Shown here in pieces: positions 1-64,000 of a stretch of DNA of 64,000 bases (position 1 is the first letter of the stretch; each line of letters opens with the position of its first letter). The DNA is taken from the NCBI GenBank assembly GCA_963971405.1, contig OZ020484.1, positions 36,106,770 through 36,170,769 of the forward strand. The letters are read 5' to 3'. Position numbers and translations under genes: made by a program. The stretch comes from Psococerastis gibbosa. Taxonomy: Eukaryota > Arthropoda > Insecta > Psocodea > Psocidae. The notes beneath the pieces were generated by a model. That model had not been told where the DNA came from. It did no database searches and worked only from the letters and a program-made list of their open reading frames with translations.

Positions 1-59
1 CCAATTTTCCACATTCTCCGTTGTCTGCATTACATTTTTCATTGGGCATGTAATCCTTC

Positions 60-343
60 CGCATTTTTCACCCATCCCGTCCCGTGTACTGCTCCGCAGC
101 AGGGTTTTTGTCTTTTTACGTTTTTCCTGTGAATTTGCGATTATGCAACCATGTAATGCAGACAAATAATTTGCAATAAAATAATATTGCGAATATAAAT
201 TGAAATGAAATGTAAGCTATCCTATCTTTCAAGTTGGATCGAATTGCACACGGTTTGCAAATCAAATTTAAAATCGGTTCAGTAGTTGAGGAGTCCATCG
301 CAAGCAAACAACGTGACGCGTAATTTTTATATATAAAGATATG
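60..343 (+). repeat. RTE-type LINE/SINE 3' end
   Basis: The stretch around 265-330 reads AATCGGTTCAGTAGTTGAGG followed by GAGTCCATCGC, AACAACGTGACG and an AT-rich end. This is the style of the 3' tails shared by RTE LINEs and their SINEs in insects. No reading frame is present. The left boundary is uncertain. It lies in the intron before the first visible peroxidase exon. Confidence 0.5.
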
Positions 344-506
344 TTTACCAAAATTCAAAAAGAGGAACATTTCATTACCGTATTCTACCTAGGTAATTCC
401 TTAATGATAGCTTTACTATCCATATTTCCTGAAATTAGATTTTTTGCATCTAGACATATTAGGTTTTACCTCCGGTTGTTTCTTTACTTGTGCATTGGAT
501 TTCCAG

Positions 507-3500
507 CTATAGCAATCAGTACAGCAACGAGCCGGTAACTACCACTGACGTGTGTATGCCTCGTAATATTAAATGTTATGCGTCTCCTTACCGGGAAATT
601 GATGGAACGTGCAACAATTATATATTTCCTTTCTGGGGTGCTGTTCCTTATCCCTTCAACTACAACTACGTACTGCGATTGATTTCACCAGCAGGTAAAG
701 CATTATTTCAGAGGAAATCCAGACTAAAGGCCTATCCTACCAGCGAAGCAGAATATATTGTGTCCCGTGATTTTTTTTTTAATGCAATTTTCTATTGGGC
801 AAAAGGGGGAAGTTTGCAGTAGCGCCATTTTTTAACTTAGTGGATTTGGTTAAAACCATGAATAAATTCTGAAGAATTTGTCATGAAAAAATGTTCATAC
901 TAATACTTGTACAAGGAAGGGGGCAAAAATTGGGGGAGTTCACTGAAGCGCCATTTACGAACTTACATGGCGACCCCTAGCGAAAAAAAGGAAGGGCAAT
1001 ACTTGTAGATAATACTATGGTTTATAATTTAATACTGAATAATTTACTTACTCTCTACAAGACAAAAAAAAAGAACTAAAAAGTTTGACCTTTGACCTAG
1101 AATAACTTATTCAGCAGACATGGGGACTTTCGGTATTTTATTTGTTATGCTGCTCATTATGTCCCTACCAAAACGTAGATGTGTCGAATTTTTTCCAATT
1201 TGACCCCAATTCATGGGCGCCTACTTGTTCAAATTATTAATATGCCCAAGTCTGGATTGGGGGTATTGGTATGTCCCTGTCATAACAACTTTGAGATTGG
1301 TATGGCCCGTGCTATAACGGCTTTATGGAAGTCGGCGCCCGTGCCGCTGTTCTTATGTAAAAGATGACCGGACTAATAATAATAATGTCAGTTCATGTTG
1401 GCACCACTTCCATATTACAGCATGTCCGATGTCGCATATCGTCGCTGATACTGCAAAATTTCGTGTGTCCAAAAATGCGGTTCACAGGTTAACACACCAT
1501 GGCGACCAAAATAAATTAATACATCATGTAGCAAACGGTCGCTTGTCGACAGCCAATGGGAAGGAAACAATAAATAAATAAGACAAAAGTTAGAGTTTTT
1601 TTGCTTCTGAAAAGTAAGTTTTTTTTCACATGCGAGTTCTTGCAGTATCAGAGACGATATTGTATTCTTGTACATTGAATCCTATTTTTGTTAAACAGGC
1701 AATTATGACAAATTTTACGAGCGTTCTCCTGGCGTGAATAAAACTAGTGCGCGAATTATAAGCACAACTGTTTTCAATAATTATGAGAAGCCGTCTTCCA
1801 CATTAACTCATATGGCAATGAGTTGGGGCCAGATGATGGCGCATGACTCAGTCAACTCGACAGAAAAAACAAACGGTAAGAAAACATGAACGGATATGGA
1901 TAGAGAGGTTTTTTAAATATTATTTTTAGTATTTTACGTGAATCATTTACAAAAAACGAAACACATAAAACATAAAAAGATAACTATTTTCAATATGCAC
2001 GTACTGTACATATACGTCATCATGTGTCAAAATAAACCCGAGGCGACCCCCCTCCCCCCTAGCGCATACTCTGCGCATTCGGCACAATGGGAAGAAGAAG
2101 ACGAAGTATACTATATGCCATATGCCACACTGCACACCTCGGATCTTCCCTCTCCCCTCATGTATTTCAGAATACTATGTTCGGGGGGAAAAACAGCCTA
2201 TATTCTCAAACTAATAATATGATGATATTCAATGAACAAATTACTACAACCATTCCTTCGCAGTGAACACCTCCAGGCTTTGGAATTCCTTGTGAGAAGA
2301 AACGAGAACAGACAATAAATTGGGGAGTTTTAGGACAGCCTGCTATCAGTTCCTTGGGAGTGAATGAATGAGTGAATGAATGAGTTTTTATTTTCTTCTG
2401 CTATTATTTCTTCTCTTCTTTTTTTTCTTCTTTTTTCATGAAAATGTTACGTTACGTATGATGATAATGTGAAAAATAAAATAAATTGTAAATAGGTTAG
2501 CTGGTAGAATAGCCCTTCGGGGCTAAAGCTCGCCCAATATAAAGCCGTTTATCATTTCATTTCAATGTCATTGTTTTGAAATTGCTCGTTTTAAACAGTT
2601 GATTCCTGCTGCGTGGATGATGACAAAAAGGCCATCCAAGACGACAATTGCGCTGCAGTTGACATTCCCGAGGATGACTTCCATTTTGCAGCGTTCAACA
2701 AGACTTGTCAAGACATCATGAGAATACAGACCAACCGGGACAAAAAATGCCCCTATATCTATAAATATCACCAGGTACAGACGCACGGTAATAAAAGACA
2801 AAGAAAATATGTAAAGTATGAAGAAGAAGGCATGCAAATACGTAGTACAGTAAACTGTGGTTTTAAGTATGGAAAAATTAGGTTCAAGATCAACTTTTGT
2901 ATTTTGGCTCCTCAGCATGTGTTTAATGACTAGTCAAAACTACCCTAAAATCCCATAAACACTAGACTTTCTATAGGGGTTAATGCCCCCCATAACGGGG
3001 GAGAATTCTGTTTTTAACTTTAAGATTTTTTTTTATTCACTCTACGGCAGAAAATATATCATACAAAATCAAACAAATTTTTCAAATTAATTCAAATTTC
3101 TATCATCATAAATTATATTGAACGAGGCACGTTGTTTTAAGGTTTTTGTTCTGCTATTAACCTTGAATAGAGACTGAACAACATTCTAGCACTGTCCAAA
3201 GGAATAAGGAGGGCTGCAGCTAAGACTATATGCCGTCATGTCACTTTGTATTACTTCGTCATGAAGTCTTGAATGTCTGCTACCACGTCACTGTTTTTGT
3301 AAATAGCCCTAGCCGGTCGGTGGAATGGGCACCTAACCTGTCGGTAGGCTGACAATGGCCTAGCGCCGAAACTATAATATCATTTTTAGTAATACTTGTC
3401 AAAGTTATTTTTTATTTTATTTCGGGAATATTTTATGGAACTTGGAAACATTCTGTAACTAGATGAATAATGATCACTGATCACTGATACCCACAAAAAT

Positions 3501-6500
3501 TGCCACTTAGTAGGTACTACATTATTTTACTACTGTACTTAGTGTAACATTGTAATTGTAGAGCTAGCTAATTTACTTTTATCATGATTTACAGATTAAT
3601 TCTGTAACCCCACCATTAGATCTGTCACTAGTTTATGGGAATACACTGGAACAGATGAGTAAATTACGATCTTACGAAAATGGTTGCTTGAAGTATGAAG
3701 AGATAAACGGGCAAAACTATAGTACAACAGGAAATGAGGGATGCGATTCAGATACGAAATATTGCTTCAACTGGGGTAAGCCCTATAAGTTTAGCTTATG
3801 TCATGGACCCGGTCTTACCATCGCTTGAAAAGTATCTGTAATGAATACGGGACGGCACCGCCATCTACCAATGCAAGGCGGCGCCGTGCAGTATTCTCTA
3901 TCTAGGCTTTACAAGTCATGATGACCACTTAGACTATAGGTGTACACACATACTGTTTCCGTGGGTCCACAATGTATTGTAGGAAGTGGTTTTTCGAAAG
4001 TTAAAACTTTTTGCTTTCCAATTTATACGTAGTATAAGGAAAGCTTTGTGACGGTCGAAATTTTCGATTCCGAGATTTCGACGGATTTTTTTATTTGGGT
4101 TAAAGAATTGTCAAAACTCTAGTCTAAAGAGATCCCACTGGATTAACATCCAATGCTTTTACTAAGGGAATTCGCAATGTTGAAGTTAACGAGTTATCTA
4201 GTTTAAAGTGTAATCCAAGTTGCCAGTGGGTGTTATAGGTTCACAATAACAAATATGGCGGCGGCGCTTGACATTACATTCAACTATCGATCGCAGCGCC
4301 ACTTTAACAGTTTAACTCGGTTTTTAGTTTATAAAAGCTCTCGAAATTAAAATTATACAAAAAAAAAATGAAAAGATCCGCCCTGGACATTTTTTTTTTT
4401 GTACATAAAATACATAGGTATGTAGGCTATATATACGAGTACATGCGGACATGCTGAGTTTCATAAAACTCTATCGAATAGTTTGGTCCAAAATCGAGTT
4501 ACAGACAGACAGGCAGCCATTTTGTAAAACTCACTTTTTTGGGTTCCTGGTACCACAAAACGTGTAAATCCGTTGGAATCTCGAAATCGATAATTTCGAG
4601 TACCACATAGCTTTCATTATGCTACGTAAAAATAGGAAAGCAACATTTTATAGAGACAATTCTCTGATTTCTTTAAGGTGACTCTCGCGGTAACCAGAAT
4701 TTAGGCGTTGTTTGCATGCAAACCTTGATGCTTAGAGCTCATAACGGAATATGCGAAGAGTTAAAAATTGTTAATCCTCACTGGTATGATGAGCAACTAT
4801 TCCAGACAGCAAGAAAAATTTTAATTGCTATAGTAAGTCATTGTCTATTGTGCTGCGGAAACATAGTTAGGTACCCCGTAAACATTACATTTCACATTTC
4901 AAGTATAAGCAAGTTCAACTTTATAGTTAAAAGTTCTACTTAATTTTATTAATTGTTTGCGTAGATGATAATTAATTTTTCAGATTGAAGCTACAAATTA
5001 CAAATATTACTTATAGTGTATCATCATTTCCCGAATTTTTAACAATTTTAAAGTTAGCTGCAATTGAAGAAAAGCCCCCGGAATTATAATACCATTTTAA
5101 TACCGGTGTTAAAATTGCGCTCTCCCAGCAGATGAAATTATTTTTGATTTTGAATTGTAGGTGTCACTGTAATTGAGTTATAAATATTGTATTATTATGC
5201 AACAATTAATCTCCGTTGTGAAAACAATCTGTTGTGTTCATTTAATCTACTTTAAGTAATGAAACTAATGTTGTATTCATGGAGGTTTATTTAGAATAAT
5301 TAAACCTTATTGCCGGTTAAGTTATTCTTTAAAACCTTGGAAGGCATGCAGTAGAATTAAAAAATATATATTATTGTTAATGATGAAATTTTGTTATACG
5401 TACCTACGCATGCATTGGGCTATTTTTAGACTTCCGAATTCAAGGCAACATTACAACAGTACAATAATAAGTTCAAGTCATGCAAGAAATGTAGCATAAG
5501 TAAAAAGCCAATTGCTTACTTTCAAGACAAAACATATCATTTAATATATTTTCATTAACTCAAATAGCCTAGCCTGCATTCTAAAATTTGGTACGAAAAA
5601 CAAGTTAATTTTCACTTTGGTATCGCGTGACAGCATTGAAATCTGCCTTGCTTTATACTATAAGATTAACATTGTGTAAATATTTCAGTACCAACATATT
5701 ACGTATTACTACTACCTGAGGCTTGTTCTGGGTCCTGAAATAGGCAACAAGTTTACCAGCAGAGACCCAGCGACGGCTGCAAAATGGAGCACCTACAACC
5801 CTTTCACCCACCCGGGCACCATTGCTGAGTGGAACTTGTGTTGGAGGCAAATGCATACACTAGTTAGAGAGAAATTTGAGTAAGGACGACTTTCACCAAC
5901 CACCTGATAATTAGGACCTGCAGTCTAATCGAGGCGTTTATAACACCGGGGTTAAATAAATACCCTAGGATTATAACTGTAAACAAACAAATTTTGAATA
6001 GCACTTTCCATTATAAAATTATCTTGTTTACCAATGGATTAAATAAATACCGGTATTATAAACGCCCCGATCAGGCTGCAGGTGCTGAAAGGCAGATTTA
6101 GAGTTCTTTAAGGAAGAGATGGGACATTCGAGCGAGTCAAAAATATGTTCGCTTACACTCTAAGTTGAGGTATGCTTAACTAAGCCCTTATCAATTTCGA
6201 AACTTGTAATGTGAACAATGATATTTTTTACAATACTTTTTAACAATAACGAGAATATTAATGGGGTACACTTAGCTTGATCTTCAAATTATGCGATCCC
6301 TTTTTTTTATTAATTGGGGTACAGGTGTAACCTGTGTGCACTTAAGCCTATTGGGCCTATTGTGCCCCCTACAACAAAGAATCTACATATCTACATCACT
6401 TCCTCGAGGCCTATTTCCCCCAGGAGAGCCAGGACCTTGAGGGGATTTAGAAGTGGTAGGTCTTTTACATGTAATTGCAAGTTTCCCAAGCATGCTGCTC

Positions 6501-9500
6501 TTCTACGTGCGATTGCACCGCAGTGAAGGAGGATATGCTCGGGGTCCTCCGCTCCTTCGTTACAGAATCTGCATGCTCTAGACTCTCTGACACCTATGTT
6601 GGTCAGATGTCCATTCAAGTTGCAATGCCCAGAGAGGAATCTTGTGATCACACGCAGATGTCTCCTGTTCATATTAATGCATACTTGGGCTCTTTTGCGC
6701 TGGTGGCTTCCCAGGAGCATTTTGGCTTGCCGAAGGCCCGGCAATGAGGTCCAGTATTCAGCCACTTTCAGGTTCTCCTTGCCTTTAACAAATCTGCGGG
6801 CGAGGGTTTCCCCGACACCGCAAAAAGGTTCGGGTCCCGTAAAAGGGGAGGTAGCTCCCCTTTTTGCAAGCTGGTCAGCAACCTCATTGCCTTCAATGCC
6901 TGTGTGCCCAGGCACCCATATCAAGGTAACCTTATTCGCACCGGACAGTATGTCCAGTTTCAATCTACATTGCGATCCCTTAAGCTTATTTCTGTAACTA
7001 TTCTTCATGTACCTAGTTGGTTGATAAGTTCTGTCACGACTAAAACTAGGAAAAAAGTCAGTGAAATATTATATTTTGGAAAAATTTCTTTAATAATCGT
7101 GAAAAACAACAGAACTGTAAAAGAACGCAAGAAAAAAATATTCAAAATATCCAACTCCTGCGCGAATGCATACCCGAAGACGATGGGGCCAATCGCCTTT
7201 GGCGCTATACGCACTGCTTGCATGTCTATTTCCTTGACTACCTTCATAATGGTTCTCTTCAGCGAGTCCAAATTTTTATGTGTCTTTGCACAGGCTTTCT
7301 TCTCAATGATCTGCCATATGGAATAACAATACTGTGTACTTGGTTTCAGAGTGTGTGATGAAGATGGATACCTACAAGAAGGGCAGGGCTACGTTGTAAG
7401 CGACTACTACAATAGACCTGACCCAATTGTCGATAACTACGACGGCCTGATGTGTGGCCTTGCAGTGCAGCCAGCCAAAAAAGCTGACATGAACGTTGTC
7501 GACAGCATTTGGAAATATTTGTTCAAAAGTAAGGAAAAATAAATAAGGTAAATGGTAGATAGTTGCGAAAGCATGTTATTTTATTTTAAATTGGTACCTA
7601 GATAGGTCCCCTCCAGCTTCAAGGTCGCCTGAATACGTTGAGTTAAGTATCACTCGTAGCTAGGCCTAAGGCGCGGTTTCCACCGACCTCTAAGTGCAGA
7701 ATACACATACGGTGACGTGGTAGCAGACATTCAAGACTTAGGCGGGGTTTTAGTTTGTTTGTTTGTGATTTTACTATATGAGCATTGATCAATTTTAACT
7801 ATGGCAAAGAGTAAAGCAAAAATTTCCGTCAATGTCATTTGCATTCTACAATGAGAGGTCGGTGGAAACCCCGCCTTTATTAATGATATCTGCTACCACG
7901 TCACCGTATGTGTATTCTGCACTTAGAGCTCGGTGGAAACCGCGCCTAAAATTTTATATACTGTATGTTAAGGTGTATGTGGCGCAATTTTGAAGTTCAC
8001 CCACCGTTTATGAAGAATCAGTAGAATCCGGGATGATAGGCCGTGGCCATCCTGAAAGTGTACTTCCAACCGTTTCGTCAACATCTGCGGTCGACATCAT
8101 CAGTGGAACTGCGTAGACTTCTAAGATTCTATCGAGGAGGCTCAGCAGCAACTGTTGTTCCGAGACACAATCTTTAGAAGTCGACGCAGTTCCACTGAAG
8201 ATGTCGACCGCAGATGTTGACGAAACGTTTGGAAGTACACTTTCAGGACGACCACGGCCTATCATCCCGGATTCTGCTGATTCGTCATGTAACTCCCGCC
8301 GTGAAAGCCTTAGTCATTATATTGTTCAACGTTTAGTCCAGTAAATATGTACTTTACGCGGTAAGTTATGCTGGCCTCGCCATTAATTTAATTTTCATGT
8401 TTTGGGAGGGCTGAATCCAATTCTGTAATTTCGCAACAAAATTTTGAGGCGGAACATTGTCAAAAATTAAAATAATAATAATAACGCCTGTCCGTGGTTT
8501 TTCGGCTGTAGCTCGAAAATAATTTAATTTGTCGGAAACATATAATCCGATATCAAATCTTCTAAGCTCCTATGGTCCTAGACCTGATTTTGCTGAGGGT
8601 AGAGGAAACTTGCAGCATCGAACCCCGTAGGCTGGCTTTACTCCAAAATGACTCAAATGCACCCTGAATTGTAATGTAACAATATATTTTATTTTCAGGA
8701 ATGGAGCCTCCTGGCGAGGATTTGATGTGCTATGATTTTCAACGCGGTAGAGAATGGGACGTTCCTAATTACACAAAACAGTATGAAAACATTTGGGGAA
8801 TTAGACTAGGGTCATGGCAAGACTTAAGACGGGTCATGGGACTAGAGGTAAGCTACACTATTTAGTCCCGGTCCCACTATGGCTCTAAAAGTTTTAGTAA
8901 GGAATACTGGACGGCACCGCCATCTAAAAATGCATGGCGGTGACGCTGCTGTGCCGTATTCCTTACTGAGACTTTTCCAGTGATCATGGAACCCACCTAT
9001 ATACTGCATTGCAGCTGGTACTAATTATGGCTATATAGGTACCTCCGGTACAAAGTTCAAACTAAAAGAAATGAACTTTGGAAAGACAGTGCATCAAACT
9101 GAGATCATAATATACGCATACTAGTACTACGGCAAATGACGGACAGTGTTCACAAAGAGGGATTTCCACAATTTTTTATTTGACGAAAGGAAACATGAAT
9201 CTGGCGTCTTGTAATTCTCACTCGTTTAAAATGGAATTTTGGGAAAGTGGTTCTTTTGCTATGAGTAGCTAAGTTCAATGGATCCAACACAGAATTCGGA
9301 GGTGTCAATAGACAATCGTATTGAACTGATTTTTGCCAACTGTTGCTAGCCGTATCTATACGTATCTCGTAAGCTTCACTATGGTATGGACGTAGCAAAA
9401 TAACCCTTAGAAAGTAAATCAAGCCACGTAGGCTACTTCCATCCAACCAAAACCAGAACATTGGGTACTCATCAGGTAGCCTCTTGCAAAGACCTGGGGA

Positions 9501-12500
9501 GACATGTACCACTGTCCACCATACCACCTGACCAACAATTGAAAGAAATGAAACATTCTGTTCATTGCAATACATGACTATACGCATAATTTATATGAAT
9601 ATATTGTATAAATTGTTTGAGTCGAACAAAAAAAGCTTTGGACTAAGGAAACTTCAAATGTTTCTGGTTTGGAGCATTGCATTGAACGGATGTGAAACAT
9701 TGTGTACAAGTGAGAAATACCTTTTAAAGAACCGGTCCGAGTTTACTCGAACATGCTTTCTAATTTATCAAAATTAGTAGATAGAGAAAATGAGTAATTT
9801 CATGGTAAATAATTTTCCTATGATTAAATTTCCGATATCTCGCGGGGGGGGGGGGGACGTCACTGGATGTGAGGTAAATTATAGATAGGTCAGACCAACA
9901 CATTACCACACAGCAATACTGGCAGGGCACGCAATGCATTTGAGCGTGAATTTTCTATCATTTTTTTCAAAAAAACATTTTTTTGTACAAAACCAAATAA
10001 TTTTCTGGGAAAGCAACCTGTCCGGTTTCGTTACTCAATTTAACACCTAAAACATGCTTGAAGGTAGAAATCACCGATCGAAAGGTTTAGCAGAAAAATT
10101 ATTTTTTAGTCATTTTTCATTAAAATTGAGTTATTTTTATTTTCTTACCCCCAGAAGCAAACTATCAAGGGGCAAGCGACCCCCCGCATTTTGTCAACAT
10201 TAATAACGACTACAATATATATGAATTTAAAAGAAATCGTTGGAGCCGTTTTTGAGAAAAAAAAATTTTAGACGTTTTTTTTTAGTTTTTTGAGAGTAAA
10301 ACCCCCCCAAATTGAGTTAGCCCAAAATAAAAAAAGTAGTCTCGAGGTATGATTTTTGTGAACCTACATGCCAAATTTCATCAAAATCGACTGAATAGTT
10401 TGCCCGGAAATCGACGCACAGACAGACAGACATCCAGAAAGAGCGACAGACAGACATTTCGTAAAAACCACTTTTTTGGGTTCCTGGGACCTCAAAACAT
10501 GTAAATCCGTTGAAATCTCGGAATCGAAAATTTCGACCATCACAAAGCTTTCCTTATACTACGTATAAATTGGAAAGCAATAACAATAACAACAGTAATA
10601 ATAATATACGTGTATTAAGAACACAACTTTTTTTTCTTTTAATTACACCATAGCATTAGGCTTCCGCCATCAGCTTTCTTTGCAGCCCAATACAATACAT
10701 AATCTGGTGAACCTCTGATAATGACGAGAGCCGGAAACGTCTTAAGGTGTTCTCCGTTTATCTCTTCCCGGGTGTCGCATAAAGGGCAGAAAGGCTCCGG
10801 TACTACACCTATACGGTGAAGATGTTTTTGAAGGTAGTCATAACCCGTAGTTAACCTAAATTCCGCCACTGACTGGTATCTGGGTAGGTTTTTTGGCTTC
10901 TGCACTAGTTTTTCCCACGTTTTTCCAAAGGCATCGGTTCTGTGAGATGTCCCACAATTACTCTGAAAGAATTCTTTTGTATGCCTCTTAGACAACATCA
11001 GGAGAAGGAGTGATGGAGGATGTAGGGGTGACACACGTGGAGCTGAAGAGGGCGTGCTAGGATTGGCGGAGTAGAGGCATCGCTGCCACATGTTACTGCC
11101 AACCAGCCAGCCGGCTATGAAATCTGCGATTTAGGGCCAATACGATATGTAATGTCTTTAATTGTTATAGAAAATTGAACAGCTTAAAAAAATATACCCA
11201 ACAGTAGAAGACGTTGAGTTCTACCCAGCGACACTTATGGAAAACAAAGCAGAAGGCAGCGAGTTTGGAAAAACCTGTGCAATAATACTCGGTGAACAAT
11301 TCCGTCGCTGGGAGACAGGAGACAGGTAAGTTACAGTTAACTTAGTGAAGTCATGTTAAATTGTGTAATAGAAAACTTGTCTCAGCCAGTCCATTATCGC
11401 TTGTAGCAGGAAAAAATTAAAAGACAAAGTCTGAAAAATCCATGGGGTTGTGGGCATTGGGCAAGGGACCAATGGGTCTAAGTTGTCTTAGAGTGTAGGC
11501 CCTGGACCCTTAAAAAGCCGTTCAGGCCATAATTTTTTATTATTACTTGGAATACACATAATAACGTCAGAACAAAAGCCACCTAAGTTATCCACTGTTG
11601 ATAAATAAGTTTGTAGCCTCAGCCAAGCTCACCATACGATAAGGTACACGTTCTACTACGAAACCTGAAAAACACCTTTAACTGAGACGATTATAACCAC
11701 AGCTACCTTCATGTCCATGCACGATTAAAGTAGTTGTCTATTGTCGAGCATCTGAATGATAACATAGCATAAATGACAAAATAATTTGAACAAAACTGCT
11801 ACGCACAGAATATAACTTCGATATCTAATGATAACCATTAACTATACTGCTGTTTTAGGTTTTACTACTTTTTCAATTGGTTTACCAAAGCACAACTGGA
11901 CCAAATTCAAAGTATGACATTATCAAAATTAATATGCAAGTTTAGTACCATAACTGCAGTTTCACACAACGCCTTCCGTCCCCCCGGGAAAGAGTAAGTA
12001 CAATAATATAAATCCAGGGAAATCTCAAAATCGGAAATTTCGAGATCACAAAGCTTTCCTTATACTAATGTACAAATAGGGAAGCAAAAATAGGCCTAGC
12101 GTTTACAGCATTTTGATAGCAGTAACGTTTAGACTTTACAGGCGAAGAATATACCTGCAAAGAAGGGGAGCCCGGGGGTCTCCCCCGGTGGACTTTTATT
12201 GAAATAGTGCACGTTTACATATTTTTGACAACAGCCATGTTTACAATTTACAGACCAAGAATACTTGAAAGTGCTAGATCCAGGGAGGTGCATGAGCGGG
12301 GGAACTTTATTAAACCTATAGGTGCCAAACAGTAGGGTTCATTCCATTTTCAATTTTGTCAGTAAACATTATAGATTTTGCAGACGAAGACTTTATTTTT
12401 AAAAAAAGAACTAGAAGCAGGGCGGCCAGTGGTCTTGCCCGCGGGATTAAAAAAATATATATATATATAGACGCAAAATACTGACTATTTACAAAAGTGC

Positions 12501-12954
12501 GGGAGTTTAGTAGGTGACTGTATTTAGCACGCGGGTAAGATAAACGCCCGCAGCTTAAACAATGAAGCGGCAAAAAGTGATGACTGAGATTGAGCTTGGA
12601 GGTTCTCGCCATAAAATAATCATCGTCATAATCTATTTAGAATGTAAGTTAAGTACGCAGTAACTAACTACGGCGGATTCTGTTGGCAAGCCACCCTGAT
12701 GCTTCTTCATTTGTCGCATGTTTTTTTAAAAGTTGAAACCCGAAAACTCAGTCACATTTCCTTTGCCCAATTTTTACCATTTTCTTTGGTATTTCCCCGC
12801 ATTTCCCCCCATGTTTCACGGTTATCGGTTATAGCTTATAACTAGATGCCATCTATTACATTATATATTTTTGTTTTTTAGTAATTCAAGGGTGAAATGT
12901 TCCGAAATTGGATTCATGTCCTTCGATCCGTGGAAGGAAGATGAATATTATTAA
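507..12954 (+). CDS. Animal haem peroxidase (peroxinectin/chorion-peroxidase type), 5' partial
   Basis: Exons, all joining in phase with GT-AG borders: 507-694, 1699-1875, 2599-2774, 3595-3775, 4678-4832, 5689-5879, 7350-7528, 8699-8847, 11171-11325, 11859-11993, 12882-12954. They give about 586 residues; the N-terminus, including any signal peptide, lies left of the window because exon 507 opens in mid-codon. Family landmarks in order: YREIDGTCNN, distal site WGQMMAHD (Gln, His, Ca-binding Asp), paired Cys near CCVDDD, LDLSLVYGN, GDSRGNQN with the catalytic Arg, NPHWYDEQLFQTARK, proximal His in RQMHTLV, and DFQRGREW. The Asp and Glu that bond haem covalently in myeloperoxidase are Ala and Gln here; as I recall this is usual in insect peroxinectin-like enzymes. 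Such enzymes oxidise substrates with H2O2 outside the cell (cuticle or chorion crosslinking, immunity). Introns are full of repeats. The exact orthologue is unknown. Confidence 0.93.
3260..3340. repeat. Single arm of a hairpin MITE
   Basis: The run from GTCTTGAATGTCTGCTACCA through TAGCCCTAGCCGGTCGGTGG to GGGCACC matches the right arm of the palindrome at 27764-28147. The partner arm is missing, so this looks like a broken or recombined copy. It lies in a peroxidase intron. Confidence 0.6.
3806..3908. repeat. Short hairpin element, GGACGGCACCGCCATCT family
   Basis: Imperfect inverted repeat: GGGACGGCACCGCCATCT faces GGCGGCGCCGTGCAGTATTC across a loop of about ten bases. Related copies are at 8868-8998, 38955-39108 and around 53275-53565. 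There is no coding capacity; it is probably a non-autonomous DNA element. Confidence 0.65.
4011..4647. repeat. GACA-repeat family member with inverted ends
   Basis: Both ends carry the same terminal block in opposite directions: TTGCTTTCCAATTTATACGT at the left and its diverged complement ending GGAAAGCAAC at the right. The interior holds ACAGACAGACAGGCAGCC and TTTTTTGGGTTCCTGG, as in the full copies at 9726-10580 and 14761-15622. No open frame is seen. The middle (about 4120-4330) is unlike the other copies. Confidence 0.6.
6301..6970 (-). mobile_element. 5'-truncated LINE, ORF2 RNase H and C-terminal zinc region
   Basis: A minus-strand frame (to the stop near 6391) is open to the truncation point. 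It encodes the end of a non-LTR ORF2: RNase H motif WVPGHTGIEGNEVADQLAKR, then a Cys/His region with CRFCNEGAEDPEHILLHC. The RNase H domain points to the I/R1/LOA side of the LINEs. The 3' end is an A-rich tail at 6301-6312. The insert is bounded by TGCGATCCCT at 6292-6301 and 6971-6980, a 10-bp target-site duplication. The intact frame and perfect duplication indicate a recent insertion, antisense in a peroxidase intron. Confidence 0.9.
7670..7946. mobile_element. PIF/Harbinger-like MITE with a nested MITE
   Basis: Outer inverted repeat GGCGCGGTTTCCACC ... GGTGGAAACCGCGCC, flanked on both sides by TAA. Its arms include GTGGTAGCAGAC. A second element with ends GGCGGGGTTT and AACCCCGCC lies inside at about 7741-7876. 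A 3-bp TWA duplication and GG...CC termini are typical of PIF/Harbinger; the family call is inferred because no transposase is present. Confidence 0.75.
8012..8311. mobile_element. Palindromic element with hammerhead-like arms, copy 1
   Basis: Two arms of about 120 bases face each other. Each contains, in opposite directions, GTAGAATCCGGGATGATAGG (or its diverged match), GATGTCGACCGCAGATGTTG and ACGAAACG. The right end keeps the terminal ACTCCCGCCGTGAAAGCC. A second copy is at 16935-17250. Arms with hammerhead cores and inverted structure resemble the terminal repeats of Penelope-like elements, but no reverse transcriptase or GIY-YIG domain is here. The assignment is inference. Confidence 0.6.
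8190..8234 (+). ncRNA. Hammerhead-ribozyme-like motif
   Basis: Read 5'-3': stem I strand TTCCA (8190-8194), core CTGAAGA (8195-8201), one extra T, stem II GTCGAC/GTTGAC (8203-8208 with 8216-8221, six pairs including one G.U, loop of seven), core GAA, then A-CGT, T, and stem I return strand TGGAA (8230-8234). The ACGT at stem III is self-complementary with no loop, as in the dimer-forming hammerheads known from Penelope-like elements and satellites. Departures from the consensus are the extra T before stem II and U instead of C at the cleavage position. Activity is not shown. Confidence 0.5.
8868..8998. repeat. Short hairpin element, GGACGGCACCGCCATCT family
   Basis: TAAGGAATACTGGACGGCAC opposes GCTGTGCCGTATTCCTTACT, and the outer ends TCCCGGTCCCACTATGG and CCAGTGATCATGGAACC are also partly complementary. 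It is the same family as 3806-3908 and 38955-39108. No duplication could be settled by eye. Confidence 0.7.
9726..10580 (+). repeat. GACA-repeat family, full-length copy
   Basis: Starts AAAGAACCGGTCCGAGTTTA and ends TATAAATTGGAAAGCAA. Contains a 13-G tract at 9844-9856, a block AAATCGTTGGAGCCGTTTTT, TGCCAAATTTCATCAAAATC, and the GACAGACAGACA stretch near 10420-10455. It aligns along its length with 14761-15622 and, inverted, with 24312-25035 and 57542-58296. No coding frame is shared among copies. Class unknown. Confidence 0.8.
10627..11091 (-). mobile_element. LINE ORF2 3' end fragment
   Basis: Minus-strand frame with KNLPRYQSVAEFRLTTGYDY, LQKHLHRIGVVPEPFCPLCD and a YWAAKKADGG end, the usual C-terminus of non-LTR ORF2 proteins of the I/R1/jockey group. 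An A-rich tail in element orientation lies at about 10627-10637. A sister copy, on the plus strand, is at 61500-61888. It is antisense in a peroxidase intron. Confidence 0.8.
12000..12087 (+). repeat. 3' end fragment of the GACA-repeat family
   Basis: AAATCTCAAAATCGGAAATT, CACAAAGCTTTCCTTATACT and GGGAAGCAAAA match the terminal 85 bases of the copy ending at 10580. Nothing else of the element remains here. Confidence 0.7.
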
Positions 12955-14760
12955 GAAGTTAACAAAAACTCATCCATACGAGCTTCGTGTTGTCATTTCG
13001 CCATTAGATGGACTAAATACAATATAAACGTCTGGAGCAACAGATCAAAACTGATTTTTACAGAAGCTCTAAGTTACCTAGTCTAGCCAAATATTCTGTT
13101 ACGTTTTCTTAAATGAAAAATAGGTCAATTTGAATAATCAGAATCAATATAATTAATCGAGAAACACTTTAGCAATAAAAAAAATAAGGTTTATTACAAA
13201 TGTCCCCCTCCAGCTTGAACGCATGCCCTATTGGTCACAGCACCCACCGTTCCTTGTATTGTATTGCATTGAGGGATTTCCACTGCGGCCCGGACTTTTT
13301 AAGAGCATCAAAATTACTTTGTCGCTTAGAGCAGATCTTGGGTTTTAAAACTGACTGGGGATTAAGTCTGGGCTACTAGAGGTCCATTCTTCTGCTGCCT
13401 TGATAAACTGAGGGACATTGAGCCACACTTGTGTGGCTTCGACTTATGGCCAGGGCTAGAGCCTTGCTGGAATACCCGCCATTGGTCATTGAATATGGTC
13501 TGGGTCAGAGGCTTCACATGAGGCCCAGGAACTGTCTCCTCGGTAAGGGTCGACATCGAGGACGTAAACTAGTTCGCCAAGGGTCAAAAATTCATACGGG
13601 GACGATACCGCAATAATGTCTGAAATACTGGTGGGGTCGTTGACAGGCCGAAGTAGCCACTACAAGTAGGTCTTAATCCATAAAAAGCTCTTCAAATAAT
13701 TTAAGGGACCTTGCATTAGATCGTAAATGTTTCAGTATTGCCTTGACTAGTTCGGACGAATACTAAGGGCTGTTTCCACCATTTTCCAGAAAACATTCCT
13801 TCAAGTAAATGTGATCCCCCGGAGACAGCATGGCCCTAAACACAAATTTACCTTCTTGAAATTTTTACTTAGTTCATTTCAATCCTAGCAATAGCAGTTG
13901 GTGTGTTTACCCTTCGAAAGTCTGGGTGCAGAATGTTTTTTGAAGTTGGTAGGAAGGGCCTCAGTAAGTGTCGGCAAAATAACAAACCATTCAACTGGGA
14001 AGCCAAATAACAAGATTTTATTCAGCGTTTTTTTGTTAGCATTTTATTGATTATAAAGAACACCGATGAAGCCTTACAAACTCAACCAACATTTCCTGCG
14101 GTTTCGTGCTAACGCCACGGCTATAACTGAACGCACACATACAGTACGTCCTATAATGTATGCTTCGTTTCTATGCCCGTGTAGCCCCCCCCCCCCTCCA
14201 AGTACGCGAAAGCATAGATTTTATAGGTACCCTCATAGCATTACAGATGTATTTAGCGAGGGGGCACTACTAAGGTATCAAACAAATATGTTTAACTACT
14301 GTAGGTCAAGCAGAAAATATAAAATGTTAATTTCTGCCATAAGACCGTTTTGAGAGGGTGGAACACGATTTTGTATTTTATTTTATAGGTAAATATATTT
14401 TGAGGTCTCGTCTTATATTAATTTCAGTGTCCCGTGGAATGCGTATCGAGAGATCTTTGGGCAGTGACACTGCAAAATATGAAACCAATAATAATAAAAT
14501 AACCAAAATACTCATAGGCCTAACAACTTAAAATGTTACATATACCATAGAATGTGAAAATTTTAGTAGTATCTTCGACTTTGGTGGCAAATAGCGTGCT
14601 TATAATTGTGGGAGCCTCTACACAATGCGATCGGTGACGTGTCGTAACTCAACAGAAGTATTAAGCTACTTAGTGAGGCGACTGAAGAGGCCAATCTGAT
14701 ACCTTCATTAATTTTTTTGTATGCTATTACTCCCGAAAGAGGAATTTTATAAGACCATAA
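12955..14760. other. Intergenic stretch, no gene seen
   Basis: This spacer follows the peroxidase stop. An AATAAG-like signal is not clear, but AATAAAAAAAATAAGG near 13172-13188 may serve for 3' end formation. Short frames on both strands have no recognisable motif. Around 14590-14700 (CTCTACACAATGCGATC ... GACTGAAGAGGCCAATC) lies a copy of a dispersed repeat also seen near 28150, 46170, 50830 (inverted) and 59900 (inverted). Confidence 0.5.
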
Positions 14761-15622
14761 AAGAACCGGTCCGAGTTTACTCGAACATGCTTTCCAATTT
14801 ATCAATTAGTAGTTGGAGAAAATTAGTAATTTCGTGGTAAATAATTTTCCTATGGCTAAATTTTCGATATCTGGGGGGGGGGGGGGTTGTCTACCTGACA
14901 TCACTGGAGGTGAGGTAAATTCTAGAAAGGTCAGACCAACACATTACCACACAGTAATAATGGCAGGGCACGCAATGCATTTGACCCTGAATTTTCATCA
15001 TTTAAATAAAAATAAAAAAATTCCACAAAACCAGAAAGTTTTTTGCGAAAGCAACCTGTCCGGCTTCGTTACTCAATTTAACACCTAAAACATGCCTGAA
15101 GGTAGAAATCACCGATCGAAAGGTTTAGCAGATAAATTATTTTTTAGTCATTTTTCATGAAAATTGAGTTATTTTTATTTTTTTACCCCCAGAAGCAAAC
15201 TATCAAGGAGCAAGCGACCCTATGCGTTTTGTTAACATTAATAACGACTACAATATATGTGAATATAAAAGAAATCGTTGGAGCCGTTTTTGAGAAATAA
15301 TTTTTTTAGACGTTTTTTTGGACTTTTTTGAGAATAAAACCCCCCCAAATTGAGTTTGCCCAAAATAAAAAAAATGGTCTCAAGGTATGATTTTTGTGAA
15401 CCTACATGCCAAATTTCATCACAATCGACCGAGTAGTTTGCCCGGAAATCGACGCACAGACAGACATACAGACAGAGCGACAGACAGACATTTCGTAAAA
15501 ACCACTTTTTTTGGTTCCTGGGACCTCAAAACGTGTCAAAACGTCAAACGTGTTGAAATCTTGGAATCAAAAATTTCGACCATCACAAAGCTTTCCTTAT
15601 ACTACGTATAAATTGGAAAGCA
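14761..15622 (+). repeat. GACA-repeat family, full-length copy
   Basis: Colinear with 9726-10580: same start AAGAACCGGTCCGAGTTTAC, 14-G tract at 14873-14886 at the equivalent site, CAGACAGAGCGACAGACAG region, and end TATAAATTGGAAAGCAAC. Visible differences are point changes and small indels, so the two copies are not very old. Confidence 0.8.
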
Positions 15623-16103
15623 ACAACACCATTTCCAGTTCTGGGTAAATGACTTTAATTCCAATACTTCTGGCTCCTTCTATAGGTCTATTCTACCTCG
15701 ACCGCTTAAAAACGAATGGTCTGCTAATGTGTCTGGCCCAACTCACCGCATGTATTTATCTACCATCTCACGTCTGAGGACAAACCATGGGCTCTCTGAG
15801 GCATATATCTATCATACCCTACGGGGCTCATACTCTCCTCTCTGCAGCCATTGCCTGGAAAGTGAAGGCACAATGCAGCATGTTATATTGGAATGCCCTG
15901 AATTCACCATAGCTAGAAACAAATTACTAGACCGCATCTCCCCCTAAATGACAGTCCTCCCTTTTAATTATGCCCACATGATCTCTAAAAGTGACTCCTA
16001 CCAGGCTATATATGACTTTCTAAGGGAAGTCCACGTAGAATTTTAACCCCACCTACCCACCATGGCTGTATGCCCACAATGCCAGAAACAAAAAAAAAAA
16101 AAA
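15623..16103 (+). mobile_element. LINE ORF2 3' end with poly(A)
   Basis: An open plus-strand frame runs from about 15635 to the stop near 15945. It includes ANVSGPTHRMYLSTISRLRT and CSHCLESEGTMQHVILECPE, the Cys/His C-terminus of a jockey/R1-like ORF2. A 3' untranslated stretch and an A tract at 16089-16103 follow. It starts directly at the end of the preceding repeat, so it probably inserted beside it and is 5'-truncated. Confidence 0.8.
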
Positions 16104-16518
16104 ATAAAAATCTAGCCTAAGCTACAATATTATCCAGCTAAATGAACAACCAATCGGTTCGTTTTCATGAGTTACAGTTATCCAAAAAATCCCCCCCCCC
16201 CCCCGACAAACACAAAACCAGCTGATTTAAAAAGCCATTGCGATCCATAAGCTAAATTTGCCTTTCACATCAAGGGGAGGGACTTCCCCCTCCAAAGTCG
16301 TGGGGTAAAGCCAACTCAGCACAGTATAATTCAGTTAGTACTCTTACACATTACGACAGTGGAGTGCTATTGGAGCATTGGTGAAACTTTACTAATAAAT
16401 TTTAATTTGGTTTGGCGTAACACAACGCGATTAGCCGGACTAATTTAATTGTGCATGTTTATTCTCCATCCCTTCGTAAGTCAAGAAGGCTATCTGCTAA
16501 TCGAATATTCCTCCCACA

Positions 16519-19500
16519 ATGGATTTAAAACCAATATTGGATATCGTTGACATACAAAGTATTCGGAATTATCATTACACCATTCAAGGACTACTAGCGA
16601 CTACAGAATCAGAGAAGGCTGAATTACAAGGCGACTTCTTAGGCAGCAGTCGATCCAATGATCCTCTTATATCAGCGATACCTCGTTCTTATGAACCTCC
16701 GGACTCACCGCTGCTAGACAATAGACAAAATAACGTGTTTGTTATACCCCATGAGGTTCATGAGCTTCCCACCGCGGAAGAGGTGAACACGCCTACCGAA
16801 ACTCAAAACAATAAGACTGAAACGTGGCAGACTGTCTCATCGACAGCAAGTCATCCTTCAGGAAAGAGAAAGCAAAGAAGATATAGGTAAATAGCTGCTC
16901 GAAAATACTCATACAAGAATACTGATATAATTACAAAGGCTTTCACGGCCGGAGTTACGTGACGAAGCAGTAGAATCCGGGATGATAGGTCGAGATCGTA
17001 CTTCCAAAGGTTTCGTCAACATCTGCGGTCGACATCTTCAGTAGAACTGCGTAAACTTCTAAGATTGTATCTCGGAGGCTCAGCAGCAAACACATCCCCT
17101 TGCCCAAACAGTAGCTGCTGAGCCTTCGAGATACAACCTTAGAAGTCTACGCAGTGCCACTAAAGATGTCGGCCGCAGATGTTGACGCAACGTTTGGAAA
17201 TACGCTTTCAGAACGACCACGGCGTATCAACCGGATTCTACTGCTTCGTCAGAATACTGATGGCTCAGTCTTCACAAAGCACATTCAGTCTAATCTTTAC
17301 CGTCGGATGCCATAGGCCCATTAACAATAAGCTGTAGATACATATACAGTAAGTACATTATACAGTATACACCTATTATAAGGTGAAAAAAATTAAAACA
17401 GACTTTCTCTGTTTGGGTATATCCAACGAAAAGATTGTGGCATAATCAAAATTTTGTATGAAGTTTACCAACTTGTGTTTCAATAAAAAATTATTTCGAT
17501 CAGGAGTTCGAAGACAGAATTTGGATTATATTTCTTAGGTCTTAAAGTTCACATCATGTCACTTTCTGTCCATGCCCGACAATGCGACGCTTGTATTGTC
17601 TTGTATATTTATCGATTGAGATGGAAGTTAATATATATTGTTAATTTCAGAACGACATTTAGCAACTTCCAATTAGATGAATTGGAGCGTGCCTTCCATA
17701 AAACGCATTATCCAGACGTATTTTTCAGAGAGGAGTTAGCCTTGAGAATTGATTTGACCGAGGCTCGCGTTCAGGTAATCATGACTACCTACAGAAGACC
17801 TAAGTATAGCCTAAATCATAAAAAATCTTACCCCCCCCCCCCCCCCCAAGGAATATAACATTTATAGTAATATAATACTATAATAAAATAAGATTTATTC
17901 TCCACGCATCACATGGTTAATGCATGCGGTGAATTTAATTGAAGTAAGATTTCAATTTGATACATGGGACACAGCCTTTCAAAAGAAGAATAGCTCAAAA
18001 CACAAAGAATCATTTGGCAATCGAATACTTGACTTGCATCGTATATTGGTCACGGCTTACTTATTCATAGGCCTATTTCATTTAAATATTTAAATAAGAA
18101 ATCCACCTAACATTAAAAAAAGTTAGTAATTACTGTCCTTGTACATAATTTGTTTTCAACGCAGTAAAAATAAACACAAAACTAGAGCCGAGATACTCAA
18201 TTACTCAAGCAACAAGTACGAGTATGTACTTAGGGTCGTGGGGTGCTACGAGGCGTTGAAGCTACAGGCGCCCTGAGAGAATATTGTACTCAGATTTTAT
18301 GTTATATAAATACATTTAAAAAATTCGTGGGAAAGAGAGATGAAAATAACTTTTATGCGCTGTTCGATTATTATGGTCACAAATAGTAGGATTCTACCGT
18401 CAAATCAATCAAGTGGAATTCAAAATAGCACCCAAAAATCACCAGGTTTTTGTATTGTGCTATGGATGCTTCAACAGACAACCAGACTTGGCATTTACAT
18501 AAAAAATAGTTATATACGATACCGAAGTAGTAACTACGAAGTAATATTTTCCCTAAGTTTTATGTGGCTTCTTGGTTTCTTACTCAGACATTTAATACTC
18601 TGTTATTACGCTGTCACTAGCGTATTACAAATAAACTGTTACCATTTAGTACCCGACCACGATGGGATGGCACTCGGAACCTTCGGAACACTTATAAACT
18701 TACTTACTTACTTACTTTTTCGTGTCCAGGCGAACATCCCAAAATCGGGTGAAGTCGTAGGCAGCACTGTTGGCCTGCCATAGGTCATCCTTCGTGCATT
18801 GGACCGGACATAGGCTGCACTGGAACAGGTGGTCCATATCCTGCCTCTGACCACACGAGCACATGGTGTTGCTTTCGTCTGTCTGGCCCCATCTCGCCCT
18901 ATTGGTTTTCACAGGGGCTGCGCCGGAGCGGAGTTGGTTCAGCACAGCACACTTATAAAAACCTAATGAACTCGGTATTCCGCTTATAAAAGTTTTCGCA
19001 TAAACAAAGTGTTCCAAAAGCCATCCTACCGTGGTCGGGTAGTATATATCGGTACGCACAAGACTCAAGAGAAAGAAAGATATAAAACTATTCAAAAAAC
19101 TTTAACAATAACCCAGGAAAGGAACAGGTTTGGTTCCAGAACCGACGAGCGAAATGGCGGAAACAAGAAAGGCTATCGGAAAGGACTGAGCACAGCCCAA
19201 TACAATTATCATCATCAAGTAAGTAACAAAACAAGTAATACCGACCCGCCCATAATACGAAGACACTTGGTGAGGCTTCTTTCTTAAATGCAGATAGGGC
19301 TTTTTCGTCATACAAGAATCATTTCATTAGTAGTATAATTTCACACTTAATGATACCAACTAGCAAAGTGTAAGATATTTATTTTTATCATGAAAGAAAA
19401 TGCAGAAGCCTGGCAGATATAACTGAATGACAAACCGACACTAACAGAATTAGAAATTCAATACAGATACAACAGTATGACGGCAAGAAGCTATATAGTT

Positions 19501-21820
19501 ACGCTACGTTGAGTTGAGCCATATGTCACAGCCGAAAATTCACGGCAAGTTGACTGAGCCATACTGTTAAAGTGTTACACGAACAACAGCAATCTTACAA
19601 ATGGTATATGCCATAGAAGTAAAGAAACTTTCGTATATAATAATACGTAAGATGACTGTTGTTTGCTTGCACAGTATGTCTCAGTCAGCTTACCGTGATT
19701 TTTTGGCTGTGTCGTATGGGTCAACTCAGCGTAGCTTTACTATGCCAGTCCGATTTCTCCATATCGGAAAATACATATAAAACCTAGTGTAGCCTACTAG
19801 TATTCTCGAAGTTCTGATTTTATACCCCAATATGCACAAACCATTATAACAATATAAAAATAAATTACCATACATTCCAAATATCGAATCAATGCTGACC
19901 AATTACATAAATACGATGTCACAAATCACATGGCAATAACTAATTTGTACTATTATAAGTAGTTTACTCCAGATTTTGTAATAATAATTTCAGGGAAGTT
20001 CTATAGACAACCGGTACTGTGGATACTTGGTAAACCCAGCTAATTAACCTGAGCATTCAAGATCGGAAGAACTAACAGGAAGAAAGTATGAGAGATAGAA
20101 TTGTATAATAAAATTCATGAACACTTTCTTTTCAGCCGATTTGCCAATATCCTGTGGAGGGGATGACTCTGACCCGGTGCAAATGCATTCTGAACATGCC
20201 AGTCAGACTTTCGCTCTCAGTAAGTGTCAATTTCTTTATTTACACAGTTTATATAAAATTATCATCAGCCATTTTTTTTTTTTTTAAACTTTTTACAGCA
20301 TGTGTGATATCACACCCGAATAGAATAGAATATGACATTTCTGGCCCTGATTCTTACGTTTCCACTGGCACAATGCTAAGCATTGAGTTTTAACAATTTT
20401 TATCTTAAAAAGTGGTGTACAACAATTGTACAATATTGAATAGCTAAATTTAATTTGTAGCCTACATAGTAATTATTATTTGTAGGAGTCATTGCATTGT
20501 TCTAATAAAGGCACATTATTAATTTAACAGTTAAGCTTAAACAGACAATATTAAGAGGATATGGAACGTAGATATTGGTCACTCCTGGTGAAAAATTAGT
20601 CAGTTCTATTTTATATATAATTTACATATGCTATGAAGATTTGGTCACTCCAAGTTGAAGAAGACCACTTCATACACAATGTCACAGGGTATTTTTACTT
20701 TTTGGTGCTGTTATGTCACCATGAACTGAACAATACGTGAAATTTTAAGTTAATATGAAGTTCAATAAATAATTACAACGCCATAAACTATTGTAAAAAT
20801 ACCCTATGATATTGTATATGAAGTACGGTAGTCCTTTACAACTTCTATTGACCAAATATTTATAAGTTATGTAGTCAATTCAATAAAACATAACATCCAA
20901 TTAATCTAGGGGTGACCTATATCTACGTTCCAAATCTTATTAAAATGTTATTAACGTAAGTTTTAAAGGGCTGCTCTGTTGAAAGCAATGAAAAACAGGA
21001 AAGATGCCCAAATATGCATAACACAGAGCACACTTAAGATGTGGAAAAGGGGGATGAATAAAAAATAATTAAAACACTTACTACTTAAAAGACTAGACGG
21101 TCCTGGCGCTGTCCATCTGTGGTTTGGATAGTCCGAACTTTCAGAAACAACTGCTTTACCCCTCACCTGCCAATTAAAACAGCATTAGAACTTAGTAATA
21201 AAGTAATTTAAATTTTTTTAAATAAAATACAATACTGGCAGAGAAATTACAGGGAAAATTTTCATTCCTCCTTCACCATGAAATTACACACCGTAAGCTT
21301 TCGGGCTGATTCCGAACAATCCTGCCATTGAAAATTAAAGCTGTTCTTTGCTATGAGTAGTCTTCCTTCAAATTTCAATTGTCAGAAGTAGGTTGTCCTT
21401 AATGTGTTAAAGGAAACTGTATTAAGCTCAGGTATTCGAAACCACTGGGTTGGGACGGCTCAGAAAATCAATTTTGGCTAAGTGTAAGATTAATTTTTCT
21501 GAACCGATTATAGCCGTAAGGCAACATCAATCTCTCAATCAGCAGGAATGCTAAGCACTTAATAAGCCACCATATTGTAGATGGGAAGCTCATAAGATCT
21601 GTTTCCACAATAAACTAATTTGTACTTTATAGGTGCAACAGCTACAGAAACATTTAGTCCGACGATTTTTAACATCGAATGGGGCAGTCTTAATCCATTT
21701 ATTTTGAGGACAGACTTGGGAAGAAACGCACTAGAAGCCGACTCAAATTCGATGGCTGGAGAAGCGGATTCGCTGAGTCCTGACTCCATTGATATTATGC
21801 AGTTAAAGCAACACAGCTAG
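16519..21820 (+). CDS. Pph13: Paired-like homeobox transcription factor, Pph13/aristaless type
   Basis: Exons 16519-16886, 17651-17774, 19128-19218, 20136-20219 and 21633-21820 join in phase to 284 residues. The start is the first ATG of the frame. The homeodomain begins [20 protein letters not shown], continues [20 protein letters not shown] and ends [16 protein letters not shown], with Gln at homeodomain position 50. [11 protein letters not shown] is shared with aristaless and Pph13; the [16 protein letters not shown] stretch fits Pph13 best from memory. Pph13 is a nuclear activator needed for photoreceptor opsin and rhabdomere genes in Drosophila. The homeodomain is split after RVQ, as in many paired-like genes. 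The tail is acidic and Ser-rich ([20 protein letters not shown]); no OAR motif is seen. The last exon lies antisense in an intron of the RNase H1-like gene. Homeobox is certain; orthology is moderate. Confidence 0.9.
16935..17250. mobile_element. Palindromic element with hammerhead-like arms, copy 2
   Basis: Same structure as 8012-8311: AAGGCTTTCACGGCCGGAGT at the left end, then inverted arms with GATGTCGACCGCAGATGTTG (minus, left arm) and GATGTCGGCCGCAGATGTTG (plus, right arm). Both hammerhead cores are decayed: the right arm has CTAAAGA and GCAA. The loop differs from copy 1. It lies in intron 1 of the homeobox gene. Confidence 0.6.
18699..18948 (-). mobile_element. 5'-truncated LINE tail with (AAGT)n end
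   Basis: Minus-strand frame with [20 protein letters not shown] and [19 protein letters not shown], the C-terminal Cys region of a non-LTR ORF2. The 3' end in element orientation is an (AAGT)n microsatellite at 18699-18715, as in LINEs with simple-repeat tails. ACACTTATAAA at 18688-18698 and 18949-18959 is an 11-bp target-site duplication. It is antisense inside intron 2 of the homeobox gene. Confidence 0.88.
20299..20393 (+). CDS. Possible alternative terminal exon of the homeobox gene
   Basis: An acceptor TTTTTACAG precedes 20299. Joined to the exon ending at 20219 in the same phase, it adds about 31 residues ending [10 protein letters not shown] and a stop at 20391-20393. AATAAA follows near 20503. 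Using it would give a 253-residue protein in place of the 284-residue form that uses 21633-21820. Phase and signals fit, but no motif supports it. Confidence 0.35.
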
Positions 21821-24800
21821 CCGTCAATGCATTCTAGATAGCTCAACTAATTTTTATGGGTGACATTCATTACATGGCATCTTTACGAAAATAAATTATT
21901 AATGGGAATATTTCCAAATTGTTAAAAAATAACACCGGGGTGAGAGTTAATCAATTACTTTCCCAGTCCAGAGTCCTTATATTGACAGAAAAGCTTCTTG
22001 AACACCTAAACTATATTTGAAGTGTGATAATACACAATAGATTTTGTCTTGTAAACTATCAACATCAATCAACATCGATAAAGTAAGTCCTATTCCTGTA
22101 ATACGTCATCTGCTTCTTCCTTTTAGATTATTTTATTTTATAGATTAACTAGAGCTAACAAAAACAATAATTGTTATTATTATTTTATTGTGTATTAACA
22201 AACTTTAGCCTATATACTATATATCGAGATATGGTCAAAGATTGATTTGGCCAATATATAGCCACTGTGGAACGGGAATGTAATTGATTAGCTCTCACGC
22301 CCTTTTTTTAGCTCTTACAATTAACCCATTAAATGTTTGTATTGGATTTGTATTCTATGATGAAAAGAAGTATGTGAAACTTCCTTACCTGCCAACGCTT
22401 CATAGGCTAACTGCCTTGCCTTCTCAGCCCCAAATACAAATAAATCCGGCGCCACCAATCTCTGTAAAAAAAAAAATAATAATAATAATAATCATCCTAC
22501 CAGTTCCGTCCGATTTAAAACATAAAAATATAGAACTGAAAATTTAAATAGAAAATATTAAATGTCATACTCAGGGGTGATTAACAGTATACCTAAATAT
22601 TTAAGAGCAAAGTGCACCCCCCCCCTCCCCTCAATTTGCAGACATCATTTTGATACATGATTGATAGGCGGGTATTCCACCGGCGATTTTACTTCAAATT
22701 TGATTTTATCATTGACGTTTGTTATCTTTTAAGGAGACTATTATGTTGATACTTAACTTATTTATTATAATATTATAAATTAAGTTATAAAACGGTAGAG
22801 AATTATTAATGGTGTCTGCTACCATATTATAACATATTTTATAATAGATAAGTTAAGTATCTACATAATATTCTCCTTAAAACAAAACAAACGTCAATGA
22901 CAAAATCAAATTTGAAGTAAAATCGCCGGTGGAATACCCGCCATATGATGCAGTCACTAACACCGATTGGCCACAGTTTTGGAACACCTTCCTCCGGACG
23001 CCCTCAACAGACACCAACCGTTTTTATAGAAATCAAATTCGATAATTGTGTCGTAGAATCAGATTCAGAACAGATTATATTGATCAGGGAAATAGAACAA
23101 CGCTATACCCAAACATAACACTTAAATTTAACATTACAACTAAACATTAACTACAAAATTTTAATTAGCCGGATATACACTCCCCAGTCCCCACTCCCCT
23201 TGAAGGCCGCCTACGTGACTCCCTCCATTTGGGTCTGGCTATAATGTTCACGGCACTTTACTGCATGACCAGACGGACACATATCATAATATATCAAAAT
23301 GCAGAGAAGCATCTCTGTTAGTTGATGTAATATTTGTGGCAGCTTTACGATCGATATTCCATGTTCCGATTGCCTTGTAAAAACAACCCAAAAAGGAGGA
23401 AACTATTATGTATAATAAGCATTCTTGAGCTGGGCCATTATCAAACGCCATGTTTTTAGCCATTGTGGAAACAAAATGCTTTATGTTGACTCACATGATG
23501 TGCAGTGATGATGTCAAGAGAACATAATCTACCCTTTGTACTTTATTCCTTTAATCATTAGTCACACGGAACTGACTGGAATTGTCAAGAGCTTGTCGGG
23601 ACATGCAAACACTTTTGCTCGGATCTCTTAAGCATTGGCTAGAGGGTTGGACGGTTATTGGATAGCAATATGCAATACCAGGACGACTAATCTCACAGTC
23701 AAATGTCAAATATAACACTTGATAAATGTAATATTTAATAACGCAAAAAGCCCAAAAATCATATATATATATATATATATTTAAGTCAAACGCTTGCTTA
23801 AATAAGTACATACCCATTCTATAGCCATCGATGCGATGGCTTTTCGCAATTCCCTAATTTCCTTCCTATTTTTTATAAACGCACCGGATTTTTTCCTCCA
23901 ATGCCGGGCTTTATATACGTTGAGTCGCTTTATTACATTATACACATAAGTCGAGTACGTATATAGAAGTATTCTGTTCATCCCTAAAACAAAAATAAAA
24001 TGTGTTAGGGAGTTACTTCGGGTAAAGGTTTACTTAATCTACCCCATCTGGACACAAATTTGGATCAAAATGCATATAAAATGGAAGGTAAACGCCCCAT
24101 TAGCAAGACATTTTCTGTTTTAACCATAGATTGCGAAAAAAGACACGTTCCTTCCATATTCCAATATTCCAAAAAATCTCATAAGCAATATGTAATACCT
24201 ACCAATGAAAAAATTCGACATGACATGTAAGGAAATAAGTAATCTTTTAAGAGGAAGCTGGCTTGAGATTGGCCAGCCCTGGATCACCCCAAAATAGATT
24301 GGTTTATACATATTTGCTTTCCAATATATACGTAGTATAATGAAAGCTTTGTGATGGTCATAAATTTTCGATTCCGAGATTTCAACGAATTTACACGAAC
24401 CAAAAAAAGTGGTTTTTACGAAATGTCTGTCTGTCTGTTCATAGATTTTCCCGGCAAACTACTCGGTCGATTTTAATCAAATTTGGCATGTAGGTTCACA
24501 AAAGTCATACCTCGGGACCATTTTTTTTTATTTGGGGCTAACTCATATTCTCGGGGGTTTTATTTAAAAAAAAAAACCCAAAAAACGTCCAAAAAAAATT
24601 ATTTCTCAAAAACGGCTCCAACGATTTCTTTTAAATTGACTTATATTGTAGTCGTTATTAATTTTGACAAAACGCGATGGGTGACTTGCCCCTTGATAGT
24701 TTGCTTCTGGGGGAAAAAAAATAAAAATAACTAAATTTTCATGAAAAATGACAAAAAAATAATTCTTCTGCGAAACCTTTCTATAGATGATTCCTACCTT

Positions 24801-27800
24801 CAGGTGTGTTTTAGGGGTTAAATAGAGTAACAAAACCGATTAGGTTGCTTTCCCAAAAAAAGTTTTTGGTTTTGTACAAAAAATTTTTTTAAAGAAATCA
24901 TATAAAATTCAAGCCCCAAACATTGTGCGCCGTGTCATTATTATTAACATATTTACTATGAAATAACTCATTATCTCTAATGACTAACAGATAAATTGGA
25001 AAGCATGTTCGAGTAAACTCGGACCGGTTCTTTTTATTTTAATTAACAATTAAGTTATAATGATTTGGTCAGTTCAATTAAGCAACGGACTATTTCATCA
25101 TACGTATAGTATTTCGAAGATTCTTTTAGTTTTTGTGAAAATGCTTTTTCGTAAAACTGATACTGATTTGCCGAATTATCGCATTCATGGAAAAATTATA
25201 ACAGGTTATTGTTAATTGTTTGAGTTAAAGTTTTTCCATGAACCTTTCATAGACAAATTTTAGTTCTCAGTAAATTTCTTGAAAGAACAGCATTGCCAAA
25301 AATTAAAAATACCATTAAGCATGGTGTACGAAATAGTTTTCTACATTTTGAATGGACTGAAACTGTAATAACATGTTTTATAAATTTAATAAAAAATAAA
25401 AAATGCAATAAAAACATGCCAATTTTCCAAGTTCCACATCCTCGGAAGAAAAAAATCCAAAATATTAAATAAACAGAAGTTTTGGTGGCAAAACCCTCAT
25501 TACACCGATTTTTCATCTACATACTTGAGCTGTACCAAAAAATATAACATTTTTAACACTATTCCGCATTAAATAAACGACGCTATAAGTCAGACTTGGC
25601 ATGTAATTTATAGAATTGGACAATGAAACGTGCGTTTGTTACTGGATTAGAGTTGACAAAAGTTTCATAGATTTAATTTTTCCAGGACAGGGAACAAAGA
25701 CTTTTATAATTTTACAAAATGAACGATTTACCTGCAGCTTTTGCGATTTGGACTGCAATAAATGTGGCTTTAAGGCACAGCGCTCGAGTATTAGGCTCTG
25801 TCTCATGATTCATTAATTGGGCCACGTTCCTGCAAAGAGAAAGTCACATAAACATGCGTTACGAGAAAAACTACCACACACTAACAATCTGTGTGGATAA
25901 GCTTTTGCTTTCATACTTAGTACAAGGAAAGCTTTGTGAAATTTTTCATTTCGAGATTACAATGGATTTACACGTTTTGAGGTCCCAGGGACCCATAAGT
26001 GATTTTTTCGAAATGTCTGTCTGTTCGCCGATTTGTGGGTAAACTACTCGGTGGATGTGGAAAGAATTTAGCCTATAGGCTAATTTTGCTAACTCGATTT
26101 GGCGGGGTTTACCGTCCAAAATCTAAAAAAAAATGCTTAAATTCTTTCTCAACAACGGCTCCAACGATTCACATATATTGCAGTCGTTATAAATGATAAA
26201 AAAAATCTATAGGTCGCTTGCCCCTTGAAAGTTTGATCTGGGCGTAAAAAAATAAGAATCAATTTTCATGAATAATGACTAAAAAATAAATTTTCTGTGG
26301 AACCTTTCTACCGATGATTTTTAACTTCAGATATGTTTTAGGTGTTTAATAGAGTAGCAAACCTGAACAGGTTGCTTGCCCAAGTAAAGTTTTGGTTTTT
26401 AATTAAATAATTTTTTTAAATGAAATTATGGGTACCTAATTCATGGCCATGCCCTGCCACTATTATTGTGTTTGCCCTGCCCATTCTTGACGATACAATA
26501 GTCCCATCGATAATTCAATGCTTTGGAATAGTGAAATCGAGGAAACCGAAATTTTACTCTGGAACAATTATTTACCATGGAAATATTACAATACCTCTCC
26601 AAATTGATAAATAGGAAAGCATGTACGGGTTCAATCGTACCGGATCTTTTATGTGCATGGAATTTATTCTTATTATTTCTTCTTTCATCTTAAGAGGCGT
26701 GGAGACCGCAGACGGGATGTTGATACCAGCATGGGCGACCAAGTATCAGCGGCTCTCCACTGGGCTGTCAGGTGTTGAATGGCCAGTTCTTTGCCGAACC
26801 TCATTTAACTATCTGGGACTATAGCATGTTCCTCACTGAATTACTTACAGGGGGTGTCTTTCTCCGAACCACACTCCTAATGCGCATGCCCCTTTCTCAT
26901 CCTTCACTGAACTAGTGTATACTTTTACTATGTCTGCAGACGATTCATCGCACTCGAATTGTATAAATTGCTTTTTTTCTGTCTAAAACAATCGACAATA
27001 CTATTTTAAACAACAAAAAAGGAAAATGTTTTATTTACTGCCCCAAAAGAACTTGAGAGAAATAGTCATATATATTAATCAACGCGACAACTGGTCACTC
27101 GAAACTAGATATTATTATTTTGTTTTGTAGATGGTATTTCCAGTGCATGGTACCCTAATTAGTGGGCGGTCTCAGTGGATCTGAGCATCATCTCATTGCG
27201 GTACGTAACGTATGAATTTTATTACTAAACAGTGCATGATAATATGTCTACGGAACATCTACGTAATAAGCTACTTACAATATTTGTTGCAGGTGCCTTT
27301 GTTTCCGACTTTTTGCACTGCTGACTGCTTTTTGTAGATAAAGCAGATTCTGTTTTACTAAGTCTTTCTGTTTTAACGCACAATTCGGTTGGTCCTGTCG
27401 CAGATGTAATAAATTGAACAGAATCATCAGAATCAGTGGGATCTACTGATCTGCTCAAACTGGAAATAAACCGTACTATTTTATAATTGTACACAAATTG
27501 ATAATATGTAATTTATTAATTAACTGCATTCAAGAGGCTGACAATGAAGCTAATGACAGCACTCATCTTACCTACGAGCATTGCCTACTGGCTACTGCAT
27601 TTTCCTACATGCAATGGCTGTCAATGAATGGCGCGAAACGACTAATGCAGCTGCTTAGTCTCTCAATCAATGATAAACCAACCTGCTCTGAGAATGGCAC
27701 AAATTTTGACAAAATTCGTGGCCTTCGATGGCATAGTGTTAGCTTGTTCGTACTTGTGCGAAGGCGCCCATTCCATTGACCGGCTAGGGCTATTTCCAAA

Positions 27801-29698
27801 ACGGTGACGTGGTAGCAGACACTCAAGACTTAGGTAGCGTCTCCACCGACCTCGCATTGCAGATTGCAAGTGACATTGATGGAAATGTTTGTTTTTCTTT
27901 TTATAGAAATCTATTAAAATGTTTGTAATTAACATATCCCATGAAGCCATTTTTTTAATTTTAGTTTGTTTGTTTGTGATTTTATTGTATGATCATTGAT
28001 CAATTTTAACTATGGCATAGAGGAAAATAAACATTTCCGTCAATTCTGCAATGCGAGGTCGGTGGAAACGCCACCTAAGTCTTGAGTGTCTGCTACCACG
28101 TCACCGTTTTGGAAATAGCCCTAGCCGGTCAATGGAATGGGCACCGAATCTCTACACACCATCTGATTGGAACGTAACTCAACACAGGTACTACCTACAG
28201 AGTCGACTGAAGAGGTTATGCGGTTACATCAATTGAATTGTTTGTATACGATTAATTTTTTTTAATCAGAGGTTCCAGCACCCTATCCCATAATGTTTGA
28301 AAATTACAGGCCATTGTATGTTCACGGACAACTTTCTGTTTTGGTGTGGGCGGCTAGATCCATTGAATACTCCGCTAAAAACAATATTGAATGCTTCTTA
28401 CCTTTTATATAAATTTTCCAAAACTATCAGTCGTCTTTCCAATTTTTCGAAATGGATGGCGCAAATCCTACAAGGGTTACACTCTTTACCGGACGCAGGG
28501 ATAGGTGAATCCGTTAACACAGCTGTTCCACAATTGGTTTCAACAGTTTCATTAGTATTGTCATGTTGACTCTCGGCGCATTCTACCTCAAGGTTAGGCC
28601 CAGTTACTTCTTTCGCACTATCTACTAGTTCATTCTCTTCATTGGCATGCATAGGGAATTGTGCCTTTTTTCGCAGATGCTCAGAAAAATTATAATTATA
28701 AAATTTAGAAGATGACAGTCTCGATATGGCTTGAAATTCGCTAGTATTTTTTATTTTATCACTTATGGATATATAATTAGTGCCATCTGTCTTATATTCT
28801 TGAACAGATTTCTTGTTTGAACAATTACTATAGTCTTCATAGTAAAACCTGCTAGGCCAGGGAAATATTTTTGAATTAGTGTGTTTCAAGATTAATGCAG
28901 TTTCAGCATTTTGTTGAAGGGCAGCTTCTTCGTGGAAGGGAGCAGCTGTATGTCCATTTCGATTGTCTGCACACTGTTTACTTGACCGCTGTTTTTTTCT
29001 GGTGCACCGAATTATGTCTTGACAATTATTAATATTCTGTAACAACCACATCACATAAACAATATTTTCAATAAATAAGTCATTAAAAGAAAAACAAACA
29101 GTGAAGAGTAATAGACCGGGTAATAACATGTGCGGCATAAAAAATTTCAACACTTCAAAATAACTAAAAATGAAAAATACGTCTTTGGTTAATTTAAAAA
29201 ATATTTACAAGAGGATGTGCGAAGTGGTTTACTCGATAAGTGGATGACTTAATAGTGAAAGTGGTTGTTTTTTATTAGCATTCTTGCTATTTCTCCAAAC
29301 ACTACTACTACTACTTATCAAAGCTATTTTCAAAAGTTAAATCAGTTAATTGTTAGGAGTCATAGCTACAGCGGATAGCCGATTATAGCCTAGAAGTACA
29401 GATAGGGCTAGGCACGGCAGACACTGACGGAAATAGAAGGATATTTAACTTGACAAGTAATGACGGGACAAAGAGCGGCATGGCAGCACTGAATACCGAA
29501 GTGTCTGTACTGTATATAAATATTTCATGCGTATCAGTTGAATAATTATACTAGCAACTAGTCACAAGCAACACCGCTAACCATAAGACATTGCAAACAT
29601 TGACATGATGAAGCCATGAAGGCAAAGGCAGGTGTCTAGCATTCCGGTTAATATTTTCTTACCCTACGTCTACGACGAATAATCTTTTTATTATCCAT
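21156..29698 (-). CDS. RNase H1-like protein lacking the catalytic residues
   Basis: Exons in transcript order: 29698-29663, 29036-28402, 27459-27279, 26982-26849, 25829-25732, 23983-23814, 22461-22389, 21166-21156. All join in phase with GT-AG borders to 445 residues from an ATG (MDNKKIIRRRRR). The C-terminal 145 residues follow the RNase H1 fold: IVKVYTSS, GVWFGERHPLNVAQL, NTRALCLKATFIAVQIAKAA, ILLYTYSTYVYNVI, HWRKKSGAFIKNRKEI, IEWRLVAP, FGAEKARQLAYEALA. Against RNase H1 the four metal-binding acids are replaced: VYTDG by VYTSS, RAEL by RALC, TDS by TYS, GNEEAD by GAEKAR; the active-site His of GHSG is also gone. No N-terminal hybrid-binding domain is evident; that part is low-complexity with CNPCRIC and a short coiled-coil-like ERRLIVLENLYKR. 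RNA/DNA cleavage is not expected. Function unknown. The short last exon is the least sure. Confidence 0.82.
22667..22942. mobile_element. PIF/Harbinger-like MITE
   Basis: GGCGGGTATTCCACCGGCGA at the left faces TCGCCGGTGGAATACCCGCC at the right, with ATA on both flanks. Inner arms contain AAGGAGACTATTATG and GTCTGCTACCATATTATAAC. Arms are long and nearly perfect, so the whole element can fold into one hairpin. It lies in an intron of the RNase H1-like gene, just upstream of exon 22389-22461 in transcript orientation. Confidence 0.78.
24312..25035 (-). repeat. GACA-repeat family, inverted copy
   Basis: Begins TTTGCTTTCCAATATATACG and ends AACTCGGACCGGTTCTTTTT, the reverse of 9726-10580. Contains TGTCTGTCTGTC and AAACGGCTCCAACGATTTCT. 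The G tract present in other copies is absent here. Confidence 0.78.
25903..26650 (-). repeat. GACA-repeat family, diverged inverted copy
   Basis: Starts TTTTGCTTTCATACTTAGTA, runs through ACACGTTTTGAGGTCCCAGG and AACGGCTCCAACGATTC, and ends GGAAAGCATGTACGGGTTCA near 26640. It is more diverged and shorter than the neighbouring copy at 24312-25035. It sits between two coding exons of the RNase H1-like gene. The following bases to 26845 show nothing I recognise. Confidence 0.7.
27764..28147. mobile_element. Long-arm hairpin MITE inserted in another repeat
   Basis: Left arm GGCGCCCATTCCATTGACCG, TAGGGCTATTTCC, GTGACGTGGTAGCAGACACT; the right arm is its complement ending CAATGGAATGGGCACC. Arms exceed 120 bases and contain an inner element with GCATTGCAGA and TTGATCAATTTTAACTATGG. 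The host repeat (CGTACTTGTGCGA ... CTCTACACACCAT) is seen uninterrupted near 46155-46195, and GAA lies at both junctions. It lies in an intron of the RNase H1-like gene. Confidence 0.75.
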
Positions 29699-30700
29699 CA
29701 ATCAAAATATAATGTGTAGGTAATAATTAATTAATTATTGACACCTCGTGAGCATTGTTTCTTGCTTATTTTATTTTATTTTTGTCGATAAACAAATACA
29801 TTATACAAAAGTGAAATTTGAAAAACGAAAGGCGGAAACCATGGAGTAAATCTGAGTTAAAAAGATAAAAATTAATTGATTTATTGTTTTTTATCCAAGA
29901 TTTCAATATAAAATATATATTTTTCTCAATGATTAAAAAAGTTGAATGCAAAAGCATCACACAAATTATTGAAATTTATTTTTTAATTCAAGAACCCCTC
30001 TCATCTCCGTGTTTTTTTATAAACACGTGATCGTGGTAAATAAAAATCATGTCATCTGGTTGACAGCTGTTTTTGTTTATTTAATTTTATAAACTGTGGC
30101 TAAGAAAAACAGAATTGTCATGGTAGGCATATTCGTAAATATTAAAATGCACTAACTTAAAATGGAACTGCCAAATTGCCGATACTGTTTTAATCAAGCA
30201 TGTGATACGATATTATCAATAAGTAGCCTACCCACTTCCTCTACCGGCATTTAAATTTTGCACATTCGCAGTGGCAATTAAAGACAGTCTAACATTGCGT
30301 TGCCACAGGCTGTTTCGAACTGGGTAGAAACTCTTTCATTTCCTTAGACAAGGTGCGATCTTTGGCAGTGTACGAAATACTTCGTCGTCTACAGAGCTGT
30401 GGTTGGCAGTGAGTAGCAATCTTAAAGATTTACACATTAACCTAAATGAAACTATTGGTCATAATGATGAAACAGCTAACTTTTACTTACAGCTATCATT
30501 ACATTAGCCTTATCTGCTTTAAATGGACAGTAGCGATTTTAATTATTATCCTTAATAGGCCTAGATACAGCAGTAGACCAGGCTATCCTATAATCTCCGG
30601 CTACGTCCTACATACTATTGTTTATTCAATCAGTGCTGTGCTGGCTATTTATGCATACCTTACGTGTGTATATTTGCAGCGACTGTCCCACGCCATCAGA
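29699..30700. promoter_or_regulatory. Shared upstream region of two divergent genes; 5'UTR exon of ECHDC1
   Basis: The RNase H1-like start codon (29698, minus) and the ECHDC1 start codon (30701, plus) face away from each other about 1 kb apart. A donor GTGAGT at 30409 and the acceptor TTTGCAG before 30680 allow a non-coding first exon ending at 30408. No ATG lies between about 30304 and that donor. A bidirectional promoter is inferred from position only. No TATA box or CpG island stands out. Confidence 0.4.
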
Positions 30701-33067
30701 ATGTCAGTTGTGAGATCATTAAAAGAACAAGCGAAAAAACGAAGTATATACAATGGAGATCAACTGTCCCTAACTGAAGCCCGCTCGTATTTTGCCCAAT
30801 TTACTGGCGGATCTGTGGATTTAGAAAAGGGAGACAGTGGAATTGCAACTGTGACCTTAAATAACCCAAAGAAGAGAAATGCTATTAGCGGTAAGTGGGT
30901 TTATGACGTTTATATGTTAAGTGTACTTGGATCGTCACAGTTTCAATGAGAAGCGCGCCTGGGAAGAGATTTTGGTCTACCTATTCCATTTACGTATTAT
31001 AAACAACATATATATATATAACATATAACACAACCCCGAGAAAAATTGCCTCCACAATAAATGCGCGAAACATGAAGTAATTTTGACTAGAACAAAGTGG
31101 CAGAAGGCCGAAGGGAAGAAAATATGGTTCGAAATGGAGATTCCAGATAGCTCCACTTAAGCTACAATAATATTGACTGAACGCATCTTTTGAGAATAGG
31201 CTATTCAGAATGTATGGATGGATGGTGCATACTGCATACCGGTACCGTACGTGATTAGTTGGCTCCGATTTCAGGAGCGGACATTACGAAGGAGGAGTAA
31301 AGTGAGCTTTCAATGGATCAGTTGTGCTACTTATTGTTTCATTGCATCGTCTGTATTCATAGGTAAGATGATGGGGGACTTTTTGGATGTCGTCGAAGAA
31401 CTTGAACGCTGGGAAGATGGGAAAGGAATAATATTGAAAGGTTTTGGTGGAAATTTCTGTTCCGGAGGAGATCTCACCCTGCCCCAAAAAACAGGTTGTC
31501 CAGAAGGGGGCTATAATATGGCAACAATTATGGATCATGTTCTTACCCACTTTAATAATCTACCTTTTGTAACTGTAGCGCTCGTAGAAGGATGTGGTAA
31601 GTAATCAGAAACTTTAAAAGAGCCTAAGCTGTGATAGAGTTAGTCCATTAGTCTCGAATCTCAAGTGCAACGTTTATCTGAGTGGTAATTTTCCACATGG
31701 GCAAATTTTGGGCCTCTCACAACTAACCCATTTGTAAGCTGTTTATTACTTCCTGTTTAGGAGCACTTGGTGGCGGTGCCGAGATTAGCGTAGCATGTGA
31801 TTTCCGAATAATGTCACCAGATTGCCGAGGAATCGGATTTGTCCATGGTCGTATGGGCATTATTGCAGCGTGGGGCGGTGCTAAAAGGCTCGTCGCAGCC
31901 GTTGGATATCGTCAAGCCCTTGAAGTTATGTCTAGCGCCAGATTATTTTCTCCTAACCAACTTCTAAAAATAGGACTTGTGGATGAGGTATGGGGAGTCT
32001 AAACTTATGCTTGCCAGGTTATCATTATTAAGAGACAATCGTAAGTGGAAATACCTAACAAATTTCTCATGAATTATCGAGAATGGTAATAAATATCACA
32101 TCCCCTAGCATTCCTCTAATTTTTGATACCCGTCTATAACACCGATCGGCCACAATTATTGAACTTGACTTATGGAACAAATTACACCGACCGCAATAGT
32201 GATGGTAATGGTGATATTGACGTGGTAGCAGACATTTTTAGACTGTCTTTAATGTCTGCTACCACGTCAATATCACCATTGCTATCGGTCGTCGGTGTAA
32301 TTTGCGCCTGTACAAAACATGACTGGTGAGGCAGGGGTAGAGTTCAAAAACTGTGGCCAATGGGAATCATACGACAGCTAGTACATAGTGACTTACATAT
32401 CGTAAATCAATATGTAGGGGAGTTATACTTCTTCAAAGGGATTCGACATTTATTTGGTCTTTACAAATAAAATGCTTTATTTAATTTTGAAAATAAAGCA
32501 TAAAATACTTTACAGTACGGTAACGTACTGCTTTAATACGGTAACCATTCTTAGTAATTTGGTCGCTTAGTGGAAGCTAAATTGGTAGCAATATAGACAC
32601 AAAATACGATAACCAATGATCTGAACCGGAAGGTGCCCTCCTTGCCGGTCTTGCCCTAGCCTACGGTCTGCTCTTGGCCTGTTATGTACTTTAACCTTGA
32701 ACGTTGGGCTGGTAGGCGACTTTCACAAGGGACCACTCTTTTTTTTAACTCATCCGAATCTAGTCCCTTTTTTTTTAAAGAAATTTTAATTTTTTTTTAG
32801 ATAATACCTGCCGAATCAGACAGTATCGAATACACAGAGGCCTGGTTGAAATCCAGAACATCTTGTTCAGCAAGTGTTGTACAAGGACTAAAGCTTCAAA
32901 CTCTTTTAGCTCATCATTCCCCCGAAGATACAGACATTAGTAATCGATTATTTGCTCCATATTGGGGAGGTAAAGATAATCGAGCAGCTTTATCAGCGAG
33001 AATTAAGCATCATTCACCGGTCAACGGGGTTTCCGAACAGCCGGCTAATGATATGGGAGTAATGTAA
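30701..33067 (+). CDS. ECHDC1: Ethylmalonyl-CoA decarboxylase (ECHDC1), crotonase superfamily
   Basis: Exons 30701-30890, 31363-31596, 31761-31987 and 32801-33067 join in phase to 305 residues. Start ATG 30701 follows the acceptor at 30679; the frame is open further up but the splice site argues against using that. Landmarks: GGSVDLEKGDSGIATVTLNN, GGNFCSGGDL (oxyanion hole), ALGGGAEISVACDFRIMSP, GFVHGRMGIIAAWGGAKRLV, APYWGGKDN. These align well with human ECHDC1, a cytosolic metabolite-repair enzyme that decarboxylates ethylmalonyl-CoA and methylmalonyl-CoA made by side activity of acetyl-CoA carboxylase. One extra residue seems present before ALGGGAE (EGCG), at the exon 2/3 junction, compared with the usual G-x-A. 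AATAAA follows the stop near 33082. Intron 3 carries a palindromic repeat. Confidence 0.93.
32135..32368. repeat. Hairpin element in ECHDC1 intron 3
   Basis: Inner arms GATATTGACGTGGTAGCAGA and TCTGCTACCACGTCAATATC are perfect complements around a loop of about 20 bases. Outer parts AATTACACCGACCG and CGGTGTAATTT, and CGGCCACAATTATTGAAC with GTTCAAAAACTGTGGCC, extend the fold. It carries the same GTGGTAGCAGAC block as the MITEs at 7670 and 27764. Confidence 0.72.
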
Positions 33068-35349
33068 AAATTGAAAGATGCAAATAAAAAATTGAATCTG
33101 AGTTCACGCAAACCTAATGGGTACCCTCACCTCCACTGAAAGGGGAATAACGCGGCTGCCGGCCATGTTGTTGACCAAACATACGAAACAGAGCAGTTGT
33201 CGAGAGCAAGGATCCAGTCCTCTCAGTAAGAATTGTACAAATTAAATTCAGTAGGACTTAGGACAGGTCCGACCTAGTTAATCTGTTACCACGTTTTACC
33301 ATATCCAAAGTGTCGGTAACATTTCTGAGAGCGGTCTTAAGGGTACGCTCGAAATAAACGAGCACGAATATGAAAAGAGCATGGAGGCAATTTTTTGAAG
33401 AATTTTGACAGCAAAGAACTTATTAATAAAACTACACGTATACTGAATTATATGAATGAAAGCAGAAGTGGGCGCCCATGGACACCGGAAGTCTGCCATT
33501 CTTTAGCCAAATAGAAAATTTTTATGGCTTTTTTATGTCCGTGTAAACTAAGTACACTCAAGGTAAATGACATTGTGTAATGAATAATTAATTTATGAAA
33601 TTGGCAGTCACCAGTGGGAATAGGTTATGCGTCCTCCAGGGGGCACTCACCCGTTATAAGCAAGGAAAGAGCTATATCCACTCACCCGCTCCAATTTTTG
33701 GACAATGTTTTGATATTTTTTTTAATGAATTTTGAAGATTTAGAGGGGGGGGGGGCTGCCCACAGCGGCATACGCTCTTGTGTCACAATTCTTATGAAAA
33801 GCCTAGTCGTTGGATTCTCGTTGTTTAATAATGAACACTCCGAATAGGTGTTTATTCTTTCACGTCAAAGTATCAAAATAATAGAACTATGACATTGGCA
33901 GAAGTATTATACCCGTGTGGCCCAAAGCCAAGAAGCTATTACAATATATGGTCCGTTTGACGACCCCGTCATTTTAATATACTCTTTATTCCATTGTTAA
34001 AACTGTTCTCTTCATAATTCTTGTCCTTCTCGACATACGAAATGCTGTGAATACTCAAAGAATACCATACAATACTAGATAGGTAGCCGAGGTACAGTGA
34101 CCAACTAACACAGATTTGATTGAATACGCTTTCTCGTCGCACTTTCCGATGTATGGTGATTGACCAAAACGGTGGTCATTTTATCAGCATCAGACCCACT
34201 TCTGGTTCATAAGAGCAAATCTAGTACGCGTTTATTGTACTAAGGCATTCTTCTCATAAAATACTGTTCATTGAGTTAATTGGAAGTAAAAGATATGCTC
34301 CTCCACATTTTGATACATGTAGCCGCCTAACACCGTCTGGTCAGTGTTTAAAGGAGTGAATAGATGGAAGGTCAAGTTCGGTCTGTGATTGGCCAAACAA
34401 TGTTAGCGCCAACTTCACTACTATGTTATAATTGTAAAAATCAATGATGGTAGCAATAAAGTTATGTTATGCATTAAAATGTAGAGGAGGATTTCTTCTG
34501 TTTCTACTATGATCGATATTTCAGAGAAATTTGCCTTTGTACGAAAACACCATGTTGGGGTGTCATATTTCTGTTGTGGCTATGAGGTATATTATACTAG
34601 TAGCAGCCAAAGTAGTAACTCTTTCAAGAGTGACGGTATACATTCATACATACATACAGTACAAGCATTAAAAAATTGTACACAATAGTTTTGTATTTTT
34701 ATTATCTCAAAATGGCAGACAAAACGGACTACTTATGTACTTAATGTACTATATTTTACAAAGTGAAAGAACACAAGGTCAATAGAATGAGTCCCCTGAT
34801 AAATTGCAAGAAACCAAAAATTATCCGTGAGTAATAAGATCGCCTTGGCAGCAGCTCAACACGGTCCCATCGGATAGTTTCGATTTGTTGTGACGTGATG
34901 TGTATTGTAAAGCATAATCTCAAATCATAAAAATCTACTAATCAGTTGCCAGTATTATTAAACCAATCGGTATTATAAAATATTATGATAAGATAAATCT
35001 TGGCTGGCAATCATGAGAAATAGGAGATCTGGGTTGACGGGCAGTCGTAGACGAGGCGTCTGGATCACGACCCATCACCCACATCTACTCACCTAATTCT
35101 CGAAACCCAAGGAAATAACTTGGAACATTTTCAGATAAAAAGTACTATTATTTAAAAAACTTTAAAATACAATTTGTATGTGTAAACTAAACTGGATTAG
35201 GCTATATTATAAACTTATATCAGTGTGCAATTAAAAAAATAAAATCATAGTGAAGCATACTCGCAACAGCAACCGGTTGGAATGATTCCACAATCTTTGT
35301 TTTCCGGGAAGGAGTGCCAACCCAACTATATAATAATATAACGGCGTAA
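33068..35349. other. Intergenic stretch, no gene seen
   Basis: No frame with a recognisable domain on either strand. A C9-10 or G9-10 tract occurs near 33747. Around 34329-34400 the words AACACCGTCTGGTCAGTG and GTCTGTGATTGGCCAAAC hint at a decayed repeat also glimpsed near 22950 and 32135. It separates ECHDC1 from MTA1-like; the two genes converge. Confidence 0.5.
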
Positions 35350-35606
35350 GGCGGGTATTCCACTGGGCAATTTTACTTCAAATTTGATTTTGTTTTGTTT
35401 TAAGGAGACTGTTATGTAGATACTTAACTTATCTATTATAAATTAAGTTATAATATGGTAGCAGACATCACAAATAGGTCTCTATCATATTATAACTTAA
35501 TTTATAATAGATAAGTTATGTATCTACATAATAGTCTCCTTAAAACAAAACAAACGTCAATGACAAAATCAAATTTTAAGTAAAATCGACCAGTGGAATA
35601 CCCGCC
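35350..35606. mobile_element. PIF/Harbinger-like MITE with TAA duplication
   Basis: GGCGGGTATTCCACTGGGCA opposes CGACCAGTGGAATACCCGCC, flanked on both sides by TAA (35347-35349 and 35607-35609). The interior repeats AAGGAGACT, TATGTAGATACTTAACTTAT and ATATGGTAGCAGACATC in inverted order. It is the cleanest example of the family in this window. Confidence 0.85.
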
Positions 35607-35927
35607 TAATCAGCGACTTTAAGGCCCAGTGCACATAAGCAGGGTCTACTACAGCAGCGTTTTCACTGTTGAGCTACTGTAGGTGCACGATCTTCCCCCT
35701 AGACACGTCAGCCTACTGCCGGCCACTTATTTTCGTTTTCAACCTTACAAAAATGTATTCTGGTTTGAAAACATTAACCAAATTATATTATATTATTTAA
35801 TGTTAAAGTGAATAAATACATCATTTTGGAGCTATTTTACCTTCATTGTGTCTGTGTAATGCACCAACCTTTATTTTAACAGTGGGGTCGCCGTCTGTGG
35901 TTAGCTACGAAAATGGCAATTTTGTGA

Positions 35928-36115
35928 GGCGGCTATTCCATCGGTCAATAATCCGTCATTTGTGCATTAAAAATTGACGAGATGTTTGTTTTAAGGAGAC
36001 TATTATGTGGATACTTAACTTAAGTTCAGTATCTACATAATAGTCTCCTTAAAACAAACATCTTACCAATTTTTAAAGCAAAAATGACGGATTATTGACA
36101 GATGGAATAGCCTTC
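35928..36115. mobile_element. Short MITE of the same hairpin family
   Basis: GGCGGCTATTCCATCGGTCA faces TGACAGATGGAATAGCC. The inner arms AAGGAGACTATTATGTGGAT and ATCTACATAATAGTCTCCTT are near-perfect complements. It lacks the GGTAGCAGAC centre of the longer members. The flanks to 38031 show no gene; AT-rich simple sequence (TATATACGTATATATG-like) occurs at 36810-36870. Confidence 0.75.
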
Positions 36116-38031
36116 TGTGGAAAATTCTTAATATAACATTTGACATTGGTACATTTGCATAATAGGCACATGAGAGCTAATAATATTAACAATCGCTCCC
36201 TTTCTTCCCACAAAATCATCAATTTGAAATTTTGGGAAATTTAGAAGAAATGGAAACCATTTGAAATATTTGCGGTATTTAAGGGTCGACCCACCTCCCA
36301 GCATTAATGTTGCCGAAGAATCTGCCTTTGTGTGCCAGGGCCGGGCCAAAAAAAATATACAGTAGTCGAAGTCAATAGAACAGTATTGGCTCATTTCGTC
36401 AACATAAATTTGAAACATTGGTCTAGCTGATGCATTTAACGCAGTGGCTGAGCCCATTTCATTTACATTTACCAGAAACTTGCTATCGATCAGCATAAAA
36501 AATTGAAGACGCAACATTTCTTGAATCAAATGATATTTTCGAAAAAATTTAAACAATTTTCACATTTAAGGAAAGGTCATTTCACAAAAAGCACTTTGCC
36601 ACACATCACTGCACGAAACTGTCATCTTTGTTAAAAATTTAAAATTTTCTACGACAAAAATTTGAAGTTATTGCTTGGCTTCTACGTTGGATTTTAATTA
36701 ATGTTTCCCTTGCCTACTATTTTTTTTTTTTTGACCAAAACTACTACACTGTTCGGCATAAAATGACAATTTGATTCCCAAGTACAATATCCATCCATTC
36801 AATTGAAATATACGTATATATGTATACGTATATACGTATGTATGTATAAATACATAATATGTATATATTTTTTGAGATTATATCGGGGAGAATATTTATT
36901 TTTGTCAATCGTAGTAAAAGTCAAACAGAAGCCCTAAATTGGCACTTACCTAACACTCATATTGCAACACCATAAAAAATTTAGTACTTCCGCTGATTTT
37001 AGTAAACATTTATAACCGCATAAATATGTACCCAGATAATAAGTTAAGATAAATAAGCCTAAAATTAAAAAAAAGTTTGTTTATAGTCAGTTAACAACAG
37101 AAAGTCACTCAAAGCCAACATTTTAGTTTTTTTTAAGTGCAGTGGTTTCAAACGCAGTGCATAAAAGTGCCCTTATTGCTCTCCTATTTATACGCCATTA
37201 TAAGGAAAGGATAGTCGAAAGTTTCAATGATGAGATTTGATTTGAAAGAAATGTTGACAATTTTCAAAACTCCTGGTATGTTACCGTATGGACTGAGTAA
37301 ATGTTGATAATTAATTATTCAATAGGGTTATTATTGAATATACAATATAATAATTATAATTGACGCAATAACAAATTGCTGTTCAACTGTTTTTTAAGTG
37401 ATTTACATAAATTCATCGCCAAAATTAAACCAAATTCACACATCAATTAAGGAGAAGTGAACTCAACCCAAGAATAATAATGAAATAAGTTATCTAATGT
37501 GCAAGCAATAATACAAAGAACCTGTTCTTAAATCAAATACTTGAAAGGCTTAGCCTGATTAATCTTTAATGATTGGGTTGCTACTAATGTCCAGGCTGCC
37601 ACGGAAGTATTACAATCGAAATTTATACAAATTACCCCACCCTCTTACATGCTTCACGTTCAGCTGCCACAAGAGGCTATGGGGGATTTAATTTCATGAT
37701 TAGCCACAAAATAGTGACATTCAATCATTTAGGAGAGACTCGTTGGGGACAGGGGAAAACAGTGGTTTCAAACATCCAAGCAAGGGACGGCAAAGGGAGT
37801 TCCAACGATAAAACAAGTCCAAATTTACAACACTATAAAACCGATCATCGATTCCAATGAAATATTTGGTTTGCTGATGATCCAGAAATAACACCAACAA
37901 ACAAATCCTTTGGTTCATCTCACAATCTGCGGCACTTGCAACTCACTATTGCTCAAAACGGTACGCGACACAAACCAACAGCAGATTGTTCTCGCTTACT
38001 TCGCAGACGGGATTCCCCGCAGTTCCCCTGG

Positions 38032-41000
38032 TCAGTCAAGCACCACCAATTCTTCGAGTGCCTTTGCGGCTATTTTTCGCCATGGTTTCCTTGAAGCACG
38101 TCGAACTTCTTGAGCAGTAAGAAGACGTCTCATTTTCCTGAAAAGATTGTAAACGTGACAGAGAAAATTTAAAACGGGAGCGTGTGCCATCTACCTAACT
38201 ATTCTTTAAATTTTTTAGAGTCTACATAACACCTTTTCGGACTTTCTTCTATTGTAGCCTAAGCCATTATTATCAAAGGCAATTTCTCTGTTTCGCATAA
38301 TTTTTCATTATGTATATTTTATACTGAAAAAATAAATTAAGCTATTAGTTAGGTTTTTCTTTACCTTGAGCCAGTCGTAGACCGGAAATAGACGTCGTCA
38401 GGCGCATCCATCCAGGAAATGACGCCTTTTCGCGCGGTGCCCGTGCGGGTCATCGTCGCAATCTTAGGTCGGCCCTGGCCGTTTACGACATTGCGCGACA
38501 CAGCCTGCAGCGATTCAGCTCGCATTGCCACCACCTCTTTGCTCGGCCGCTTGGGTGGTGGTCCTGGCTGTGGTACAACTAACCCTGAAACATGTTAAAC
38601 GACAATAGAACGATGACTTTCATTTCTTCTAAAGTATATCAACGATTGGTTGGCAGCAACTCCCAACAGTCCTCTAGCTCTCACGGTCCAGCGCCTTCCT
38701 CTTTAGTTGTTGGGACGATCGAGCTCCTGCGTCCTCCTTTAATCAATCCATGAATTCCTTCTTCGGCTTCATTCCACTGTACCCCCAATGATGGTGTGAA
38801 CCACAATTTCGTATCTTAACAAATAGCCTACCCACTTCGCTCGCTATGGCTTCACTAGGAAAGATTTACCGTCAAATACGGCAATGAGTTAGAAATGTGC
38901 CGGATAACATTTCAATGGATGGGAAACATGGCGGATTCCACTTTAGGTAGCACTGCAAACGATAGACCACCCTTCGGCCTGGTCCCACCATCCCTTGAGG
39001 AGTCTCGAAAAGAAATGCGCTACCGCCATATAATGGTATTGGAGGTGCCGTCCAGTATTCCTTACTGATACTTTTCAAGCGGAGATGGTGGGTCCCGGCC
39101 TTAGTAGTCAGCAGAACTAACAGAAACTGTAGCCGAAGCCGTTAAATAAAGCATATTAGTCTAAAAATTATTAATATTAATTAATTATTAATTATTAATT
39201 AATAATATTAAAAAAATAAGTTTTGTATGATAAACAGTGATTTGTGATTGATAGCCTAAGCCACAACAACGCATTTTATACTGTATAATTTACCTTCGTC
39301 CCATTCCAAATCTTTGGCAGCAAAAAACGATTAAAGCAATTAGTGCAATAACAAAATTCATTTTAATACTAGAATATGTCGTAATAACTGTCTCACAAGC
39401 TAGACTTTTAGTATTTTAAACAGCTATGCCAACTGCAATGATAATTAGGCTATATAAATATTACATGAATAAAATAAATACATGAATACATTTTATTTTT
39501 CTTCAAAAACTTATAAAAACACTTGCTGATTATTATTCGAGCGCGTAATGAGGATAATTGCTAAAGATCATAGAATAAATATTTACTCTAAATATAATAA
39601 TAAAATGTACTATATCAGTCTTACCCTCAAGCCCATTTTCGTCGTAAGCTCTGCGTTTGAGCGACGGAGAAATGCTGTTAAGGGCCGCCTTCTCAGCTTC
39701 TGGCTTGTTGGGGATCCGCTCATACAGTAAACTTCCATCTAATAGAACAATTTCACGTATATGAATTTGCGCAACCAAAAGAAGTAGAATTTTCTATCAA
39801 TCAAACAATGCTGAGACTCGACTCTCGCATGGTGTTCGTTTTATTTTCATCGAACTTTCCTGTCTCTTTCAAAATCTCTGTGTTCACAATTTATTTAGGA
39901 TTATTATAAGCCGTTTTAGCTATTTTATTGTCTATCCAAGTCCGTCATGACTAATATAACAATATTTGAGAAGTTCGATTTCAGGCGATTAAGCGAGTAA
40001 ATTGAAAAATCCGTTTCGGCTCGGACCAATCAGGTGTAGGAAGATGTCTTAGACGCACCGACCCCGCTTGGCGGGGCGGCGTTTGATCTTTCCCATATAA
40101 ATGATAACATATTGCTCTATTAAAGTACACTAGTACATATTTCCCACAATCTCCGACCCCTTTTGCCCTTATAAAACGCTATGTAGACGACTATGAACTG
40201 AAATAAAAACAATTCTATTCTATTCGATAACAATATCCTAGTGAGTGGATAAGAGCAGGGACGGATCCAGCCCATTTTTGGGGGGAGGGTAGTTGTGGGT
40301 CAAAATAGGGAAAACATATGTATCGTTTAAATCAGAGCGTAATAAATTATCTTACAATATATTTACCAAATTTGGGGGAGGGGGCAGCTACCCCCCCCCC
40401 CCTCCCTGGATCCGTCCATGGACCAGAGTTAAACGGAAACTAAATGAGGGTAGACAGAATAAATATAGGCTAATAATGAACACCAAAGAATTGGGTTAAT
40501 TGCTGTAGCCAATTAAAAGAGCACGATCATAAAATCAAACTTGGATTTTGTAAGTAAACAAACATTGGTCGCCGCCTCAAAAGGTAGATGAATCCCCCTA
40601 AAATGCAGCCTACATATATGCAAGCATGCATTCATAAGGATGAGAAAATGTCTACATTACCTGGACCTTTAGGTGGCTTAGGGAACATGATGCAAGCGCT
40701 TTTTGGGATGAGATTCTTATCGGTGGGCAAAAGCCAATCAGGTACAGACTCGGGGTCACCCAGCCGATTGGCTATCTGCGTAACACTTCCTCGGATTTTT
40801 CTTCTTACATAAACCAATTCCTTCAGTTCCTGTGCACTCTTACCAGCCATTACCGTTTGACCTGCAATTACCACATTATGTATAAAAACAACATTATGTA
40901 TATAAAAGAAGTAACCCGGTATTTTAAGATCTGGGCAAAATTAATACTGAATTTTGCTTTATTATTAAGCCAACCTAGCGGAATTAGGGCGTCCTCTCGC

Positions 41001-44000
41001 ACCCTTGACTAGGGAGCTCCGGGATCACCTGCTGGAAACGCTCTCCGAAGCATGGCTCGAATGGACTCGAACCAACAACCTTTCGAGTGACAGTCAGAGT
41101 CGTTATTTGCAAAATATTACGATTTTTAGTAGGTAAATTTGAATGTGTAATGAATGACGATCTAAGCACTTTGCAACATATTTGGTTTGTCCCCACGTTC
41201 CTTCATATGCATAAAAACATGTCAAAACGTACTCCCTAAGATTATTTCCAGTAACAGAGCACAAATACGTCCCAAGAATCGAACACTAAAGCAAAGATGA
41301 ACTTTGAGTACCCCATCCTTGCGATGACCATAATGGGTTTTCCGAGCACTTCCTTCGAAAGAAGCAAGGAAATCTAGCAGATGTAACAGAATTGAAGAAC
41401 AAACACCAAATTACCAATTCCTTGTTTTGACTGAAATACACAAGAAAAGACACATCAACTTACATTCTTGTTTAAGAAGTGAGACGTTAATAGACCAGAA
41501 AGGTGAACGCGCGGCATGTCGAGCCTGTAAGACGTGACGACAAAGTCGCCGGGCGAGACGTGTCAGCGGGGTCGTGTGCAGATAGAACGCGGTACGCGTC
41601 TTCATGATGGGTCGTGGCGAACCCGCTCGCAGCATCATGCCATGCGACGTGGCGTAGTGCCGGACGAGGTGCGCCTTCAGCTTGAACTCCTTGCCGCAGC
41701 TGGCAACATTGCAGCGATGAGGACGATGCGACGCCGCACCCCGTTCCTCGTCTGACACGCTCCCTGACTTTTTGCGGGCTTCTAATTCAGCATCACCTAA
41801 AGCAAAAAAAAAAAAAATGAATTAATAGACATAGACATGACTGGGTGTTGCAACCCAAGACCTGCCAGTTAAAGGACTAGAAGCAAACTCGTTGAATATC
41901 AAATATCCTGCTTCAGCATAACATAGTTAAATGCTGGTATTATGTACTACATAATGCTGCAATATATCCTGATGTTTGTTTACATTACAAATAGAGACAC
42001 TGGGAGAGACAAGTCTTCTCTTACCTTCAATCTTCGCTATTTATAGTATATATGTACAACCCAGATTCAAAAAGGTTGGGCAACCCTTATTCACGATGCA
42101 TTTCAGTTTCTATCTCTGTCAATTCGAATAATATATCATTTATTTTAATATAGAAAGTAGCCTAACTATTCCTCAATCAAATGAGAAAAAATTCTCCTTA
42201 TTAGGTTTAAAACCTATCGAATACTGCTTTGCTCAAACATATGCTGAAATCATCAATTCAAAAAACCTGGACCACTACGATTTCAATATTTTGTTATAGT
42301 GCCTTTTGCATTAATAACTGCCTCAATGCGACGGGGCATGGAATATACAAGAGCGACACAATCATCTGCAGTGAACGAATCCCAAATTTCTAATAAAATG
42401 GTCCTCAGTTCGTCCTTGGTCTGTACAAGAGTGGTCCTCAACTTCTTAATTTTCCCCCAAATATTTTCGATTGGGGAAAGGCCAGGGCTCCTTGAAGGCC
42501 AAAGGAGAGGTTTAACATCATTATTTTGAAACCATGCCTTAGCGATTCGGCCGGTGTGGCAAGTTGCGCCGTCTTGCTGAAATATAAAATTCCCGTTCGA
42601 CACCATCTTTATAATTAAACTGTCCTCCAAAATATTAATGTACGCCTACCCATTAACAGTACCCTCAACAAATTGAAATACACCTGTTCCTGATGCACTC
42701 ATACACACAAACTTCACGGTTTTCTTGATACAGTCGGGCTTGATATTCGCTTGATATTCGTACTACGCGCTTAGATCCAGCAGAATCCAAAGTTAGTTCA
42801 AATCAGGCCCCATCGCTTTAAATGATCTTTTCCCAGTCCTATTCAGTCCAATTCACCCTCTCTCTTGCCGAAGCAAACCTCCTCTTTATCTGTACAGGTG
42901 TCATTAGGGGTTTCCCCTTGGTAGTGTAAAAACCATAGCGGGCAGAATGGATTTGTCTAACTGTTGTACTCACAGAACCTGGGTTATTGGACAATGTTGA
43001 TTAGTTCCAAGCTTCCTTGAGCTCTAGAGCAATTATGCGTTTGGCTTTAAAGATTTTTTCCTGTCCTGGCGACTTGTCATCTTGCGTGGCCGCCTCGTCG
43101 CTTTCCCCCGGATCAGTGGTCTTGGCGTTTGCACAGCGTACCAAAATATTGTGGACGGTAGACTTTGATAATTGGAGGATTCTCTTTATCTCTCTCTCAC
43201 TTTTTCTTGCTTGATGATGGAAAATTAGCAGTTTCTGAACGCTCTTCGCTACAACAGATCCTCTTGCCATTCCTCAGTGATAAAATGCAGATGGGGAAAA
43301 ATAACGTGTCTGATGTTTTGAAAATATGTCTACACACTGCATGTAAGCAATGTGCATTTTTTTTATGCTTGCCTGGATGTTCACGGAAAGAATAACGCTA
43401 AGTGGTCCAAGATTTTTGATTCGGTTAATTATGCACCTTCTCTGGAAAGTGTTGAGGAATCGATGAAAAACTAACAGATCTAAATTGAATTGATCAAATG
43501 CCATTAAGGGAGAATCTGGCTAATTTCCAGAGTAAACTCAACGACCTACAATTTGTATTAACAGAGATAAAAATTGAAATGCATTGTGAATTGAGGTGGT
43601 CCAACCTTTTTGAATCTGGGTAGTATATTCAAGTATACATGATAGCTGGGGCCTATTTGTTACGCCAATCATTTTAGAAAAATATACGAATTGTTATTTA
43701 TTTATTATTATTATCTATTATTCCTATACTTATGATTAGTATAACTATAATTTAAATTCTCAGTGCTTACTAAGTTTTGAGGGGTTTTTCAGTCCTCCAT
43801 ACTTCTTCCAGTAAGACCAGCAAGCGTGACACAATTTGTATTGCATGTGAGAAGGACCCCACGCATACCACTGATTTGAGTTAGTAGCTAGAAATTCAAC
43901 AAATTAATTAATTTGAACTGAACATTATATTTTCACACATCATATCATAGGGTACTTTTAATATATGATGCTATAGTTTTCCTAATTTGGTGACATATTA

Positions 44001-47000
44001 GTCCACGGTATATATGAAATATTATGAACGAAATATTATGAGCGTAAGTTTGTTGACATTTGGAGGTTGCAGTGAGTTTTATATGGAGCAATGCCGGCCA
44101 GAGTATACTATGGTATAGTATTACAAAATAGCATGCCGACGAGAGGCTCAATGTTAATACTGGTTTAGATTCAATTGTATGCATGTTACTAGGCTCACGT
44201 AGTATCCTAGTTACATTTTCTAAGCGTTTGTGATGGGTGGTCGGTACCACTTAATAAAATAGACGTTAAAACGTACCTTGGCATGACTCGCACGACCGGC
44301 CGCCGATAACGTCATCAGAACCACCATTCAGAACTCCTTTGTTATTGTTTATAACAGCAGGGTTTGGTTTGTTACTGAAACAAAAATGTATAAACTAAGA
44401 GCGCGTCCAATAGTATTATCTTAAAGATAAACCGACCTAATTGGTTGCTGGGGATATCAACCTACAATAGTATATAAACTTAAATTTCGGCTGCACTTAC
44501 TGTTACGAGATTACACCTTTTAATAATTTTTGATACTTATTTTTAAATATAGGGTGCGATTGAAAAGTAACATGACCAATTCGAAAACAAATGATTTTTT
44601 TTATATTTTATTTAGGCGCGGGACTCTTTCTGTCCCGGTCGATGTGATAATTCAATAGAATTCCCAAAAATAGAACCCATCCTCAACCATTTACAGAAGG
44701 AGATGAGACTTCAAAGCCAGGCTTGTTCTGAGATGCCCCCGAGGGTGCTCGTCGAAGCCGCAATGATGCTTGAAATCGAGTACCTAACACATGTTAAGTG
44801 ATAAACCAATTTTCACCAACCCAGTCTAATGACTTAAATCACGGTAACTTTTGACCGAAAACATACTGAAAGTAAAAACTATTTGTAATTGAAGTGCTTC
44901 AACTGTGGGATCTCAAGGCTTTATAAACTTTGATATTAATCAGTCGATCAATCTCTGACAAAACATTTACAGTTTAAAACGAGAATGTTCAATCAAAAAA
45001 TCAAAAAGTCTTACTGTTAATAACTGCTATGTACTTACTAATTAGGAATGTAGACCTGTTTCAATTTAGATTCTGCTTCAACCGCCTTGACCCGCTTCTG
45101 TTGAACATATCGGTCCGTTGTTTTCCACATGTAATAATACTCAATTATGTTTTTCAAAGTTTTCCAAGGTAACTGAAACAATCAATTTTTTACTGTCAAA
45201 TCTTCATCTTCAATGATCAATTACTTAAATTGGAAATTATGAGGGTCATCCCTCTCGTCACAAAATATCTTACAAAATATAATTACATGCAAGTTCAAGC
45301 TTTAAATTTAGACAAAGACTCTACACATAGTTATGCCAGGTTCACGCCTGTTACAATGCGTTCAGAGCAAATCTGACACCCCGGGACACCTACGCTACTT
45401 CTTCTTAGTAAAAATTCGAATTTCACAGGAAATATTCATTATCTATTTTTGAAACATATCACACTGATTGGCCACAATATTCAAAATTGAATAGTACAGA
45501 AAAAAATGCACTAGGCGCCCGGATATGAAAGGAATTTGGCCCCATATCATGCGTAAAAACGTAGAAAAGTATTTCTTTTAATGCCTAGGATATTTTTATA
45601 GCTCTACAAATATATGTAGTGAAATTCGACCTCATAAAAAAAAACTAGTAGGGAGGGTGTCCTATTTGCTTTTAATGATAAGCATGCTCGGTTCGCCCAT
45701 TGTCATGGGCCAGTTTGCTACTACCCAACAATTCATGCGGAAATGCCAATAATGTCGGAAAATTCAATGGAATCTTTGGCATGGGCCAGGTTCAATAAGC
45801 CACTCAAAGTAGACTTACGTCCATACAAAATAATATTGAAAACAAATTAAGACCAGAGTATAACTTACAAAGTCCTGTCGAATGTCGTTGAAATCTTTTC
45901 CATATTTTTCCAAAGCTTCCTCAAAGAGGTTGGCTTCGCTAGCAGACCATTCCTCCATTTCATCACGGCACAGCACGGGCCCCGAAGAAGGTACCAGTCT
46001 ACTGGTAGCTTCCGACATATTGTAAGTGTGCATGTGAAGGGTATCCATTGCATGAAACTACAACAAAACCCATAACACTCAATTAAAATTATTTCCATTG
46101 GTTTATTGGTTTGATTCAAATTATACTAGAAACATTTGCTAGTGCGTTATTTACAGACACTCGTACTTGTGCGAGTCTCTACACACCATGTGATCCCACA
46201 ACACAGGCATTACCTACATAGGCTGAAGAGGTTATTCGGATTTATTCAAGGACTTGCTTGTTTGCAATTAAGATATTTAACAAACAAATAAAAAACCAGT
46301 GTGTGATTATGACCACACGATAGAAATACAACTTAAATAATAAATTGAAGGGCTCGGTGGAAGAGGGCGTTAAGTCGCATTATCATAATATTTTATGGAA
46401 GGTGTTTACCAATTCCACATGTAACTTGAGGGGTCCGGTAGGAGAAGGCGGTTGTAATCACAAGTTCAGTCTGCTTTTTTGCCCCGACCAAACAATCAAG
46501 GGGAAAGTGACCTCTTGGGTTTTAATCACATGATTTATGACTGAGAATTTAAAAACATCGTTGGAGCCCTTTATACATGGGAGGTAAAATGGGAAAGAAA
46601 TCTTGTGAACCTATAATGCAATCTTACCAAAGTGACGTCTCTCGATGCAGCAGCAGCGCTCATATGCAAGCTGGGCTGCTTTACAGAACTAGAACAGTCT
46701 AAAGCACGGGCAAATGTCCCCACTGACCGCGAAATCACTAGAAATTGATCTATTTGTCTATCAGTTAGATTGTGATTCGGAGTCCACACTAACGTTTCCA
46801 AATCTTCGCTTTTCCGAGTATCCGATTCACCTGCAAATAAGATTACTACCATTAACTGATCTTCATCTGATCGTGAAGGTAAAATAGCCCTGTGTAGAGC
46901 TAATGTCGCACCAGACGCCGATGACTCAACAAAGGAGCTTCAGAAAACGCAGCAATGTACTTATTTAAAGGGATAAATTACCAAATTTTTGTAAACTGTG

Positions 47001-50000
47001 TTATTTTGACTATAAGAAACATGATTCAGTTCATTGTCCATATTTTAAAGAATAGCAGTTCGGGGAGTTAATAGTCCATATCTCGCGATAGCTTGGATTT
47101 TTAACGAAGTCTTCAAAAGACTATTCTTAAATGAATGTTTCTATGTTTCTAGTTGTCGATCAAGAAATAAATTAATTTCGCAAAAAAAAAAAAAAAAAAA
47201 AAAAACGCCAATCGTTACATCGTACAAAAAAAACTTGGAACGAATTTACCTTAACAATGGTAGGTGTTATGTATCAGACATAGCGTGATAAATACATACC
47301 TTCACGTAAAAGAGAAGTTGCGTCTGCTTGATACCGACTACCAACCCGTATTTCTCCCTTGTCCGCTAATAAGGTTTTCTGCGTCGGATCAAAAACTAAG
47401 CAGTAGAAGAAAGTATCCTAAACAAGGAATAAAAGCAATAATTCTTTTAATTATTAATGCAAGTACAGCCGTTGATTAGCCTTGTTGTGGGAAACATGGG
47501 TAGAAATTTGTTGACGTGGAAAAACAACGAAAATCCTGATTTATCTACATATGTAGATATTTCGGATCTAATTTCACATTGAACCATGTAAGAGTTTCAA
47601 GTTAGTTTTTGAAATTTGCTTAGAACAATAAATAATATATCGTGTCATCACAGCCTCAGCTAGAGTTTTAGGCTCTCACTCAGCATTGATATACATAGAA
47701 TGGCCACGATGACCAAATATTGCAAATTGGTTTTTCTAGTGAAATGCCCACTAACTAAAAAGCTCAGAGGCCCCGCTGGTGGCAGCCCATTGTTCAGTAC
47801 GTCTGGGTCCAACTCAAAACATCATTACCAGGTGTGGCCAAAATGCCCTCGCAAGTCACTTAATAATGGTTTAAATTTAATTTAATTTCAGTCAATGCAA
47901 GCCCAACCAGCAGGCAATCGACCACAGGGGCCACCTAGGAAGAGATGGTCGGACCAGCTCTTCGAGGATCTGAGAGCCTGCAGCATCCATTTCGACGCAT
48001 GGAGGGAGTTGGCGGAGAATCGCGCGCTTTGGAGGGGCTTGGTGCGGCAGGCGAGAGGTCCTCACGGGCCGAAGGAGACACCTTAATGTAATGTAATGTA
48101 TTGATTTCAGTTAACATTGCACAATTTGTGCTCAGCATAAGCCTGGCGTTATAAAATCCATGCTCTTAGTTTTGTACAAACGAATCAACATAGACAACGT
48201 ACCTTCCTCATAGGAGACTAGCCCAAATACAATTTTTAGGCCACGTCTCTTATGTCAAGCCATTGAAAAGGCGAGGCAGGTACCATCTCGCCTATGCATA
48301 GAACTCAAGGTATTAAAAATTACAGTTATCCATCAATATCGTGGCAGCGCAATGGGGATCTCAATGACTGATACAATACATATAGATATACATACATATG
48401 TATGAATATATAAATACTTACATCCTTATTGAGGTAACTGAGAAAGGACTCGGTCTCATTGAGGAGTGTCACAGAACATTTGCCACGTATGTGCGTCGCT
48501 GGCAGCGTCTCCACTTGCCGCGAAAGAAATAGCTCACGGTGTTTGAGCTGGTGGCGCTCCTTCCACGACATGTCGTGGTCCTTGTCATCGTCCTCGGTGG
48601 CAGCGCTGCCCACGTCAGAGGCGTCGCCTTCAGCGGCCGCTCCCCCTCCTCCTCCTCCGCCCCCTCCTCCCACACCGCCAATACCGGTGCCACATCCACT
48701 CAGAGACGGTGCCTTTATAAGAATTTTCTTAAGTTTGGCTGAAATGGGCGTGTCTTCAGTACTAGCTGAATTCACTGAAAAATAAGTAAAGCAGCGAATG
48801 AGAATGATGAACGAGGGTAGTCATAGTCCTGAATTATACAAAAACGTTTATAGGCGCAAGATAGTTTCTTTTTCCACTTTTCTCTCGTTGTAAGGTGCAT
48901 TCAAATGACAACTAGTCTATTGCTGAAATTATTACTGTATTCGCCAGATCACCAAACATTTTCTATGGACAACGCTATTACGCAGCAATTCACTGTGCTA
49001 ACACCGTAATATCACTTATTAAGCGCATTTAAAAGGAAATCCTGCCGTGCAATTCTTCTTTTACTATTTCTATAACCGCTTTCAGAACTGCGGCATACTG
49101 CTCTAGCTTAAGCTAAGTCAGTGTAGCTCCCCCGGCGTTGATGAACGTAATATAACAGGGACACACAGTTTCTCCACATTATAAGATTAGGAACTTACTT
49201 TGATGCTTATCTGCAAGCATGATTAAGGGGTTAGGGAGATCACGACGCCTGAAGAAGCACATCACTTTAGCTTCCACGTTACCATTCGGTGTCTGGAAAA
49301 TACATAAATGGTTAGTATAAAGTTCGCTCCACTAAGGATAAGTTAATTTTGAACATTAAATTGACTTAGGTTGAAGAGGGACATAATTCCGAAAATAGAC
49401 AATCAAGAAAAACCTGGACGCTGTCGTACATTGATCGTACTGCAACCATTCCGGGCCATTTGCGTCCAATATTGCCTCCTAGGATGCCTTTGCTACCTGC
49501 ACACAGGTTGTTGGTTGGAGTCCCACACTAGCTGAATATTCTGGCCATGTTTCGGAAGGCATGTAAAGCAGGCGGTCCCGGGCCTTCCTGGTTCAGTGTT
49601 AGAGAGAGCTTATAGACCTGACTCCACTGGATTGGAGAAGACCAAAAAAAATTACCTACAGTACACAATGAAAAAAAAGGACCACATGGATGCGTTAAAA
49701 TTACGCGGGTGTCTAATGTTGTATATGCCAATTACCAGTGGTACACATGGCCCAAGTTTAATGGACATGGTGTAGACAACTAAAGAATGCCCTTGTACGT
49801 TATTACCAGTAGGCCCCAACTCCAAGTGTTACTAAACCAACGCTCCTATTATTTTACGACCCAACCATGATAATTATTCCCTCCCATTGCTTGTCCTCCT
49901 CACAGTCCAACTTCTTAAACATTTCTCAGCGTGACATTTTTCATTCTTTCTCCGCGTGAAAAATAAATGAATACGGTGGCTATCTTATATACAGTGTGGA

Positions 50001-52193
50001 TTGTTGAGGAACATGGTGTAATTCCAAGTATCAACTTAGTATAAAACATTGAAATTTTTGTTTTCATCCAAATTTAAGGAAGCCCACAACTAACCAAATC
50101 GTCGAAGAAGTCCTCAGGCTACAAGCAAAATTTTAAAAAGTATTATAATTATTTGAATGGATTTTTATAAATATTGACTTTTTGTTTTATTGCTAATCCA
50201 ACCTAGCGGAGTTAGGGCATAAAGCCTTCTCTTACACTCAACTAGGGACCGCTTGCTTTACATACCTTCCGAATTACATGGCCAGAAAATGTAGTAAGTG
50301 TTTTAAGTGTGAGACTCGAACCAATAACCTTTCAGGAGAAAGCTGGAGTCTGCACCACTACATGTCATGACAAATTTTTATGGGAGTACACCTACTTACT
50401 GTGGCCCACTGAACCCTGCCTTGCCAACGACCCCTTATATTTTCGGACTTTATTGTTATTGTTTCCGCAAGAATTTTTCGGACTCTATGGGTATTGTTTC
50501 CGCAAGAATCGATTGTCGAACCTGCTCAAATACGCGCCTTTTTTGAAATGCATAAATTCCTGAAGATGGCCGTTGGACTAAGCATAGAAACTAAGGGGGC
50601 CATCTTTAGGAATTTATACACGCGTGACGTCATTTTAAATGTGTGTGTGTGTGTGTTTTGGTAGGTTCAAAAATCGGTGTCTTTTATATTTTCAAAAATA
50701 AACTATAAATCATACTATAAAGCATACACTGTACTTTAATTTCTTTTTTCTTTAATTTACTTTTTAAAAATAGATTAATCGCATACAAACAATTTAATGA
50801 ATGAAATCCGATTGACCTCTTCTGTCGCCTCTGTAGGTTAGTACCCACGTTGAGTTACGACACGTCTCTGATCGCATGGTGTGTAAAGACTCGCATAAGT
50901 GTAACTTGCACGTTACCACCTGACCATCGAAGTAGATTATACTCATACTTATAAGTGAAGAATCCCGACAAGAGGTGTCCGTTTCTGGACATAAGAACAT
51001 GATAATTATTGTAATGAGCGAAAACTCACCCCCATTTACATGACCTCTTATAGCGTGAAACAATGAAATCAATACCAATAAAATTTCAATAGGACATTAT
51101 GGACACGAGATGAATTGTAAAATTAAAAATATACAATAATATATGGTCAGTGGCAAGACATTATCTATAAAGCCCATTATTGAGGAGTTCAGGAAAAATT
51201 TAAAATGTGTCTTGATAAAAAGTGTAATTCACATGATATATTATGTAACTGACATGGACAAAGGGCATTGGATTCCCCGAGCAAATAAAGCCTAGCATGA
51301 TGTCATCACTACAACACCCAACTTGTTAATGCTACAGTATTATAATATATTTGTTAATATAATAATATTGTTAGTGACATCAATATGCCTTGCGCTATAC
51401 AGTACATGCAAAGTATCAAATGAAAATGTGCCACTATGAATGAAAACCAGGAATACAATTGAGTATTATTAAATTGATCACACCTTAAGGCTGAGATTTC
51501 AGAATTGTTTGTAAAAAAAAAAATGAAAAATTAATTTCTCGCTGTGCAAAATATGAAATAATTAAGTGGAAATTTCTTTAAAAACTCAAGAATTTGTGGT
51601 TACATTTTCTCACTCTTAAAAACACAATAAAGTGCTTTAAAATGATTTTATACAATACTAGTAATTCAGTGAATATAGAGTATCTAGGCTACGTTTTGAG
51701 AAAGCTTGTATTTTTTATGAATTTTTCACGAATTATGAATTTGGCCATTTTCATATCTTAGCGTCGGCAGAGCGAGGAGTTAATTAATCTCGTCAAAAGA
51801 TTCAGTCGTTAAGTTATTGTTAAGGGGTGTATTCCACTGGTCAATATCCCGTCATTTGAGATTGAAAAAAAAAGTTGAAACGTTTATTTTAAGGAGACTA
51901 TCATGTAGATACTAACTATTATAATAGTCTCCTTAAAACAAAAATCTCAGCTTTTTTTTAAATAAAAAATGACAGAATATTGACCAGTGGAATACACGCC
52001 TTACGAAATGCTTTGAAATCTCTCCCTTGATCAGGTACATCATCGGCAGCAGGGGAATCGTTATTATTATCAACCTACCAGCATCAATTGGAAAATTATT
52101 ATTAATAACAAAGCATGCTACTTACTTTATTTAATTCTTCTATTCGTCGTATTTGGTACGGTGATGTCGACGATGTCTCAAAATAGACATAAT
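38032..52193 (-). CDS. MTA1-like: Metastasis-associated protein MTA1-like, NuRD subunit, 5' partial
   Basis: Exons in transcript order: 52193-52126, 49292-49199, 48774-48422, 47417-47300, 46830-46628, 46057-45869, 45172-45039, 44374-44277, 43887-43771, 41796-41464, 40861-40661, 39738-39625, 38584-38365, 38137-38032. All join in phase; stop 38034-38032. The first coding exon (MxxNMYRVG) was not found. Domains: BAH ([20 protein letters not shown] ... [15 protein letters not shown]), ELM2 ([19 protein letters not shown]), SANT ([20 protein letters not shown] ... [14 protein letters not shown]), GATA finger (CESCQ ... [18 protein letters not shown]), C2H2 finger ([20 protein letters not shown]), conserved [19 protein letters not shown], and a C-terminal [10 protein letters not shown] like the RBBP4/7-binding motif. 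MTA proteins scaffold HDAC1 and RBBP4/7 in the nuclear NuRD complex. A Gly-rich block (ten Gly) splits the BAH domain in exon 48774-48422. Introns hold a Tc1 element and many repeats. Confidence 0.95.
38955..39108. repeat. Short hairpin element, GGACGGCACC family
   Basis: GGTGCCGTCCAGTATTCCTT and ACTGATACTTTTCAAGCGGA at the right oppose TGGTCCCACCATCCCTTGAG and GAGTCTCGAAAAG at the left. GGTGGGTCCCGGCC closes the right end. It lies in an MTA1-like intron. Same family as 3806-3908 and 8868-8998. Confidence 0.65.
39165..39212. repeat. AT-rich palindrome
   Basis: Repeats of ATTATTAATTAATTATTAAT in both directions form a near-perfect AT palindrome of about 45 bases. It lies in an MTA1-like intron. 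It is low-complexity sequence without other content. Confidence 0.6.
40259..40432. repeat. MITE with GGACGGATCCAG ends, copy 1
   Basis: GGGACGGATCCAGCCCATTT faces CCCTGGATCCGTCCATGG. The interior carries ACATATGTATCGTTTAAATC and a G/C-rich hairpin of G and C tracts (40377-40405). The inverted sister copy lies at 60500-60672. No coding frame. Confidence 0.7.
40972..41112 (-). repeat. tRNA-derived SINE, copy 1
   Basis: Minus strand carries a B-box GGTTCGAGTCC near 41070-41085 and, further on, the body ending AACTCCGCTAGGTTGG-like (AATTCCGCTAGGTTGGCTT). It matches 50195-50375 (same strand) and 49505-49625 (opposite strand). Confidence 0.65.
42057..43623 (-). mobile_element. Tc1-like DNA transposon, decayed
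   Basis: Terminal inverted repeats of about 60 bases with CCCAGATTCAAAAAGGTTGG at each end, flanked by TA (42055-42056 and 43624-43625). Minus-strand transposase pieces: N-terminal helix-turn-helix at about 43270-43001 ([20 protein letters not shown] ... STVHNIL) and a catalytic part at 42630-42283 with [10 protein letters not shown] and [16 protein letters not shown], giving the D-34-E spacing of Tc1. The stretch between (about 43000-42640) is not one open frame and contains changes such as an in-frame TAG around 42650, so the copy is probably inactive. It is inserted in an MTA1-like intron in the same orientation as the gene. Confidence 0.9.
46140..46265 (+). repeat. Dispersed repeat with CTCTACACACCATGTGATC
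   Basis: GTACTTGTGCGAGTCTCTAC continues without interruption to ACACCATGTGATCCC, TACATAGGCTGAAGAGG and an AT-rich tail. The same repeat is split by a MITE near 27740-28225. Diverged copies occur near 14600-14700, 50810-50895 (inverted) and 59890-59965 (inverted). Class unknown. Confidence 0.55.
46345..46610 (-). repeat. Decayed fragment related to the GACA-repeat family
   Basis: CAATCAAGGGGAAAGTGACC and AAAACATCGTTGGAGCCCTT correspond to CTATCAAGGGGCAAGCGACC and AAATCGTTGGAGCCGTTTTT in the full copies, read on the plus strand. Flanking parts are not alignable by eye. The strand is uncertain. Confidence 0.4.
46960..47203 (+). mobile_element. Possible retroposed sequence with poly(A)
   Basis: A run of about 23 A ends at 47203, preceded about 15 bases earlier by AATAAA. 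This is the shape of a retroposed 3' end. The upstream sequence is not recognised and the 5' boundary and flanking duplication could not be settled. Confidence 0.3.
47890..48107 (+). mobile_element. RTE-like LINE ORF2 3' end with (TAATG)n tail
   Basis: The frame reads [20 protein letters not shown] and [20 protein letters not shown], the GRPRKRW...DL...W+ pattern at the C-terminus of RTE-type ORF2. It stops at CCTTAA and runs straight into TAATGTAATGTAATG, a pentanucleotide tail typical of that group. It is inserted in an MTA1-like intron, opposite to the gene. Confidence 0.8.
49505..49625 (+). repeat. tRNA-derived SINE, copy 2
   Basis: GGTTGTTGGTTGGAGTCCCA (B-box region) then TTCTGGCCATGTTTCGGAAG, GGCATGTAAAGCAGGCGGTC and CCGGGCCTTCC. 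It matches the minus strand of 50195-50375. It lies in an MTA1-like intron. Confidence 0.65.
50195..50375 (-). repeat. tRNA-derived SINE, copy 3
   Basis: On the minus strand: TGTAGTGGTGCAGACTCC (possible A-box), GGTTATTGGTTCGAGTCTCA (B-box), TTCTGGCCATGTAATTCGGA, AAGCAAGCGGTCCC, and an end TCCGCTAGGTTGGATTAGCA. This is the most complete of the three copies. Confidence 0.7.
50565..51820. other. Intron stretch without coding sequence
   Basis: Contains a (GT)8 run at 50640-50655 and an inverted copy of the CACCATGCGATC repeat at 50810-50895. The rest is AT-rich with no recognisable motif. Confidence 0.45.
51824..52000. mobile_element. Short hairpin MITE beside an MTA1-like exon
   Basis: GGTGTATTCCACTGGTCAAT opposes TATTGACCAGTGGAATACAC; TTA lies on both sides. 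Inner arms AAGGAGACTAT and ATAGTCTCCTT. It sits about 125 bases downstream (in transcript sense) of exon 52193-52126. Confidence 0.75.
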
Positions 52194-52498
52194 CTGTAAC
52201 AAAAATAATAATTTAATTTAATATTTAATTTATCTCAACCTAGTCATCTATGGAATTAATGAAAAGATAAAATATTCAGGAAATGTTTCAGGCGAAGGTA
52301 TCGCGTCGAGGTGTAAAAGGTGGTTTTGCACTTGGATAATGAAACAAATGGTAAGGTTTATGACTATATTTACAACGCCGTCATTTGCACGGTAAATTTT
52401 TCGAGGCTTCCAATTCTATTTTAGATAGGCGGGGGGGGGGGGGGGAACAGAAAATAATTAAAAAGTAGAAAAATAATTATCGCTAGCCAATTGTATAA

Positions 52499-52966
52499 GG
52501 CGGGGTTTCCACATACGTCAATCGTCAATGAGAAATATGAAATTGAAGGACATTTCAATTTTACTCTATTGTTAAAATTGATCAATGATCATAGAGTAAA
52601 ATCACGCGCTGCAAACAATAACAAACTAAAATGGCGTCACGGAATATGTTAAGTACAAAAATTTTAATAGATTGTTTATAAAACAGTTTTCATCCATTAA
52701 ACAGATCGGTGAAGGTCGATCTTACTTCGGATCTCCTACTATTATTGGGGTTTATTAAAAATAATAAGTGTACGAAGAAAACATATACAAACAAAATTTC
52801 AAAAAACAAATGCAAACAAATTTCAAAAATTTGGCGCATACGTTTCAATAGAAGAAAAGTGTCAATAGTTGAAAAAACATGTGGAAACACCGCCATCAAT
52901 GAAAAATTGAAATGTCCTTCAATTTCATATTTCTTGTTGGCGATTGACGTATGTGGAAACACCACC
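52499..52966. mobile_element. PIF/Harbinger-like MITE with TAA duplication
   Basis: GGCGGGGTTTCCACATACGT opposes ACGTATGTGGAAACACCACC, flanked by TAA at 52496-52498 and 52967-52969. Arms continue through AATATGAAATTGAAGGACAT. The longer interior (52600-52880) is AT-rich and without a transposase. A 15-G tract lies just left, at 52431-52445. Confidence 0.8.
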
Positions 52967-53274
52967 TAAGTTGAGATCAATGAATTATGTGCCACAACTG
53001 TTTTGTATAGTTAGCGGTTTATGAGTGTGCATTAAAAAACTAAACTTTATAAAAGGGAGAGCAGTGATCCCTAACATATTGTACTGTCGAAATGAGCGGA
53101 TTGCGTGAACAAGTATTGTGCATCCATGTCGTGTGACTTGTGTCGCTATTGATCAATAGACTTCTTATTATCACTATTCGCTAGTAACCAATTCCATACC
53201 GCGTATATGCTTATTTGAACTCACCCCCTTCTTAAGAATTTTTACGCATTAAACAGTTATTGATTTTTTTTATT

Positions 53275-53565
53275 CAAGCCCGGTCCCAACATAGCTTGGA
53301 AACTATCTGTAATGAATACTAGTAGTAGTGCTCGTCGGGTTAATAACGACTTAGGCCTCATATTTGGGCCCATAGAGCGACCCCGACTTGACTGTCCTAC
53401 GCCAGCCCATAGGACAGTGGACCTGATTATAGTGGATTCCGAACCACTTGGGAAACACAGTGAAGTCACACGATTAGTTCGGAGGTGACCAAGACAAGTC
53501 CTACCATGTTTCCCTACCGGGTAATGAATACTGGACGGTACCTCTATCTACCTTTAAAAAGGATG
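53275..53565. repeat. GGACGGCACC hairpin element split by a LINE tail
   Basis: The left piece (CCCGGTCCCAACATAGCTTG ... GTAATGAATACT) and right piece (GTAATGAATACTGGACGGTA ... CTCTATCTACC) together match 3806-3908. They are separated by the insert 53321-53520, and the 12-base GTAATGAATACT is present on both sides. Confidence 0.72.
53321..53520 (-). mobile_element. LINE tail with (ACT)n end, copy 1
   Basis: Flanked by a 12-bp duplication GTAATGAATACT (53309-53320, 53521-53532). On the minus strand it ends in an (ACT)n-like stretch. Internal words CCATAGGACAGTGGACCTGA, GGATTCCGAACCACTTGGGA and CACACGATTAGTTCGGA match 58503-58751 closely. It is a 5'-truncated retroposed end. Confidence 0.8.
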
Positions 53566-53569
53566 ATGG

Positions 53570-53965
53570 AAATATGCTCGAAATGTTTGTATCTCGGTAT
53601 CTATACGTTTTGAGGCCCTAGTACTAAACAAAACTGTTTGTTTTTTTTACGAAATGTCTATATCTACCGTAAGCACTGTCTATTTGCGGACACACCAATA
53701 AAATTGATGAATTTGGTTGAAATCAAGTCTCGGGACCTTTTCTTATATTTTGGGTTAACTCAGTTTTGGCGGGTTATCCTCCAAATAGGCTACACCGAAG
53801 AAATGGCTAAAATAATGTTGTCTTAAAGCAAAAACGGCTCCAGCACAACGATTTATTCTAAATTCACATAAAAATTGTAGTTAAGTTTTTATCAATGTGA
53901 GAAAAACAACTTCGATTGATTAATTCTGCCCTGGGGGTAAAACAGTAAGACAATGCCCAATTATC
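53570..53965 (-). repeat. GACA-repeat family, strongly diverged copy
   Basis: ATACGTTTTGAGGCCCTAGT, TTTTTTACGAAATGTCTATA, TTGGGTTAACTCAGTTTTGG and AAAACGGCTCCAGCACAACG follow the order of the family. The terminal blocks are eroded. Confidence 0.55.
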
Positions 53966-55560
53966 AGAATCAATTGTTCATTAGAGGCAGGGGCCTCACA
54001 GTTATCGAACAATTAGGGCGGAGCCCGTTGTCAGGGGAGTCAGGAGTGGGTGCTACTCCCAAAACGGCGCCCCTTCCCTGACTACGGGTTCCACTTTAAT
54101 TTTTGGATATTTGTACCTGCCTATAATTACTACTAACACAACAGGCAATGTTAAATAATATTACACCATTGCCATTGACCTTTACCAATAGAACCTATGC
54201 CAGATAACAGAAAACTAATCGCACACAAGAGATAGCTATTCCCCGCCTGCTCTATTAACAGGACAACCTATGTCCACCTGAGTAAAAGTGGTGGCTAAGC
54301 TAGAATGCAAAGAAGTACATCAACACAGAGTAGAGCTGCGTGCATCCTCAAGTAGAGCTCAACACCAGGAGATGGTGGAGATCATTAAGAAAATGGAGGG
54401 ATATATAGTACTATAATAGCTTGCGAAGTCAGCATGTATTATCATTTACCCCGACCACAACAAACGCAGTGCACAATGATGGGGATATATACATTATCAA
54501 CAGTTCAGTCAAAACAAGTTGAAAATACAGTGGAAATCCAACAGCTCTCAACTTAGCCATATTTAGAACTGCATGAAGATAAGTTGATAAGTATACCAAA
54601 TATTGTTCCGAGGACAAGCTTTCTTAGGATTTCTCAGACTCAGACTGAAGTTTTGAAGATTTGGATTTTGAAATTCTTCTGTTATTTTCCGAATAATACA
54701 TGGACAGTCAGAATGGGGAATTCGAAACCTCTTTACTGCTTGGGGTTAAAAGCTAATATGGAAAAGACCGAGTTCGGTACGCATTTTGGTACCTCATCCC
54801 AGTTTCAAACCTTAAATACAATACCGAGGTATTTTGTGTTGTCTGTGGGTTCCATTAAGTTGTAGGACACACTACCTCGTATTGAACCCTGTTGAAAATA
54901 GTGCTCTAACTTACTAGCTTAATACAGAGAAATAAAAAGTCTCCTATACATCAAATAGCCAACTAATCAACACAAGATGAACACGGATGTATAATATAAT
55001 GGGTCATAGATTGCGTGGTCTGCGGAAGAATGAACGCAATACCACAATCTACGTAGAGGTAGATGTAGCACAAATGCTCCAATAGGCAGTAACTCATCTT
55101 CTAACTACGATACATAGTCGACATATTTCAACATATCGATTGCCGAAATCAAGGGACTGACAGGCTCCGGGTGCCTCAAGTGTATGCGGCCTGCTATGCG
55201 GCTTAAGACAAAGTGCGTGTAATATCATAGTAGAAGCCAAGAGCTATGAGTACTAGAGTACTCCCGCTGGAACAATGGTTGGTGTGAGGTCATCGCCCCT
55301 ACACCCAGTCTAGTGACACTGTAAAGACCCTTTCTACATTCAGACGATTGCAACACGTGTGGCACGTATTTCCACCTATCTACGCACCACTGACCAATCA
55401 AACGGTCCGAAATAAGAGGGAAATACGGAAAGCCAGACATCTCATTGTAGGATGAAGTACAACAGTGCAATATTTTACAGATACAATAGTACAACAGCGC
55501 CGAAATGAGATGACGTTCCTGAGAACAGCACGCCAGAGGACAAGAGGGGATAAAAAATAG
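53966..55560. other. Stretch with no recognised gene
   Basis: Short frames on both strands lack known motifs. No first exon of MTA1-like (expected to encode MYRVG and to end in a donor after one extra G) could be found here. Confidence 0.4.
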
Positions 55561-55569
55561 AAATTGCTA

Positions 55570-55850
55570 AGAAGAGAGTTCGGGGGGGGGGGGGAGGAAG
55601 AACCAATAGTGGAGAGGATATCGAGATGGAAGCTGCAATGGCTCGGACATGTAAAGCGGATGGATAACAGCAGGTGCGCGAGGAAAGGAACAAGAAAGAG
55701 ATCCAGGGACCAGAATGAGGACGATCTCAGAAGAGTGGGACTGCTACCAGAGGAAGTGCTGAGCAATCAGAAGTGGAAAAACAGGAGGGAGGGGGGAAGG
55801 CTCACAGTCATAACACTCGGGCACCTGGAACTGATTATGATTGATAGATA
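55570..55850 (+). mobile_element. RTE-like LINE ORF2 C-terminal fragment
   Basis: The frame contains VERISRWKLQWLGHVKRMDN, the R-R-L-R-W-x-G-H-V-x-R-M signature seen near the C-terminus of RTE-type ORF2, then RSRDQNEDDLRRVGLLPEEV. A G11-12 tract lies at the 5' side (55578-55593). The domain end is present but nothing upstream of it. Confidence 0.7.
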
Positions 55851-55851
55851 A

Positions 55852-57540
55852 TAAAATGTAACTGGGGAAGAACTCGCGCAGACTGGACAAGACTTGTCAA
55901 AAAGGTCCCCCGTTCACGAACGCGACGGTCCGATCCAGCAAGACAAGAAATAAATTAAATGAGTTGAAAGCAATGGGTCAGTATTAATGTGGGTGAAAAC
56001 CATTTTTAAGGATTTTCTCGCTTCATCGGACCGGCAGTAAATAGGGACCTTATAAGGATGGTCACTTCCGAGTAGCCACTCAAAAATGCAATATACAACA
56101 CAAACAAGAATAGAAACAGAAATGTGGGGAAGACTTTAAAAACGAAAGTACAAGAAAAAAGTAAAATGTTCGGTTTACAACTCATTTTGCCTAATCGACA
56201 AAGAAGCATTTGAACGCATGGCTTGTTCCATGCTTGCTTGTAGCCTACAGTACTACAGTTTCCTACCAGGGTTAAAAAAAAAATAAAGCTTGATTTCATT
56301 GTATTACATGTTATGCAGCATAAATAACTAAAAAGACAGAAAGTGACTTGGGATATTTTGTTGTTTCTAGAATGCCATAGCATTATTATTTAGCACCGAT
56401 GTACTGCATGCTCGCTTATCAGGTAGCGTGGATATTGCACATTTGATAAGCTCATATTGAACAATGAAGGCTATAAAAATTAATTAATCAATAAAAGTAT
56501 GGATACTGTAAATAGCATAGGCGACGTTTTTAAAATGGCTTGTCAGGTTTCTAGGCTTTATTTATAGTTGTATAACATGTGTCAAAGCTACACACAATTG
56601 ATGAATTGAAACATCTTATCGGAGGGCTCAAAAATCCAGGTCCGCAACCTTTTGGCCCCTATCTTCCTTGTCGGGAGGTGAAACTTAGGGGATGGCTTAG
56701 TGTTGCAGTAGCCCGCTAGGTGTCTCGCTTGCCTGCGGGTATCGCAAAAGAGTGATTCAAACGTTCTTCTAGCTTTTACATTTTTGACCAAGTTTTGCAA
56801 AATAAAGCGAAGTACGAGAAATATTGCAGACACTAGCAGGATTGATTGTATAGCGAACCTGGAACTGGAAAATATGAAGGAAACTAATGCTAACGTTAAA
56901 AATGCGTTTGCGAGCCTTAGGGCTGCATTCTTTTTTTGCGAAGGAGCCCACTTCAGGCAAAGAAATAATAGCCAGCAAAGCTAGCCTAATAACTTCACAA
57001 TAGGCATTCCAAAAGTGTCATAATACGAACGAAAACTTTCTTCGGGGAGGAAAACTGTGACATCACACTGACTCTGAATATGGTCGCGTTCATTAGTAGT
57101 GGGCGCGGCGCGGGCGGAAATTGCAATTTATCCGCGAACTTGCATTTCCATTATTTCCTCTCAGCTGATATGATATGAGTGCTATTTTAGCTGAAGTTCG
57201 AGATTTTTGCAAGCCGAGGCGCAACATCTATCATGTTTTTAATGTCATTTCTTAACCGGATGGAACTCAAAATCAATCTGCTACTCCACTAAAATTATTA
57301 AAAATAACTCATAAATTTAATAGTGAATGATAACATTCCAGTTAATGGGAATAGTTTGTGGAAACACAGTGCTTCTTATCGGTACTTGACTTGTAGCAAC
57401 TTGCAGTCCGACCAATTTGAAAACATTGTGCAACCAATATACTGCTATGTTCGATGGTCTCATGATTGAAGTTGCCAGTAGTAACCTGTCAGAAGTGTCA
57501 CACTTGCTGATGGATTTGGTAATTGTGTGAGGCGATTATT
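55852..57540. other. Stretch with no recognised gene
   Basis: Small frames only. The part at 57080-57130 is locally GC- and CpG-rich (GGGCGCGGCGCGGGCGG), unlike its surroundings, and could belong to a promoter or untranslated exon, for instance of MTA1-like; no direct support. Confidence 0.35.
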
Positions 57541-57541
57541 T

Positions 57542-58296
57542 TTGCTTTCCAATGTATACGTAGTATAAGGAAAGCTTTGTGATGGTCCAAATTTTCGATT
57601 CCGAGATTTCAACGGATTTACACGTTTTGAGGTCCCAGGAACCCAAAAAAGTGGTTTTTACGAAATGTCTGTCCGTCGCTCTGTCTGTATGTCTGTCTGT
57701 CTGTTCATCAATTTCAGGGCAAACTACTCGGCCAATTTTGATGAAATTTTGCATACAGGTTTACAAAAAACATACCTCGAGACTATTTATTTTTATTTTG
57801 GGCTAACTAAATTTGGGGGGTTTTATTTTCAAAAACTCCAAAAAAACGTCTAAAAAAATTATTTCTCAAAAAGCTTTGATAGTTAGCTTCTGTGGGTAAA
57901 ATAATAAAAATAACTCAATTTTCATGAAAAATTACTAAGAAATATATTTCCTGTGGAACCTCTCTATCGATTTCTACCCTCAGGTATGTTTTAGGTGTTC
58001 AATAGGGTAAAAAACGGACAGATTGCATTCCCAAAAAAATATTTGCTTCTGTGCAAAAAATGATTTTTTGAGAAATTATGGAAAATCCACATAATACATT
58101 ACGTGCCATGTGTGTGTCATTGTTACTGCTGTTACAATGTATTGGTCTGTTCGTTCCAGTACCCCCCCCCCCCCCCTCTCGAGAGATCTGAAATTTAACC
58201 ACAGGGAAATTATTTCCTATGAAATTACACATGTCTATATCTACTAATTTATAAATTGGAAAGCATGTTCGAGTGAACTCGGACCGGTTCTTTGAG
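57542..58296 (-). repeat. GACA-repeat family, inverted copy
   Basis: Starts TGCTTTCCAATGTATACGTA, holds CTGTCTGTATGTCTGTCTGT, a 15-C tract at 58162-58176 (the family's G tract), and ends GAACTCGGACCGGTTCTTTG. A part near 57880 is deleted relative to 9726-10580. Confidence 0.8.
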
Positions 58297-58307
58297 CTGG
58301 TGGTGAA

Positions 58308-58502
58308 AGCTGTAGTGTAGTGGATCACGATCTGGACTTTCGTAAAGGAAGCCAAGGGTTCAATTCCACCACCTACTCACTGTTGTCTTAATTATTCATG
58401 TAATCATGAAAGAGGCCAAGTGGTTCAGAATCGAATATAATATCAGGAGGTCCCCTCATTCATATCATATCAAGTTGAAATACGAAGACTTGGCGCTATG
58501 TA
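58308..58502 (+). repeat. tRNA-derived SINE interrupted by a LINE tail
   Basis: TAGTGTAGTGGATC (A-box-like) and GGGTTCAATTCCACC (B-box) lie about 45 bases apart, as in a tRNA promoter; the body then runs to CTTGGCGCTATGTA at 58502. The sequence resumes at 58752 after the insert with the same 14 bases. It differs from the SINE family at 50195. Confidence 0.6.
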
Positions 58503-58751
58503 GTAGTAGTAGTAGTAGTAGTATGGTTGGACACAGTCCCAGGCCACGGTGTGGGCCCATAGGACAGTGGACCTCCTGATTATAGTGGATTCCGAACCAC
58601 TTGGGACAACAAAGTGAAGTCACACGATTAGTTCGGAAGTGACCAGGACAAGTCCTACCATGTTTCCCTACCGGCACTGTGCACACGACCAAGTTATCTG
58701 CATCTTTGAACCTGCTCTGGTCCGCTGGATTCAACTTGGTGTGGCGGCCGG
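58503..58751 (-). mobile_element. LINE tail with (CTA)n end, copy 2
   Basis: Flanked by CTTGGCGCTATGTA at 58489-58502 and 58752-58765, a 14-bp target-site duplication. The minus strand encodes NPADQSRFKDADNLVVCTVP before the part shared with 53321-53520, and ends in (CTA)n. The clean duplication indicates a fairly recent event. Confidence 0.82.
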
Positions 58752-58765
58752 CTTGGCGCTATGTA

Positions 58766-60499
58766 AGTTCCAAAGTTGAACCCAGGCCCCAGCAAAAATC
58801 GTGCGAACCACCGAGAGTGTGTTGTGCATGAGTTGGGAGTCCGTGGACGTCCTGAAGAGGGTTCTAACAAGGTAGATAAAGAAGAACATTCCAGATCCAG
58901 ACGGATCACAGACCGCCCCAAAAACCAAACAGGAAGGCCGGATTGAACTGTAGAGTTAGAAGTGGAGATGAGGACCAGGGGTAATTAAATGAGGGGAGGG
59001 GGGACGGGGAATGAGGTGAGGGGCCAGGGGTGGGGAGAGGGCTGCAAATGGAAAGAAGTGACTGGGGAGGGGTGGGGAGGGGGAGTGCTGATATATGCGG
59101 TATGGCGACGCTCAATTGCCAAGAATAAGCTATGCTAAAAACCTCTAGTTCCGGCCAAGGCCCGCATTGCAATATATGCTTCGTCAGTTTATAGACCTGC
59201 TTTATTTTTCATTTCTATCCTTTCCTAGGCTTGGCAGATTTTCATTTCGCCAAATCGGGACGGAGAGCAAAAGTCCATTCTCTCAAGGTGTAAATTAGAA
59301 TTTTTAAATGTCACTTTATCCAGTTCTACACATGGCGATATTTAAGGCGCCAAACCGCCAAATGACACACGATTTTAACTAATAATAATAATAATTAATT
59401 GTTCTAAATCTTTTTTGGAAACTTTGAAAATCGGGACATTTGGCACTCTTTTGGGGACGTCGGGACATTAACTTCAAAATCGGCATAAATGGCGTCAATT
59501 AAGTTCAGGTCTTCAAGAGTGTATTTCGGCAGATGGGTGAGGACCCATTTCGAACGGAACCCATGGTGTTTCCAGAGGCAGATAGTTATTTTATATCATA
59601 ATTTACACCTAACTTATTTTTACGGTAAGCTTTCATAATCAAGCGAAAAATAATAACTAGAAATCGTCAGTAAGGCTGTCAGAGGTTGAATTTACCTGCA
59701 TTACAGTACATTACGTGCATACTGCATATGGCCATGTTGATTTAAAAAGGGCAGTTACCACCAAGTGTAAATACACCTATGGTAACTGGAATACAAAAGA
59801 AACTGCACTTTTTTTAAATAATCATAATTGCATGCTATCAGTTTATTGCATGCATCCGAATAACTTATTCAGTCACCTGTCTAGGCAAAATCTATGTAGG
59901 GTTACGACAGATCTGCGATTGCATGGTGTGTACTGTGTACAGACTCAAAGTACGCGCAAGCTACCAACTATTAATGCACTACATACCCGGCTATTGTCAT
60001 CCGTCATGTTGTATCCCATATTTCCTATATGGTAAGTATTGTAAGAAAGTAAAAGATTGAAAAATATTGAAAACAACGAATACACGTTTTAGTTATTTTT
60101 TATTATAAACTTCCCTACTTAGCACGATTTTTTAAATAAAAATAAATAAACAACGATAAATTTCTAAAAATAAATATGTAAACACCCGATTCTTGGCTTA
60201 TACACAAGACTTATAATGGATAGAACATGGCGGATGACAATACCTGTCTAATATAGAGCCCTACCAACTATGCTAACGAAGGTCTTCATTCAATGAATTA
60301 GTTTGTTTACATCATTTTCCAATGCATTGGGAAAGACACCATAGGTTCACCTACAGTTTTATATATTTTATAAATTATATAATATTTATTCCTATAACCA
60401 GCCATTGGTGGCCCCAGAATGCAAAACATGTTTTTGGCGGGCTCGAATGTTCCATCCCTGCCATATAGAACCTTTCGTTTACCTACAGTTGGTGGGAGC
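58766..60499. other. Stretch with no recognised gene
   Basis: Includes a G-rich run (GGGGAGGGG words, 58985-59085) and an inverted copy of the CACCATGCGATC repeat at 59890-59965. No host exon was recognised on either strand. Confidence 0.4.
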
Positions 60500-60672
60500 C
60501 ATAGACGGATACAGGGGGAGGGGGTTGCTCCCCCCCCTTCCCCCAAATTTAGTAAATCTATTGTATAAGTTAATTTATTACGCTCTTATTTAATCGGTAC
60601 TGCATATGTTTCTTCTAGTTTGACCCCAACTACCCCCCCCCCCCCAAAATGAGCTGGATCCGTCCCTGGTGG
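60500..60672. repeat. MITE with GGACGGATCCAG ends, copy 2 (inverted)
   Basis: ATAGACGGATACAGGGGGAG at the left and GAGCTGGATCCGTCCCTGG at the right. Internal TTTAGTAAATCTATTGTATA and ACTACCCCCCCCCCC match the reverse of 40259-40432. Confidence 0.7.
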
Positions 60673-61499
60673 GAGTGAGCATCACTTTTATTTCATTGAC
60701 ACTGTGGAGTACTGCAGGCCCATTTCCACATCAGCTCCACGCAATCGACATTAGAGAATTAATTTGAATAAGATTGCATGGTAATGGCCCAGCGATGACA
60801 CAGATCACTTATTATTAGCATCCAAGACTAGTCAGAACAACGCAGTTACATCAAGGACTGCATCCATTTTCTGAAAATTGTAATGGGAACCGTCAACATT
60901 AATATGGGACAAGACGAATACGATACATCATTGATAATTCCTGCATTAAACAGAGTTATCGTAAAATGGTAGACGCCAAATAATAAGAATAAAAAAATTG
61001 ATTTTTTTTTAGTTTCCAAAATAGAAACATCAAGCGATAATAGAAAGAAAAAAACCTTTGAGAACCAGAACTGGTCAACTAAAGTACTACTTGGGCCACC
61101 TTGAGTATGTCATCCATACGAAGGTCATAAACTAGGAGGTTTGGTATTGATTTTGGAAAGGGAACAGAGCGGAGCTCCCGCCCGGCCACCGAGACCAGTT
61201 TAAATGAGATCCCTCTTCGGTTTTTCTCCCAACACCCCCTCCCCCACCCCCACCCCCACAGTACTACCAACGCCTTCTCCTAACCTCTTTCAATTAGCCA
61301 CAACGCTACACATTATATCAATCCGAATGTTATATGTCGTTACAGAAGTCAAATGGCCAGTGTTTCTGATGCTGATCCTAGTGTTCATATAAGAGCAGTC
61401 AGGTTCGAAGGGGAAAGAACGTAAAAGTAACTTGCTCATGGTAAATTGAACGTCGAAAAAAAATTTAAATCAGGCGAGATGCTAGCGATGACCAGTTAG

Positions 61500-61845
61500 T
61501 CATGGCCACACAAATCAAACTTCGTCAAAAACCACCCGTTTTAAGAGGGAACATTATCATTCCAGAATTCGACAAGACAAGATGGGAAAAACTAGTGCAG
61601 ACGAAAGGCAGGCCGCCAAAAAACTTACCCAGATACCAATCAATGGCAGAATTTAGGTTAACTATCTTCAAAAACACCTTCACCATATACTGTAGGTGTG
61701 GCGGCGGAACCTTTCGGCCCACTGTGCGACACCCGTGAAGTAATAGACAAAAAAACACCTTAAGACTTGCCCTGCTCTAGTCAATGGCAGAGGTTCACCA
61801 GATTATGGGTTGTATTGGGCTGCAAGAAAGCCTAATGCTATGTCG

Positions 61846-61888
<43 letters not shown>
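61500..61888 (+). mobile_element. LINE ORF2 3' end with long poly(A)
   Basis: DKTRWEKLVQTKGRPPKNLP and RYQSMAEFRLT match the minus-strand LINE at 10627-11091. The frame is broken soon after by a deletion relative to that copy, and the fragment ends in about 38 A at 61851-61890. The long pure A tract suggests a young insertion despite the damaged frame. Confidence 0.75.
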
Positions 61889-61892
<4 letters not shown>

Positions 61893-62087
61893 ACAAGATA
61901 GGTCTAATATTATTTGTGTCCATTACTAGTAGGTACCCTTACAGTACGAGAGATACAGTACAGCTTCGTGGCCACTTCATAAGTTTAATTCTTTCACACT
62001 GTTTACCATAAGGCAAGATACGTTCTACTGATAAGGGTCGAGCTGACCGCCCATGGAAATGAATGTATCCATACTTAAGGAGGCTAT

Positions 62088-62305
62088 TCCACTTGTCGAT
62101 TTTACTTCAAATTTGATTTTTTGTTTGTTTTGTTTTGTTTTAAGGAGACTATTATGTAGATACTTAACCTATCCATTATAAATTAAGTTATAATATGGTA
62201 GCAGACGTCAAATGTGATTAAAAAGAGTCTGCTACCATATTATAACTTAATTTATAATAGATAAGTTAAATATCTACATAATAGTCTCCTTAAAACAAAA
62301 CAAAT
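62088..62305. mobile_element. Hairpin MITE, right end lost
   Basis: AAGGAGGCTATTCCACTTGT at the left with inner arms AAGGAGACTATTATGTAGAT, ATAATATGGTAGCAGACGTC and their complements to AATAGTCTCCTTAAAACAAA. The right terminal repeat matching the left end is missing after 62305. Confidence 0.7.
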
Positions 62306-64000
62306 ATGTTAATTCCAATGCACGATGGAGCCGACCAGAAATTCAGTTCTCCAGCATTTCTATTGATGAGGCGACTATGGCTAATAACAATGACATTAGT
62401 TTGGCGACGTAAAAATTAACCCAGAATTAATATTAAATAATAATCATAATTAATTTAGGAAAATATAGTATACCAGAACACAACATAAAGATTAAAACGC
62501 ATATGAAAATACAACTATATACATGTTTACTTACTTACTTAGGCTCAACCAGAACTATGCTCATTATAAGTACTATTAGCAATAATTATAAAATGCCAAT
62601 CAATAGAAAACATTTCTGGTGAATCTGACAAAATTAATACATTCATACAAGCACAGGCGAATCGCCTTTCCGCTACCCGCTACACAGAGAATGAAATGAA
62701 ATGCGATGGGTTTGAATCTTCTTTGTTTCAGGAATTCAAATAAAATGGTTGTTGACCTTTTACCATGTTCCCCGATCAGAATATCAGGTCACACCGAAAT
62801 GAGATCATCTCAGAGAAATAAAAAATTAAATATAACAAGTATTATCTTTATTAAATACATAGACTACTGTTTTGTACGTGGGCTACAGTATTTATATTTT
62901 ATTCATTAAATAAAGAATTTATTAGTTCTAAGAACTTGACCTAACCTACAGTACCATATTTATATTTATAGTTTAAAATCCGAGATTTTAATCTGTATAA
63001 AAACGTTTTTGTCCATGCCTGAAAATCTACGACAGAGAAGAAGAGAATTTACTATCAAAATTATTTAGAACGCACTCGGAATATCTCTACTCCGGAAGAA
63101 AAAGGACACAACTTTAAATCCATCAATTCACAAAAATTGAAGTTAACGTTTTTTAATTAATTAGGCTACCTGAAGGTTCCCGCCAAATATAAAACGACAC
63201 AACTACCCTCGCACGAAAAATATACACACTACATTAACGCAAAATATACTTTTTTTAAAATATTTTAGCGTTATTAAGTTGAAAACGACAATTTTTAAGT
63301 TTTGTCCTTTTTCTTCCAAAGTTATGAAGTTTCCTCTTCAGAGTGTGTATAAAAAAGAATATCCCACTAAACATACGTGTATATGTGTACTATAAAGTAC
63401 TAGTATGATAATGAGTGTTTTGACTCGAAACTGGCAATTTCATTGATAAACGATTTGTGATCTTAGTGCGGCGAGCGCTTGTGTTAAGTTCCAGGTGGCC
63501 ACACATTCTAACAACACAGTAAATATGTGCTCTATGGAGGTATTTTTTCGCACGCACAGTTGACGCCATGAGATGCCCATGGGCTAACCTCGGTTGGAAT
63601 TCTTCCGGTCGCAACGTATTCAGCAGCACGAACGGAAAATAATAACTTATCTGGGAATGAGTGTAAATTAACCTAAATAAACAGAAATAAATGTAAATAT
63701 ACTTAAGTAAAATAAATGTAAAAATTAGTCAGTCAACGAAAAATTAATTGCTGTTAATATTGCATATGGTAGACGTAAGCGAACATTTTTTTTAATGGCT
63801 CTATAGTGCCAACATGACAATATATATTTAAAAGTCATCCTCTTCGGAGAGGGTAACTTTTAATTAGTGTCCCGGTAATTTATTCATTTCCATATTTGTT
63901 ATGGCTGCTGATGGGGTGGTTCTCGGGATCCACTGGCATCCATGATCGACAACATACAAGTGGATTGATTTATCGTTGAAAAATGAGTAGTCACGCGTCA
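62306..64000. other. Right edge, no recognised gene
   Basis: AT-rich with scattered small frames. The block 63440-63625 is more GC-rich and open on the minus strand over about 80 codons (PEEFQPRLAHGHLMASTVRA), but matches nothing I know and lacks convincing splice sites; it may be a repeat. Confidence 0.35.

Follow-up and report, generated by a model that had tools for sequence, protein, structure and literature searches.

RNase H folds that have lost catalysis are already known as parts of larger machines, in particular PRPF8 and the retroviral tether. The RNase H-like domain of PRPF8 is described as a regulatory pseudo-enzyme domain bound by AAR2 (PMC9629490), and the term pseudoenzyme has been applied to proteins that by sequence lack conserved catalytic motifs (PMC10211241). 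For the RNase H1 of the fly, one report describes a linker of 115 amino acids and a conserved hybrid-binding domain that gives the enzyme its tight hybrid binding; an R-loop substrate was nevertheless bound by the catalytic domain with its short linker when both hybrid-binding domains were absent (PMC7657459). In yeast, engineered inactive RNase H1 is reported to mark R-loops (PMC12134985).

Our analysis of a 64,000-nucleotide stretch of Psococerastis gibbosa DNA (hereafter, the window) reveals, on the minus strand at positions 29698–21156, eight exons that join into one stop-free frame of 445 codons in a spliced model made from the DNA (Table 1). The coding length of the predicted spliced gene is 1338 nt, comprising 445 amino acids and a TAA stop. 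All seven introns are GT-AG, all 14 splice sites fit, and the intron phases are 0, 2, 0, 2, 1, 0 and 1, bearing out the eight in-phase exons of the original prediction, whose coordinates fall exactly on the ATG and the stop. Exons 1, 2, 3 and 8 have no detectable homology. In particular, exon 1, of 12 codons, and exon 8 are placed by splice consensus and phase, and the stop in exon 8 falls near the end of human RNase H1. Exons 5 and 7 are anchored solely by aligning the protein of all joined exons, human tblastn on single exons matching exons 4 and 6 only. Exon 2 lies within the longest stop-free run among the listed frames of the window (268 amino acids); its frame is open upstream to 29204, and a different start codon is therefore possible. 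The 1156 bases below the stop contain the polyadenylation signals AATAAA (plus strand 20235) and ATTAAA (20449), which, at 0.7–0.9 kb from the stop, are weak evidence. Searches for Rfam families (gathering thresholds), for tRNAs, and for tandem repeats in 20000–33000 each returned zero.

Table 1. Exons of the predicted RNase H1-derived gene (positions in the window).
Exon	Content	Position	Strand	Evidence
1 (provisional)	MDNKKIIRRRRR	29663..29698	-	ATG, GT donor, phase 0; without homology
2	Polar N-terminal region, CNPCRIC...H and leucine-rich segment	28402..29036	-	AG acceptor and GT donor in phase
3	Linker	27279..27459	-	Splice sites and phase
4	RNase H strands 1-3; VYTSS replaces VYTDG; GVWFGERHPL	26849..26982	-	phmmer; tblastn E 0.28 alone
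5	NTRALC replaces NxRAEL	25732..25829	-	phmmer alignment, joined protein
6	LLYTYS replaces LYTDS; basic handle	23814..23983	-	tblastn E 1.3e-4 alone; phmmer
7	APDLFVFGAEKAR replaces PGHSGxxGNEEAD	22389..22461	-	phmmer alignment, joined protein
8	Last codons GEG and TAA stop	21156..21166	-	AG acceptor and phase

Residues 301–440 of the predicted protein match human RNase H1 (2qk9_A) with an E-value of 4.8e-11 in a phmmer search of the PDB, and the isolated domain is recognized as Pfam RNase_H at 30.2 bits, above the cut-off of 25.8. Searched at full length, the protein gives no Pfam hit with E up to 1, and the NCBIfam ribonuclease HI model scores 29.9 bits, below its cut-off of 160. Five PDB entries match with E up to 1; they are labelled Ribonuclease H1, H or HI, and none of them is retroviral. 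An origin from a retrotransposon or retroviral RNase H finds no counterpart among these matches, all of which carry cellular-type labels, insect retroelements lying outside the collections searched. The phmmer match and the Pfam score of the isolated domain agree with the derivation originally proposed: judged by its sequence, the locus is a descendant of cellular RNase H1. The working alignment to the human protein, written by hand from the phmmer columns, has 43/138 identities, and an alternative pairwise MAFFT alignment has 47/137; a whole-family MAFFT alignment (34/129 identical to human) was set aside because it misplaced the first strands. Of 39 positions where 90% or more of 82 canonical sequences carry a hydrophobic residue, 34 are hydrophobic here, versus 36/100 of the other aligned positions, a comparison that has no neutral control, and we infer that the RNase H fold is retained. 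The comparison set (n = 82) comprises the human and E. coli sequences and the best 80 of at least 585 confirmed loci (at least 591 stretches matched), these 80 being all bacterial by title and picked by one pattern through the handle. Because that pattern runs through the handle, W221, W225 and W230 are fully conserved in the set. Four phage sequences served in one search query only and are not part of the set.

The active site is replaced throughout, as the original prediction had stated. Specifically, all four metal-binding carboxylates are substituted (D145S, E186L, D210Y and D274R, human numbering), and the loop histidine of GHSG is gone (H264D); position 186 is C instead of L if a one-residue insertion is placed elsewhere. 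In the comparison set the four carboxylates are kept in 82/82, 82/82, 81/82 and 82/82 sequences; the one that departs is the human entry from the PDB, which has N at position 210. Two of the nine substrate contacts are kept (N182 and N240), and seven are changed (N151, R179, Q183, T181, W221, W225 and S233); the fly enzyme is reported to differ likewise at Q183 (PMC7657459). With its catalytic motifs gone, the protein is a pseudoenzyme in the sequence sense, and cutting of RNA in RNA/DNA hybrids is predicted to be absent. At positions at least 90% conserved in the 82 canonical sequences, 2/12 active-site or substrate positions are kept versus 18/42 others (Fisher p = 0.17). A targeted loss of the active site is not supported, since there is no significant excess over other conserved positions, and these counts would also suit a protein that evolves fast, or under relaxed constraint, throughout its length. 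The original prediction was open to contradiction by alternative exons carrying the DEDD residues; tblastn with the human domain found no exon in the window that restores the catalytic residues, a search of limited sensitivity, since it also missed the short exons 5 and 7 of this gene.

Neutral decay is a poor explanation of the gene. At least 9 base changes are needed at the five catalytic codons, and the joint neutral probability of these changes together with an open frame over the 142 homology-anchored codons and 12 intact splice bases is at best 1.2e-8 (kappa 2). This probability is 3.3e-5 if any non-synonymous change is allowed at all five catalytic codons (kappa 2) and 1.5e-12 when all exons are included, under a simple neutral model with no rate variation and an assumed canonical ancestor. 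Since an open frame, intact splice sites and catalytic changes are improbable together under neutrality, the calculation indicates that the protein probably stayed under constraint after catalysis was lost. The intact spliced frame, the replaced residues and this calculation support the earlier view that the locus is not a simple dead copy, and until recent times, if not to the present, a function other than catalysis is likely to have preserved it. That the frame is intact although the active site is replaced suggests that the gene took on a new role without cutting and did not merely break.

The N-terminal region and the handle set the protein further apart. The exon 2 region has no Pfam or PDB match, and even with E-values of up to 10 allowed, Pfam finds no family in pieces of the N-terminal region, the hybrid-binding domain included. 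Over the DNA, tblastn with the human hybrid-binding domain found no such domain in the window (best E 1.2, at 15529–15612), a single-species query that could miss a divergent copy. The handle has a net charge of +11, versus a mean of 4.0 (sd 1.2) and a maximum of +7 in the 82 comparison sequences.

The reading that we tentatively favour, and that we hold to be a real possibility short of probable, is that of a spliced gene from cellular RNase H1 that lost catalysis under constraint and became an RNase H1 pseudoenzyme with non-catalytic docking on nucleic acid. Catalysis would have been lost completely while the RNase H1-derived protein remained constrained. Docking on nucleic acid as the mode of action is a guess, possible and rather doubtful: the RNase H fold with its enlarged basic handle may dock with low or altered specificity, and the long polar N-terminal region, which combines a basic nuclear-localisation-like start with a Cys-containing, leucine-rich segment, may recruit partners. 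By a similar guess, the protein may be nuclear. An extended version is unlikely, in which a lineage-specific RNase H1 paralogue has become a dedicated non-cutting nucleic-acid adaptor, with the hybrid-binding domain swapped for a new, partner-recruiting N-terminus and the handle strengthened, acting as a natural factor that antagonises or reads R-loops, replication primers or retroelement intermediates.

The same loss of seven of nine substrate contacts, together with the kept hydrophobic core pattern (34/39), would also suit a dead RNase H fold serving a partner other than nucleic acid, and the AAR2-bound domain of PRPF8 offers a described instance (PMC9629490). We consider this alternative somewhat unlikely, since no partner is known and a handle of +11, above all 82 comparison sequences, suits a nucleic-acid partner better. 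The changed contacts bear equally on the original proposal that the protein binds hybrids without cutting them, of which the absence of cutting stands as a prediction and the hybrid binding is weakened, because the hybrid-binding domain and seven of nine contacts are lost. What speaks for hybrid binding is the basic handle and the reported R-loop binding of the fly catalytic domain alone (PMC7657459). In its specific form, a naturally inactive RNase H1 that sits on RNA/DNA hybrids or R-loops and keeps the active enzyme away from them, this idea gains from the RNase H1 origin, the missing catalytic residues, the kept N182 and N240, and the R-loop marking by engineered inactive RNase H1 in yeast (PMC12134985); with no hybrid-binding domain found and those contacts changed, it is decidedly improbable.

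Two further alternatives concern the gene itself. A diverged RNase H1 relative might have lost constraint too recently for a stop or splice break to appear: with d at 0.05, the whole frame would stay free of stops with probability 0.06 and all 28 splice bases would stay intact with probability 0.25, and losses at conserved positions extend well beyond the active site. Yet the loss of the five catalytic codons took at least 9 base changes and must still have come earlier, under constraint, so recent death, improbable in our judgement, merely adds a late step to the favoured reading of catalysis lost under constraint. The gene model might instead be an artefact, with alternative or missed exons giving a canonical enzyme, or with exons that do not belong to one transcript. 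The placement of exons 1 and 8 by splice consensus alone leaves room for this; however, exons 4 to 7 keep phase across their junctions and give one continuous alignment to human RNase H1, and tblastn shows no further RNase H1-like exon in the window, making an artefact very improbable.

Wider searches confirmed no relatives of the domain in viral contigs (28 pattern matches, 0 confirmed) or genome contigs (131 pattern matches, 0 confirmed), and the human RNase H domain had 7 pattern matches in viral contigs, 0 confirmed. These searches say little about insects, because the collections hold viral, bacterial and archaeal sequence. In titles and abstract openings, covering part of the matching literature, we found no published description of such a gene. 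If the favoured reading is true, a free-standing RNase H1 relative without catalytic residues would be the natural counterpart of the engineered inactive R-loop marker and would allow the role of the RNase H1 fold to be tested without cutting. For annotation, the locus should not be labelled an RNase H1 enzyme.

Compared with metazoan RNase H1 (human RNASEH1, fly Rnh1), the gene shares a homologous C-terminal RNase H domain after a long variable region and differs in having four carboxylates and the loop histidine replaced, no hybrid-binding domain found, and an unmatched N-terminal region. Engineered catalytically inactive RNase H1 reporters share RNase H1 without catalysis; they are inactivated by design, with binding left intact (PMC12134985), whereas here the protein is natural, and the substrate contacts and hybrid-binding domain are also gone. 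Prp8/PRPF8 is likewise a cellular protein with an RNase H fold of the pseudo-enzyme kind (PMC9629490), but its domain sits in a large spliceosomal protein, and none of the five PDB matches here (E up to 1) is a Prp8 chain. The tether domain found in Pol proteins of retroviruses and of some retrotransposons is reported as a degenerated RNase H domain that was likewise retained (PMC9040795); it belongs to a Pol polyprotein, in contrast to the intron-bearing gene described here, which in the PDB matches cellular RNase H1 best.

The RNase H1-like gene is an eight-exon gene on the minus strand, with a joined coding length of 1338 nt (445 codons plus a TAA stop). All seven introns are GT...AG with compatible phases, in agreement with the original prediction of an in-phase open frame, and 21156 and 29698 are the stop and start of this model. 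Exon 1 is provisional, because the exon-2 frame is stop-free upstream as far as 29204.

Features of the RNase H1-like gene and its surroundings
Feature	Position	Strand	Remark
Exon 1 (provisional)	29698-29663	-	joined model start
Exon 2	29036-28402	-	joined model
Exon 3	27459-27279	-	joined model
Exon 4	26982-26849	-	joined model; human-domain tblastn E 0.28
Exon 5	25829-25732	-	joined model; missed by human-domain tblastn
Exon 6	23983-23814	-	joined model; human-domain tblastn E 1.3e-4
Exon 7	22461-22389	-	joined model; missed by human-domain tblastn
Exon 8	21166-21156	-	joined model, TAA stop
Inverted-repeat element, intron 6	22667-22942		MITE-like; arms 107 nt, 93%
Inverted-repeat element, intron 2	27763-28145		MITE-like; arms 101 nt, 97%
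Dispersed repeat, intron 5	24453-24893		related to that in intron 4 (74-79% identical)
Dispersed repeat, intron 4	26038-26420		
Enoyl-CoA hydratase/isomerase exons	30446-32002	+	divergent gene
Paired-type homeodomain, exon one	17487-17858	+	Pfam Homeodomain E 2.7e-12
Paired-type homeodomain, exon two	19086-19226	+	assigned by eye
Retrotransposon-type RNase H frame	6391-7068	-	intact GHTG...GNEVAD motif, unlike the RNase H1-like gene
Retrotransposon-type RNase H fragment	6957-6856		human-domain tblastn E 1.3e-4
Tc1/mariner transposase-like fragment	42283-42645	-	open frame; by eye

A PDB search with the joined protein matches residues 301-440 to human RNase H1 (2qk9_A, E 4.8e-11). Two more Ribonuclease H1 chains also match (E 6.9e-11 and 2.5e-10), the remaining two of the five matches at E up to 1 being Ribonuclease H (0.023) and Ribonuclease HI (0.8). 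The isolated domain scores 30.2 bits with Pfam RNase_H, above the cut-off of 25.8; at E up to 1 the full-length 445-aa protein matches nothing in Pfam, and against the NCBIfam ribonuclease HI model the score is 29.9 bits, short of the cut-off of 160. Judged by these scores, this is genuine homology to RNase H1 in a protein that differs greatly from the canonical enzyme. No relative turned up in the viral and prokaryote contigs scanned.

The alignment, hand-written from phmmer columns, has 43 of 138 residues identical to human RNase H1, whose numbering is used here. The catalytic positions are replaced (D145S, E186L, D210Y, D274R and, at the loop histidine, H264D), with C instead of L at 186 if a one-residue insertion is placed elsewhere. 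None of the four metal positions is acidic, which together with H264D confirms the predicted loss of all four carboxylates and the histidine; the human PDB entry carries N at 210. Two of nine substrate contacts are kept (N182 and N240) and seven are changed (N151K, Q183T, R179T, T181P, a gap at W221, W225Y and S233K). The roles of N151, N182 and Q183 are described in PMC7657459, which also has Q183 different in the fly enzyme. Residue loss extends beyond the active site, with 2/12 conserved active-site or substrate positions kept versus 18/42 other conserved positions (Fisher p 0.17).

The hydrophobic pattern fits a kept core, with 34 of the 39 positions where 90% or more of 82 canonical sequences carry a hydrophobic residue being hydrophobic here versus 36/100 other aligned positions, a comparison without a neutral control. 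The handle, a basic segment of the domain in exon 6, has a net charge of +11 versus a mean of 4.0 (sd 1.2, maximum 7) in the same 82 sequences, a biased yardstick in which 80 bacterial loci, retrieved by handle pattern, join the human and E. coli sequences. The whole-domain net charge is also +11, equalled or exceeded by 1/82.

Exon 2 lies within a stop-free run of 268 aa, the longest of those listed for the window; for comparison, the longest runs of 40 first-order Markov windows have mean 157 and maximum 251. The N-terminal region has a basic start (RRRRR), a segment CNPCRIC...H and a stretch rich in leucine. In searches taken to E 10, residues 1-284 have no counterpart among PDB chains, and N-terminal pieces none among Pfam families. 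The human hybrid-binding domain gives a best tblastn E of 1.2 over the window, outside the gene.

One piece of the neighbouring enoyl-CoA hydratase/isomerase gene matches Pfam ECH_1 at E 1.3e-6 (28.4 bits versus 27), and its first frame at E 0.091. This first listed frame, which runs divergently, begins ~0.75 kb away from where the RNase H-like gene starts, so a promoter region common to both genes is possible.

Alternative exons restoring the catalytic residues, which the original prediction had named as grounds for its refutation, were not found by human-domain tblastn in the window, where all matches beyond exon 6, exon 4 and the retrotransposon-type fragment have E of at least 2.8. There is a small chance that a short exon was overlooked, because this search missed two of the gene's own exons; a canonical one should score higher.

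The five catalytic codons are at least nine base changes away from canonical codons. Under a two-parameter model, neutral evolution would keep 142 homology-anchored codons open and 12 internal-intron splice bases intact while making those changes with a joint probability of at most 1.2e-8 (kappa 2) or 1e-8 (kappa 4); accepting any non-synonymous change at all five codons raises this to 3.3e-5 or 3.6e-5, respectively. This restricted set is preferred to all exons (at best 1.5e-12), because exons 1, 2, 3 and 8 were picked for being open. In a separate simulation of the RNase H part (146 codons), no stop arises with probability 0.0455 at d 0.2, falling to 0.015 at d 0.3. The low neutral probabilities make it most likely that the catalytic residues were lost while the protein was still under constraint. 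A loss of constraint so recent that the frame is not yet broken has a low but appreciable probability: at d 0.05, the whole frame is open with probability 0.06 and all 28 splice bases are intact with probability 0.25.

We favour a non-catalytic role in which the handle would dock on nucleic acid and the N-terminal region would recruit partners. Specific binding of RNA/DNA hybrids, a role originally suggested, is less likely, because tight hybrid binding in fly comes from a conserved hybrid-binding domain (PMC7657459), and none was found here. The idea is still viable, since the catalytic domain of the fly enzyme together with its short linker is reported to retain binding to an R-loop substrate (same paper). 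Among the matches listed by literature searches, no paper describes such a gene, which does not prove its absence from print. Dead RNase H folds are already known, in PRPF8 and in the tether domain described in PMC9040795, and are joined here by a probable free-standing, RNase H1-derived pseudoenzyme.
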